From: Boswellia sacra
Lineage: Eukaryota; Streptophyta; Magnoliopsida; Sapindales; Burseraceae
Assembly (NCBI GenBank): GCA_013180625.2
Contig: SNVD02006121.1
Span: 182,576-246,575 of the forward strand
DNA: 64,000 bases
Reading direction: 5' to 3'
The first letter of the stretch is position 1. Every line of letters begins with the position of its first letter. The position numbers were made by a program, and so were the translations under genes. The notes under the pieces were generated by a model. The model worked only from the letters and a program-made list of their open reading frames with translations, had not been told where the DNA came from and made no database searches. This document shows positions 1 to 64,000 of this stretch, piece after piece.

Positions 1-1513
1 TTGTTTAATAAGAGCTTAGTTCATCATATTGCATTAAAAGTGTCATTAAATTTCTCAACTTAAGCATATTTGTAGTCTTTGCATCTTTGGAATTAACTTC
101 CTTTTAATTTTGGTTTTGTTACAGGTTCGGTAAAATGGGCATAACTCTCTATTTATAGATCAGAATGGTGCAATTCTTAATGTTTTAGAAAGCTGATTCA
201 ATTGTCTACAAGATTTCATTTCAAAGCATCATCAAATTCGGGCTCTTAGTGGACTAAAATTGGGCCTGAAGTGAACCCATCTACAGTCTCAGCCCAGTCT
301 GACCAGGCCTCAGTATTTAGACCGTATCTCTCAAAATACGTATCCAAATTGTGCAAATCAATATGTTCTAGAAAGCTGAGAGAAATATATACAACTTTGA
401 TGAAGGCATGTGATTAAAATTCGTAATATTTCAATGTCAAAATTGATGGTCAAAGTCGGTGCCTAATGATCCCAATTGTCAAAGATATTTACAACTAATA
501 TTTGACAATTATGCCTTTATAATTTGACAAGTTTGCCCCTGGATGTATCTATAAATAGAGGTGCCTTGTGACCCATTAGGGCATCTTGGTCTTGGCTGGA
601 ACATTTTGGCTTTGGCTAGGATCTTGTATTGTGTTTTGTGTGTTTATGTTATTAATGAATTTCCTTTTTCTTGCATTTTATTTTCTTTCTATTATAATGT
701 TCTTCTAATTTCTCTTTTGCTAAGGTGAAAGGGTGAAACCCTTGATATGAGAATAAGGATTCTCTAACCCTTAATATGTGCTTAATAATCTTAATCTTAT
801 AATGTTTATTCAATATGATTTATATTTAATTTCTTAATCAATCTTGACACCACTCGTAAAGTGGAGGTCTTGATCCATTGTCGACAATCCTTGGCACATC
901 AAATGCTTGGATCCTTTCTAGATGATGTATGGTTCTTCCTTACCGACTGTCTAGTTAGGAACCTTGATTTAAGAGACAGGTTGTAGACATATGTGATTGG
1001 CACATTGGATGCTTGAACCCATTTACAAGAAGTGGTATAAATATTGGTAATGAAACAAATATAATTCATATAACTAAAATGGGTAATTATCCTTATTTGA
1101 AATATCAAGGGCGGATCCCCTAACCTTAGCCTTCATTGTTATTGTGTTAATTCCTCTTGTATTTTAATTATTCTATTGTTTATGAACTTTTTATTTTATT
1201 TACCATGGTAGGTTCTACCACCTTATGAAATTGTTCTTTAATTTATTATGGTTGGTTATACCACCTATTTCCATGGATGGTTTTACCTCCTCTTGCTTTT
1301 TGTTTTATACTTGAATGGTCGGTAATATCGCCTACCATCTTACATATTTATTGATATTATCTTGTCATTTCTTTGAATTATTCATATCATATTTGCTTAT
1401 CTTATAATTTGTAATGCTAAAATCCTCTTCCTCGTGGATCGACCCCGGTCTCACCGGGATTATTACTTCGACACTCCTATACTTGGGAGACAATCCCTTT
1501 TTCGGATGTGTCA
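1..1513 (+). repeat. 5' LTR of element A (first ~20 bases outside the window)
   Basis: Aligns along its length with 9995-11510; position 1 matches about 10015. It ends in GTGTCA just before the primer site. It contains a TATA box (550-557) and, near the 3' end, four short imperfect hairpins at about 1204-1345. A further copy in inverse orientation lies at 55150-56604. Confidence 0.93.
550..557 (+). promoter_or_regulatory. LTR TATA box of element A
   Basis: TATAAATA within CTATAAATAGAGG, a strong plant TATA context. It is repeated at the same place in the 3' LTR (about 10563-10570) and, inverted, in the LTR of copy B near 56040. Transcription would be expected to start some 30 bases downstream; no start site was measured. 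Confidence 0.6.
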
Positions 1514-1519
1514 AGTTTT

Positions 1520-1537
1520 TGGCGCCGTTGTCGGGGA
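1520..1537 (+). other. Primer-binding site, tRNA-Asp type
   Basis: TGGCGCCGTTGTCGGGGA starts seven bases after the LTR. It is complementary to the 3' end of plant tRNA-Asp(GTC) with one apparent mismatch. It fixes the 3' boundary of the LTR and the start of minus-strand cDNA synthesis. Confidence 0.8.
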
Positions 1538-1651
1538 AGGTAAAAACTGACGTGCAAAATTGTAAGTATTCTCTTTTCTCATCTTAGATCTAAATTTTTT
1601 ATTTTTTTTTGTGTGTTAATCTTTTCCTCTCTTTTCTTCTCTCTTTCTTGC

Positions 1652-3299
1652 ATGAAAATTTGGTCACGAACATCTAGTGGTAGACTTGTTAGAAAAACAT
1701 CATCTTCCTTAGAAAACATAACCGACAATCATGAGGAAATATTCACGGATGAAGGGGACAACCGTTCGTAACAAAATGATCAAAACCAACGAAGAACCCT
1801 TAGAGACTACATGAATCTGGTAAGGACTAGTGCACCATCTTGTGTAGTTTCTCCTCCAGATTCAATCCATTTCAATTTCAAACCAAGTTTTGTTCGACTT
1901 CTACCCACTTTTCATGGCCTTGACATGGAGAACCCATATTCGCACTTGAAACTCTTTGAAGAGGTATGTAGCTCCTACACTGACCCAAATTGTAGCATAA
2001 ACACCATTAGATTAAAGCTTTTTCCTTTTTCTTTAAAAGATAAAGCTAGAACATGGCTACAAAATTTGAGGGCGAATTCCATTAGTTCATGGGATGAGAT
2101 GAAACAACAATTTTTGAAAAAATTTTTTCCTACCCATAGAACAAATTCTCTTAAAAGACAAATTTCTGATTTCTCTCAAAAACAGGGGAAAACCCTTTAC
2201 CAATGTTGGGATAGGTATAAGGAACTACTTAATACCTGTCCTCACCATGGGTTTGAAACTTGGAGAATAGTTTGCACACTTCTATGAAGGGTTAACACCT
2301 CAAGATAGGCAACTAGTGGAATTAATGTGTAATGGAGAATTTAAAGAAAAAGACCCTGAGGAAGCACTTGACTTCCTAGATTCCTTAGCAGAAAAGGCAC
2401 AAAATTGGGACACTGTTGGCACCTATGAGGTACCAAGCAAGGCCCAAACCTCGACATCCAATAGAGGTATTTACAACCTTAGGGAAGACCATGACCTTCA
2501 AGCCAAATATGCATCCCTAGCTAGAAAAGTCGAGGCTTTAGAAATGAAAAAGAGTGGTCAATTGAATTCTATTCAAGAAAATGTCTGTAACATTTGTGAT
2601 GACAATGACCATTCTACTGATAATTGCCCAACTTTACCTGCCTTTAGGGAATGTCTCCATGAAGAAGCCAATGCCTTGAACACTTTCAAAAGGCCAAATC
2701 ACAATCCATATTCACAAACCTACAATCCTGGTTGGAGAAATCATCCAAATTTTAGCTGGAAAAATGGCAATCATGCACAATCTTCACAAGTCCCTTTTCA
2801 AACACGACAAAATTTTCAAAATTCTCATGATCATGCATATGCTCCTCCTCCTAGGAATGACTTTGAAGAAACATTGCATTCATTCATTACAAAGCAAGAG
2901 ACTTTCAATAGTCAAACTGCTCAAACATTAGCAAATTTATCAGAAACTCTTGCAAAATTTGCATCTACATTTAGCATCCAAGAGAAAGGAATATTTCATT
3001 CTCAGACATTGCAAAACCCCAAAGATCAATCTAACTCAAATGCAGGGAGTTTAAGTAACCATTATTTTGACCAAGCCAAGTCAGTCATGACCTTTCGCAA
3101 TGGTAAGATTGTTGAAAAACACATTCCTGACCCTTGTGAGAAAGAAGAAGAATCGATCTCTAAAGGACAGGAAGAGGTGGCCAAACCAATACCTAGCGAA
3201 GAGGAAACCATATCCCCATTTGTGCCTCCATTTCCTCAAGCATTAGCCACACAAAAGAAGGCAACTCATAATTCTGAAATCTTTGAAATTTTCAAATAG
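1652..3299 (+). pseudogene. gag: gag of element A (capsid/nucleocapsid), broken
   Basis: An ATG at 1652 is in frame with the reading block from 1811, so it is the likely original start, but a TAA near 1768 interrupts it. The first block (to 2285) is typical plant gypsy Gag, with the FHGLDMENPYSHL segment and a retrotrans_gag core rich in W and F. A frameshift near 2285 moves reading to the frame of 2316-3299, where a zinc-knuckle-like CNICDDNDHSTDNC segment and Q/N-rich spacer follow. An in-frame TAG at 3297-3299 closes this block, and the same frame continues into protease. Gag would form the virus-like particle and package element RNA. As it stands it cannot be made full length. Confidence 0.85.
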
Positions 3300-5640
3300 G
3301 TAAAGGTCAACATTCCCTTTCTTGATGTGATCAAACAAGTACCTTCTTATGCAAAATTTTTGAAAGACTTGTGCACTGTAAAAAGAAAATTGAATGTGAA
3401 AAAGAAGGCCTTCCTAGCTGAGCAAGTAAGTGCCATTCTTCAAAACAATAATACAATGAAATATAAGGATCCAGGTTGTCCTACAATTTCATGTGTTATT
3501 GGAGACCATAAAATTGAACAAGCTTTACTTGATCTTGGTGCTAGTGTGAATTTGCTTCCATACTCGGTTTTTCAAAAACTCAATCTAGGTGAGTTAAAAC
3601 CGACTTCTGTAACTTTTTTACTTGTTGATAGATCAATTAAAGTACCAAGAAGAGTAGTAGAAGATGTATTAGTTCAAGTTGATAAATTCATTTACCCAGT
3701 GGATTTTATCATCTTGGACACACAACCAGTGGAAGTAAACAATTCAATTCCTGTTATTTTAGGGCGTCCATTTCTAGCTACTTCTAATGCTTTGATTAAT
3801 TGCAGGAATGGAGACATGAAGCTATCATTTGGGAACATGACATTAGAACTTAATGTTTTTAATATGTGCAAACAACCAAATGAAGAAGAAGATGAAGTTG
3901 ATGAAGCCAATGTAATTGAATCTATTGTGGAAGATCACATCCAAAAAGGGAGTTCTTCTGACCCTTTGGAAACTTGTCTTATGAATTCATTAGAATCAAG
4001 CATGAAACTAGAGTCTGATCTTTCTGATATATATTCTTTATTGGATTGTGCACAGGTGATGGAAAAAGGCTCAAAATCAAGATTTGAAGAATTGGGGCAA
4101 ATGAATGAAAGCAAGGAAGATGAAGCTCCCAAGTTAGAATTGAAGCCCTTACCTGAAGGACTGAAATATACATATCTTGGGGAGAATCAGACATATCCGG
4201 TGGTAATTTCTTCAGACATATCTTGATAGAAGTGCTTAAAAGGCATAAAAATGTAATTGGGTGGACTTTAAAAGATATAAAAGGCATTAACCCTTTAATT
4301 TGCACACATAGAATACATTTAGAGGAAAATGCCAAAACATCTCAACAACCTCAAAGGAGATTAAATCCACACATGAAAGAGGTCATTAGGGCTGAAGTTC
4401 TCAAACTACTTGATGTGGGAATTATCTATCCTATTTCTGATAGTAAGTGGGTAAGCCCTACACAAGTAGTACCTAAGAAATCTGGCATTACAGTAGTTAA
4501 AAATGAAAAGGGTGAATTATTGCCAACTCGTGTCTCATCTAGTTGGAGGATGTGCATTGATTATAGAAAATTAAATGCTGTCACTAGAAAAGACCATTTT
4601 CCCTTACGCTTCCTTGACCAAATTCTTGAAAGAGTAGTAGGAAACCCCTACTACTACTTTCTTGATGGATACTCAGGCTACTATCAAATCCCCATTGCAC
4701 TTGAAGACCAAGAAAAGACCACATTCACGTGCCCCTTTGGCACTTTTGCATTTAGGAGAATGCCTTTTGGACTTTGTAATGCTCCAGCTACTTTTCAAAG
4801 ATGCATGCTAAGCATTTTTAGTGATATGGTCGAGCATTGTTTAGAAGTTTTCATGGATGATCTAACTGTCTTTGGAAACTCTTTTGATAATTGTCTTGGA
4901 AACTTAGAAAAAGTCCTAAAAAGGTGTGTAGAAAAAGGTCTTATTTTGAATTGGGAAAAATGTCATTATATGGTCACTTCGGGAATTGTCTTAGGTCATG
5001 TGGTGTCTTCTAAGGGAATTGAAGTGGACAAAGCAAAAGTGGAATTAATTTTCCATTTGCCTCCACCAAAAACAGTTAAAGAGGTCCGTTCATTCTTAGG
5101 GCATGCTGGATTTCTATAGGAGGTTCATAAGAAATTTCAGTGCTATATCTAAACCTCTTTGTAACCTCTTAATAAAAGACACTTCCTTTGAATGGACTCA
5201 AGAATATCAAAATGCCTTTGATACATTAATTGGACTTTTAACAACTACTCCAATTATGCAATCTCCTGATTGGTCATTGCCTTTTGAATTAATGTGTGAT
5301 GCGAGCGACTATGCCGCTGGTGCTGTCTTAGGACAAAGAAAAGAAGGTAAGCCTTGTGTGATATACTATGCAAGTAGGACTTTAAATGATGCATACATGA
5401 ATTACACAACAACTGAAAAAGAACTACTTGCAGTAGTATTTGCATTGGACAAATTTCGATCTTATTTAATTGGCTCTCCAACAATTGTTTACACTGACCA
5501 TGCAGTTGTGAGATATTTAATGACTAAACAGGATGCAAAACCTAGATTGATACGGTGGATCTTATTGCTCCAAGAATTCAACATCACAATAAGGATAAGA
5601 AAGGAGCCGAAAATGTCGTTGCTGATCATCTTTCAAGACT
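3300..5640 (+). pseudogene. pol: protease, reverse transcriptase and RNase H of element A, broken
   Basis: The frame of gag resumes after the TAG at 3297. An aspartic protease core reads DLGASVNLLP (codons near 3531-3560), followed by a spacer. A frameshift near 4222 moves into the RT frame (4223-5119), which shows SSWRMCIDYRKLNAVT, the GLCNAPATFQ box and the catalytic FMDD motif (near 4850). Another frameshift near 5110 leads into the RNase H block to about 5590, with [12 protein letters not shown] and [11 protein letters not shown] further frameshift near 5590 precedes the linker [10 protein letters not shown]. The enzyme would copy element RNA into DNA and remove RNA from the hybrid. Catalytic motifs survive but the frame does not. 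Confidence 0.88.
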
Positions 5641-7002
5641 AACGACAAAGACATTAATTGAAACTTCACCTATCAATGATTCTTTTCCTGATGAATTTTA
5701 TTTTCCGTTGCCATTGTACCTTGGTTTGCTAACATTGTAAATTTTCTTGCGACAGGGAAAATGCCACCTCATTGGAATGCTCAAGACAAAAGAAAATTTT
5801 TAACCGAGGTGAAAAATTTTTACTGGGATGACCCATATCTGTTCAAAGATTGTCCAGACCAAATAATGAGAAGATGCATACCCGACAGTGAGGTAAGTAG
5901 TGTCATTAACTTTTGTCATTCTGAAGCATGTGGAGGATATTTTTCATCTAGAAAAACAGCTGTTAAAATCTTGCAATGTGGATTTTATTGGCCCATCTTA
6001 TTTAAAGACGCACATGCATTTTGCAAAACATGTGAAAATTGTCAAAAATTGGAATCCATTTCAAAAAGAAACATGTGCCTTTGAATCCCATTCTAATTGT
6101 TGAAATCTTTGATTATTGGGTATTGATTTTATGGGACTCTTTCCACCGTCATTTGGTTTTGTGTACATTCTTGTGGCAGTAGACTATGTTTCAAAATGGG
6201 TCGAGGCAATTCCATGTCGAAACAATGATCACAAACAGTTGTCAAATTCTTGAAAGAGAATATCTTGAGTAGATTTGGAATTCCTCGAGCCATTATTAGT
6301 GATGGAGGTACACATTTTTGTAACAAACCATTTGAAACTTTAATGAAGAAATATGGAATAACCCATAAAATTTCTACACTTTATCACCCACAAACAAGTG
6401 GACAAATTGAATTAGCTAATAGGGAGATAAAACAGATCTTAGAAAAAACGGTTAACCTAAATCGTAAAGATTGGTCTTTAGGACTTAATGATGCACTTTG
6501 AGCTTACCGAACTGCTTTTAAAACATCATTGGGAATGTCTCCTTATAGATTAGTTTATGGAAAACCTTGTCACTTGCCAGTGGAAATTGAACATAAAGCT
6601 TATTGGGCCATTAAAACATTTAACACAAACTTGAATGATGCTTGCAAGTTACGAAAACTCTAACTGAGTGAACTTGAAGAAATCAGGAATGAGGCTTATG
6701 AAAATTCCAAAATCTACAAAGAAAAAATGAAGGTTTTTCATGACAAATCCATTGTTAGAAAATCTTTTGAACCTTCAAAAAAAGTTCTTTTGTATGATTC
6801 AAGATTGCATTTGTTTCCTGGTAAACTTCGGTCTCGTTGGACTGGGCCTTTCATTGTTAAAAATGTTTTCCCTCATGAAGCAATTGAAATTGAGAACCCA
6901 AAGAATGGTAATGTGTTTAAAGTTAATGGACAACGGTTAAAACCATTCTTTGAAAATTTTGACCAAAACGAAGAGTCCATTGCTTTAATTGATCCTTTTT
7001 AG
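5641..7002 (+). pseudogene. int: integrase of element A, broken
   Basis: The block from 5761 carries the zinc-binding N-terminal domain (H in VINFCHSEACGGYF, then CKTCENCQ). A frameshift near 6090 precedes [10 protein letters not shown] and [12 protein letters not shown] of the catalytic core. Another shift near 6235 leads to [15 protein letters not shown] and [10 protein letters not shown], giving the D,D,E core. A TGA at 6499-6501 replaces an expected Trp, and a TAA lies at 6661. The C-terminal domain is open from 6727 to 7002 ([14 protein letters not shown]). No chromodomain follows, as expected for Athila/Tat rather than chromovirus elements. The same region of copy B is at 59573-60808 on the other strand. 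Confidence 0.88.
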
Positions 7003-7118
7003 GGATTGATTTTTCCCGGTCAAGTGGCGGATACGGTACTCCGTGACCTTTAAAGTCGGTTTTTCAGTTCCTTCAAAACTATTGCTCACCTTGCATTCAT
7101 TTTCCTTTCTTTTCTCGT

Positions 7119-7499
7119 ATGGACACCCTTCTCTCAAATCTGCACAAACATTTTCCCTCTCTTCCTCCAAATGATTTGCTCAAAATTTACAAAGCTCGTG
7201 CAGAAAGACTAAGGATGCTGATGTGTAAGGGTATGCCTGTCGAAGTAAGATGGTTAATTGAAGCCAAGGTTCAATTTTCCTATGAATTTTCAGATAATCT
7301 TGTGTCTCACATGCCAGGTATGGGAAAAAGCTCTTATGCCAAAAAGCGAAGAGCGAAAAGGTTACAAGTTTGTCCCAGATGTGCAAAATGGACTTGTAAC
7401 CAACGTTGCCGCTCCTTGGGATATTTGTCTAATAATCGAGAGGATAAACTACAGTTCATCAAGAATGGACTGAGTAAGGAGTCTTTGGATGATATCTGA
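7119..7499 (+). CDS. Small basic cysteine-rich protein, carla/allexivirus NABP-like (accessory ORF 1)
   Basis: 126 codons, 117 bases after integrase, open throughout. Residues 1-66 are a leader with a Leu-rich start and a central GMPVEVRWLIEAK segment. Residues 70-81 are strongly basic (GKSSYAKKRRAK). Four cysteines follow at 85, 88, 93 and 97 (C-x2-C-x4-C-x3-C), then a short tail with NNREDKLQFIKNG. By my reading, this order (hydrophobic leader, basic SxYA-K/R block, Cys cluster, tail with an FI-x2-G element) is that of the cysteine-rich nucleic-acid-binding proteins of carlaviruses and allexiviruses, several of which modulate host gene expression or RNA silencing. The Cys spacing is shorter than I would expect there, so the match is by architecture only. 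The TGA end is at the same place in copy B (59065-59067). Function in the element is unknown. Confidence 0.65.
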   Translation: MDTLLSNLHKHFPSLPPNDLLKIYKARAERLRMLMCKGMPVEVRWLIEAKVQFSYEFSDNLVSHMPGMGKSSYAKKRRAKRLQVCPRCAKWTCNQRCRSLGYLSNNREDKLQFIKNGLSKESLDDI

Positions 7500-7694
7500 A
7501 TGACTCTTGAGACGCATTCTTGTGGACTTGTGCAGCGTGAAATTTTTAATTTGTGGACACAATTCCGAGATGAGCAAGAACGCTATAGTCTTGGGAATCT
7601 GACTCAAAACGACCCTGTTTGCCAGTTTATAAGAAAACTGGATGGGAAGCATATCCCAACTCATAGAAGGTGTTTAAGCCGTTTCTGGACGTAA
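7500..7694 (+). other. Open stretch downstream of the cysteine-rich ORF, probably not a gene
   Basis: Directly after the TGA, the same frame stays open for 64 codons from an ATG at 7500. The matching stretch of copy B has an in-frame TAG early on and no ATG at the start, so the frame is not conserved. I recognise no domain. It may be untranslated sequence between the two accessory ORFs, or a former C-terminal extension. Confidence 0.3.
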
Positions 7695-7974
7695 AACCAG
7701 AGGAAGATGTGAGCCACAGTCACAACTACCTGTACATATGCATGCGTGCCGCATTTTTGAACTTTAATGCCTATTAGTTGTCATTTTTTTGAATTTGTTT
7801 GACTTATAGTGTCTTATTTCATCATCTTTTTGAATTTTTATGCATTCGTGTCAAATTTTTCAACAAGCAACTGAGCTACCTATTTGGATGTCATCATTAG
7901 CATATCTTTTTGCACTCCATAAATACCACATCTCTTGTTCTCTTCTTCACACATAGTTAGAGAGTTGCATAGAC
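7695..7974 (+). promoter_or_regulatory. Inter-ORF spacer with TATA-like box ahead of LOG
   Basis: About 280 AT-rich bases without a reading frame. CCATAAATACC (TATA-like, 7918-7927) lies 48-57 bases before the LOG ATG and is followed by a pyrimidine-rich CTCTTGTTCTCTTCTTCACAC stretch, which looks like a core promoter plus 5' UTR. The same box (CCATAAATATG) and pyrimidine stretch are kept in copy B near 58610-58625. This suggests, but does not prove, separate transcription of LOG. Confidence 0.4.
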
Positions 7975-8580
7975 ATGGAGGGAACTTCACAACATCGAAT
8001 CCAAAGGATATGTGTATTCTGCGGATCTCGACCGGGTAAAAGTGAGGAGTTTGTAGAAGTAGCAAACTATCTTGGTAGGCTACTGGCTGAAAGAAAGATT
8101 CATGTGGTTTATGGGGGAGGTAGCCTCGAGTTAATGGGTTGTGTGTCAACAGATGCACATGTAGGAGGTAGTCAAGTTTTAGGAGTTATTCCTAAAGCTT
8201 TGGCCATAGAAAACATCGTTGGAAAAACGATTGGGACGGAGTTACAGGTCTTCTCTATGCATGAACGCATGGCACATATGCTCATCAATTCAGATGCCTT
8301 TATTGCTTTACTAGGTGGCTTTGGTACTCTTGAAGAAATTTTTCAAATTGCCTCTTGGGCCCAACTGAATCTCCATCAAAAACCCATATGTTTGTTGAAT
8401 GTTAAAAATTTCTTTGATCCTTTGATAAGTTTTGTTGATGCAGCTGTGGAACAAAATTTTATCCCTCATTCAGCGAGAAAGATCCTTGTTTCTGCCACTT
8501 CTGCTGGTGAGTTACTTGACAAATTACAAGAAGTTGAGTATGAACCTGACCCAGCTAGTACTCAAATTAATTGGGCATGA
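7975..8580 (+). CDS. LOG-like: LOG-like cytokinin riboside 5'-monophosphate phosphoribohydrolase carried by retrotransposon
   Basis: 201 codons, single exon, ending TGA at 8578-8580. Plant LOG enzymes release active cytokinin bases from their nucleotides in one step and are cytosolic or nuclear proteins of about 200-230 residues; this has full family length. The N-terminal Rossmann segment reads RICVFCGSRPGKSEEF (11-26), then VVYGGGS (44-50), GVIPKAL (70-76), the MHER segment (95-98) with the conserved Arg98, and GGFGTLEE (114-121) with the conserved catalytic-type Glu121. Three near-invariant positions differ: Leu113 replaces the Pro of the PGGxGT motif, Met99 replaces the Lys after Arg98, and Glu52 replaces a Gly in the GGGSxGLMG stretch. 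Host LOG genes normally have several introns, so the intronless form points to capture through RNA. Whether it is active is open. Confidence 0.88.
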   Translation: MEGTSQHRIQRICVFCGSRPGKSEEFVEVANYLGRLLAERKIHVVYGGGSLELMGCVSTDAHVGGSQVLGVIPKALAIENIVGKTIGTELQVFSMHERMAHMLINSDAFIALLGGFGTLEEIFQIASWAQLNLHQKPICLLNVKNFFDPLISFVDAAVEQNFIPHSARKILVSATSAGELLDKLQEVEYEPDPASTQINWA

Positions 8581-9980
8581 GGGCAAAACAAAAAGTGCAA
8601 ATTGGATCTGAATCTCCGTTTGTAATTTTTTTTTCTTGTCCTTTATTTTATTTTATTTTATTTTTAGCATGTTATTTTATGAGTCTTTCAGGTCATCTCT
8701 CTTGAATAACAGAAGCTTCAGGTAATGTCTCCTATCCTTTATCTCTCTATATTTAAACATTGAGGACAATGTTTCATTTGGTTGGGGGGGAAGGATAGTA
8801 GACATAAGTGTGTCTTGAATTTTTTTTTCTTGCAAAAAAAAAGTGAGTTAGTAATTAGATTCAGAGTGCGGTGTAAGGAGTTCATATCCTCTTGAGACGC
8901 ATTCTGGGTCAGGAATGGCAGAGTAGGGAGGGCTAGTTTGAACTCTTAAAACCCATTCTAACCAATTTGTCATTTTATTTTGATCTTGTGAACTCATTTT
9001 AGCTAATTTGATATTATTTAGTCTTGATTTTTGAATTTTATAATAAGGAGGTCTTATTCATTTCACTTTGAATTATTCAAATCTATGAACTCTCACAACC
9101 TTATCATTTAAAATTGTGTGCTTATGTACTCATTAAGCAAGTATTCATGAACCTTTCTTCGCGCACACACACATACCTTGATGCATGATTGTGGGTGGCA
9201 AAATGAAATGTTGTAATATTTGAGTTCTTTTGTTTTGTTTAGGATAACAGCACAAAGGAAGGGAAAATTTAAAAAAAGAAGAAAAAAAGCCAAAAAAAAG
9301 CCAAAAAAAAGTGAAAAAAAAGAAAGAAAAGAGAGAAAGCAATTGTGGATAAGTTTGGTCTCGTACCCTCCTTAATTCGAGCAATTAAGCCTGAGGGGTG
9401 CCTCAACACCTAATACCCTAAGACCAACTGGTTTAGGAGCTATTGGCTCAAAGCTCGCTACATGGATTAAGGAGAAAGCTTAATGGGATTGAACATTGCA
9501 CTATCCACAAGTTTCTAAGCAAAATAAAGCATCGGCAACCCGAGTCGTTAAGCTCGTAGGGGTGTCTTAACACCTAATGCCCTAAGGCCAACTGGTCTGG
9601 GAGTCATTAGCCTAAGGCTCGCTACATGGGTTAAAGATGCATTCCTTCCAAAAAAAAAAGAGAGAGAAAAAAAAATATGTATATATAAAATGAATAATTG
9701 CCCCTTACCTAAGGTTGTTAGCCTTAACAAATATTATAACCGATATGGCTTCTTTCTAATAAGCCCCATAGTCATGTGTTGACTGAGCACAAAAAGAAGG
9801 TTTATAGATATCTTGACCGAAGGGTACATAAGTTATAAAAAAATAATAATAATAATAATTGGTTGGGAGTTTTTTTTTTTGGATAAAATCAAAGAGAGTG
9901 CAATAATGACCACCTTGGATGTAAAATTCTATAAATCACTTCTAAATAATAACACTTTAATTGCTAGGGACTAGCAATAA
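8581..9980 (+). other. Long 3' untranslated region of element A with palindrome, G-tract and duplicated structured motif
   Basis: About 1.4 kb without a supported reading frame. It holds a perfect 6-bp-arm palindrome, ACATTGAGGACAATGT (8757-8772), then a purine run GGGGGGGAAGG (8784-8794) that resembles a second polypurine tract. It also holds two imperfect copies of a roughly 95-base motif (about 9377-9475 and 9541-9636) and A-rich and (AAT)n runs (9276-9330, 9838-9860). Copy B keeps these parts in inverted order between 56620 and 57950. Confidence 0.7.
9377..9636 (+). repeat. Two imperfect ~95-bp repeats in the 3' UTR of element A
   Basis: Both copies share GGGGTG-CTNAACACCTAATNCCCTAAG, a CCAACTGGT palindromic core and GCTCGCTACATGG. 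They are about 165 bases apart. The same pair is present in copy B (about 56960-57055 and 57130-57222), so the duplication predates the spread of the family. Function unknown; the internal self-complementarity hints at RNA structure. Confidence 0.65.
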
Positions 9981-9994
9981 GCTAGTTGGGGGTG
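9981..9994 (+). other. Polypurine tract of element A
   Basis: GCTAGTTGGGGGTG lies directly before the 3' LTR start TGATGAAC. It is the expected primer site for plus-strand synthesis. The equivalent in copy B reads GCTGGTTGGGAGGTC on the minus strand (about 56605-56619). Confidence 0.7.
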
Positions 9995-11510
9995 TGATGA
10001 ACACTTAAATATGTATGTTTAATAAGAGCTTAGTTCATCATATTGCATTAATAGTGTCATTAAATTCCTCAACTTAGCATATTTGTAGTCTTTGCATCTT
10101 TGGAATTAATTTCCTCTTAATTTTGGTTTTGTTATAGGTTCGGTAAAATGGGAATAACTCTCTATTTATAGATCAGAATGGTGCAATTCTTAACGTTTTG
10201 GAAAGCTGATTCAATTGTCTATAAGATTGCATTTCACAAGCATCATCAAATTTGAACTCTTAGTGGACCAAAATTGGGCTTGAAGTGAACCCATCTACAG
10301 TCTCAGCCCAGTCTGACCAGGCCTCAATATTTGGACCGTATCTCTCAAAATACGTATCCAAATTGTGCAAATCAATATGTTCTAGAAATCTGAGAGAAAT
10401 ATATACAACTTTGATGAAGACATCTGATTAAAATTCGTAATATTTCAATGCCAACATTGATGGTCAATGTCGGTGCCTAATGATCCCAATTGTCAAAGAT
10501 ATTTACAACTAATATTTGACAATTATGCCCTTGTAATTTGACAAGTTTGTCCCTGGATGTATCTATAAATAGAGGTGCCTTGTGACCCATTAGGGCATCT
10601 TGGCCTTTGGCCGCTAGGATCTTGTATTGTGTTTCTCTCTTGTTTATGTTATTAATGAATTTCCTTTTTCTTGCATTTTGTTTCTTTTTCTTATAATGTT
10701 CTTCTAATTTCTCTCTTTTGCTAAGGTGAAAGGGTGAAACCCTTGATATGAGAATAAGGATTCTCTAACCCTTAATATGTGCTTAATAATCTTAATCTTA
10801 TAATGTTTATTCAATATGATTTATATTTAATTTCTTAATCAATCTTGACACCACTCGTAAGGTGGAGGTCTTGATCCATTGTAGACAATCATTGGCACAT
10901 CAAATGCTTGGATCCTTCCTAGACGTTGTATGATTCTTCCTTACCGACACAAGTCTAGTTAGAAACCTTGATTTATTGTAGATATATGGTGATTGACACA
11001 TTGGATGCTTGAACCCATTTACAAGAAGTGGTATAAATATTGGTAATGAAACAAATATAATTCATATAACTAAAATGGGGTAATTATCCTTATTTGAAAT
11101 ATCAAGGGCGGATCCCCTAACCTTAGCCTTCATTGTTATTGTGTTAATTCCTCTTGTATTTTAATTATTCTATTGTTTATGAACTTTTTATTTTATTTAC
11201 TATGGTAGGTTCTACCACCTTATGAAATTGTTCTTTAATTTACTATAGTTGGTTATACCACCTATTTCCATGGATGGTTTTACCTCCTCTTGCCTTTTGT
11301 TTTATATTTGAATGGTCGGTAATACCGCCTACCATCTTACATATTTATTGATATTATCTTGTCATTTCTTTGAATTATTCATATCATATTTGCTTATCTT
11401 ATAATTTGTAACGCTAAAATCCCCTTCCTCGTGGATCGACCCCGGTCTCACCGGGATTATTACTTTGACACTCCTATACTTGGGAGACAATCCCTTTTTC
11501 GGAAGTGTCA
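9995..11510 (+). repeat. 3' LTR of element A
   Basis: 1516 bases, TGATGA...GTGTCA. It matches the 5' LTR from base 1 of the window, with scattered differences, including a changed stretch near 10600 against 590-610. TATA box at about 10563-10570. Sequence after 11510 belongs to a different repeat. Confidence 0.93.
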
Positions 11511-11681
11511 CTCAGCAACAAGTTGTTGTAGGTCCACAAGTGATTCTGCTGCAAGCTGAGGTGGGAGTGCTGTGGTTGGTTCTGTTGTGTTTGCTTCAAG
11601 AATAGGTTCCTGTGTGTGTTCTGCACTTGGTGTGGTTTCTACTACATGTGGAGGTGACTATGGTGGTGGTGGAGAGACATG

Positions 11682-13241
11682 TTATTTTGCTTCAGGGACT
11701 GGTGCAATATGAGGTTCTGCTTCAGCAGGTGGTGAAGGCAATGTCATTTCAAGTTCGACTTGAGTTAGTTCATCTGACAAGGACTCATCCCTCAGCTTTG
11801 GGATTGCTGTTTCAATTTTCTTCTTTTTTTTGTCAGACTTTTTCTTCACCACTTTAACCTTCTTCTTGCCCTTCAAATCAGTTCCACTAGCTTTCTTCTT
11901 GGATTTCTTTTTCTTCATCTTCTTTGCTGCTGTCATGTTGGGCTCAACAGCAGGTTGTTCATCTTGATTCTTTGTAGGCATTTGCTCAGCTACCTCGGGC
12001 ATTTTCTCAGTTGCCTCGGGTATTTGCTCAGCTGCCTCAGGTATTTGTTTAGCAGCCTTGGGTATTTGCTCAGCAGATTGCTCATGTACCACATCTTCAG
12101 TTTCCATAGGTTGTGGTTCTTTTGCTGCAACAGATTGTCCCCCAAGTTTTTCCTCCAAAATAGACTGCTTGACTTTGATGTCCTTAAGATCCTGCACTAT
12201 ATCAGTCAAAACATAATTGATCAAAGCAAGTTGTTCTTCCACATTACTCATTAGATTGCTGCAGACTCGTCTTGGTTTTGGTTCAGGTATAGGTAGATCA
12301 GTTTTATCATGCAGTTGATGTAGAAATCCTTTTGTGATAGACTTAGACAAAATTTTAGTGTGTTCTTTGGGGCTAATGGGAATACCATTTTGCGCTAAAA
12401 TACTTTAAATTAAATAAAGAAATATAAGCAAATTGTAATCAGATTTATATGGTGCAATCTGAACAATCAACCTATAAATGCATAAACCTATATTAATGGG
12501 TTTATTTGTGCCCAAACAAAACAGAAATTTCACTCTGTCTCCCCTGACCTGGTTTTGGTGTGAAGAGGGAAAAGAATCAAACTGAGTAATTTTATGCAGA
12601 ACCCTATACTTCTTTCTAAGGTATTGTTGATCAATGCCATCTCTCATATTTCAAACCACATCCTCGATACCAGTTAATTCCCTAAGCACAACTACCATAT
12701 CAAAGTTTTCTTCAACAGAGTGCAAACTACCTATTGGTATATCAAAGAATGTGTTGATGACATTTGATGAAAATTTCACAAACTTTCCTCTATAATATAC
12801 TTTGTGATAATGATAGCTCTTCGAGTCATCAATAGAAGCAGTGATATTCGCATAAAATTCTTGAATTAAAGACTTCACAAGGGGTAGGAAGTTTTTTACT
12901 GTTCGAGTCCAATAGATAGACTCAAGAAGTTCACTCAAACCATACTTGTTGAAGTCGGTTAGCTTCATCGACCTTTATATCTACAACTTCCTTTTTAATG
13001 TATATTTCAAGAAATTCTGCTTAACAACTACTGAGAGGAACTTGTTAAACTTTGGCTTCACTTTATCTTTCATTCGCTTGACAGCAATTGACTCATCTTC
13101 ACTCATTGCAGGATCAATCGGGATCTCTGCATGCTATTGTTGAGACTGAGACGATTGAGAGCTGTCGCTACTATTGTGACCATAGTTGTGTTGAGAAGAT
13201 GATGTACTGGTGGTCTTTGAGGATTCAGAAGATGTCGCCAT
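11682..13241 (-). pseudogene. 'Putative plant transposon protein' gene, decayed
   Basis: Read on the minus strand from an ATG at 13241, with a Ser/Thr-rich N terminus (MATSSESSKTTSTSSSQ) and a TAG after about 35 codons. The frame then continues (KVKPKFNKFLSVVVKQNF), stops again, and shifts near 12970. The block 12968-12651 (YYRGKFVKFSSNVINTFFDIP) and the next block 12647-12405 (KKYRVLHKITQFDSFPSSHQ) match the plant-specific domain annotated as putative plant transposon protein, as I recall it. The last block (12350-11682) has SPKEHTKILSKSITKG just upstream, a coiled-coil stretch, QIPEA/QMPEV-type repeats and Lys-rich runs that resemble a nuclear localisation region. At least two nonsense and two frame breaks are present. 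Element A inserted just beyond its 3' end. Confidence 0.6.
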
Positions 13242-13704
13242 TGCTAGGGTTTGAAAGCTTCAAGATTTTCTCAGAACAAAGAGAAGCGAGACGAGGAGAG
13301 AATGGATACACAGTTGATCGAGTATGATATGAACAAAAAGAGTCCTAACTGTATTTGTGATATATTTGGGAAGAGACTGATTTTAATATAATTTTGTTTC
13401 CCACAAAATTTAAATTTAAATCCTTTTCCAAAACTACTTAATAAATATCATTAATGAACAAAAATTTAAAATTCGATTTCCATTAAAGTAAGGAATTCTA
13501 ATTGAGTTAGGATTCCCGCCACTAAAGTTTCTCCCCCTCAATTCAATAAAGCTGATGTAGTATTTTGACACATAGATATACAAGAAAAGTCAAATTTTAG
13601 ATATGCACAAAGAGCAATTTGTACACAAAATTAGGATGTTTAGGAATAAACTCCATTCCTCCAAATCAACGTAATCTTTTCTTTACTTGTATATCAGTGA
13701 ACAT
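13242..13704. other. Non-coding AT-rich stretch between decayed gene and copia primer site
   Basis: No reading frame. On the minus strand it runs from the copia-type primer site towards the decayed gene at 13241. It includes TTGAATTGAGGGGGAGAAAC (near 13535), which resembles a copia polypurine tract, so remnants of an LTR element may be joined here. The order cannot be settled by reading alone. Confidence 0.4.
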
Positions 13705-13716
13705 GCTCTGATACTA
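13705..13716 (-). other. Copia-type primer-binding site remnant
   Basis: On the minus strand AGTATCAGAGC, one base from the TGGTATCAGAGC site complementary to initiator tRNA-Met that plant copia elements use. It directly follows the LTR-like repeat 13720-16850, which is therefore read as a 5' LTR. Confidence 0.55.
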
Positions 13717-14232
13717 ATTATTAGTTCTAGAAGTATGAAGTTATGAGTAATATAACAGTGAACTGTAAAGTAAAATAGCACAGGAGGAATCTACGTGGTT
13801 TAGTTATAAAACCGACATCCACAGAGAGCTTTAGAGCTGCAATTCACTAAATTTTGTTTGTACAATCTTTAGAATTGTTTATAGTGCTGGCTCACTCTCA
13901 CACACTAACCTAATCTTTGTAAAACAAAATCTTGCCAAGATCTTAAACTCTAGTGACACTGCCCACTCTCTGTCGCTGATAACTTAACAACACTTTTTTT
14001 TTTGGAAAAGTTACTTAGTAATATAAATCCAAAAAAGTTATAATGTACAAAAATCCGAGGGGCATACCCCAAGAATTACAAAAGGACGTAAAGTCCAAAC
14101 ATACAATCCAACAAAAAGATAGAAAATGAAGGCCACAAGCAGCCTAAAACAAAGTAAAAAAGCCACAAATGGCCTTAACAACATAGAAGAGAAATGATCA
14201 CAAACGGTCTAAAACATAAAAATACAAGAGAT

Positions 14233-15372
14233 TTAACCCTTCTTGTTTTTCTTCTTCTTACCCTTCTTTACCAGGGTAGCTGGGGTGTCCGAATGAGTAT
14301 GGTCAATCCTATCAGATTGATCATCCTCACTAAGCCCATTCAAAGGCTCAAAACGAGTGGGAGAAGACTCAGGAGGTATCCGCCCTGAGGAAATAGATGC
14401 CTCACGATTTGTAGAACACTTGATAGTGCCCAAAAGTCTACCCTCGTCAGTCGCAAAAGGAGATGGAGAATCAGAATCTAAAACTGACTCTGCACTCGAA
14501 ACTGTAGTAGCCTTCGGAGGCTCAACTTGCACTGCAGAAATTTCTGGAATAGTAACTATTTTGGTGCAATCAGTGACCTTGGTCACATCCTTTTCTTTTC
14601 TCAAATGGGCACTATCAGAGGTGCTAACCTCATTCTTATCTGGACTTGAAGTCTTTATCGGTTCTGGACAACGATGATCAAACTGGCAACATTTGGGGTA
14701 ATTTTTTGGAGTCCACTCATATTCAACTTGAATTTCAATGGGCTTTGGAGAGAGTTTGCACCTGAACTCAAAGTTCTTAACTCGGGGGCGTCTTGCATCA
14801 ATAAGAACACAAACCCTCACATACTCCAATCTAGATAGATCAGAAGTCGCCTTATCACAAGATTGAGGTTCTCCAACCATGCTGGAGATAATGCTAAGGC
14901 CTTTGGCTGTCCACAAAGGAAACGGCAGGCCATACAAACGGATCCAAACTGGTAGTGTCCGGAATGCTGTAAGATTGAAATCCAGATGCGGATGCCATTG
15001 CTGCAGGTAAATGAATTTATGTCCAAACATCCAAGGACCGCGAGCAATGATTGCATGTACCTCATCCTCAGTTCTAAAACGGAAGATGAGAAATCCCTTA
15101 TCCGTGGAACGGACGTCCTCAAGACCACTAGATTTCCATGCACGCATCGCCATCGAACGTGCAGCATGGAAGGGCATCACATATCCCGGAAAGAAGCCAA
15201 CAAGACATCTACGCCATTCGGCTAAATTCTCGTCGACAATCTCATCTGGAATCTCAAGGATTGTACCCGGTTTCTTAGGAGTAACCGGACTCAATTTGCA
15301 TCGGGTACTCGAATCAGTGATCTTGATTTTATCAGCCCAAGAGCCAGCAGTTGTCTTGGATGGATCCATCAA
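14233..15372 (-). CDS. LINE ORF1-like DUF4283 / zinc-knuckle protein
   Basis: 379 codons, open. Residues near 50-220 match the DUF4283 fold of plant LINE ORF1 proteins (GFFPGYVMPFHAARSMAMRAW, FRFRTEDEVHAIIARGPWMF, LPVWIRLYGLPFPLW). A reduced zinc knuckle follows (PKCCQFDHRC), which lacks the normal CX2CX4HX4C spacing. The C terminus is acidic and Ser/Pro-rich and ends in a Lys-rich tail (KKGKKKKNKKG). In L1-type elements ORF1 binds element RNA. Here no ORF2 follows, so spread would need helper enzymes. It lies in the insertion with the 12-bp target duplication, so it is not a host gene in place. Confidence 0.75.
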   Translation of the reverse strand: MMDPSKTTAGSWADKIKITDSSTRCKLSPVTPKKPGTILEIPDEIVDENLAEWRRCLVGFFPGYVMPFHAARSMAMRAWKSSGLEDVRSTDKGFLIFRFRTEDEVHAIIARGPWMFGHKFIYLQQWHPHLDFNLTAFRTLPVWIRLYGLPFPLWTAKGLSIISSMVGEPQSCDKATSDLSRLEYVRVCVLIDARRPRVKNFEFRCKLSPKPIEIQVEYEWTPKNYPKCCQFDHRCPEPIKTSSPDKNEVSTSDSAHLRKEKDVTKVTDCTKIVTIPEISAVQVEPPKATTVSSAESVLDSDSPSPFATDEGRLLGTIKCSTNREASISSGRIPPESSPTRFEPLNGLSEDDQSDRIDHTHSDTPATLVKKGKKKKNKKG

Positions 15373-15764
15373 GTGAATTACAAATCAAATACAATGCAAA
15401 CTCATAAAAAAGAGATGGGAAAACGAAAGCAAACCAGGCACCGAAGCGGCTTGGCTTCCAAAGTCGTCGTCACCTCTTTAAAAACGATAATCCACAAGGA
15501 ATCAGGAAATCGACCAAGAGGCAAAGTTGCATGAAATAACCTGAAGAACAATCTGGGTGGGGCTTATGAACAGTGTCTCCGGTAAATGAATAGTAACCAC
15601 CGCGGTGAACAGTAAAATCCGAATTGAAGAAGCGGCGATTTGAGGGGTTTCTGGTTGGAATCAGATGACGGCCAAGAAGAAAAAGTTGGTCAGTGTTGTC
15701 CGATCTACTAGATGGTGGCAAAGGTGAGATACAACTCACCGTTTTTCGGTGAGATGTGGCGGTA

Positions 15765-16075
15765 AATAGTAAATCCGAAACTTTGAGGCCTTGAACGGAG
15801 GTGTTGCGGCGCGAATCTGGTGGTGCTGATGAAGGAAAACTTGTAGAACATCACCTGATCTACAAGAATTTGATGGAGGTGAGATGCCACTCGCCGGTGA
15901 CAGCGGCAGGCGACGGTGAATAGTGAAAAATCTGAAACTTTGTGGCCTTGAACGGAGGTGTTGCGGCGCGAATCTGGTGGTACTGATGAAGGAAAACTTG
16001 TAGATCGAGTCAAGACCAACACGATGATGGCAAAGGTGGCGTCCCACTCGCCCGCCGTCGACGATGAATAGTGAA
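15765..16075 (-). repeat. Tandem repeats in the LINE 5' UTR
   Basis: A unit of about 158 bases, with the core CCTTGAACGGAGGTGTTGCGGCGCGAATCTGGTGGT written on the plus strand in pieces at 15790-15826 and again at 15948-15984, is present twice. A third partial start lies near 16060 (GTGAAATCCGAAAC). Such 5' tandem units are common in LINEs and may carry promoter activity (inference). Confidence 0.6.
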
Positions 16076-16850
16076 ATCCGAAACCTTTTTTTGCAATTTT
16101 AACCGTTTTACTGTCGGAAACTGAGGGCGACCCAGAAGAAAATTTGTCTCAGGATATCCAGATCTACAACATATGTAGATTTGAAAGGCTGATTCGCAAA
16201 TTGGCCGGAGTGAACAGTAACTCCGGTGACCCTAATTGAGAGAAAAATTTTCTCTCCCCTCAACCCTAAACCCTACTTAACAACACACTGTCAAGTAAAA
16301 TATAACCACAATGTCTGACATCGAATTACATAAACACTTAACTCGCAAGTTCTCTCAAGTGTATACTAACTCAAATGGACCTAATCAAAACTCATGCACG
16401 ATTACAACCTCTCATAAACGAATAAAACACTCATAAAATAAAATCAAAGAAGCATTCTAATTTACGTTGAAGCTCTTCTCTTTAATTCTTGGAATGTCGT
16501 GACATACACCCATCCATCTATATTTGTTATGTAAACGTAACATTATATATATAGTAGGATGCCTGATAAATCCTGTAAAATTCTTAATCAAACTCAAATT
16601 AGGATAAAGACCAATACAATAGAAAGTGATTTAAGCAACTCCTAAATGAAATAGGACATAAATAAATATACTCCTATTTTAACTAAGATACATCAAATAA
16701 TGTCCTAATCTAAAGAGATATTCATTATGAATCAAATACTTCCTAAATTATACTTATAGAAACAGTAAATAAGAAACAATATATCATTCTAGTTTTATCA
16801 CAAGGTGGTCAAAATTATCATGTGCCTGGCACATGCAAGAGTGTTACACA

Positions 16851-17506
16851 TTGACACCAAAAATTCTAAAATTTTTTGGTTTGATATGGTTATAGTAGAT
16901 GTTGTTGATCCACATGTAAAATTTTTCGTGATTTTATTATTTGTAAATTGCTTTTTTTTTTTTTAATTTTTAAAGTTGCAAGTGTTATTACTAAAAGTTT
17001 TTATGACTGAATTTCTATACTGGAAACAAAAAAAAAAAGCATTTAAAAATAGTTTTGATTTTAAATTACAATTTTTTTTAGAGAAATGTTAATTTATATG
17101 TCTAATTGACCTCTAAACAAATTTACAATTTTTGGATAATATAATGTATGATTTACTAACATTCATGTATTGATGACCATCTAGGTAAAGAGGTAAAAAT
17201 TCTAAAATGTTGGTTAGTGTTTAGTATTTTCTTAAAATTGGATATTTGTGCTACTATTAAATTAGATTAAACATGAAGAATGATTTTCACGATGTTGAAT
17301 CCAATTTGTAGTTTTTTTTTAAGTATTTGAAATTCATTAGTATCTTATAAATAATGACTTCTTCTAGGATATTACATTTTCTTTAAATGTTTGCACATGG
17401 AGAAAATCTTTGCATCTTTGAAAAAATTTTGGACACTAAAAAAGAATAAAAATTATTTTAGTGAAATATATTATTTATTGCACGTATAATATGATATAAA
17501 ATGTGT
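16851..17506. other. AT-rich intergenic DNA, nothing recognised
   Basis: Poly-T and poly-A runs and no credible reading frame on either strand. No terminal repeats were found. Confidence 0.5.
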
Positions 17507-20500
17507 AAAACCCAAATTTGACGCTGGATATACACGTGCCAAATCAAAATACGACTAATTATATTATTCCATAAAATAATAAAAATAAAGAAATATCCGA
17601 ATAAATTCTGAAATTTAGGGATAAAATAATCTCTTTATTACAACCCAAATAATCTCATAATCAAAGTTTAATCTTAGAACTCAAAGCAAAACAACTAACA
17701 AAAGAAGGTTTATAGTCTCCCAGATAAGCATCTCTAACAACTTAACCATCCTTAACTTAGTATAGGAGATATACTCACAAAAATGTTGGTGATGAGGGGG
17801 TAAGCCTTCAACTTAATTAGTAATATGCACATTAGTGTTTATAAAAGCCATACCAATGATACTTACTTTTGCAAAATATCATAATAATTTCATAAAAACA
17901 TATAATATAGCATATTTAATTCATAATAACATAATTAAAAATGAAACATTAAATCAACTTCATAAAACAATAATTACGTAGTAGCTCATGTCATGCAGCC
18001 TTAACATACTAGAGGATCACGGTTCACGAACAAACATAACATAAAATATCTATGCTCATCATAACATATAAATCCAGCTGATAAGTCTAATTTTTATACA
18101 TTATTTTCATCTTTCATCTTGATTTTATGTTTCCCTTTTTGTGTTTAATTGATGAATTTTGTCTAAGTTTATTTGAGTTGTACCTAAAGAAATTTCAGGA
18201 TTGTAAATCTGATTAAATGAAGGCAAAATTTACAATACTATATTTCATGTGGAAGGGTAATTTTGGAAGGCTTGTGGAGGAAAATGAGCTGGACAGGAAT
18301 TTTAAAACATTCCAGTTGCACTTTCAGTGGATCACTTCTTCCAAGCTGAGTGGATTGACTTTTAAGGGGACAGAATGATCATGTTAAGGGAATCTCTGGG
18401 AGAGGCAACATCCTTTGGGGGTCAGCTAGGGAAGGGAGAACAAAAAGAAGGGAAGTTCGTGGAAGAAGGGGGGATTCAAACTGAGATGAATTTTGGTGAG
18501 CAGAAGGTAGATCTCTGGTGATTCAGACTTGGAGAGGAACTGCTTACAAAGGAGAGGCAAAAACCAGATAGTCATCATCTTCATCATCATAGATTCAACT
18601 CCCCATAGCTAGTTTTTCTATCCCTATCTTCACTTATGTTTAAAAACATATTTACCTTTGTGTTTATTTGTAATATGAACTAATTTCCATTTTCTAGGGT
18701 GAAGATGTAGCAATATATTGATGTTTAATTTCTCTTGATTTTAGTTGATTGATGTTTATTCCAATATTGTTGAGCAATTTAATTATATGCTTAATGCTTA
18801 TGATTTTCTGGCCAATTGTTGCATGAATTGAGAAGTGGATTGAGACTAAGAAGTGATGTTCACATTAGTCCGTAATTATCTTGCCATAAATCATGTGAGA
18901 TAGAGATATGAATGTGATTTGTGCAATATTGTATGGTTTTTTTTGTTTAATGGGTATTAACAGTGAGTTAGATAAGACAGAGATGTGATTCTAATATATT
19001 GATATACATTATTATTGCTTGAGAAAAAATAATAATCAAATTAGTGAAATCGATTGGTAACAATAGGAATAAATATTGGTTAATTGAATCAGAGAAGTTA
19101 AATTGATTAATTTTGGTGAAATCAGATCCCTAGATTTTTTATCATTAAATTCTTCTATCTAAAATTTCTGTGAGTGCACTTAGTATTAAATTTTAGTTTA
19201 ATTAAGTTTTACTTAAACTTTCCAACAACTCAATTCTTTTTTATAATTAGTTTAATTAATTAGAGCTTAATACAATTTCGGTATTTAGTAGCAACAGTTT
19301 TCATGGGACGATACTTATTCTCTTATTTTATTACCAGTCCATGATATCGTATACTTGCGATTTTATGCAACACTAGCTAAAAACATAATATATCATAGCA
19401 TATCATAACATGTTGGGTGCCACAGAATATGAGCCAAAATTCTATTATAAAACAAGAAATAGTGTGGAAAGCTTATAAATCATAAAATCCTTAAATAATT
19501 ATTAATTCTTAATATAACACTTTCAAACAAAAACTTTATTTCTTAAACAAGTTAGGTGCTTAGAAAACATTTTAAAACAAGATAATTTAATTTTTTTGCA
19601 AAACATTTTGAAGAAAGAACTAAAGTTTTGTAAATCTTAATCTTTTTATAAAAGAGTTATACAATTAAATGAAACAACTACTAGAAACAACTTATTTTCA
19701 TTAAATATCTAAATTAAAGAAAACTAAAAATATACTTTGTTGATTAAACTATTTTTATGAAAGCTACTTTTTATTTTCTAAAACCAAAATTTTTGTTTTG
19801 GAATCCTAACAGTTTTCTCATATAACGTATAAGGCACACCATTGTGGATATTAGTTACCTCAGTCTTGATCAAAAGCACACTAATTCTACTTGCTCAAAT
19901 TATCGAAAAAACCTAGAAATTAACCAAGCAAATCAGTATCAAAAGAATCAACTCTAAAATCAATCTAATAATCAATCTGTCCTAGAATCTGAATAATAAT
20001 GATTCTAGGATTTTTATCTCCTAATTCCCCATTTGGAAGATCATAAAAATTTACAAACATATCAAAGATATGCACATGCTATTCCATGAACTTCTTAAAG
20101 CATTCAAACATCAAATTCCATTTTAAATAAATTAAATTTCTCGGATGCAGAGAAATTGTCAAACAATACTCATCAATGAGTCAGCTTACTTCAAGAATTT
20201 TTATAAAATTAAATACTTAATTAAAAATTATGAAATTTACGAAATTAATCCAAACATGTAAAAGAATCATCATGTGAAATTTCATGATTTTTGGAGATCA
20301 TCTTGTAGGTATATAAAATTCATGAATGCAGATATCACTTTTTGATAATCAGTTTTTCAACATATAAAACTAGATTCAAAATTCTTTAAAAGGAAACAAT
20401 ATTATTTTCAGAAAAGTAAAATATGTGAAGACAATTGATGTGTATAGAAATCATCATCAAAAGATTAGCTCATAAATCTTTCGATAATATTACAAATACA

Positions 20501-21192
20501 TTAATCGACCATGTCCTAAACTTATATACAATACCCAATTCTAACTACAACGTATCCACCCAAGAAATATGTTATAGATGTAACATATAATTTAGGTTGG
20601 CTAATGCAAAACATATTTTAGGCTTATAAAATGTCCATATTGATTCTGATAGAGTTCTAACGCAACCTAAAATAGTACAAGGAAGCGTAGAATACTTACC
20701 TCAAACACGATTGGAGCAAACAAAATCCCAGTTTGATTAGTACTCTTCTTTCCTTCAATGTTCAATCACCAATAACCATTCAATCCATCACAAAACAATC
20801 GGTTCATCTTTATATAACTCTAACATAAATTAACAGAGCAAGGTTTTCTTTTCTCCACTTACTGAAACTCTCCTCAGTTGCAACACTATCAAACATAACG
20901 TTGGGGCTTAATACATTTAACGTTAAACAGCTAATGTGATTAATCAATTATAACTTCTATTGATAATAACAAATCATCCCTTATATATAACATCTTCTAT
21001 CTATAATAACAAATCACCCCTTTTATATAAACTATTTTACTTGATATGACAACATGCAATCTTCCCATTAAAACCTTCCTAAATTATTCTATTTCTATGA
21101 CTTGATTTGGGCTTAGAATTTGAATCCTTTTTATTTCCTAATCAATACCATCAACAAGTTTGATAATTACCAAGGTTATGCCACATAATTAT
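17507..21192 (-). repeat. Gypsy LTR-like repeat containing a solo LTR
   Basis: On the minus strand the block ends GGGTTTTACA near 17507, a usual gypsy LTR end. The parts 18050-18078 and 19373-21192 align with 33200-34035 (for example CATAACATATCATAGC, GAGCCAAAATTCTATT, ATTAGTACTCTTCTTTCCTTC). It is cut on the right by copia element A at 21193. Without the solo LTR it is near 2.4 kb, a normal length for long gypsy LTRs. No coding content. Confidence 0.5.
18079..19372 (+). mobile_element. Solo LTR, Athila-like, 1294 bp
   Basis: Starts TGATAAGTC and ends TTTTATGCAACA. It is flanked by CCAGC (18074-18078) and CTAGC (19373-19377), a 5-bp target duplication with one mismatch. The related repeat at 33215 shows the unoccupied site (AAATCCAGTTAGAGCC). 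Its 3' end (gggacgatacttattc...gtatacttgcgattttatgcaaca) resembles the LTR ends of the Athila-like elements at 37356, 54973 and 61486. A solo LTR arises by recombination between the two LTRs of one element. Confidence 0.75.
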
Positions 21193-21572
21193 TTAAAAAA
21201 CACATGTACAGAGAGTGAGAGGGAAATTAAGAAAACTTGTTATTTTAGATTGTTTTATTAAGAGAAAAGAGTATAGAAAGGTTGAGGGAAAATATAGAAG
21301 AAAACTGTGAAGAGTTGGGTTTAAAGAGCTTGAATAGAGAACTTTCTCTATGCATTATGGCCTTGTAAACACTTTGTTAATCAGTGGATTTGGGCTTCCT
21401 TCCCATGGTTGTAGATCATATTAATCAAGCCACGTTAATTTGCTGGTGTTCTTTTCTGTTTTCAATTTGTTTCTTGTTTGCTTACTAACTATTCATTGAA
21501 AGTCTTTATTGCACTTGGTGTTTGTTATTGTTAATTATTGCTTATCAGGTTTCTTGATACTTAATTATAACA
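21193..21572 (+). repeat. 5' LTR remnant of copia A
   Basis: Matches the last ~360 bases of the 3' LTR, ending GGTTTCTTGATACTTAATTATAACA. It is followed by AGTGGCACCGTTCATGGGA rather than the usual copia primer site TGGTATCAGAGC. Confidence 0.8.
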
Positions 21573-21605
21573 AGTGGCACCGTTCATGGGAAATAAACTA
21601 CAATA

Positions 21606-23350
21606 ATGGGGTCAACCAAATTTGAAATTGAGAAATTCTCAGGCAAGAATGACTTCGGATTATGGAGAATCAAGATGAGGGTCATTCTTGAATAGCAAGG
21701 TCTTGCAGAAGTCTTGAGGGTGAATTTGCTCTACCAACAACTCTGACTAAAAAAGAGAAGACTGAAATCTTGAAAAAGGCATAAAGTGCAATAATCTTGT
21801 GCCTTGGAGATAAAGCTCTTAAGGAAGTCAGAGAAAAATCTGCCGCTGCTATGTAGTTGAAGCTGTACACGACAAAGTCCTTTGCTAATCGACTCTTCTT
21901 GAAGTAGACGTTATATTCTTTCAAGATGAATTAAGAGAAAGCTCTAGTGGACTAGATTGATGATTTTAACAAGATTGTTAATGATCTTGAAACTGTAGAC
22001 ATCAACTAGTAGATGAGATCAAGCCTTGATGTTGTTAAACTCCTTATAAAAGTATGATGAGCATTTTAAAGATGCTATGTTATACGGAAGAGAGCAAACT
22101 ACAACCTTGGAAGAAGCTCAATACTCATTCGAGCAAAGGAACTTAAAAAAAAAAAACATGAAGTTAAGGAAGAAGTCAATGGGGAAGGATTGATAGCAAA
22201 ACCAAAATCTGAAAAGAAAGCTTCCAAGGGAAATAAAACCAAGAACAACTCAAAGTCTCAAGGTATTACAAAATACAAATGCTTCCATTGCCATAGGGAA
22301 GGCTATTTCAAAAGAGACTGCTCTAAAAGGAAGAAGAAAAAGGGTTTAGAAAAGCCAAAAGAATTAGGTGATGCTGTAATAGTCACTGATATTATGAAAC
22401 TTCAGAAGTATTGACCATTATTGATGAAAGATCCAGTAAAGAATGGATATTGGACTTAGGCTGCTCTTTTCATATGTGCCCAGGCAAAACCTGGTTTGAA
22501 ACTCTAGAATATGAGATGGAGGAATGGTTTTACTTGGAAACAATGAAGCCTACACAGTCTCAGGAATAGGCACTGTTAGAATCAAAATGTTTGACAGCAA
22601 GGAGAAGATTCTAGAACAAGTTAGGCATGTACTAGAACTGAAATGCAATTTGATTTCTTTGGGTGTTTTAGTTATGAATGGTTATCGTTTTGCATCTGAA
22701 AATGGTTGCTTAACAAGGTGATAGAGTTATGATGAAATGCTTTAGATAAAATGGATTATATACTCTTCTAGGCCAAACTATTATAAGAAGTTCTGCCATT
22801 ATAAACTATGGCATTTGAGATTAGGCCATGTTAGTGAAAAAAGGTCTGATTGAATTGTCTAAATAGAACCCGTTGTGTGATGAAAAAATTGACAAATTAC
22901 AGTTCTATGAGCAATGTGTTTTAGCTAAATCTAAAAGATTAAAATTTGCACCTTATAAGCACACAACTATGAAACGATTTGACTATGCTCCCTCTACTTT
23001 GTGGGGTCTTTCTAGGACACAAACACATGGAGGTGGGATAAATTTCCTATCAAAAGTTGATGATTACACTAGGAGAGTATGGCTATATGTCTTAAAAGCC
23101 ACAAGTGATGCATTTAAAACCTTCAAAGAATGGCATACACATATTGTAAACTAAATGGAAATAAATTTAAAATATCTAAGAACTGACAATAGCCTAGAGT
23201 TTCTTTCAAAGCAATTTAAAGAGTTTTGTAGGTTGCAGGGTATAACTAAGCATCATACAGTTGGTAGCACACCCTAGCAAAATTGGTAGCTGAAAGAATG
23301 AATAAGACTCTATTAGAAAGAGGTAGAAGCTCGTTGCTGAATGTAGGACT
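21606..23350 (+). pseudogene. copia A gag, protease and N-terminal integrase, broken
   Basis: Begins MGSTKFEIEKFSGKNDFGLW, a classical copia Gag start, then meets a TAG within 30 codons. A CCHC knuckle survives at about 22282-22325 (CFHCHREGYFKRDC). The protease region reads EWILDLGCSFHMCP (near 22439) and the pre-integrase region near 22800-22940 includes HLRLGHVSEK-like and CVLAKSKR stretches. The integrase core near 22985-23290 is interrupted by stops and by the copia B insertion at 23351. Not translatable. Confidence 0.8.
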
Positions 23351-23352
23351 TG

Positions 23353-23413
23353 ATGAGCTCATGCATGACATGCATGAGTTCTAGAATTCTGCTGAGCTCA
23401 TGCATGACATGCA
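23353..23413 (+). promoter_or_regulatory. Duplicated RY (CATGCATG) motifs in the U3 of copia B
   Basis: Two direct repeats, each with CATGCATG twice, upstream of the TATA box. CATGCA(TG) is the RY element bound by B3-domain seed regulators of the ABI3/FUS3/LEC2 type (established for plant seed promoters). A seed or embryo bias of this element is an inference. The 3' LTR has the same set at about 28559-28619. Confidence 0.5.
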
Positions 23414-23532
23414 TGGCTTCCAGAATCCCTCCCATGTGAATGCATTGAGAGTCAAATTTGTTAGGCACCTCCAATTTTGAAAATCAAAGGAAGTAGCCAA
23501 ATTTGATTTGAATTTGTATGCAGAATTTTCCC

Positions 23533-23540
23533 TATAAATA
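23533..23540 (+). promoter_or_regulatory. TATA box of copia B 5' LTR
   Basis: TATAAATA in CCCTATAAATATGGG. The 3' LTR counterpart is at 28739-28746. Confidence 0.6.
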
Positions 23541-23752
23541 TGGGACGAATTCTGCCTTGTTTAAGCATCACAGAGATTCCAGAGAGAGTCCAGAGTCTAA
23601 ACCAGAGAGTTTAGGATTGAGAGAGAGAGCCAGGAGAGCTCCAGAAATTTTAGGGGAGTTTTTGTATAATTCTTGTACATTAATTTTCTCTGTTAATACA
23701 AGTAATTTTTCTCCCAAATTCTGTTCTGAGTTGATCATTACATCCCAACAAG

Positions 23753-23764
23753 TGGTATCAGAGC
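23753..23764 (+). other. Primer-binding site of copia B, initiator tRNA-Met type
   Basis: TGGTATCAGAGC, exact, two bases after the LTR. Confidence 0.9.
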
Positions 23765-24522
23765 CTCGTTGAGCTCCTGGAACGTCAGAACAGAAAGGAA
23801 AAATGCAGAGAAAATTTGTCCCCTGTTTCTGGAAAATTTCGATTTTTCGGAAAGTCATCGAATTTCGAATTTGAAGTGTCCAGTGTGTTCGTGACGACGT
23901 CCTGATCATTCTGCAATTTTCCGGCGACCAATCCGACGTCCAGAGACGCCGCACGCGCCGCACGCGCCTCCGACCTGGTCTGCGAGTGGGCGTCACTCGC
24001 CCCACGCGCTGCACGCGCGTCTCAAGGAAGAAGACGACCACGTCAGCGCCGCGTCATCAGCCACGTCAGCGACCTTTTCGCCACGTCAGCGGGCCACGTC
24101 AGCCGATCGCCACGTCAGCCGATCGCCACGTTAGCCGGACACGTCAGCACGCCACGTCAGAGCCACGTCAGCATTGTGGACCCCACCTGGAAAATTACAT
24201 TTTGGCCCCTGTATTTCCGGGTAATTACTTTTGTCCCCCTGAGTTTATGAAATTTACATTTCAGTCCCTAGAAAATATCAGTTTGGCCCCTGTAGTTCTG
24301 GAGAATAACATTGTGTGCCCCCTTTTAGTTTTCTGCAAGATTTCAGTTTAGCCCTTAAGAAATTTCAGTTTAGTCCTTAAAGTTTCCAAGCTTAGTATTT
24401 ATTGTATAACAAGATTTTTGCGCCGGAAGAGGCTATTCCACCTAATTTGACCGTTCCGGACGTAACGGTGGGCTCGGATTTTTGAAATTCATTTTCCATT
24501 TTAGTGAATTAATTATTCTAAA
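23765..24522 (+). promoter_or_regulatory. GC-rich leader of copia B with CACGTCAGC array
   Basis: Leader of about 760 bases between primer site and gag. From 24037 to 24175 the motif CACGTCAG occurs about eight times, plus the degenerate CACGTTAG. Read on the other strand it is CTGACGTG, an ACGT-core element of the type bound by plant bZIP factors. The stretch 23930-24020 is also unusually GC-rich for this window. No reading frame here is supported; the array could act as an internal enhancer or be a structured RNA leader. Confidence 0.5.
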
Positions 24523-24586
24523 ATGGAAGAATCATCCGGAGCCATGATTAAATTGACTGCTACAAATTACACACTATGGAACCCAG

Positions 24587-27500
24587 ATGGAGGATCTCCT
24601 TAGTTGTAAGGATCTATATGACCCTATAGAATTTGAAGGGCAGAGACCTGAGACAGAAAAAGAGGCAGAGTGGAAGAAAATTAACCGAAAATGCATCGGT
24701 CAGATCAGACAATGGATCGATCATAGTGTCTTCCACCATGTAGCCAAAGAAACAGATGCATATACTCTATGGAAAAAATTAGAGAGTATGTATCAAGCCA
24801 AGTCAGCACGGAACAAAGCCATCCTGATGAGACGGCTTGTGAACTTGAAGTTGCTGAGCGGAACTCCTGTAGCAGAACATACAAGTGAGTTCCAGAACTT
24901 GGTGAATCAGTTGACAGCAGTCGAGTTACAGCTTGGTGACGAGGAACAAGCACTTCTACTTCTCAGTTCCCTTCCAGATTCATGGGAGACACTAGTGGTC
25001 TCCATCAGTAATTCAGCACCCGGAGGCAGACTTACCCTATCAATGGTTAAAGATGCCTTAATGAACGAGGAGGCGAGAAGAAAAGATGCAGGCGCCAGTC
25101 AAGATGAAGCCTACATCACAGAAAATCGAGGAAGACAGTCTCGAGGTGAAGACTGGAGAAGAGGTAGAAGCAAAAGCAGAGGCAGATCAAGGGGTAGGTC
25201 ATCAGATGGGCGGAGACCAACATACAAGTGCTACAACTGTGGCAAAGAGGGACATTTGAAGAGAAATTGTCGCAGTCTTCGGAAGCAGAACCAGGAGAGT
25301 TCACAGGCACAAAGCAACGAAGAACCACGAGTTACAGTGGTAGAAGATGTAACCATCTGTGCAGAAGAGACGTGCTTTCACACAGCAGATCAAGGAGTAG
25401 AATGGGTCATTGACACAGCAGCTTCCTGCCACGTCACTCCTTGCAGAGAGATCTTCACCACGTACAAAGCAGGAGACTTTGGGATAGTGAAGATGGGTAA
25501 CAACAGCACCGCCAAAATCATGGGAATTGGTGATATTCAATTCCAAACGAACGTCGGATACAAAATAACTTTGAAGGACGTTCGTCATATGCCAGATCTT
25601 CGACTTAACTTGCTCTCAGTAAAAGCCTTTGATCAGCAAGGTTATGAGAGCTGCTTCACCAACGGTACATGGAAGATGTTGAAAGGGGTCATGGTGGTTG
25701 CTCGAGGTAAATTATGTGACAATCTTTACAGGACTCATGTAAAGATAAACGGAGAGAGCCTTCATGTAGCAGAGCACATGGTACCTCTAGATTTGTGGCA
25801 TAAAAGGCTCGGTCACATGGGTGAAAAGGGTTTATCAACCCTTCAGAAAAAGAAGCTGATCACTGTTTCCAAGGATGCAGCGTCTCATCCTTGCGACTAT
25901 TGTTTGTACGGGAAACAACGGAGGGTGTCATTCAGCTCCTCATCAGTGAGAAAATCAAAGCTATTGGAGCTAGTACACAGTGATGTATGCGGACCTCTCG
26001 AAGTCGAGTCCTTAGGCGGTAAAAGGTATTTCTTGACCTTTATTGATGATGCATCTCGGAAAGTGTGGGTTTATTTCCTCAGAACGAAGGATGAAGTTCT
26101 GGAGAAGTTCAAGGAGTTTCACGCCATGGTAGAACGTGAAACGGGTAAGAAATTAAAATGCCTTCGATCAGATAACGGAGGCGAGTATACCTCCAGAGAG
26201 TTCAATGCCTACTGTCGAAGATATGGCATTCGACATGAAAGAACAGTCCCACGCACACCACAACACAATGGAGTGGCCGAGAGGATGAATCGAACCATCA
26301 TGGAACGAGTCAGAAGCATGCTCAGATTGGCTAAGTTACCCAAGCCATTCTGGGGGGAGGCAGTTCGCACCGCCTGTTACTTAATCAACAGAGCACCATC
26401 GGCACCACTGAACTTCGAGATTCCTGAAAAGGTATGGTCTAACAAAAAGCCCTCCTATAATCATTTGAAAGTGTTTGGTTGTTTAGCCTTCGTACATGTA
26501 TCCAAGGAGCTCAGACAGAAGCTCGATGCAAGAACTGTTCCATGTATCTTCATCGGTTATGGAGATGAAGAATTCGGATACAGATTATGGGATCCCAAAG
26601 AAAAGAAAGTCATCCGGAGCAGAGATGTCGTATTTCACGAAGACCAAACATATGAAGACGCTGAAAAGACAACAATATCTACAAATCCCACTAGCAGTGC
26701 CCCAGATATTGTTGCAGATTCTACCCCAACACCAAATGCTACAAGAAATGACGAGGTACCAGACGAAGTTCCAGAAGCAGATCAGGAGGAAGAAAATGAA
26801 GAGATTGCTGAGCCGGGGGAGCCACAATCACCTATAGAAGCTGCTATACCTCCTGGAAATGAAGAACCTCAGTTACGACGATCTGAGCGAGGTCGGATTC
26901 CGTCGAGGAGATATCCGGAATCAGAGTACACACTGCTTACTGATGAGGGGGAGCCAGAAAGCTTTCATGAAGCTTTATCTCATCCAGACAAAGAACGATG
27001 GCTGCATGCAATGCAAGATGAGATGAATTCTCTAGAGAAGAACAAAACTTATGAACTGGTCGAACTCCCAGACGGAAAGAAGGCACTGAAGAACAAGTGG
27101 GTATTCAAGCTCAAGAAAGATGGAACAGGAAAGGTGATAAAGCACAAAGCCCGATTGGTGGTAAAAGGATTCCTTCAGAAGAAAGGAATTGACTTTGATG
27201 AAATATTCTCACCGGTAGTAAAAATGTCCTCAATCCGCGTCATCCTCGGATTGACAGCAAGTCTTGATTTGGAGCTTGAACAGATGGATGTGAAGACAGC
27301 ATTTCTTCATGGAGACTTGCATGAAGAAATCTACATGGAGCAGCCAGAAGGGTTCGAGGTTCAAGAAAAAGAACACCTCGTGTGCAAGCTCAAAAAGAGC
27401 TTGTATGGCCTCAAACAAGCACCAAGGCAATGGTACAAGAAGTTTGACTCCTTCATGGTGAGTCATGGGTACAAAAGAACCGCTGCAGACCAATGCGTCT

Positions 27501-28510
27501 ACTTTCAGAAACTTCCAGGTGGAGACTTTGTTGCATTAATGTTATATGTGGAGGACATGTTGATCGTCGGAAAAGATGCAACAAGAATAAAGCAGCTGAA
27601 GAATGAACTATCAAAAACCTTCGATATGAAGGACTTGGGACCAGCTCAGCAAATCTTGGGGATGCACATTCGTCGAGACAGGAAACAAAAGAAATTATGG
27701 CTGTCTCAAGAAAAATATGTTGAACGTGTGATCCAAAGGTTCAACATGGATAGTGCTAAGCCAGTTAGTGTACCACTGGCTAATCATTTCAAGCTGAGCA
27801 AGAGATCATGTCCCTCATCCAAGAAAGAGATAGAGGACATGGCGTCGGTACCCTATTCTTCTGCTGTAGGAAGTTTGATGTATGCCATGGTGTGTACAAG
27901 GCCAGATATTGCTCATGCTGTAGGAGTCGTGAGCAGATTTCTTTCCAATCCAGGGAAAGAACATTGGGAGGCAGTCAAGTGGATTCTCAGATACCTTAAA
28001 GGTACTTCGAAGATATGCTTGTGTTACGGGGGAGCTGATCCAATCTTGGAAGGCTATACAGATTCAGATATGGCCGGAGAACCTGACAGTAGGAAATCTA
28101 CATCAGGTTTTGTTTACACTTTTGCAGGGGGAGCTGTATCATGGCAGTCAAGACTACAGAAGTGTGTTGCGCTATCCACAACAGAGGCAGAATACATTGC
28201 CGCAGCGGAAGCTGGAAAAGAAATGTTGTGGCTGAAGCGGTTTCTCCAAGAACTTGGGATTGAGCAAAAGGAGTATAAAGTACATTGTGACAGTCAAAGT
28301 GCTCTGGATTTGAGCAAGAACTCAGTGTACCATTCTCGAACGAAGCATATTGACATCCGCTATCATTGGATACGAGAGGTGATGGACAAGCAACTGTTGA
28401 AACTAGTGAAGATCCATACTAAAGAGAATCCAGCCGACATGTTAACAAAAGTGGTCACCAGAGACAAGCTAGAACTATGCAGAGACATAGTTGGATTAGA
28501 AGCTGTCTAA
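24587..28510 (+). CDS. gag-pol: Copia B gag-pol polyprotein (Gag, protease, integrase, RT, RNase H)
   Basis: 1307 codons open from an internal ATG. The original start is probably the ATG at 24523 (MEESSGAMIKLTATNYTLW), since a one-base loss near 24580-24586 puts it out of frame. Gag domain about 1-150; an Arg/Ser/Gly-rich stretch near 180-210; CCHC knuckle C215-C218-H223-C228; protease DTAAS at 276-280, where copia elements usually have DSGAS; pre-integrase HKRLGHMG and CDYCLYGKQ; integrase core D466, D529, E565 with 35 residues between the last two; RT with KARLVVKGFLQKKGIDF and LYVEDML, where Glu989 replaces the first Asp of the YVDD catalytic pair; RNase H with YTDSDMAG and STTEAEYIAAAEA. 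The RT change would be expected to cripple catalysis. Confidence 0.93.
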   Translation: MEDLLSCKDLYDPIEFEGQRPETEKEAEWKKINRKCIGQIRQWIDHSVFHHVAKETDAYTLWKKLESMYQAKSARNKAILMRRLVNLKLLSGTPVAEHTSEFQNLVNQLTAVELQLGDEEQALLLLSSLPDSWETLVVSISNSAPGGRLTLSMVKDALMNEEARRKDAGASQDEAYITENRGRQSRGEDWRRGRSKSRGRSRGRSSDGRRPTYKCYNCGKEGHLKRNCRSLRKQNQESSQAQSNEEPRVTVVEDVTICAEETCFHTADQGVEWVIDTAASCHVTPCREIFTTYKAGDFGIVKMGNNSTAKIMGIGDIQFQTNVGYKITLKDVRHMPDLRLNLLSVKAFDQQGYESCFTNGTWKMLKGVMVVARGKLCDNLYRTHVKINGESLHVAEHMVPLDLWHKRLGHMGEKGLSTLQKKKLITVSKDAASHPCDYCLYGKQRRVSFSSSSVRKSKLLELVHSDVCGPLEVESLGGKRYFLTFIDDASRKVWVYFLRTKDEVLEKFKEFHAMVERETGKKLKCLRSDNGGEYTSREFNAYCRRYGIRHERTVPRTPQHNGVAERMNRTIMERVRSMLRLAKLPKPFWGEAVRTACYLINRAPSAPLNFEIPEKVWSNKKPSYNHLKVFGCLAFVHVSKELRQKLDARTVPCIFIGYGDEEFGYRLWDPKEKKVIRSRDVVFHEDQTYEDAEKTTISTNPTSSAPDIVADSTPTPNATRNDEVPDEVPEADQEEENEEIAEPGEPQSPIEAAIPPGNEEPQLRRSERGRIPSRRYPESEYTLLTDEGEPESFHEALSHPDKERWLHAMQDEMNSLEKNKTYELVELPDGKKALKNKWVFKLKKDGTGKVIKHKARLVVKGFLQKKGIDFDEIFSPVVKMSSIRVILGLTASLDLELEQMDVKTAFLHGDLHEEIYMEQPEGFEVQEKEHLVCKLKKSLYGLKQAPRQWYKKFDSFMVSHGYKRTAADQCVYFQKLPGGDFVALMLYVEDMLIVGKDATRIKQLKNELSKTFDMKDLGPAQQILGMHIRRDRKQKKLWLSQEKYVERVIQRFNMDSAKPVSVPLANHFKLSKRSCPSSKKEIEDMASVPYSSAVGSLMYAMVCTRPDIAHAVGVVSRFLSNPGKEHWEAVKWILRYLKGTSKICLCYGGADPILEGYTDSDMAGEPDSRKSTSGFVYTFAGGAVSWQSRLQKCVALSTTEAEYIAAAEAGKEMLWLKRFLQELGIEQKEYKVHCDSQSALDLSKNSVYHSRTKHIDIRYHWIREVMDKQLLKLVKIHTKENPADMLTKVVTRDKLELCRDIVGLEAV

Positions 28511-28556
28511 TTACTTTTGTTGTTACTCTCTTTCACATGGGATGGAGGGGGAGAAT

Positions 28557-28956
28557 TGATGAGCTCATGCATGACATGCATGAGTTCTAGAATTCTACTG
28601 AGCTCATGCATGACATGCATGGCTTCCAGAATCCCTCCCATGTGAATGCATTGAGAGTCAAATTTGTTAGGCACCTCCAATTTTGAAAATCAAAGGAAGT
28701 AGCCAAATTTGATTTGAATTTGTATGCAGAATTTTTCCTATAAATATGGGACGAATTCTGCCTTGTTTAAGCATCACAGAGATTCCAGAGAGAGTCCAGA
28801 GTCTAAACCAGAGAGTTTAGGATTAAGAGAGAGAGCCAGGAGAGCTCCAGAAATTTTAGGGGAGTTTTTGTATAATTCTTGTACATTAATTTTCTCTGTT
28901 AATACAAGTAATTTTTCTCCCAAATTCTGTTCTGAGTTGATCATTACATCCCAACA
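28557..28956 (+). repeat. 3' LTR of copia B
   Basis: 400 bp. Differs from the 5' LTR at three positions that I can see (near 28599, 28735 and 28825). Followed by the GGACT target duplication (28957-28961) and the resumed copia A sequence. Confidence 0.95.
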
Positions 28957-31085
28957 GGACTCCCTTAAAGTTTCTGGGGGAAGTAGTCTTGACAGCTCAT
29001 TTCTTGATTAATAGATCCCCCTCTTCAACAATCAATTTTAAGACACCAATTAAAATGTGGTTTGGGAAGCCTGCTGGCTATAGCACTTTAAGAGTGTTTG
29101 GTTGCCTTGCTTATGCTCACATTAGAAGAGATAAACTAGAACCCAGACCACTAAAATGTATTTTTATTGGATACCCTGAAGGAGTCAAAGGCTATAAACT
29201 ATGGCACCTAGAACCTAGAAATAAGAAAACAATCATTAGCATAAATGTAACTTTCGATGAGACCATAATGGAAAACTTGGACAAGCAAGCAGCAAATATT
29301 CCAACTAATTCAGAAGAGGATGAACAGTCTCAAGTTAAGGTGGAGCTTCAAGGAATAAGTGGTATTAAAGATCAGAACTCTGGTATAGAAGACATTGAAA
29401 TACAACCTGTCAAAAAACAAGCTGAGCAGAATGTTGAACTAGGAAATCTTAATAATTATAATCTAACCAAAGATAGAGTTCGAAGAAAAATAAAACCACC
29501 AAATAGGTGAGGTCATGCTAATCTGATCTCATATGCACTGAATATAGTAGAAAAGGTGGCGTATGAAGCTTATGCGAATAAGCTACTAAGTGTGTAGATA
29601 GTAAACTTTGGAAGGAAGCTATGGTTCAAGAATAGCTTCTCTCATAAGGAATAGAACCTGGAAGCTAGTTGATTGTCCTAAGAATCAAAGAGTACTAGGC
29701 TGCAAATGGATATGTAAAAGAAAGGAAGGAAATGCAGGTGTTGAAAAGGCTAGATACAAAGCCAGATTAGTGGCTAAAGGCTATACTCAGGTTCAAGGCA
29801 TGGATTTCAATGAAATCTATTCACCAGTGGTCAAACACACCTAATAAGAATTATCTTAGCTATGGTTACTCAATTTGACATGGAATTGGAGCAACTTGAT
29901 GTGAAGACAACTTTTTTGCATGGAGAACTTGAAGAAACAATCTTCATGGAGCAACCTGAAGGGTATCTAACTAGTAAAAGTAGAAACAAGGTATGCTTAC
30001 CTAAGAAATCTTTTTATGGCTTAAAAAAAAGTCCAAGGTAGTGGTATAAGAGATTCGATGAGTTCATGACGAGAAGTCAGTTTGAAAGGTTTAGTTATGA
30101 TAGTTGTGTATATATAAAAGGAGATGGAACTAAGGTTCAAACTTATCTAATCTTATATGTTGATGAGATGCTAGTTGCTAGCACTAACAAAATTGAGATA
30201 CTCAAGTTAAAGGATTTGTTGAATTCTGAATTTGAAATGAAGGACTTAAGAGAAGCTAAAAAGATTCTTAGAATAGAGATGATAAGAGATAGAAAAGATA
30301 AGAAGTTATTTCTAACTCAAGCTGCCTATTTGAGGACAGTTCTGCATAGGTTCAATATGCATGAAAGTAAGGTGGTTGTCACTCCTACATGACAACATTT
30401 CTAATTGTCAGCAAATCAAGCACCTTTTACTGATGAAGATAGAGATTATATTGCCAGAGTGCTATATGCTAGTGGCATAGGAAGTATTATGTATGAGTAG
30501 GCCAGTTTTAGCCTATGCAACAAGCATGATTAGCAATTATATGGCTAATCATGGAAATATACACTCGGAAGCTTTGAAATGGACATTAAGGTACATTAAG
30601 TCATGAAATTTTGATATGCTAGTGGGATTTATGGATTCAAACTTTGCTAGACATCATGATACAAGGAAGCCTCGAACTGGTTATATTTTTAAATTGTTTG
30701 GGACAACTATCAGCTAGAAATCAATGCTTCAATATGTTATAGCTTTGGCTACATGTGAAGTAGTAGAATACTATGCAATAGTAGAAGCTTTTAAGGAGGC
30801 ATCATGGCTTAAAGGAATTGTTGCTGAACTTGGAGTTGAGTAGAAGACAACGATAGTATTCTGTGATAGCCAAAGTGTTATACATTTGTCTAAGCATCAA
30901 GTTTGTCATGAGAGATTGATGCATAATGATATGAGGCTTTATTTTATAAGAGATGTAATTGCCAAAGAAACAGTGATACTTAAGAGGATATACACTAAAG
31001 AGAATCCAATAGATATGCTCACTAAAGTTCTTTCTGAAGCCAAGTTTACGCTTTGCTTGAACTTGGTTAAAGTCTTAGAGAATTA
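28957..31085 (+). pseudogene. copia A C-terminal integrase, RT and RNase H, broken
   Basis: Continues the frame interrupted at 23350: TAHFLINRSPSSTINFKTPI and the YKLWHLEPRNKKTI stretch (to 29510), then RT blocks KARYKARLVAKGYTQVQGMDFNEIYSPVVK (around 29750-29840, given here in outline), the catalytic region LYVDEML at 30153-30170 and RNase H to 31085 (IYTKENPIDMLTKVL). Stops and shifts recur about every 200-300 bases. In the YVDD motif the second Asp is Glu. Not translatable. Confidence 0.82.
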
Positions 31086-31140
31086 AAGCCCTTAGGGGCT
31101 GAAGTGATGGCAGCACAATTTGAAAGACAAAGTGGAGAAT

Positions 31141-31689
31141 TGTTAAGGGTATCTCTTAAATTGGTGTAACTAACTCAATACTGAAGTTGGTTAATTCAGT
31201 TAATGGCCATAAACAAATTAACAGTCAAGAGGCAAGTTGTTAGTTTGTTATATATCCTGCAATGTAATCGGTTATAAAAAGGCTCTCTATTACTTGTAAC
31301 TCTAATACTTGATATATAAAGGAATTAGAGAGAGTAAGAGGGGAATTAAGAAAACTTGTTTTTTAGATTCTTCTATTGAGAGAAAAGAGTTTAGAAAGGT
31401 TGGGAGAAATAAAAGAAGAAAACTGTAAAGAGCTGGGTTCAAAGAGCTTGAACAGAGAACTTTGTCTATGCATTGTAGCCTTGTAAACTCTTTGTTAATT
31501 AGTGGATTTGAGCTACCCTCCCATGGATGTAGATCATATTGATTGAACCACATTAATTTGCTGGTGTTCTTTTCTGTTTTCAATTTGTTTCTTGTTCGCT
31601 TACTAACTGTTCATTGAAAGTCTATATTGCACTTGATGTTTGTTCTTGTTGATTCTTACTTAACAGGTTTCTTGATACTTAATATAACA
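31141..31689 (+). repeat. 3' LTR of copia A
   Basis: 549 bp, TGTTAAGGG...TTAATATAACA, preceded by the purine-rich AAGTGGAGAAT. TATA box TATAAAAA at 31273-31280. Confidence 0.85.
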
Positions 31690-33190
31690 TATTAACTATG
31701 TACTTCCTTAAAACCAACACGTGAAAAACATTGTGATGTCCTAAACAACTTGGTAGTAAAGCAACCTGATGTGCCGTGCTACCAATCCTTTCCAAAATCT
31801 CGAAAGGTTCGATAAATCTTGCATTGAGCTTTCCTTTCTTCCCAAATCTAAAACTTCCTTTCCATGGAAATACCTTTAAGAAAATAGAATCTCCAACCTC
31901 AAACTGTAACTCCTTTCTTCGAAAATTTGTATAACTTTTCTGTCTACTTTGAGCGACTTGATCTTATTCGAGGTGATTTGGACAAGTTTTGGTTCTAACA
32001 ATTTTTGCTCTCCAACTTCATCGCAACAAATGGGTGGCCTACACTTCTTTCCATATAAAGCTTCATAAGAAGCCATCCCAATACTTAGTGAAAAATACTA
32101 TTATAAGCAAACTCAATCAATATTAAATGATCTGCTCAACTGCCACCCAAATCCATAATATATGCCCATCTCATATCCTCAAGACTTTGAATGATCCTTT
32201 CTGACTAGCCATCAGTTTGAGGGCGAAATTTAGTACTAAAGCTCAACTTTTTACTTAACTCCTTATGCCAAATAGCCCAAAACTTAGATGTAAAATATGA
32301 ATCCCTGTCTAAGACAATTGAGACTAGAACGCCGTATAATATAATAATTTCACATACGAATCGTCTAGCTAGTTGCACCAAATTGTTTGTAGTCTTTATC
32401 ACCAAGAAAAGATTTGACTTAGTTAATCGATCCATAATAATCCACATGGAATCATAACCTCTTTTGGATCGTGGTAACCCACTTATAAAGCCCTACTCAA
32501 GTGTTCCTATTTTCATTTTGGAATAAAAAGAGGTTGAAGGGTTCCACCAGGCCTTTGGTGCTCAATCTTTACTTGTTGACAAATCAAACACTTAGAAACA
32601 TATTCTATATCTTGTTCTTCTTATTCTTATTCTTCCACTAAAGTTTACCCTTCAGATCATACTACATCTTAGTGCTACCCGAATGCATACTATAAGTTGA
32701 ATCATGAGCCTCTAACAATATTTTCCTATTCAGTTCATCCACAGCTAGAACATATAATCTTTGCCCAAACTATAATGCATTGTTGTCATCCAATTTAAAT
32801 TCTAGTCTCTCGGCCTTCTTTACTTCTTTAGAAATTTTCATGAATTGTGAATCTTTTCCTTGTGCTAGTTTGACCATAAAAATAAAAGTAGGTTGCACTT
32901 TTAGACTCGCCAACAAATAAGCTTGCCTACATATCACAATCACCATGCTAAACCGCTTAAGATCTTCCAAAATACAAGTCTAGGTGGTAATCAAATGTGC
33001 CATGTTTCTAGATGACTTCCTACTAAGAGCATTTGCCATTACATTTGCCTTATCTGGATGGTAATGGATCGTGCAATCATAATCTTTTACCAACTCCAAC
33101 TATTGCCTTTGCCTCAAGTTCAACTCTTTTTGGTGAATAGGTACTTTAAACTCTTATGATTCATGTAAATCTCACAAGTTTTTTTCATAA
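31690..33190 (-). pseudogene. Gypsy pol fragment (RNase H end and integrase), chromovirus-like
   Basis: Read on the minus strand: a degenerate RNase H tail (near 33180-33000, ending in a YHPGKAN..-type segment before the integrase), an N-terminal integrase stretch, the core WIIMDRLTKSNLFLVI (32447) to STKFRPQTDG (32205), then MASYEALYGKKCRPPI with CDEVGE (32076-32020) and a C-terminal region reading LVLRKYIVN near 31700. The YEALYG and VLRKY signatures are those of Tekay/Del-type elements. Multiple stops. Upstream it joins LTR-like DNA near 33195, and it is cut at 31690 next to copia A. Confidence 0.75.
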
Positions 33191-33199
33191 AGATAATTG

Positions 33200-34035
33200 T
33201 CCACATCATAACCTAAATCCAGTTAGAGCCATAACATATCATAGCATGTAATAACATAGTAGGTGCAATGAACAGTAAGCCAAAATTCTATTTTATTTCA
33301 ACAAATTGTATGAAAAACTTATAAATCATAAAATCCTTAAATTATTAATAATTCTAAATATAAAACTTTCAAATAAAAATTTTATTTTCTTAAACAAATT
33401 TGTCGCTTAGAAAACATTTAAAAACAAGATAATTAATTGTTTTGTAAAACATTTTGGAGAAAGATTAAATTTTTGTAAATCTTAATCGAAAGATTAAAGT
33501 TTTGTTATTCTTAATCCTTTTTTAAAAGAGTTAAATAGTTAAATGAAACAAATACTAGAAATAGCTTATTTTTATTAACTATTTAAGGTAAAGAAAACTG
33601 AAAATATACTTTGTTGATTAGTACTCTTCTTTCCTTCAATGTTCAATCACCAACAACCCTTCAATCCACCACAAAACAATCAGTTCATCATCATATAACT
33701 CTAACGTAAATTAACACAACAAGGTTTTCTTGACTTACCGAAACTCTCGTTAGCCACAACACTATCAAATACAACCCTAGGGCTCAATTCATTTGATGTT
33801 AAATACCTAAGGCGAGTGACTGATTATATTTATAACTTTTATCTACGATAACAAATTATCCCTTAAATATGAACTTTTTGACTTAATAGGACAACATCCT
33901 ATTAATCCTTCCTAAACTATTCTATTTCAATGACTTGATTTAGGCTTAGAATTTGAATCCTTGTTATTTCCTAATTATTAACATAATCAAGTTTGATAAT
34001 TACCAAGATTATACCACATAATTATTTAACAAACA
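33200..34035 (-). repeat. Second copy of the gypsy LTR-like repeat, internally deleted
   Basis: Aligns with 18050-18078, 19373-19745 and 20735-21190. About 1 kb present at 19745-20735 is absent here, the join lying at TTGATTA, which occurs at both ends of the missing part. No coding content. Confidence 0.6.
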
Positions 34036-34170
34036 TGTATATTGAAAATAGGAATAGTATAAAATGAATAGTTTAGCTTTAATATTGTGCACAATAATAG
34101 AATGAACTAGATGACCTTGTCATAGGGGTTAAATGTGATAATTTTAATTGAATGGTCCTCTGATCGGGGC

Positions 34171-34778
34171 TAGACGTGGAACCAATCCCCATGGGGATGG
34201 AGCCCCGCAATTCCCCAACCCGTTTGGGCCGGGGATGGGGAGCTAAAAATGGGAAATGGGGTGGGGATGGGGACAAAAATTTTACCCGAAATTAAATGGG
34301 GATGGGGATGGGGATTATGCTCAAAGCCCAGCCCGGCCCGCTCCCCGAAATTAAAATAAAATAATATATATATATTTTTAGTAATCTAATACTTAAACCC
34401 TTGTTATCTTTCCTATTATAAAACTTAATGTCTCACCTACTTTAATATAACTCAAGCCCAACCTAGCCCACCTTTGTTTGCCTAAAGATTTATTTTAAAG
34501 ATGTTGATTGTCTAAAGATTTATTAATATTTATTTGTAGGTATGTTGCTTAAGGTTTATAGTTGTAATTTAAAATATGTTTTATTTCAAAATAAAAATTT
34601 TTAACAAGTAAATGGGGTTGGGGATGGGGATGGGGATGCATTTTGGCTTTGGAGATTCCCCATCCCCATCCCCGCTTTAAAAAATTAGGGATTAATAGGG
34701 GATGGGGATTGATATTTTAATTGGGGATGGGGATGGGGATGGCATCCCCACCCCCAACCCGGCCCGATTCCACCTCTA
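34171..34778. mobile_element. hAT-type MITE, G/C-run rich, 608 bp
   Basis: Flanked by an exact 8-bp target duplication ATCGGGGC (34163-34170 and 34779-34786), as in hAT elements. Terminal inverted repeats TAGACGTGGAA / TAGAGGTGGAA. The interior has GGGGATGGGGATGGGG runs near both ends (34198-34325, 34615-34770) in opposite orientation, which could form a long stem. No reading frame. A non-autonomous element. Confidence 0.8.
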
Positions 34779-34786
34779 ATCGGGGC

Positions 34787-36656
34787 TAAGGTGATAATTT
34801 AAATTGAAATACCTTTTCATTGAGGTCATAGGTGATGCTACATAACAAGAGCACTTTTTCTTATTGTATTAGTAACTATTGTTGATTGTTTTTTAATTGT
34901 TTTTACGAATGCTTCAATGAATTGTTATCTAATAAGAAAATGTTTCTAATTGCATAAATATATTGTTACAAATTTTTTTAAGTTAATAATTGTTTCTTAT
35001 TTATTAAAGAACTATATTGCATATTATGTTTTGGTTTTACTTAAAAAGAGTTAACGGCGTACGCCTCATCTCTAAAATCTTGCAGACTAGGTTCAAGCAT
35101 TGATAATTAGTTAGATTGATAGCTGGAAGCTTTGTTATTTCATTTTATTTCAAAATTTCCTTTTATCCTAATGGAGATTTGGGACATTGAACAACTAGTT
35201 TAGATTTGCTTAGAAGCTTCTCTCATATGTTTTACTTCAATAACTTTTAATTTATGCAACCTTTTTTGTGTCTTTGGGTAAATTTCTTATTAAACATTTA
35301 TATTTGGAGTTTAAGAGTAGTAATGATTTTGATTTGGATTATTTTGCCCCATCCTGGTATAGATCGAGTTAGGGGTGTTACACTTGGATGATAGTTGAGA
35401 AACATAACAAAGAAATTAGTTTAAAAAAGAGAGAAGATGAAGTTTAAGGATTTCACTCTTAGAGAATGGTTTACATGTTATATAGTAGGTGTTTGTGACT
35501 AAATTTGGATGACCTAAATTTGAAACAAATAAGGAAAAAAATAAGAAAATATACTGAATATTGCGGCTGCATCAGTGTCCTCACAAAACCAAAAGAACTG
35601 CTATCGTCAATGGTGCCGACAGGGTATGTCGGCATGTCTATTATGTTGCTTAAGTTAGTTATCGAAAATGAGTGTTTGAACAACAATTTAACTAGTTCAG
35701 CTAAGCTAGACTTACTTATCTTCAGCTTTCCCCTTGTATGTTTATATAGTTGTTGAGCTAGAACATGGCCAGCAAGTGGATATTAACTGCCAAAAAAGTC
35801 GTGTTTTTGTGCAACTATCAATAAAATAAGGAAAATAAGATTTATGTGACTATTGTAGGTGTTTCCTATGTTTGCCATGCAAGTTAGTGGGATTAATTTG
35901 TAATTTTGTGGAATTTGAGTAATGGCTCATGGCTTGTTTGCTAAGTGGCGTCGGTTATGTGCAATTTGCGTGCACACGTCGGTGTGTCTTTAAATTGGTC
36001 GCTAATGAGTTGAGTTTCCTATACTGGGTTGGAAACTCATAGAACTTACCTTGTTTGACTTATTATGCCTTTTGAGTTCTTTGATTTGGATTGGGTTTTG
36101 GGCCTGTTAATTTTATCATCAACAACAAGGTAACTAATAAATGAGCTTAGCAGTCTAAGAAAGTTTGTGGAAAATAGGAAGCTTGGTAACAAAGAGATTC
36201 TTTCCAAATTTTGAAATGCTTAAAATATAAGAAAACATAAACAAAAAATTAAAAAAGAAAATAAGAAAATTATCTAGAAATATGCCTTGATGCCATGAAG
36301 GTTGAAGGTAGGAGTTGCTAACCAGAAGAGGGGGGATCCATATTCACACTTTGGAGGGGCCAAGCTAAAAAAAAAAAATTAAAAAAAATAAGAGAGATCA
36401 TTGATAATGCAATTAATATAAAACTTAGGACTTTTTTATGGTTTTGCAGGGGTCATGCCACCCCTGGCCACCCTTGGCCACTATATAAATTTGCCCCTAA
36501 ATCAATATTTGAGATGTCATGTAAATATAATTTTGGTGTCATGAAAACTTATTTATATAATAGAAAGATAATTTAGGAATCAACAACGATTTAGAGAGAA
36601 AAAAATTTAGGTATGTAAATTTTTTTCATAGAGTGAATAGAACAACCTATAAGACA
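34787..36656. other. AT-rich DNA without recognised genes
   Basis: No credible coding region. GAGTTAGGGGTGTTACA at about 35366-35382 looks like a gypsy LTR end, so decayed LTR DNA may precede it. Poly-A runs near 36368-36388. Nothing else identified. Confidence 0.45.
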
Positions 36657-37342
36657 ATGAAATGGGTCAAAAGAATGATACCGAGTAATTAAGCAATGAA
36701 AGCCCAATCCAGTCTAGTGTCTATCATAAATGGTCATGCCTAAAATAAATAAGAATCTTCTTCAAATAAAAAGGATTAATGATTGAAAGAGAAATAAATG
36801 GATTCAAAGATTGTTGATGAATGGTTTCTGGACGGCCAAAAAGCGGACTGAAGAATAGTGGAATGTAGGGTCCATACCTAAGAGCAAAGAAAACGGTCAA
36901 GAGTATCGGTGGTGGTGTCAGCAAGAACCCTCTAACGCTCAAGTCAGCTTACGGCACACTAGAATTTTCTAAGAGAATTTCTTACAGAGAGAAGCTCTCA
37001 AAAGCAAAAGAAATTTAGGGAGAGAAAGTTTAGAAAAATGTGCATATCTTGACTGAAAATTCAGATGGTTTATATAGGTATCAGAAGGATTCATTGCAGG
37101 ACCCAAAAAAGGGCCCAGATAATGGGCTTTAGTAAGGGGCTTACTTTATTAGATTTAATTAAGGCCCGATTTTATATGGCCATAACATTGAAATGGGTCA
37201 AAAGAATTATACAGAGCAATTAAGCAATGAAAGCCCAACCCAATCTAGTGTCTATCATAAAAGGTCATGCCTAAAATAAATAAGAACCTTACTGAAATAA
37301 AAAGGATAAATGATTGAAAGAGAAATAACTGGATTCAAAGAT
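36657..37342. repeat. Direct duplication of ~150 bp, 530 bp apart
   Basis: 36657-36806 and 37188-37342 share long blocks (GAAATGGGTCAAAAGAAT, AATTAAGCAATGAAAGCCCA, TCTAGTGTCTATCATAAA, GATTGAAAGAGAAATAA). The stretch between them has no gene. It is either a tandem duplication or the ends of a short, decayed LTR element. Confidence 0.6.
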
Positions 37343-37355
37343 AAAACACGAGCAG

Positions 37356-38621
37356 TGTTATGCAAAATCCGCAAGTGAACAGAATCGCAATAAGTAATAT
37401 AATGATGAATGAGTATCCTTCCCACGAGGATTGGTTTTTAACTACTAAACTTAATCTAATTCTGATTTTATTTCAATAATAATATTTTAATGGCAAATTT
37501 AAAAGAATTAACTAATTAAATAACTGGATAAAAATTTAACTCTAATAACTAATGTTTAAATTAAATTGAGAAGAATCCAATGAATTAAAATCTAGGGTAT
37601 CAGGTTTCACCTAAGTTATCCACTCTATTATTTCAATCCAAATTAATTAATATTTATCATCTTGTTGACAACCAATTTCTTTCAAGTATTTGTTATTCTT
37701 TCTCAAGTAATAACAATGTGTAATTATAGGGAGAATCACATCTCTGTCTCATCTAACAACCTATAATTATCCATTAAGCATAAGAAATCATACACAGTTG
37801 CATAACTCACAATCATATCTCTATCTCAAGTAAATTCATGGCAAATTATTCAAGGCCTAATATAAATCAACTTCTCAGTCTAATTTATATCTCAATTCAT
37901 ACGATAGTTGGCTAGACAATCACAAGCATTAGGCATATGAATAATTCACTCAACAAGGATTGAATAAATATCGATATATTGAATTGAAATATTTAAAGTA
38001 TCAAACTTGGCTACATCCTAACCCTAGAAAAAGAAATTTAGTTCATAATATAAAGAGAAAAAACACAAAATCGAATTGAAATCATTGAGTACAAAGAAGG
38101 AAGAAAGAACTAGAAATTATGAAGATTCCTCGAAGATTCAATCTTGATTTGCGCCTCCAAGAGTTGTAATCCGCTTTCTTGGCCTTGAAAGCACCTCTAA
38201 TGACTTCTATCTTACCTTAAAAAGACCTAAAATACGTCTATTTATACTTTTACAGAGAAGGAACCTGAATCCTAACTGAAATAGGACTTCTGAATTTTTC
38301 TAGATACGAACTCGCACAGGAGCACAGCTAGAATTGCACAGGAGCTTCACATCTCTGACTTTTTGATATGTTTTGCTGGACCTTGCATCGTGGCACCGCC
38401 TATCTTGTGTTGGAGCGCTACTTCTTTAATTCTGAAATGTTGAAATTTTCTTCTTTGAGCCCTTTAACTCCTATTTATGTTGTGCTTTATTACAAATCAA
38501 ATTTAATTCCAACAATCTACAATTAACTTAATTAGCACATTATTTCCCTCTTAATTTACTTAAAAGCTAATCAAAAATTAAATTTAAGGTTATTGAATTA
38601 GTGAATAAAATTCAACTAACA
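37356..38621 (-). repeat. 3' LTR of Athila-like element B
   Basis: 1266 bp; minus-strand ends TGTTAGTTGAATTTT and GCGGATTTTGCATAACA. It matches 54973-55149 over the part that remains there. A purine-rich tract GTTTGAGTTTGAGGGTATTT precedes it (38622-38641). The 5 bases beyond the 3' end are AGCAG. Confidence 0.85.
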
Positions 38622-39807
38622 AATACCCTCAAACTCAAACTTTTGCTAGTCCTCGAGCAAAACAAGAAAAATAAAAGAAAATAAACATAGTTGAATCAAA
38701 AGTTATTCATTCAAATTTTAGCTTATGCTTAACACTATAATTGGCCTCAAAATTTGCATCATATAACTCAAAAGAAATTTCAAACTTACAAATTATCTAG
38801 GATTCTTACTAAAAATCGGTCAAGTCCATTTCCAATTCCTCAACTGTGTATGTGCTAAGTCATTCTCAAATCATTGATTGTAATTCAAATGAGATTATGC
38901 AACAAAATGAATCAACCAATTTTTTTTTTCTGTATGAAAAATGAGACTCCGTAAGCTTGCTAGTCATGCTACTATTCACTAATGTAGACAAGCTCAACAT
39001 CAAGGATCAAATAGGATTTTTCAAAGCTTGTGAAATATGGCTAGGGTAATGAGGGTATAGAAAGAGTCAAAATTTTAAGTTCAATTTACTCATGAGTGCA
39101 ATCCTTTTGTCTTAAGCTAGCACAACAGCAGAGGGATTATAGCACAGGAGCGTAATATCTCTATCATGACTCCCCCAAACTTGACTCTTGAGCTAGAATT
39201 TTACCTGAAAACGCTTACAACCCAACATAAATGCATAAAGAGAATCAAAAATATAAAAACACACTCAAAAATAAAGAAAACAAATAAACAACTAAGGAAA
39301 AAGATAAGATCAAAATATAGCTTGGGTTGCCTCCTAAGGAGTGCTTTGTTTTATGTCATCAGCCGAACGTTATTCTTCCTTTCAAACTTCATCAAACAAC
39401 GTGGTGTCGTTCTTGAATTCCACTTCACGACTCATGTAAGGCTTCAACCTTTGCCTATTGACCTTGAATGTACTTTTACCTGGTTGTCCAATTTCCACTA
39501 CACCATAAGGAAAAACCTTGACTACTGCAAAACGACTGACCATCATTATTTAAGTTTCCCTAGAAACAATCATAATCGAGAATTGTACAAAAGTACATGT
39601 TGACCAGGCGAAAAGGTTTTTCTAAGAAACTGCTTGTCATGTAATGCTTTGGTCCTCTCTTTGTAGATCTTTGCATTCTTATAGGCCTTATTACGGAATT
39701 CTTCCATCTCATTTAATTGCAACAATCGTTTATCACCACCTTTTTGCAAGTCCATGTTCAATTGCTTCATTGCCTAAGAAGCTCTATGCTCTAATTCGAT
39801 CGGTAAA
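38622..39807 (-). pseudogene. Element B integrase C-terminus and 3' UTR
   Basis: Minus-strand block 39770-39570 reads [34 protein letters not shown] in outline, then [11 protein letters not shown], the C-terminal integrase region. It continues in other frames to about 39360 (GQRLKPYMS-type end). The rest to 38642 is a non-coding 3' UTR with the CGAGGACTAGCAAAAGTTTGAG stretch next to the purine tract. Integrase continues across the CACTA insertion at 47801. Confidence 0.75.
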
Positions 39808-40220
39808 CACTACAAGAATTTTTCATATATTTGTCACATTGTATTTTTTTTATTTGGCATTTTTTTAAAAGTGATAAATATAACATTAATATAAAAGTCA
39901 AACCTACATTTTGTTTATATTTGTCACTCATTGTTTTGACTATATTATATATTTCTCACATTTTTAGGTAGTGCCAAATATGTAGACAAGTATATACAGT
40001 ATATAATATATAGTATATCATATATTTGAAAATTTATAGAATGTATGGATTCTTATGTAATTTATAGGGATAATATTGATAAGTCTTAATAGATGGGGAT
40101 TTTCTGGAAATTTAATAAACTATATAATGAAAATGAATAACCCTAGCCGTCTCTCATACAAACCTTCCTTTACTCTACTTACCCTCTGTAGAAATCCTTT
40201 GCAGTGATTTTGCTTTTCAG

Positions 40221-40652
40221 ATGACCAACCCCTCAAAGCTCCCTTCCATCGCCACCCCCAAGACGACGGCGACGGCGCACGACGGCGGTGCAAGGCAAAT
40301 GACGAAATCTAAGATCCCAGCTCTGCCGCCCCCGCCGCGGTTGCTTTACGGGCAGAGGTCCTCTGCCCTCGATGAGTACCGGGATGAGGCGTGGCAGCAG
40401 CGAAAGGGAAATTACCAAACGGCCCGCCACCGCCACTAGCGCAGCAAGAGCATGAGCGGAACGAATGACGACTTGGAGGAGCTGAGAGGGTCGATTGATT
40501 TGGGTTTCGGGTTCGAACCCGACTCTCCCGAGATGATGACGAGAGACGGTGAAGATCCTGGTGACGATCCGGAGACGGTGAAGACTAGATTAAAGCAATG
40601 GGTGCAGTTGGTGGCTTGTTCTGTAAGAAAATTGTCAGGAGAATCAAATTAA
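40221..40652 (+). pseudogene. Captured DUF1685-family gene fragment in CACTA
   Basis: A GC-rich patch unlike its surroundings. The first block from ATG 40221 ends PPPPRLLYGQRSSALDEYRDEAWQQRKGN and a TAG at 40437. The second block, 40452-40652, reads DDLEELRGSIDLGFGF and DDPETVKTRLKQWVQLVACSVRK. These are the signature segments of plant DUF1685 proteins (function unknown). The stop between them and the loss of the middle of the domain show it is a decayed partial copy. Capture by the CACTA element is inferred from position. Confidence 0.65.
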
Positions 40653-41424
40653 TTTGTTTTCTTGCTTTGATAAAATTTTTGCTATGTACAAAAAGGCATG
40701 ATTATATCAATTTTATGTATTTTTATTAGCATTGTCTATCCGTTAAAAGAGAAAAAAAATTAAAAATTGAGTGTTACGATTGATCGAGATTTGATTACAT
40801 GTTAATTGAATGAATATAGTGGTACGACTGAATGAATATAGTTTTTCATGTGATTGTTTTAAATGGATTACGGCTAATATTTCCCTGTCTTTATACTACC
40901 TTTGCTATTGCAGGAATAGCAAAGATACACAACTTCAAGCAACAGTACAGGCAATAGCAATAGCAATAGCAAGTTTCTGTTGACATACCATTCAAATCCG
41001 AACAGAAGGAATTCCAGATGCTCGAACATATCTATTGACGTTAAAGGAAATAAGGATCAGGTATAGTTTCTTCTTTTTCTTCTTCTGGCTGGTTGGCTTC
41101 CCTGTTTCAGCTGTGCCTAGTGTTGAAATTGAAGCTTTCTGCTCATATGTGTCTTTATTGTTACCATCCGTTATTACTTGTACAATGTTGACAATGATCA
41201 TTTAATTCCTTTGCATGCTTGCCTGCAAAGATTCCTATTCTGTCAGTTATTTTTCGATTATTCTTCTTGAAGCAATATTAGGTTTAATTACATGGGTTCT
41301 GCTTTAGATGAATCATCAATGAGCTGATTACTTATGCATCTATTGTCAATTCTGAGTAGTTCTTAATTGAAATTTTAAGCCATTCATGTATAAATATATT
41401 TTGTGTTTTTCTTTCTTTGGTTCA

Positions 41425-41572
41425 GGAGAGGCCTCACTGATGAGTTTGGTGCAGAGGCTATGATGATGGATGCCTTGGAGAAAGATGAAAATGAAATTAA
41501 AAAGCCTCTTATGAGGAATGATAAGAAAGGAATGGCTCTTCTTATGGCCGAGTTTGATAAGATTAATAAGAA
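41425..41572 (+). pseudogene. Captured exon of unidentified conserved gene
   Basis: Open for about 48 codons (LTDEFGAEAMMMDALEKD ... RNDKKGMALLMAEFDKINKK), preceded by a TTCAG acceptor and ended by a GTAAGA donor. The acidic/basic helical composition looks like a real protein segment, but I do not recognise the family. Splice signals at both ends argue for a genomic exon captured with introns. Confidence 0.5.
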
Positions 41573-44500
41573 GTAAGAATGATTGAAACAACTCTTATTT
41601 TGTTTTCTTTTTTGATGTGGGTGTATAATAATGACTAGGTTGCTGGGACCACTAAGCTTGGTTTTTCTGCCATGTAAAAATCTTCCATATAGTGAAATCC
41701 AAGTATTTAAGTCTGAGGCTTTGTTGGGTTGAGTTTAACGAGAAGATGAGTCTCAAATAAAGCTCAATAAGCTTTAGCTTGTTTTTGCCGCTATACTGGT
41801 GACTCTCACCAAATGTATATACATCGGTTAGATAAGTCTATTTGATGAGGAGTTTAATGAATTGGGATCATTAGGACTAGTCAGTGTAGTATGCTTGAAC
41901 TCTTATTACTGACTGAAAGAAAGTGGTAATGATTTAAACTTTTCCTTGGGAGCTGCATTTTATGTGATGGAGAATTGAAGTTACCAGTAGGTTAAAAATT
42001 TTAAGTTGTTAGACTTAACAGCTTATAACTGTTGTCAATGTAAAACTATGATTCATGTTCAGCATGTTTACCCAAAATATATAGTAAAAGCTATGATTCA
42101 TGATAAGCATGTTAATTGGTACATTAATCTTGAGTCATTCAGCAGATCGAATTACTTAATGCAATGAAATATGTTCATCTGACTCTTAACATTTTTTTGG
42201 TCCAAGGTTTTTCAGATGTGTTCTAGTTTCTTCTGTATATTGGTTGCTGTGTGTGCCACTTTACACTGATATACTGCACAACTAGGTGGTTCAAGTAGAA
42301 GATCGAACAATATGATGATAGATTTGAAGAATGAAATGCTAAATTTAGTTGCTTTTCAAGCATTTTCTTGTTGGGTAAATGGCAAAAGAGATTCATGTGG
42401 GCAAACCAAAAAATAAATGTGACATGGTTTGTGTCCCAGTAATATCACAATTACCCTTTTTTATTGAGAGTTGTTTAGTTCATTGTGCCAAGGTTAGTTG
42501 ATCATGCCTAGATTACTGTGGTAATACTTAGCGGTCTGTCAATAGGATTCTGATGCATAAGAATTTTTCGTTCATATGAAACTATAAGGTACATCCTGGA
42601 AGTTGCTCTTTTATTTTCTTGTCTTTTCTTTTCTTTTTCTTTTTCTTTTTTAATCATCCTATAATTTTAATAGTTTATTTGAATTCTATATATATAAATC
42701 TGTATGTGTCATCATGCTTTTCCATTTGTTGCTTTAAACTTGCTTGAAGTTAAGGTTGAAGCCAAGATGTAAAGATAGTATAAAGACAGGGAAACTTGCT
42801 ATTGCTTGAAGTGCATACAGTACAGGAGAAACAACATGGACAATTCTACAGGCCCAGCCAAAATGCCGATGCAGCGGACACCCACACGTGCACTGTGCAC
42901 ATACGCAAAAAAGGTGATTTAAGCCTTAACTAAATCCTAATAATAAGGAATTCCTATATTCCAAGTGATTTAATCTTTTAAATTCAATGCTTCTTGTTTG
43001 TAGTGAATTTTGGGTGACTTAGCATTCCCTTTTTGATAACTAGACAACTTCACTCAATTTTATCTCAGACGTTGTATGCTATTGCATTCCCATTTTGTTG
43101 ACATTTAGGATATATGGATGTCCAGAAATCTAGACCCTTGACTTTGGAGAGCAAGTGACACCCAGACAAAAATGAAGTGAAACACTTCTTCAATGACCAG
43201 GTATGTGAAGTTAGCAATATTCTCAACATTTTCCTCAATTTCTTAAAAATTTGGTTAACGCTTGTTTAGACTGAATTTCTGTACATATAAACTATTTTCA
43301 GATCATCAATCTAAAATCTTCTTAAAATTTGGTTCCTTAATATGCAACTGAAGCTATGGTGTATTTGATAGTCGCTTCTCCCTAATGTTATTTATGTTGT
43401 GGCAAATGATAGAGCAATATCAACTTATAGATTAGAAGCTGCTTAGTAGAGAGAACCAAAGCCATGTCTTCGGTATAAACATTGGTAATTTTTCAATTTA
43501 AAATTACTTTTTGGGAAGAAATTAAAATATTTGTCAAGTAATCTGACATTGAGCTCAAAGAATGCAGAAAATGGTGAGGTTTGAGCTTCTTGATTACTTC
43601 TTGGGAGAAAAAAACATCACATTTTTAGGTAAGTTATACAACAAAAAGCATCAAATTCAGAAACAAGTCCTTCAAAAGTTGCAAAGAAATAGTTCCTTAT
43701 CTGTTATACATTTACATGTAGCTGACAGTTGTATCAGCTAGTTCTTTCATCTATAATTAATTTGTTTTTACCAACTGCTAGTGAGTCTTTCTTTGGAGAT
43801 TGAAGGACATGAAGAAGCTGCATTTTTTGTGCTTTAGACGCAATGGTAGAAATTATTTAAAGAGTTTGGTCTTTGACACCTGTTCACTTGACAGAATATG
43901 AATGCAGAAAGCTAATAGAAATGATTAAGAAGGCAGAAAGCTAAGCAAATAGAAGAATAATTATAAGATCAAATTACTGCATCTGAGACTTATTAAATAT
44001 TGATCGGTAAATTTATTATGATAGTGTTAGTATTTTTTAAGAATCAAAATCATGTATATAATTCAAAATTTCGATGGATGCTTTGTTGAGTTGTTATCAT
44101 TCTCTTTCATATTTATTGACAAGAAAAAATTTGTTAATGCATGCTTGCAGATGAGAAGATTGACGTGGCATTAAAAAACAATGGTCATGTTGAATGATTA
44201 AGCTGTCTCAAAACCTGAGGTTTTGGTTTATTTATTTATTTATTTATAATGTTCACTTGTATACTCTCTTGTGTTTTGTCAAGCCTAATAAGTTTCCAGA
44301 AATTGTAATTATTTATGTAATGTTCTCTCTGATATTTATGTTGTGGCAAATGTAGGGCAATATTAAGCTTATTGATTGGAAGCTGGTTAGTAGAGAGAAT
44401 CAAAGCCTTATCTTCAGAATAAACATTGGTTTTTTCCGGTTGAAGATTAACTTTTAGGCTGACAAGTCAAATATCTGTAAATTCCACTAAATCAATTCAT

Positions 44501-44599
44501 TGTTGAGCTCAAAGAATGCTGAAATTTGTTGAGGTTTTGAGCTTCCTGATCACTTGTTTGCAGCAAAATTAGCAGAAATTCCCCCTTGACAATTCACTG

Positions 44600-44984
44600 A
44601 TACAGAGGAATCCCGCCATTCAAGTCAAACCTCATGATTTTGTAAGGGAAATTGCTCTACTTGAAACAAGATCACATATTGAGGTAAGTTTTTATAATAA
44701 AATCATCAAATTTAGAACCAAGTACTCCAACAGATGAATAGAAAATTGAAATAAATTATAAACTCTAATGAGTATGCATGTAGCTGTTTCTTTCATCTTC
44801 GACTAAGATGTATTTACCAGGCCAACTGTGTAAGAAAATGCAGTGTTAGACTTTGTCATTGCATTGGTGGACCTGTGTTTTGGGCATTTGAGATGAAAAT
44901 TACGACGATTTAGAATTGAATAAATGCTTCATGTGTTTCCCAATAGGCAATTAAGAAGAGTATTTATCACCATGATGTCTTCAG
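44600..44984 (+). pseudogene. Two further exon-like pieces in CACTA
   Basis: First piece: IQRNPAIQVKPHDFVREIAL and LETRSHIE, ending at 44683 before GTAAGT. Second piece: 44947-44984 between CAATAG and GTATGT, reading AIKKSIYHHDVF. Both have good splice motifs and compatible phases. A possible donor GACCAG|GTATGT at 43200 may mark another exon end. The parent gene is not recognised. Confidence 0.35.
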
Positions 44985-45239
44985 GTATGTTCTAGTGGAT
45001 CCATTTTAGAAATTATTTGCATTGCTTGTCTATCACGGTAAAAAAATTGGGTTATAGCACCAAAAAGAAGGGTTAAAGCTTCATTTATGTCAAGAAATGA
45101 TGAGAGAGTTTGCAAGTAACCAACACGTTTGAATGGGCTGAAAAGAGTTAAAGCTGATTTCTGCCATGAAATGTTCAGAGTCTGTGATAATTTCTAATAT
45201 TTGTTTACTTAATAAGAGAGAAAGAGGAAGAGAGCTGAG

Positions 45240-45248
45240 GGGCGCACA

Positions 45249-45302
<54 letters not shown>

Positions 45303-45306
45303 CTCG

Positions 45307-45338
<32 letters not shown>

Positions 45339-45612
45339 TAGTTTTCAGCCTCCAATGTGTTGAGCTTATTTCTGTTATTTACACACACACACTTAGTTTT
45401 CAGCCTCCAATGTGTTGAGCTTATTTCTGTTATTTACACACACACACACACACACACACTTAGTTTTCAGCCTCCAATGTGTTGAGCTTATTTCTGTTAT
45501 TTACACACACACACACACACTTAGTTTTCAGCCTCCAATGTGTTGAGCTTATTTCTGTTATTTATTTTTTAATTTTTAAATATCATTTTGGGCACAGTTT
45601 TCAGCCTCCAAT

Positions 45613-45682
<70 letters not shown>

Positions 45683-45725
45683 TTTTCAGCCTCCAATGTG
45701 TTGAGCTTATTTCTGTTATTTATTT
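45240..45725 (+). repeat. (CA)n minisatellite with ~45-base spacer repeats
   Basis: Runs of CA (longest near 45614-45680) alternate with the unit TTAGTTTTCAGCCTCCAATGTGTTGAGC plus TTATTTCTGTTATTT, present about five times with varying CA length. A CG run (GCGCGCGCG) lies near 45305. Probably formed by replication slippage and unequal exchange. Confidence 0.85.
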
Positions 45726-45765
45726 TTTAATTTTTAAGTATCATTTTGGGCCTAATAATTGGAAC

Positions 45766-45958
45766 TGATGCCATTCCAGGCTTGCTAGGCAGAGGATTTC
45801 ATCCCAGCAAAGAGGATTTTGATAGTGTAGTTGATGATCCACAAAATCCAAGACATTATATAGTTTGGAATATGAATGTTAATACCCATATTAACCCAGA
45901 ATTTGTTGTTAGTTTCAAGATTGCTTCGAAAGAAGAAGGTGATCTATTACTCCTTTAG
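45766..45958 (+). pseudogene. Captured PARP-like (RCD1/SRO-type) gene fragment in CACTA
   Basis: The frame reads GRGFHPSKEDFDSVVDDP then NPRHYIVWNMNVNTHINPEFVVSFK, which resembles the end of the PARP-like domain of plant RCD1/SRO proteins by memory of the family (HYIVW-NMNTHI-PE-VVSFK). It ends at a TAG (45956-45958). The rest of such a gene is absent. Family assignment is moderate. Confidence 0.45.
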
Positions 45959-47540
45959 AGTTTTTTGTTACTTTAAATATATTTTAATTTTTTGTATATC
46001 TACATTTTAAGAGTGCTACTAATCGACAAATTGGTCATCTCCTGGATGGTACATGGCAAGCAAATTTTGGAGGTTTGGAAATAACAAATTGACCTCACTT
46101 ATCTCTGGCCACAATTCCAGCCTTCGAACTTGCCAATCTGGTATGATTATTATCAGCACTCTGTTCGTAGTTTTTTCTAGTTTGCTTTATTTATTTATTT
46201 ATTGTTACATTTTTCATTATATCACTTTAAATTGTTTAGACGAAATGCCATTTTGACTCCAAAAGATGACTTTTTTTTATGTTCTAAATGACTTTTACTA
46301 CTATGATTCCGCTTTAAGGTGTTTTGAATCAAGAAATTGATTTTTTTTTTGTTGCAATAATGATCTTGCATTTTGAGGTTGTGTTTTGTTGCATAATTTT
46401 ATTTGAAGAAGTGGAAACAAATTGATAAGCTTATTGCAGTGATGATATTGTTACACTAGCTAATTCATGCTAATAATTATTATACAATTGTTGTCACTTG
46501 TCTCTCTCTGAGTTTGAGAAATCATGGGCCACTAACTGCTAAGGGCTTCTTTTTGTTCTAAAGTAGTGTTGTATCATATGTGAGATGTTATTTTGTTCTG
46601 CCTGTTCTTTGTTTCTATAGTATTGGTGTATCATAAATGAGATGTAAGCAAATTTGCTACTGTCAATTATCTCTTTAAGTTCAAGAATTAGGCAGAATTT
46701 TGCCCAGAAAAGTGAGCTCTAATTGCTGCAGATTCCAATCAGTTTTCTGGGCTGGATGTTGCTTGATATTTGCTCATGAAACTAGCATTATTGACATAAT
46801 GTGATGGATACTGCGTGATGGACTGCCTAAGATCAAATTTGCTTTAACTAACATAAGTCTTCTGTCAACTTCAATGGGTCTGCATGATGTAAATTTGGAA
46901 ATATTTGCCTTCTGCAGTCCAAAGGCAATTGGGGGAATCGCATCAAATAACCAGACTGGGAAGCTTAATAAGTACATATTTAACTTTTTTAGTATTGATC
47001 TGTGGCTGCATGCTTTTTGTCTAACATTTCAAGTGTGGCTGCTTCATGGTGTGCAATAAACTTTCAGTTTCATCATTTGAGCTTAGTTAACATTGAAATA
47101 GTAGTAAGGCAGGGAATTTATCATATATCTTGGTAATATGTGGACCTCAGTGCTTTCCTGCCACTACTTTTAATTGGCCAGAGAGCAGGGACATACTTCT
47201 TGGTTTGTCTAGACTGTTTCTTTAATAGTTGCACTAATTTACATGAATGCATCAAGTAATTGGTCCAATCATTAAATTCATTCCCCAATAAAATTTCTTT
47301 TAAGATGTTTTGATGTTAATTTTTTCTCTTAAACCTCTATCATTTACAGAGAATAGTGTATAACTAGTAAATTTCTTTGCACTGACCAAGTAAAGTTTTG
47401 TTTGACATAACTATTGGTTTTCTACTTTGTTATTGCATTTATTACTTATGAATTCAAAATTCTGTTTTATAACGGCAATAGTAATCTGGGATTCTAGTGG
47501 TAGATTACTGAAATATTATATTTTTTCTAATTTTTGAAAT
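45959..47540. other. CACTA interior, non-coding
   Basis: About 1.6 kb with no supported gene. It is T-rich and looks like intron or promoter DNA of captured genes. Confidence 0.4.
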
Positions 47541-47544
47541 ATTA

Positions 47545-47800
47545 TACTTGGCGGTCAAAAACCGTCAAGTATATATTTTTTTTAATTTTTAAACCTATTA
47601 TACTTGACGGTCAAAAACCGCCAAGTATAGTTAGGTGTATATTTGGCGTTAAAAACTGTCAAGTATATATTTTTTTAATTTTTTAAAACTATTTATACTT
47701 GGCGGTCATAAGACCGCCAAATATGTTAAATTGATCATATTTGGCGGTGCCATTGGTGGCATTTTTAAGACCGCCAAATATGACATTTTTTCTTGTAGTG
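47545..47800 (-). repeat. CACTA subterminal repeats
   Basis: At least four copies of an inverted motif with arms TACTTGGCGGT / ACCGCCAAGTA or its ATTTGGCGGT variant, ending in the terminal repeat TTCTTGTAGTG. Confidence 0.75.
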
Positions 47801-48566
47801 AAATAGCATGCCTTTCCAAAAACTAGTCTATAGGGAGACATTCCAATTGGTGTCTTGAAAGGGGTTCGATATGCCCATAATGCATTGTCCAACTTTCTTG
47901 CGTAATCTTTCCTTGAATTTGCAACTGTCTTTTCAAGAATTCTCTTCACCTCATGATTGGAGATCTCCACTTACTCGTTAGTTTGCAAGTGATAGGCGAG
48001 AGCTTTCCTATGATTTACACCATACTAAACAATAGAGCTGTGAATTACTTGTTACAAAAATGTGTGCCTTCATCACTTATTATAGCCTTCGGCGTACCAA
48101 ACCTTGTAAAAATGTTCTTTTTTAGAAAGATAAGCACTACTTTACCATCATTAGTCGGCGTTGCCACTGCCTCAACCCATTTCGACACATAATCCACTGC
48201 CAAGAGAATGTACTTGTTATTATAAGAGTATGAAAATGGTCTTATGAAGTTGATGCCCCATACATCCAACAGCTCCACTTCTAGCAATGGCATTTCATTT
48301 CATCTAGAAATATTGCTTGTTCTTTGACACTTATCATAATTGGCAACAAACTTATGAGCATTCTTAAATAAAGTAGGCCAAAAAAAAACTGATTGAAGAA
48401 CTTTCGTTGCTGTCCGTTATCCTCCAAAGTGACCTCCACACTCTAGTGCATGGCGGTGCTTCAAAATGTATTCCATATTCTCTTCCAGTAAACATCTTCA
48501 TATAACTTGATCGTATAACTTGATCTGCACAATGTCGATAGAGAATGGGAGCTTCCCAATAATAAT
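47801..48566 (-). pseudogene. Element B integrase, N-terminal and core part
   Basis: Minus-strand reading: NNYYWEAPILYRHCADQVIR (48566-48505), core with [17 protein letters not shown] and [18 protein letters not shown] (48230-48048), then [31 protein letters not shown] and [16 protein letters not shown] (outline) to 47801, where the CACTA element cuts in. Stops and shifts occur throughout. Confidence 0.8.
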
Positions 48567-49160
48567 TGTTAGTATCAGTGTGTCGAGCTGGTGTCGAGAT
48601 TCGTCTAGTGCTATTGTCGAGCTTGTATCCAGTGTCATGTTGTTGTTTTGTCAAGTGTCGAGAATATTGTTGAGATGTGTCGAGATATGTCAAGTTGACT
48701 ATATCAAGATATGTCGAGTTGATTATATCGAGATATGTCAAGATATGTCGAGATGTGTCGAGTAGATCATGTCGAGTTTATTGGTGTCAAGTGTGGTTAG
48801 GGATGGCAATTTGATCCGGCCGGGGCCGGGGATCCGAAAAATCCGGACGTCCAGGGCCGGGCATTAACTCGAAAAACTGGGGACTTTGGCCGGGGCCGAG
48901 GAGAAATTTTCTGCCGGGGCGGGGTAGGGGGACCAGGGCCGGGGACTCGGAATTAAACCCGGGGGATGCAATTGTAATTTTAAAATTATGTCATGTAAAA
49001 ATCCTTTTAAGTCCTATCAGTTTTTAATTCTAACTTTCACCCCTTATTTAAAATTTAGCCCAAGCCCAGCCCAACTCTTGATAAGATTTTTTATTTCAAA
49101 CCCATTAGATGCGTCAAGCCCAGCCCATCTCCAAAGAAATTTTTTTAAAAATTTGTTGCT

Positions 49161-49223
49161 GTCCCCGGGGTTCGAACTCGCCTCCCAGAATGGATAGAAA
49201 GGGTGTGACACCACTGGGCCGCA
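49161..49223 (-). repeat. tRNA-like segment 1 (SINE-head type)
   Basis: On the minus strand GCGGCCCAGTGGTGTC matches a pol III A box and GAGTTCGAACCCCGG a B box, about 40 bases apart. No acceptor-stem pairing or CCA end was seen, so it is not called a tRNA gene. Confidence 0.5.
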
Positions 49224-49303
49224 ATCCATTTCGAATTTATTTGGCTGCCTATATATATATTTGCAACGCATGTCCAAGGAAATTATGTTCAAAATTATAT
49301 ACA

Positions 49304-49368
49304 ACCCCTGCGGTTCGAACTCGTCACGCAATATATAAGTAAACAGCGGGCTACCATTGGGCCGCAGA
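49304..49368 (-). repeat. tRNA-like segment 2 (SINE-head type)
   Basis: Minus strand TGCGGCCCAATGGTAGCCCGC (A box) and GACGAGTTCGAACCGC (B box). It resembles segment 1 and lies 140 bases from it in the same orientation. Confidence 0.5.
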
Positions 49369-49391
49369 CTATTTTACATAAAACTTTGCTG

Positions 49392-49440
<49 letters not shown>

Positions 49441-50711
49441 AAAAAAGCATCAGAATTAAAAAAAAAAAGGCAGCCAGGGTTTTAATCCCGGGTTATTGGA
49501 AAACCCGACCCCGCCCGGGGTACCCCGGACCCGACCCCGGGAAAAAAATTCCGGGTAATTTTTCGGGGCCGGGGAGTGCAATTGAGGGCCGAGGCCGGGG
49601 CCGGTCGAGTTTCGATTTCGTCTAGTGTCGAGACTTTGTCGAGTTTCGATTTTGTCTAGACTTTGTCAAGTTTCATTTGTCGAGTGTCGCGTTTTTGTCG
49701 AGTGTCATGATTGTGTCGCATGTCAAGTCTGTTGTGTCAAAACTGTTGAGTGTCGAGTTTTAAGTGTCGAGTGTCGAGTGGTGTTGTCAAGCACTTAAGC
49801 CGAGAGTGCTAATGACGAGTTCTGATTTGGTAATAACATAATGTGCCATGCACATGTTATGTTTTGATCAACTTGTGATGAAACAAGAATATTAGTTTAC
49901 TGTTTCTAGAATTTTATTTTAGGAAGTATTTGATTTATAAATATCTCCTAAAATTAGGATAATATCTTGTATCCGAATTAGAATAGGAGATTATTTATTT
50001 ATCCTAATCTCTTTAGGTATTTAATTACTTTATATTTTATTTCTCGTAATCCTAATGTGATTTTGCTTATATCTTTTACAGGATTTTTCTAGGAATTTTC
50101 GTCCAGGCCTCTCACTATATATTTACCATTTAATAACCAGGTGAAAAGGAAGAAGAACCGTTGAAGAGAGATTGAACTGGTTAGCTGATTTGGTTGTGAG
50201 AGAGTCTTGATTTTGGCGTTCCATGAATTGATAGAAGAGCTTTAATGCAAATTGGAATGCTTCTTTAATTTGATTCTTTGAGTCTTTTGATTCATGTATG
50301 AGTGATAGAAATCGTACATGAGTTGTTGATTGAGTCTGTGTGAGTTAGTAGACACTTGGGATAACTTGCGGGTTAAGTGTTTATGTAATTCAATGTCAGA
50401 CGTCGGTTGTTATGTATAACTTAACAGTGTATTGTTTAGTTATCTGCGATAGAGAGTGGACAATGTCACTAGAGTTTATGATCTTTGAGAAGATTTTGTT
50501 TTACAAAGAGTAGGTCAGTGTGTGAGGGTGAGTCAGCACTGTAAAAGGTTCTAAAGATTGTACAAAGAAGAACTTAGTGAATTGCAACTCTATAGCTTTC
50601 CGTGGACGTAGGTTTTATAACCGAACCACGTAAAAATCCTCCTGTGCCAATTTACTTTATAGTTTACTGTTTTATTTTATATAACTGCATACTTCTAGAA
50701 CTCTCAATAAT

Positions 50712-53562
50712 GTTTGACATCAGTAAAGAATTTCTTTTTTTCGTTGATAGCAGAGCTCCGATGGAATGGTCTTTGCTGCAAGATAATTTACAAAATCTAC
50801 AAACCATGGAAAAGTTTTGTTAGATGATACAATAAAGAGTTGTTCATCCGAAAAGTTATCATCAATGGCTAAATGTGCTCTTCCTATTATTTCGGTAGGT
50901 CTAATCGAGAGAGATGATCAGCCACCAAATTCTCTATGCCTTTCTTTTCCCTTATCTCTAAATCAAACTCTTATAGTAACAGCACCCAGTAGATTAGCCT
51001 AGGCTTTGCATCTTTCTTGGTCATAAGGTATTTAATAGCAGAATGATCCATGTACACAATTACCTTATTACCAATCAAATATTGCCTAAACTTATCAAAA
51101 GCAAATTCAACAGCAAGCAACTCTTTTTTAATTGTGGCATAATTAAGTTAAGCATCATTGAGGGTTTGATTAGCATAATATATGGCACAAAATCCTTGTT
51201 CCGTCGCTATCCTAACACTACACCTACTACATAGGCACTTGCATCACACATTAGCTCAAAAGGTAACTCCCAATTTGGTACTACCATGATAAGGGCTGTC
51301 ACTAACTTTGCTTTTTAGAGTCTCAAAAGCCTACAAACAATCTTTATCAAAGACGAACGGGTTATTTTGCACAAGTAAATTTGAAAGTGGTTTGGAAATC
51401 TTGGAAAAATCCTTAATGAACCTCATATAGAAAGCTGCATGGCCTAAAAAACTTCTAATCCCTTTTACAGATGTTGGTGGTGGTAGTTTCTCAATTGTCT
51501 ATATTTTTGTCCTATCAATCTCGATACCTATGGATGATATCTTATGGCCCAAAACTATCCCCTCCTTAACCATAAAGTGACATTTCTCCCAATTTAGAAC
51601 CAAGTTAGTTTCTTCACACCTTTTAAGAACTAACTTTAAGTTATCTAAATATTGATCAAAAGTTTTCCCAAAAACAAAAAAATCATCCATGAACACTTCA
51701 ATGCCCTTCTCTATTATGTCAGAGAATATGGCCATCATGCATCTTGGAATGTGGCTGGAGCATTGCATAACCCAAAAGGCATTCGTTTAAAGGCAAATGT
51801 GCCATAAGGGCAAGTGAAAGTGGTCTTCTCTTAGTCTTCGAGTGCTATGGCAATTTGATTGTATCTCGAATAAACATCCAAGAAACAGTAGAACTCATGT
51901 CCAGCCAATCTATCTAGCGTTTGATCAACAAAGGGCAAATGAAAGTGGTATTTTCTAGTGTGTTTATTCAGCTTTCTATAATCTATGCAAATACAATATC
52001 CAGTGACCGTGCAAGTTGGAATTAGCTCCTTATTCTCATTCTTTAAAACAATCATTCCTTCATCTTTAGGTACTACTTGTATTGGACTACCCCATGAGCT
52101 ATCCAATATTAGGTAGTTTACTCTAGCATCTAACTACTTTAACACTTCAGCTCTCACTACCTCTTTCATGGTGGGATTTAGTCTTCTTTGTGCATCAATT
52201 GATGGCTTAAAATTCTCCTCCATGAGAATTCTATGCATGCACATGAAAGGGCTAACTCCTCTCAAGTCGAAAATAGACCACCCTATAGCAGTTTTATGTT
52301 CTCTTAATACTCTTAACAATTTTTTTCTTCTTCTACACTAGTCAATGTAGATGATATAATAATTGAAAGTGTAGATGACTCCCTAAGGTAAGCATATCTA
52401 AGATGGCTAGGTAACTGCTTTAACTCAAGAATTGGTGGTTTTTTCAATAGAAGGTAAAGGTCTTATAGGTCCCTATCCTAAAGGGTCATAATATTTCCTA
52501 TGATTTTGCCCTAAGTAATCCATCCAATTCACATATTCAATTGCCTCACGTTCATCAAAATCATCAAACAAACTAGCACATGTCAAACTAGCTTGTAATG
52601 TATCCAAAGGTAAATTTTTATGTTTCAATACCATAGAATTCATATCATCAATTCGAGCAATTTTCAATGTCATTCGGATATTTCATGGCATTAAAAACAT
52701 TAAATGTTACATCTTCCTCTTGTACATGCAATCTGAACTCACCCTTTTGGACATCAATTAATGCCCTACCGACTGCAAAAAATGGTCTGCCCAAGATAAT
52801 AGGTGTCTCCTTGTCCTCTTCCATATCAAGCAAAATGAAATCAGTTGGAAAGATAAATTTGTCTACTTTGACCAGCAGATCTTTAATCACTCCTCTTAGA
52901 TGCTTAATGGATCAATCAACTAACTGCAAAGAGACTGTAGTAGGTCGTGTTTCCCCTAAACCAGGCTTTCTAAAAACAAATAAAGGTATTAGATTTATGC
53001 TTGCACCCAAATCACACAATGCATTAGTAAAGAAAGATTCACCAATAAAGCGAGGAATAGAGAAACCCCCTGGATCTTTAAGCTTTGGTGGCAACTTCTT
53101 TTGCAATATGGCACTACACTCTTCAGTTAATGCAACTATCTTGTAGTCCTCTAGCTTCCTCTTCTTTGACAGTATATCTTTCATAAACTTGACATAACTT
53201 GGCATTTGCTCTAAGGCCTCCGTAAAAGCTATATTGGCAGGTAATTTCTTGAATACCTCCAAAAACCTAGAGAATTGTTTGTCAAGCTTACACTTTGGTA
53301 GCCTTTGAGGAAAAGGAACTTTAGGCACTAGTTCTTGAATAGGCAATTGTATGGTTTGCACTTCTTCATCAACAGTCTTCAATGGTGGGATGGGAGGAAT
53401 ACCTGATTCTTCTTCTACCTTCTCCTTTGGTCTCTTGACTTTCATAGGTTCTTTTAATTCCTTACCACTCCTTAAAACAATAGCTTTGCAATGCTCTTTT
53501 GTGTTTACTTTAGTAGTACTAGATATATTACCTTGTATTCTTCCACCCATCATATTGGCCAA
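50712..53562 (-). pseudogene. pol: Element B protease, RT and RNase H, broken
   Basis: Minus-strand blocks in order: Gag-protease linker and protease (53562-52912) with CDLGASINLIPLFVF, continuing KVDKFIFPTDFILLDMEEDKETPIILGRPF (52890-52800, outline); RT from 52319 (LRGVSPFMCMHRI, then SSWGSPIQVVPK, CIDYRKLNKHTRK and VFMDDFFVFG near 51690); RNase H near 51300-51000 (YTDH region); and the linker ending at 50755 (FSDEQLFIVSS-type). Many frame breaks. The solo LTR interrupts just after the QRKKF-type segment near 50730. Confidence 0.82.
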
Positions 53563-54949
53563 CTGACTTACTTGAGTTTATAAGCTTCTAATTTGGGCTG
53601 ATTGGTTTTGAAATTTATTTTGGGTCTCAACCATGAATTGATTAGTTCTTTTCATGAAGCTAATTATGTTTATTGATAGTTGGACCAAAGCTTCTTCTTA
53701 GGATGGTTTCTTTTCCTATTAAGGTGGTTGTTGAGGAGGTTTCATGGTGTTTTGGTTACCCTAAAAGAAATTTGGATGGTTTCTCCAACCTGGGTAATAG
53801 GTATTATTATAGGGATTATTACTAGGTCGGTTGTAATCAACATAACTGACTTGCTCAGCTTGGCCTAAGAATGGGTTCCCTTCCTCACACCTATCACTAG
53901 GATGGTTACCTTGATAATGTTCACATACACCAATTGGCACATGAATGGCATTGGCTGACATAGTGTAATTTTGTAGTTGCTTAATAAGGCAGCCACTTAT
54001 GCTTTTAAGGAATCAATCTCATCTAAGTTGTGAACCCTAACTATCCTTTTTGATGTAGTTCTTTCACCACTCCATGGTAGTTGTTCATAGTGATCTCTTC
54101 CAAATCATATGCCTCATCTTGTGTTTTCTTTATAAAAGTTCCTCCAGAAGCAGCATCTATCAAAGTTCTTGTTGAATGTCCCAAACCATTGTAGAATGTT
54201 TGTACCTATATCCATTTAGCTAAACCATGATAAGGACATTTTCTAAGCAATTTCTTAAACCTCTCCCATGCATCATATAGAGATTTCCTATCATATTGTG
54301 CAAAGTTGGAGATCTTTATTCATAATTTGACTGTCTTTGATAGTGGGAAAAACTTTGCAAGGAACTTCTGAGCCAAATCCTCCCAAGTAGTAATAGAACC
54401 TACAGGTAAAGAATTTAACCAACTTTTAACTCTACCTTTCAATGAAAAAGAAAACAAACGCAATCTAATAGCATTATCAAAGGCTCCATTAAACTTGAAT
54501 GTATCACAAAGTTTAATAAAATTAGCAATATAAGCATTAGGATCCTGATTAGATAGTCCACAAAATGGAGATGATTAGATCATCTACAAGGTAGTTGGCT
54601 TGATCTCGAAGGTGTTTGCTTGAATGGCTGGCTTCCTTATTGCTTGATGAATTCCCGTCACCTTAGGGAGAGTGTAATTGATAAGTCTTGTATTGGCTGC
54701 AGCTGCAGCTCCATCTCCGTTTCCTTCCATATTGTCAACCATCACGATTGTTTGTTTGGATTTTTCACTTTTCTCCTTTCTATTCTTTCGGCGAGTTCAT
54801 GCTATCTCAGAATCCGAAGGCAATAGATCTATGTCTCCAAACCTTTGCATGTAACTAGCAATATCAAATCAAAGCAAAACTTAAGTAAAACAAAAAATTT
54901 AAATTCAAACTAAAACTGAGTTACTTAGTTTAATATTAATAAAAACAAT
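53563..54949 (-). pseudogene. gag: Element B gag and leader, broken
   Basis: Minus strand from about 54840. Recognisable pieces include a retrotrans_gag core near 54560-54250, a zinc-knuckle-type CEHYQGNHPSDRC (near 53925) and the NNPYNNTYYPGWRNHPNFF motif (53961-53761) shared with Athila-type Gags. Stops and shifts throughout. The leader up to the primer site has no gene. Confidence 0.7.
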
Positions 54950-54966
54950 TCCCAACAACGGCACCA
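54950..54966 (-). other. Primer-binding site of element B
   Basis: Minus strand TGGTGCCGTTGTTGGGA, a decayed tRNA-Asp-type site like the one of element A at 1520. Confidence 0.7.
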
Positions 54967-54972
54967 AAAACT

Positions 54973-55149
54973 TGTTATGTAAAACCCGCTAGTGTACAGA
55001 ATCGTAACAAGTAATATAATGATCAATGAGCATCGTTTGCACGAGGATTGGTCATTAACTACTAAACTTAATCTAACTCTGATTTTATTTCAATAATAAA
55101 ATTTTAATGGCAAATTTAAAAGAATTAACTAACTAAATAACTGGATAAA
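54973..55149 (-). repeat. 5' LTR remnant of element B
   Basis: Matches the end of the 37356-38621 LTR up to AACTGGATAAA, where the 3' LTR of LOG-element copy B begins at 55150. The continuation was not found elsewhere in the window. Confidence 0.8.
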
Positions 55150-56604
55150 TGACACATCCGAAAATAGGATTGTCTCCCAAGTATAGGAGTGTCGACGTAA
55201 TAAACCTGGTAAGACCGGGGTGATCCACGAGGAAGGGAATTTTACTGCTACAAACTATAAGGTAAGCAAATATGATATGAATAATTAAGATGATATTAAC
55301 AAAAGGTGGTAAAACCATCCATAGAAATAGGAGGTAAAACCTATCATAGCAAATGAAAAAACAATTTCATAAGCAATAAATAAGAATAATTAAATTACAA
55401 AAGTAAGAGGAATTAACGCAATAATAATGAAAGCTAAGGTTAGGGGATCCGCCCTTGATATATGAAATAAGGATAAGTAACCCAATTATAACTCAATTGG
55501 AATCCACATATAAAGAAGGTTCCAATTGTCATTTAAGCCCAATTTTAGTTATATGAATTATATTTATTCCATTACCAATATTTATACCACTTCTTGTAAA
55601 TAGGTTCAAGCATCCAATGTGTCAATCATCATATGTCTATAACAAATCAAGGTTCCTAACTAGATTCGTGTCAGTAAGGAAGAACCATACGACATCTAGA
55701 AAGGATCCAAGCATTTGATGTGCCAAGGATTGTCTACAATGGATCGAGACCTCCACTATATAAGTGGTGTCAAGATTGATTAAGAAAATAAATATAAATC
55801 ATATAAAATGAACAACACAAGATTACAATTATTAAGCACATGTCAAGGGTTAGAAAATCATTATTCTTATATCAAGGGTTTCACCCTTTCACCTTAGCAA
55901 AAGAGAATTTAGCAAGACATTATAAAAGAAAGAAAACAAATTGTAAGAAAAAGGAAATTCATTAATAACATTAAAACACAAACACAATAACAAGAGATCC
56001 CAGCCAAGGCCAAGATGCTCTAATGGGTCACAAGACACTTTTATTTATAGATATATTCAGGGGCAAACTTGTCAAATTACAAAGAAACATTTGTCAAATA
56101 TTTTATTGACAATTGGGGTAATTAGGTGAACCAATTTTGACCACCAATTTCGGCATCGAATTATTGAGAATTTTGATCACTTGTCTTCATGAAATTGTAG
56201 ATATTGCTCTCAGCTTTCTAGAATATATTGATTCATATGATTTGGATATGTGTATCAAGAGATATGGTCAAAATACTAAGGCATGGTTAGGCTGGGCCGA
56301 AACTGCATATAGGTTCACTTCAAGCCCATTTTTGGTCTACTAAGAGCCCGAAATTGATGATTCTTGTGAAATACAATCTTGTAGATAATTTAATCAGCTT
56401 TCCAAAATATTAAGATATGCACCATTCGGATCTATAAATGAAATGCTCATTTTACCGAACCTACAACAAAGCTAAAATTAAGAGAAAGTTAATTCCAAAG
56501 ATGCAAAGAGTACAAATATACTTAAGTTGAGGAATTTAATGATACTATTAATGTAATATGATGAATTAAGCTCTTATTAAGCATACATATTTAAGTATTC
56601 ATCA
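55150..56604 (-). repeat. 3' LTR of LOG-element copy B
   Basis: 1455 bp, TGATGAATACTT...GGATGTGTCA on the minus strand, homologous throughout to 9995-11510. It is preceded by the purine tract GCTGGTTGGGAGGTC. Flanking bases on the left are ATAAA; the other flank is lost. Confidence 0.92.
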
Positions 56605-56619
56605 GACCTCCCAACCAGC

Positions 56620-57965
56620 TTATTGTTATTCCCTAGCAATTAAAGCGTTATTATTTAGAAGTGATTTATAAAATTTTACATCCAAGGTGGTCATTATTGC
56701 ACTCTCCTTGATTTTATCCAAATAAACAATCTCTCAACCAATTTTTTTTTAAATAACTCATGTACCCTTCAGTCAAGATATTAATAAACCTTTTTTTTTT
56801 GTGCTCAGTCGACACATGACTGTGGGGCTTATTAGAAAGAAGCCATATCAGTTCTAATATTTGTTAAGGCTAACAACTTTAGGCAAAGGCATTCATTTGT
56901 CATTATTTTTGTATATATATATATATTTTTGCTCTTTTTTTTTGAAAGAATGCATATTTAACCCATGCAGCGAGCCTTAGGCTAGTGACTCCCAAAACAG
57001 TTGGCCTTAGGGCATTAGGTGTTAAGACACCCCTATGAGCTTAATGACTCGAGTTGCCAATGCTTTATTTTTTCTTAGAAACTTGTGAATAGTACAATGT
57101 TCAATCTCATTAATCTTTTTCCTTAATCCATGTAACAAGCTTTGGGCCAATAGCTTCCAAACCAGTTGGTCTTAGGGTATTAGGTGTTAAGGCACCCCTC
57201 GGGCTTAATTGCTCGAATTAAGGAGGCTACAAGACCAAACTTATCCACAATTGCTCTTTTCTTTTTTTTCTTTTTTTCTTTGAATTTTCCCCTTCCTTTT
57301 GTTGTTATCCTAAACAAAACAAAAGAACTTAAATATTACAACATTTCATTTCGCCACCCACAATCATGCGTCAAGGTATGTGTGTGTGTGAAGAAAGGTT
57401 CATGAATACTTGCTTAATGAGAACATAAGCACAAAGTTTATTGAATGATAAGGTTGTGAGAGTTCATAGATTTGAATAATTCAAAGTGAAATGAATAAGA
57501 CCTCCTTGTTATAAAATTCAAAAATCAAAACTAAATAATATCAAGTTAGTTAAAATAAGTCTTCGAAAATGCAAAAACAAAATGACAAATTGGTTAGAGT
57601 GTGTTTCAAGAGTTCAAACTAACTCTCTTTACTCTGTCATTCCTAAACCAGAATGCGTCTCAAAAGGATTTGAACTCCTTACACCGCACTCTAAATCTAA
57701 TTACTAACTCACTTTTTTTTTACAAGAAAAAGAAAATTGAAGACGCACTTATGTCTACTATCTTTTCCCCCCAACCAAAAGAAACATTGTCTTTAATATT
57801 TAAATGTAGAGAGATAAAGTATAGGAGACGTTACCTAAAGCTTCTGTTATTCAAGAGAGACGACCTGAAAGACTCATAAAATAAAATGCTAAAAATAAAA
57901 GACAAGACAAGAAAAAAAATTACAAACGGAGATTCAGATCAAATTTACACTTTTTGTTTTGTCCC
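56620..57965 (-). other. 3' UTR of LOG-element copy B
   Basis: No gene. Holds the two ~95-bp structured repeats (about 56960-57055, 57130-57222), poly-T/A runs and a decayed version of the ACATTG/CAATGT palindrome (near 57783-57800), in the order expected from element A. Confidence 0.7.
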
Positions 57966-58566
57966 CCTGACCAATTAATTTGAGTTATAGTTAGGTCAGG
58001 TTCATACTCGACTGCTTGTAATTTGTCAAGTAACTCACTAACAGAAGTGGCAGAATATCTATCGCACCAAATGAGGGATAAAATTCTGTTCTACAACTGC
58101 ATCAACAAAGCTTATCAAAGGATCAAAGAAATTTTTAACATTCAACAAACCTATGGGTTTTTTATGGAGATTTAGTTGGGCCCAAGAGGCAATTTGAAAA
58201 ATTCCTTCGAAAGTACCCAAGCCACCTCGCAAAGCAATAAAGGCATCCGAATTGATAAGCATATATACCATGCGTTCATGCATAGAGGAGACCTGTAACT
58301 CCTTCCCAACCGTTTTTCCAACGATGCTTTCTACAGCCAAAGCTTTAGGAATAATACCTAAAACTTGACTGCCTCCTATAAGTACAGTTGTTGACACACA
58401 ACCCATTAACCCGAGGATACCTCCCTCATAAACCACATGAATCTTTCTTTTGGCTAATAGCCTACCAAGATAATTTGCTACTGCTACAAACTCTTTACTT
58501 TTACCCGATCGAGATTCACAAAATAAACATATCCTTTGGATTTGACGTTTTTGAAGTTTTCTCCAT
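57966..58566 (-). pseudogene. LOG-like: LOG-like gene of copy B, inactivated
   Basis: Minus strand from the ATG at 58566. A one-base insertion within the first ten codons shifts the frame, and the family frame resumes after it. Only 58436-58059 is open in that frame. A deletion and stop follow NFIPH near 58065. Compared with element A: GGGS became EGGI; the MHERM segment is the same, with Met in place of the family's Lys; the PGG-type motif reads RGGLGTFEG, losing both the Pro and the conserved Glu. At that Pro site copy A has CTA and copy B CGA, each one change from CCA, so the parent probably had Pro. No protein of full length can be made. Confidence 0.85.
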
Positions 58567-59064
58567 GTCTATACAACTCTCTAACTATGTGTGAAGAGGA
58601 GAACAAGAGATGTCATATTTATGGAGTGCAAAAAGGTATTCTAATGATGACATCTAAATAGGTAGCTCGGTTGTTTGTTGAAAAAGTTCAACAATAATGC
58701 ATAGAAATTCAAAAAAAAGAGATGATGAAATAAAACACCATAAATGCACAAGTCAAACAAAAGATACAAATTCAAAAATGACAGCTGTAATGTATTAAAA
58801 TTTAAAAATGATAGCACACATACATATGTACAGGTAGTTGTGACTGTGGCTCACATTTTCCTCTGGTTTTACGTCCAGAAACGGCTTAAACACCTTCTAT
58901 TAGTTGGGGATATGCTTCCCATCCCGTTTTCTTATAAACTAGCAAACATAGGCATTTTGAGTCAGATTCCCAAGACTATAACGTTCCTACTCATCTTGGA
59001 ATTGTGTCCACAATTTAAAATTTTCACACTGCACAAGTCCACAAGAATGTGTCTCAAGAGTCAC

Positions 59065-59445
59065 TCAGATATCATCCAAAGACTCCTTGCTCAGTCCATT
59101 CTTGATGAACTGTAGTTTATCCTCTTGATTATTAGACAAATATCCCAAGGAGCGGCAATGCTGGTTACAAGTCCATCTTACACATCTGTCACAAACTTGT
59201 AACCTTTTCGCTCTTCACTTTTTGGGGTAAGAGCTTTTTCCCAAACCTGGAATGTGGGAAACAAGATTATCAAAAAATTCACAAGAAAATCGAACCTTGG
59301 CTTCAATTAACCATCTTAAATCAGTAGGAATACCCTTTCGCATCAACATCCTTAGTCTTTCTACACGATCTTTGTAAATTTTAAGCAAATCATTTTGGGG
59401 AAGAGAGGGAAAATGTTTGTGCAGATTTGAGAGAATGGTATCCAT
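59065..59445 (-). pseudogene. Cysteine-rich (carla/allexivirus NABP-like) ORF of copy B, inactivated
   Basis: Aligned with 7119-7499. The leader is well kept (MDTILSNLHKHFPSL). A CGA-to-TGA change in the basic block (near 59215) stops translation just before the cysteines. Downstream, all four cysteines are still encoded (CDRC and CNQHC), and the final TGA is at the same codon as in element A. A short in-frame upstream extension to 59493 exists but the conserved ATG is at 59445. Confidence 0.7.
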
Positions 59446-59572
59446 GTGAAAAAAATGAGAGAGAAGAAAAGAAAATGAATGCAAGGTGCGCAACAGTTTT
59501 TAGGGAACTGAAAAACCGACTTTAAAAGCCACGGATTACCGTATCCGCCACTTGAACGGGAAAAATCAATCC

Positions 59573-61485
59573 TTAAAAAGGATCGATTAAAGCAATGGAC
59601 TCTTCATTTTGGTCAAAATTTTCAAAGAATGATTTTAACCGTTGTCCATTAACTTTAAACACATTACCATTCTTTGGGTTCTCAATTTCAACTGCTCCAT
59701 GAGAGAAAACATTTTTAACAATGAAAGGCCCAATCCAACAAGACCGAAGTTTACCAAGAAATAAGTTCAATCTTGAATCATACAAAAGAACTTTTTGTGA
59801 AGGTTCAAAAGATTTTCTAACAATGAATTTGTCATGAAAAACCTTTATTTTTTCTTTGTAGATTTTAGAATTTTCATAAGCCTCATTCCTGATTTCTTCA
59901 AGTTCACTCAGTTGGAGTTTACGTAACTTGTAAGCATCATCCAATTTTGTGTTAAATGTTTTAATGGCCCAATAAGCTTTATGCTCAATTTCTACAGGCA
60001 AGTGACAAGATTTTCCATAAACTAATCTATAAGGAGACAAGATTTTGAAAGCAGTTCGGTAAGCCCAAAGTGCATCATTAAGTCTTAAAGACCAATCTTT
60101 ACGGTTTGGGTTAACAGTCTTTTCTAAGATCTGTTTTATCTCCCTATTAGCTAATTCAAGTTGTCCACTTGTTTACAGGTGATAAGGTGTAGAAATTTTA
60201 TGGGTTATTCCATATTTCTTCATTAAAGTTTCAAATGGTCTGTTACAAAAATGTGTATCCCCATCACTAATAATGGCTCGAGGAATTCCAAATCTACACA
60301 AGATAGTCTCTTTCAAGAATTTGATAACTGTTTTGTGATCAGTGTTTCGACATGGAATTGTCTCGGCCCATTTTGAAACATAGTCTACTGCAACAAGAAT
60401 GTACACAAAATCAAATGAAGGTGAAAAAGGTCCCATAAAATCAATACCCCATCAGTCAAAGATTTCAACAACAAGAATGGGATTCAAAGGCATCATGTTT
60501 CATTTTAAAATGGATCCCAATTTTTGACAATTTTCACAAGTTTTACAAAATGCATGTACATCTTTAAATAAGGTGGGCCAATAAAATCAACATTGCAAGA
60601 TTTTAGTAGCTGTTTTTTTAGACGAAGAATGTTTTCCACATGCTTCAGAATGACAAAAATTAATGACACTACTTACCTCATTATCGAGTATGCATCTTCT
60701 AATTATTTGATCCGGACAATATTTGAATAGATATGGGTCATCCCAATAAAAATTTTTCGCCTCAGTCAAAAACTTCCTTTTGTCTTGAGCATTCCAATGA
60801 GGTGGCATTTCTCCTGTTGCAAGGAAATTTACAATGTTAGCAAACTAAAGTACAGTAGCAACGGAGAATAAAAATTCATCAGGAAAAGAGTCATTGATAG
60901 GTGAAGTTTCAATTAATATATCTGTCGTTAGTCTTGAAAGATGATCTGCAACGACATTTTTGGCTCCTCTCTTATCCTTTATTGTGATGTTGAATTCTTG
61001 GAGCAATAAGATCCACCGTATCAATCTAGGTTTTCTATCCTGTTTAGACATTAAATATCTTACAGCTACATGGTCAGTGTAGACAATCGCTGGAGAACCA
61101 ATTAAATAAGATCAAAATTTGTCCAATGCAATTACTACTGTAAATAGTTCTTTTTCAGTTGTTGTGTAATTCATTTATTCATCATTTAAAGTCCTACTTG
61201 CATAGTATATCACATAAGGCTTACCTTCTTTTCTTTGTCCTAAGACAGCACAACGACATAATCGCTTGCATCATACATCAATTCAAAAGGCAAGGACCAA
61301 TTGGGAGATTGCATAATTGGAGCAGTTGTTAAAAGTCCAATTAACTTATCAAAGGCATTTTGACATTCTTGAGTCCATTCAAAATTTTTCTTTTTCAGTT
61401 GTTGTGTAATTCATTTGTGCATCATTTAAAGTCCTACTTGCATAGTATATCACATAAGGCTTACCTTCTTTTCTTTGTCCTAAGT
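59573..61485 (-). pseudogene. pol: Integrase and RNase H remnants of copy B
   Basis: Minus strand: RNase H tail (from 61480; 61051-60845 reads [18 protein letters not shown] and [13 protein letters not shown]), integrase HHCC domain (60808-60587, VINFCHSEACGKHS), core (60436-60173, VDYVSKWAETIPC and IISDGDTHFCN) and C-terminal domain, open from 60040 to 59573 ([20 protein letters not shown]). Several stops and shifts. It is the same polymerase type as element A. Confidence 0.85.
61148..61483 (-). repeat. Duplicated ~97-bp RNase H segment at the truncation point
   Basis: 61148-61244 and 61387-61483 are nearly identical (TTTCAGTTGTTGTGTAATTC ... CTTTGTCCTAAG). The second copy ends within two bases of the start of element C at 61486. 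Confidence 0.85.
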
Positions 61486-62898
61486 GATGCGTTCGAAACT
61501 AGCAAGTATACTAGTCGCACAAGTAATAAAGTGATAAGTAAGATATCGTTCCCACGAGGATTGATTCTAATTGAATTTGTTATTTTCCAGCAACAATAAA
61601 CTAAATGGGGGGTTTTGTTGATGGATTAATTAAATGAAATATTAATGTAAATGCACAATAACACAACACAAAGTAAAATGGAGTGAAAAAATCAATGAGA
61701 GTAACTGGTTAAGGGATCTTCTCTTGCCACAAGATATTGGATTTGTGAATAACCATAGAATTGTCATTCAATTAACAACATTGAAATACTAACCGTGAGA
61801 TAACAACAAGCTCTGTTATCCCAATCTTTCCTTACTTTGTTGTTAAATAAAAACAAGGCTCTTTATTTAATCTCTATCCATTAAACAACCTAGAACAAGC
61901 TCTCTGAGTTTAATTCAATGGAAGCATTACGAAAAGAAAGACAGGTTGATCTAAGCAATAATCACACAAGTTCGGATTATTTAACCTAGGTTGTATTTCC
62001 AATTGCAATCTCTGATCACAATTTTGCTACTAATGATTGGAAATTCAAGACAATTACGGATCATGATTTCTAATCTAGCAATAGACAACAACCAGATTAT
62101 ATTCAGTTGGCCACCCCAAATACAATCAGCAAGCAATCATAAGCATTAGATATGGGAAAATACAAGCAACTTCAATTGGAGAATTGGATAACAACTTCTT
62201 ACACAATCAACTCACAAAAACCATATCAAGGGGCTTTGAAATCACCCTCAACCAATTCAGATTCAGTTACACATGTTCAAAAACGTGGTAAATACAATAC
62301 AACATACAAATTTTCCAGAAAATGAAAGGGAAGGGAAAAACTTAGCAATTCTAATGTAAATCTCTTTGAATTATAGTTCTTCCTCTTTCCAAGCTTTCTT
62401 TCTCCTTCAAGAACTCCAGGAAATGAAAGAAATCCAGAGCTGCAGCCTCTACCACGTTCTCCCCTCTTCAAGTTATCAAAATAAAACCCTAAAATGTGTT
62501 TAAATACTCTGCTACAGTAACCTGCTACAGTGTCCCGTATTATACATGCTACAGTGATTTGTGGAATTACATTTCTATACTTCTCACACTGTTTTGATTA
62601 CAACTTTTGGTACACTAAATGGATTTATAAACCGTAAATTTCTCCAGAAAATAGACTTCGAGAGCTTTCCAACGGTATATAACATTTCATCGGGTTCATT
62701 GTATATCAATACAATTAAATCCGAGAAGATCACTGACTAGCAGAGGTGAAAATGAAGGGTTTTGCTCCATTTTTGTGCAAGTTGCTCCAAAACTCCTACA
62801 AACATCAAAACCACACAAAAACATAAAAATACCAAGGAATAGAGCAAAGAAACATGGACGAATTGATATGAAAATGATATATAAATAGACACTTATCA
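61486..62898 (-). repeat. 3' LTR of element C
   Basis: 1413 bp, TGATAAGTGTC...GAACGCATCA on the minus strand. The 3' end has the Athila-type TCGTGGGAACGATATC block seen also at 37430 and 54990-55050 in diverged form. Three CTACAGT repeats lie at 62511-62558. Confidence 0.8.
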
Positions 62899-64000
62899 AA
62901 TTCCCCCACACTTAGACTTTGCTAGTCCTCGAGCAACTACAATGATGTGAAACAAAACTAAATCGAAACAGAATCATAGAAAAATTAAAACACACAAATG
63001 CTTCAACTTGCAAATAGGCCTCAAAGATTGTACATAATTATAACCCAAGGAAAACTTCAAAATAATGCACTTGATCAAGAATTTTATCTCAAAGATTAGT
63101 TTCGCTTCACTTCAATTCCTCAAGTGTGTGTGTGTAGAGCCATTCTTACCTAATCACTTGTAACCCGGATGAGTTTATGCATAAAAATGAATCATATTTA
63201 ATATTGAAGATGTGTGTATAAATGTACTCCATAGGCCTGCTTTTCAAGTCACTCTCCAGTAATGTAGACATGCACAACACCAAGGATCAAGTAGGACTTT
63301 ATTAAGCTTGTAACGATTGGCTTGGGTGAAGGTATGATAAAGGATAATAATTTAGCTCAAATCACCCACAAACACATAAATCATTCAAGACTATGTAGAG
63401 CTCAAACCTATAACACAACTTCATTTCAATTCACCAGGTTACTCCCCCAAACTTATTTAGAACACTCAATCTTTTTTTTTTTTTTTTTTGCAGAAAACAA
63501 AAGAAAACTAAACCCCCACACTTTGTTGTTTCATTCTTTTTAAGAACACTTAAGGGTATAGATCTCTTTTTCTTCTTTTTTTTCTCCTTTTTTCCTCTTT
63601 CTTTTTATTACACTTCCCCTCCCCCACACTTAAACAACACATTGTTCTCAATGTATAAGTATGTGGACAAGAAGTACAGATTAGTTTTTTTTTTTATTTT
63701 TTTTTACAAACACAATAGAACTCAATTGCATTGCTTATGACACAACCCAACCTTCTCTGACTTTCCAAAACCAGAAAAGAGCTCAAAATGTAATCGTGAA
63801 TGATCTACATGCTCATGGGTAAGGGATAAATTGTTTCGAAAAAAAAATTCATTTGAGGTTAGGAAATCTTTTAGTGAGTTAACAAGGAAAAAGGCTTACA
63901 AAGGCTCAAAGGGGTAGCTAGGGATCAATTTCAGTCAAGGGTGGCTATTAAGGCTCAAACGGTCCAAAGATGGCCTAAATCATTTCCCCAATGTTGCACG
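62899..64000 (-). other. Element C purine tract and 3' untranslated region
   Basis: Minus strand AAGTGTGGGGGAATTT adjoins the LTR. A second AGTGTGGGGGAGGGG tract lies near 63615-63632, next to the palindrome ACATTGTTCTCAATGT (63639-63654). Long pyrimidine/purine runs; no gene. Confidence 0.65.

Follow-up and report, generated by a model that had tools for sequence, protein, structure and literature searches.

Plant retrotransposons are usually viewed as gag-pol machines that hide from their host, and the non-autonomous elements of the TR-GAG type are organised as LTR-gag-LTR, without pol. LOG proteins release active cytokinin, and EAR motifs recruit TOPLESS. Two Athila-like elements with similarity to LOGL4 were reportedly found by Steinbauerova et al. 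2011. More recently, YgdH (LOG) domains were noticed in gypsy consensuses of Citrus and Populus (Alvarado-Marchena et al. 2022, PMC9289625), in an account whose available part calls this finding 'in line with' Steinbauerova et al. 2011 (Genetica) and comes with no analysis of gene partner, tail, selection or copy number. The original prediction knew of no described LTR-retrotransposon family with a LOG cargo; such cargo had, however, already been reported (PMC9289625, citing Steinbauerova et al. 2011). Similarly, orchid gypsy elements possess a host-derived enzyme fixed as cargo, an AlkB-type RNA demethylase, which is a different enzyme and has in-vitro activity data, according to the same available part (PMC9289625). 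Two other kinds of proteins matter here: the carlavirus p12 protein (of CVB), which activates transcription and suppresses silencing (PMC7588395, available part), and an effector of a pathogen, which ends in an EAR motif and binds TOPLESS (PMC7446885, available part).

The window, i.e. the whole 64,000-nt stretch of Boswellia sacra DNA analysed here (GCA_013180625.2, contig SNVD02006121.1, 182,576-246,575, forward strand), contains a decaying member of a Ty3/gypsy family present in many copies, which harbours a cassette made of CRP and an intronless plant-type LOG between pol and the 3' LTR. Like the LOG-bearing Athila-like elements of Citrus and Populus, this gypsy element has an extra ORF of the LOG family, and LOG proteins named Populus share its clade. 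LOG cargo is not mentioned in the available part of PMC7264820; term searches of the available texts gave nothing on LOG cargo in PMC6317226, nor on LOG or carlavirus-type cargo in either PMC11963269 or PMC11728184. The search, which most subscription journals lay outside, turned up no publication dealing with CRP as a partner, with the EAR-like tail or with selection acting on element LOGs. The presence of LOG in gypsy elements is already known; the CRP partner, the LxLxL tail, the selection and the retention in pol-less elements are new as far as searched.

The samples were as follows. The element-type LOG relatives are the best 120 of 2738 matches in public proteins, where the label 'element-type' derives from clade and copy number, the genomic context being seen in the source genome only. 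The control set consists of the best 120 of 7999 host-LOG matches, which are of the LOG1/LOG3 type (At5g11950 was added in the tree only). The search of the source genome covered the 638.6-Mb assembly containing the window and yielded two sets of loci, overlapping by one locus: 24 loci picked by LOG similarity, and 29 loci picked with a query made of CRP-end/spacer DNA, the ranking of which is independent of LOG.

The window element displays, between its LTRs, the gag-PR-RT-RH-INT order of Ty3/gypsy LTR retrotransposons, and is one of them. On the forward strand, the 5' LTR (1..1513, boundaries from alignment, the window beginning about 20 bases within it) adjoins a candidate primer binding site (tggcgccgttgtcgggg, 1520..1536). 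Then come a gag region of two ORFs (1811..3299; Pfam Retrotrans_gag 1e-20 for 1811-2284), a protease region (3327..4226; Pfam Asp_protease_2 3.9e-05), the reverse transcriptase and RNase H (4223..5642; RVT_1 2e-29 and RT_RNaseH 9.1e-37) and an integrase in several pieces (5761..7002; Integrase_H2C2 3.6e-11, and rve 2.6e-06, which is under the Pfam cut-off). This pol is recognisable yet split over several frames. A polypurine tract (9984..9994) lies immediately 5' of the 3' LTR (9995..11510, from alignment, with boundaries identical in other copies). By blastn, with gaps counted, the 5' LTR and 10016-11510 share 94.0% identity; over 1486 gap-free columns the figure is 96.0%. An age derived from this divergence would depend on the rate assumed, and LTR dating was given no weight. 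With integrase pieces upstream and an LTR pair flanking it, LOG does lie inside a gypsy element, between integrase and 3' LTR, as originally predicted. The element probably belongs to the Athila lineage, judging from the look of its gag and from the presence of additional ORFs in the stretch from pol to the 3' LTR. An additional RNase H, the mark of the Tat lineage (PMC6317226, available part), was absent from the scanned pol ORFs, the scan covering parts of 3300-7100.

A second, partial copy (copy B, 55150..61484, reverse strand) was delineated by blastn and alignment to the window element. It comprises remains of RNase H and integrase (including the C-terminal piece of integrase, at 59848-59576, which the window element also keeps), a CRP with an internal stop (59445-59068), a frameshifted LOG (58566-57920) and an LTR (near 56583-55150). 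It shows the same integrase-CRP-LOG-LTR order as the window element, with 88% DNA identity, and is more decayed. The neighbourhood contains other sequences. Just past the 3' LTR, an ORF rich in lysine, which contains a tandem repeat of 21 bases (12350-11682, reverse strand), lies beside another ORF (12968-12651, reverse strand) with a sub-threshold match to PF20167 (putative plant transposon protein). Further away, there is a copia-type element (24587-28510, forward strand) with one open gag-pol ORF of 1307 codons (Pfam RVT_2, rve and Retrotran_gag_2), and another gypsy element (54610-50909, reverse strand), whose RT shares 57-63% identity with the RT of the LOG element; beside this gypsy element, tblastn found no match to LOG or CRP.

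The element has multiplied, as predicted: besides the two copies of the window, querying the source genome with the window LOG returned at least 150 matches of 91-100% identity. The two window copies share the int-CRP-LOG-LTR order with dozens of loci. Four loci taken from the matches to a host-LOG query all belonged to a second element family, the LOG of which is 67-71% identical to the window LOG and ends with KLDLTLHL or KLDLKLHL. A CRP lies upstream of LOG in the four loci (in broken frames in one of them, and as a C-terminal part only in another, at a contig end), and two of the four, apparently near-copies of each other, have no ATG at the usual start.

The LOG ORF of the window copy (7975..8580, forward strand) comprises 201 codons and an in-frame stop. 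Its open reading frame was confirmed as a LOG by profile, Arabidopsis and structure matches: 1.6e-35 for Pfam Lysine_decarbox (PF03641, 122.5 bits for a cut-off of 27); 157.9 bits for NCBIfam TIGR00730 (cut-off 96.35), the LOG-family profile; 1.3e-56 for At2g37210, which we take to be LOG3 and to which it is about 50% identical; and 5.8e-51 for At5g11950. In addition, its AlphaFold model (mean pLDDT 84) best matches type-I LOGs among solved structures. LOG is thus the best match by both sequence and fold when weighed against other Rossmann-fold families. The ORF had also been called 'full-length', a description that does not hold: the stop at codon 202 occurs 15 residues before the end observed in other copies (codon 217), the listed relatives being mostly 215-217 aa long, and damage affects two LOG motifs. 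With its PGGxGT proline and the second glycine of its GGGSxGLMG loop both replaced, the window LOG lacks the PGGxGTxxE and GGGSxG patterns; this proline occurs in 106/120 and this loop glycine in 113/120 listed relatives. Beyond the early stop, a remnant C-terminal tail (8581..8628, forward strand; basic residues, then LxLxL) can still be read as the tail of the family. It was missed in the first reading because the early stop hides it in the window copy. A weak TATA-like box (7918..7925, forward strand), about 50 bases 5' of the LOG start in a stretch also present in copy B, may be a candidate internal promoter element.

As regards the partner gene, what the original prediction called 'CRP' was correctly placed in the int-CRP-LOG-LTR order, and its product (126 aa; 7119..7499, forward strand) is now identified as a carlavirus-type nucleic-acid-binding (zinc-finger) protein. 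It scored 29.4 bits against PF01623 (cut-off 20.9) and 27.3 bits against PF05515 (cut-off 23), and in the CRP alignment A2 these profiles matched 22/22 and 21/22 proteins, respectively, at E 0.01. The 120 listed CRP relatives, among which Populus, Xanthoceras, Acer, Orobanche and Striga are named, mostly display a zinc-finger-like cysteine pattern (105/120) and often measure 180-189 aa (68/120), the window CRP being shorter than many. The AlphaFold model of CRP is poor (mean pLDDT 65). The two genes travel together, since CRP lies upstream of LOG in 22/24 loci of the set picked by LOG similarity, and LOG lies downstream of the CRP end/spacer in 29/29 loci of the set picked by that DNA. Moreover, the public proteins P0003 (LOG) and P0122 (CRP) have the same source and each lies on a contig of 8723 bases, which suggests that they are on one contig. 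The PF01623/PF05515 domain is common to CRP and the cysteine-rich nucleic-acid-binding proteins of carlaviruses (CVB p12 type). Unlike CVB p12, the element CRP sits in a retrotransposon, where suppression of silencing is putative, by analogy.

The C-terminal LxLxL was found in 89/120 listed element-type relatives and in none of the 120 host LOGs or the 120 CRPs; 22 of the 31 relatives devoid of it are at most 210 aa long. Leucines occupy each of positions -1, -3 and -5 in 23 of 25 representatives, with positions -2 and -4 varying and a freer linker before them. The exact LxLxL occurs in 21/25 of them (shuffles: mean 0.08, maximum 3). These representatives share less than 80% identity and come from the 94/120 relatives that passed a filter on length and two basic residues near the end, a filter which biases basic-patch counts and excludes tail-less models, the leucines not being a filter criterion. 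A basic patch precedes LxLxL in most element-type LOGs. In the source genome, LxLxL is in frame in 22/24 loci of the LOG-picked set (it is beyond the stop in the window copy, and one copy has a methionine), and in the frame of LOG in 18/29 loci of the other set, sometimes after earlier stops. Chance leucines at the C-terminus were ruled out by the shuffles and by the host-LOG and CRP controls, and a peroxisomal C-terminal signal was considered and disfavoured. The two forms of the EAR motif are LxLxL and DLNxxP (PMC7446885, available part); the family displays the former, which the window copy has only past its stop, and one relative ends with DLNLTP, i.e. DLNxxP. By pattern match, the tail thus looks like an EAR-like (TOPLESS-docking) motif. 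Pathogen effectors such as HaRxL21 likewise have LxLxL at the C-terminus (PMC7446885, available part). Unlike HaRxL21, the element tail forms part of a hormone enzyme that a transposable element encodes, and its binding to TOPLESS is putative.

From these data, we propose that CRP and LOG constitute a host-manipulation cassette, a functional picture that we regard, as a whole, as somewhat probable. The mechanism would be the following. A LOG captured once from a host mRNA would still release active cytokinin, and its tail would carry it to the nucleus and bind TOPLESS-type corepressors via the EAR motif. CRP would dampen silencing, in the manner of carlavirus p12. Together, LOG and CRP would make the host cell permissive (a dividing or meristem-like state, with damped silencing or defence), which would favour inherited new insertions. 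In its most specific form, a bifunctional effector combining a cytokinin-activating LOG endowed with a nuclear TOPLESS-recruiting EAR tail and a silencing-suppressor-type CRP, both kept even by pol-less parasites, the proposal is a tentative one that we would not bet on, and real recruitment of TOPLESS by an active enzyme is equally conjectural. If the proposal is true, some plant retrotransposons act on host development and defence in a virus-like manner, which bears on how plant retrotransposons secure inherited insertions.

The alternative that survives best keeps an active cytokinin-activating LOG serving the element, with a tail that is not an EAR motif and binds Gag, CRP or a transport factor instead. 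It is a possible but rather unlikely reading. The conservation of the active site and the purifying selection described below need no TOPLESS, and LxLxL alone is insufficient for TOPLESS binding, as ten other LxLxL effectors of downy mildew failed to bind (PMC7446885, available part). Against this, the alternating leucines with freer positions between them, their extreme C-terminal place and the DLNxxP variant fit an EAR motif closely.

Concerning the enzyme itself, the element LOG shares with plant LOG (LONELY GUY) the fold and the catalytic Arg and Glu, and its activity is predicted. Arg98 and Glu121, which we take to be the catalytic residues, are both present in the window LOG and occur in 113/120 and 117/120 listed relatives, respectively. 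Unlike plant LOG, the element LOG is element-borne, intronless and in a clade of its own, and carries the basic and LxLxL tail in the family. Other nucleotides are the substrates of some LOG relatives, PpnN among them. It may be asked whether the element LOG acts on nucleotides generally (as an NMP phosphoribohydrolase that would shape nucleotide pools), or as a non-catalytic scaffold, rather than via cytokinin. The weak match to NF038390 in 9/27 and the score of the window protein on the LOG equivalog model NF058542, far below the cut-off (106 versus 300 bits), go in this direction. So does the loss of motif residues in some relatives. The three LOG motif patterns, strictly written, are all present in 59/120 listed relatives versus 108/120 host LOGs. 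We nevertheless judge this explanation improbable: in both sequence and fold, plant type-I LOGs are the closest proteins, and most relatives retain the catalytic residues.

The cassette is also found without pol. An upstream integrase was not found in 9/24 loci of the LOG-picked set, one of the nine being cut by a contig end. In eight loci (L011, L012, L013, L015, L016, L020, L022 and L024; flanks L029-L038), gag (window 3228-3242) is followed by about 530-560 unmatched bases and then by the equivalent of window position ~7012. They therefore lack protease, RT, RNase H and integrase. All eight pol-less elements have gag and LOG, and seven have CRP (L013 being devoid of most of it). In the pieces around six of these loci, the LTRs are 92.7-95.6% identical to those of the window where aligned along most of their length, and gag shows about 68-82% DNA identity to the window gag. 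The LTR pairs of four pol-less elements are 98.4, 98.6, 98.8 and, for the element of L013, 96.9% identical, as compared with 96.0% for the window copy. One pol-less element possesses an open gag ORF of 277 aa and a CRP ORF that runs uninterrupted as far as usual, in which one cysteine of the zinc finger is replaced. In the CRP-end/spacer set, the integrase end was not found in 15/29 loci. It follows from the anatomy of the pol-less elements that the cassette is kept without pol, alongside a different gag. Their layout is that of TR-GAG-type elements, i.e. LTR-gag-LTR without pol, and unlike these the pol-less relatives keep LOG and mostly CRP. A direct repeat with a unit of about 90 bases (9385-9473 and 9548-9637, 81% identical) lies between LOG and the 3' LTR of the window element; copies of this unit were matched in the downstream pieces L030, L032 and L034, and one unit in L036.

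The LOG and CRP of the family are under purifying selection. The between-family dN/dS has a median of 0.186 for LOG (0.15-0.21; 46 pairs) and is 0.164 for CRP (10 pairs), in copies that were picked by LOG similarity in both sets and with a LOG dS of 1.24, near saturation. Between the window copies A and B, dN/dS reaches 0.63 for LOG and 0.47 for CRP. In the 29-locus set, the 14 single-frame copies give a LOG pN/pS of 0.57, and the 9 open copies one of 0.39. A pN/pS of 0.18 obtained among LOG-ranked copies was discarded on account of bias, since that search orders copies by LOG similarity; the LOG-independent sample gave 0.39-0.57, and the case for selection rests on the between-family value. 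LOG copies open to the normal end do occur in the source genome: the first in-frame stop is at the normal end in 13/29 copies (codon 217 in 12 and codon 216 in one), in a count based on stops. A stricter count, with the full 201 residues matched in one piece, gives 9 open copies, and 7/29 copies remain when intact motif residues and the tail are also demanded. From these 13/29 normal-end stops and pN/pS values of 0.39-0.57, we conclude that many copies decay. Taking the selection values and the decayed copies together, copies thus decay once inserted, and the gene that is passed on seems to be preserved.

These values bear on the idea that LOG is a functionless passenger captured by transduction. 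Both the window copy and copy B are damaged, and transduced host genes are known in plant LTR elements (PMC7264820, available part). For individual dead copies, the passenger reading holds. For the family, the between-family dN/dS of 0.19 speaks against it, as do the two families in one genome, the tail that is common to families and the retention in pol-less elements, and we deem it slightly more improbable still than the action on general nucleotides. Our preferred reading remains that of a cassette acting on the host.

The phylogeny of LOG was built from 41/120 listed relatives, both window copies (copy B in part), 20/120 listed host LOGs, a piece of one Arabidopsis LOG (At5g11950) and two bacterial outgroups, the final tree being without P0037 and the B. 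subtilis row. In the resulting 65-protein tree, 43 element-type LOGs stand on one side of a branch (100/97), versus 21 host LOGs. Hence, the element-type LOGs group together, in a single clade that excludes the host LOGs sampled. The named sources of the 120 listed LOG relatives include Reevesia (56) and Diplodiscus (13), as well as Populus, Parasponia, Melia and Xanthoceras. In IMG/VR, the search for relatives among viral contigs gave 37 and 22 pattern matches, none confirmed, and a viral step remains compatible with this. That a host LOG gene would be merely flanked by LTRs, a possibility which the original prediction had raised against itself and for which no support was found, is hardly credible, being refuted by the repeated int-CRP-LOG-LTR order of both window copies and dozens of loci, and by the clade apart from the sampled host LOGs.

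The host-LOG query of the source genome likewise returned at least 150 matches, each of them a single stretch of 51-54% identity; by eye, they have no place in common with the at least 150 matches to the window LOG, and the four loci examined among them were all element-borne. Because of such element-borne matches, the LOG gene counts of plant annotations may be inflated by transposon copies.
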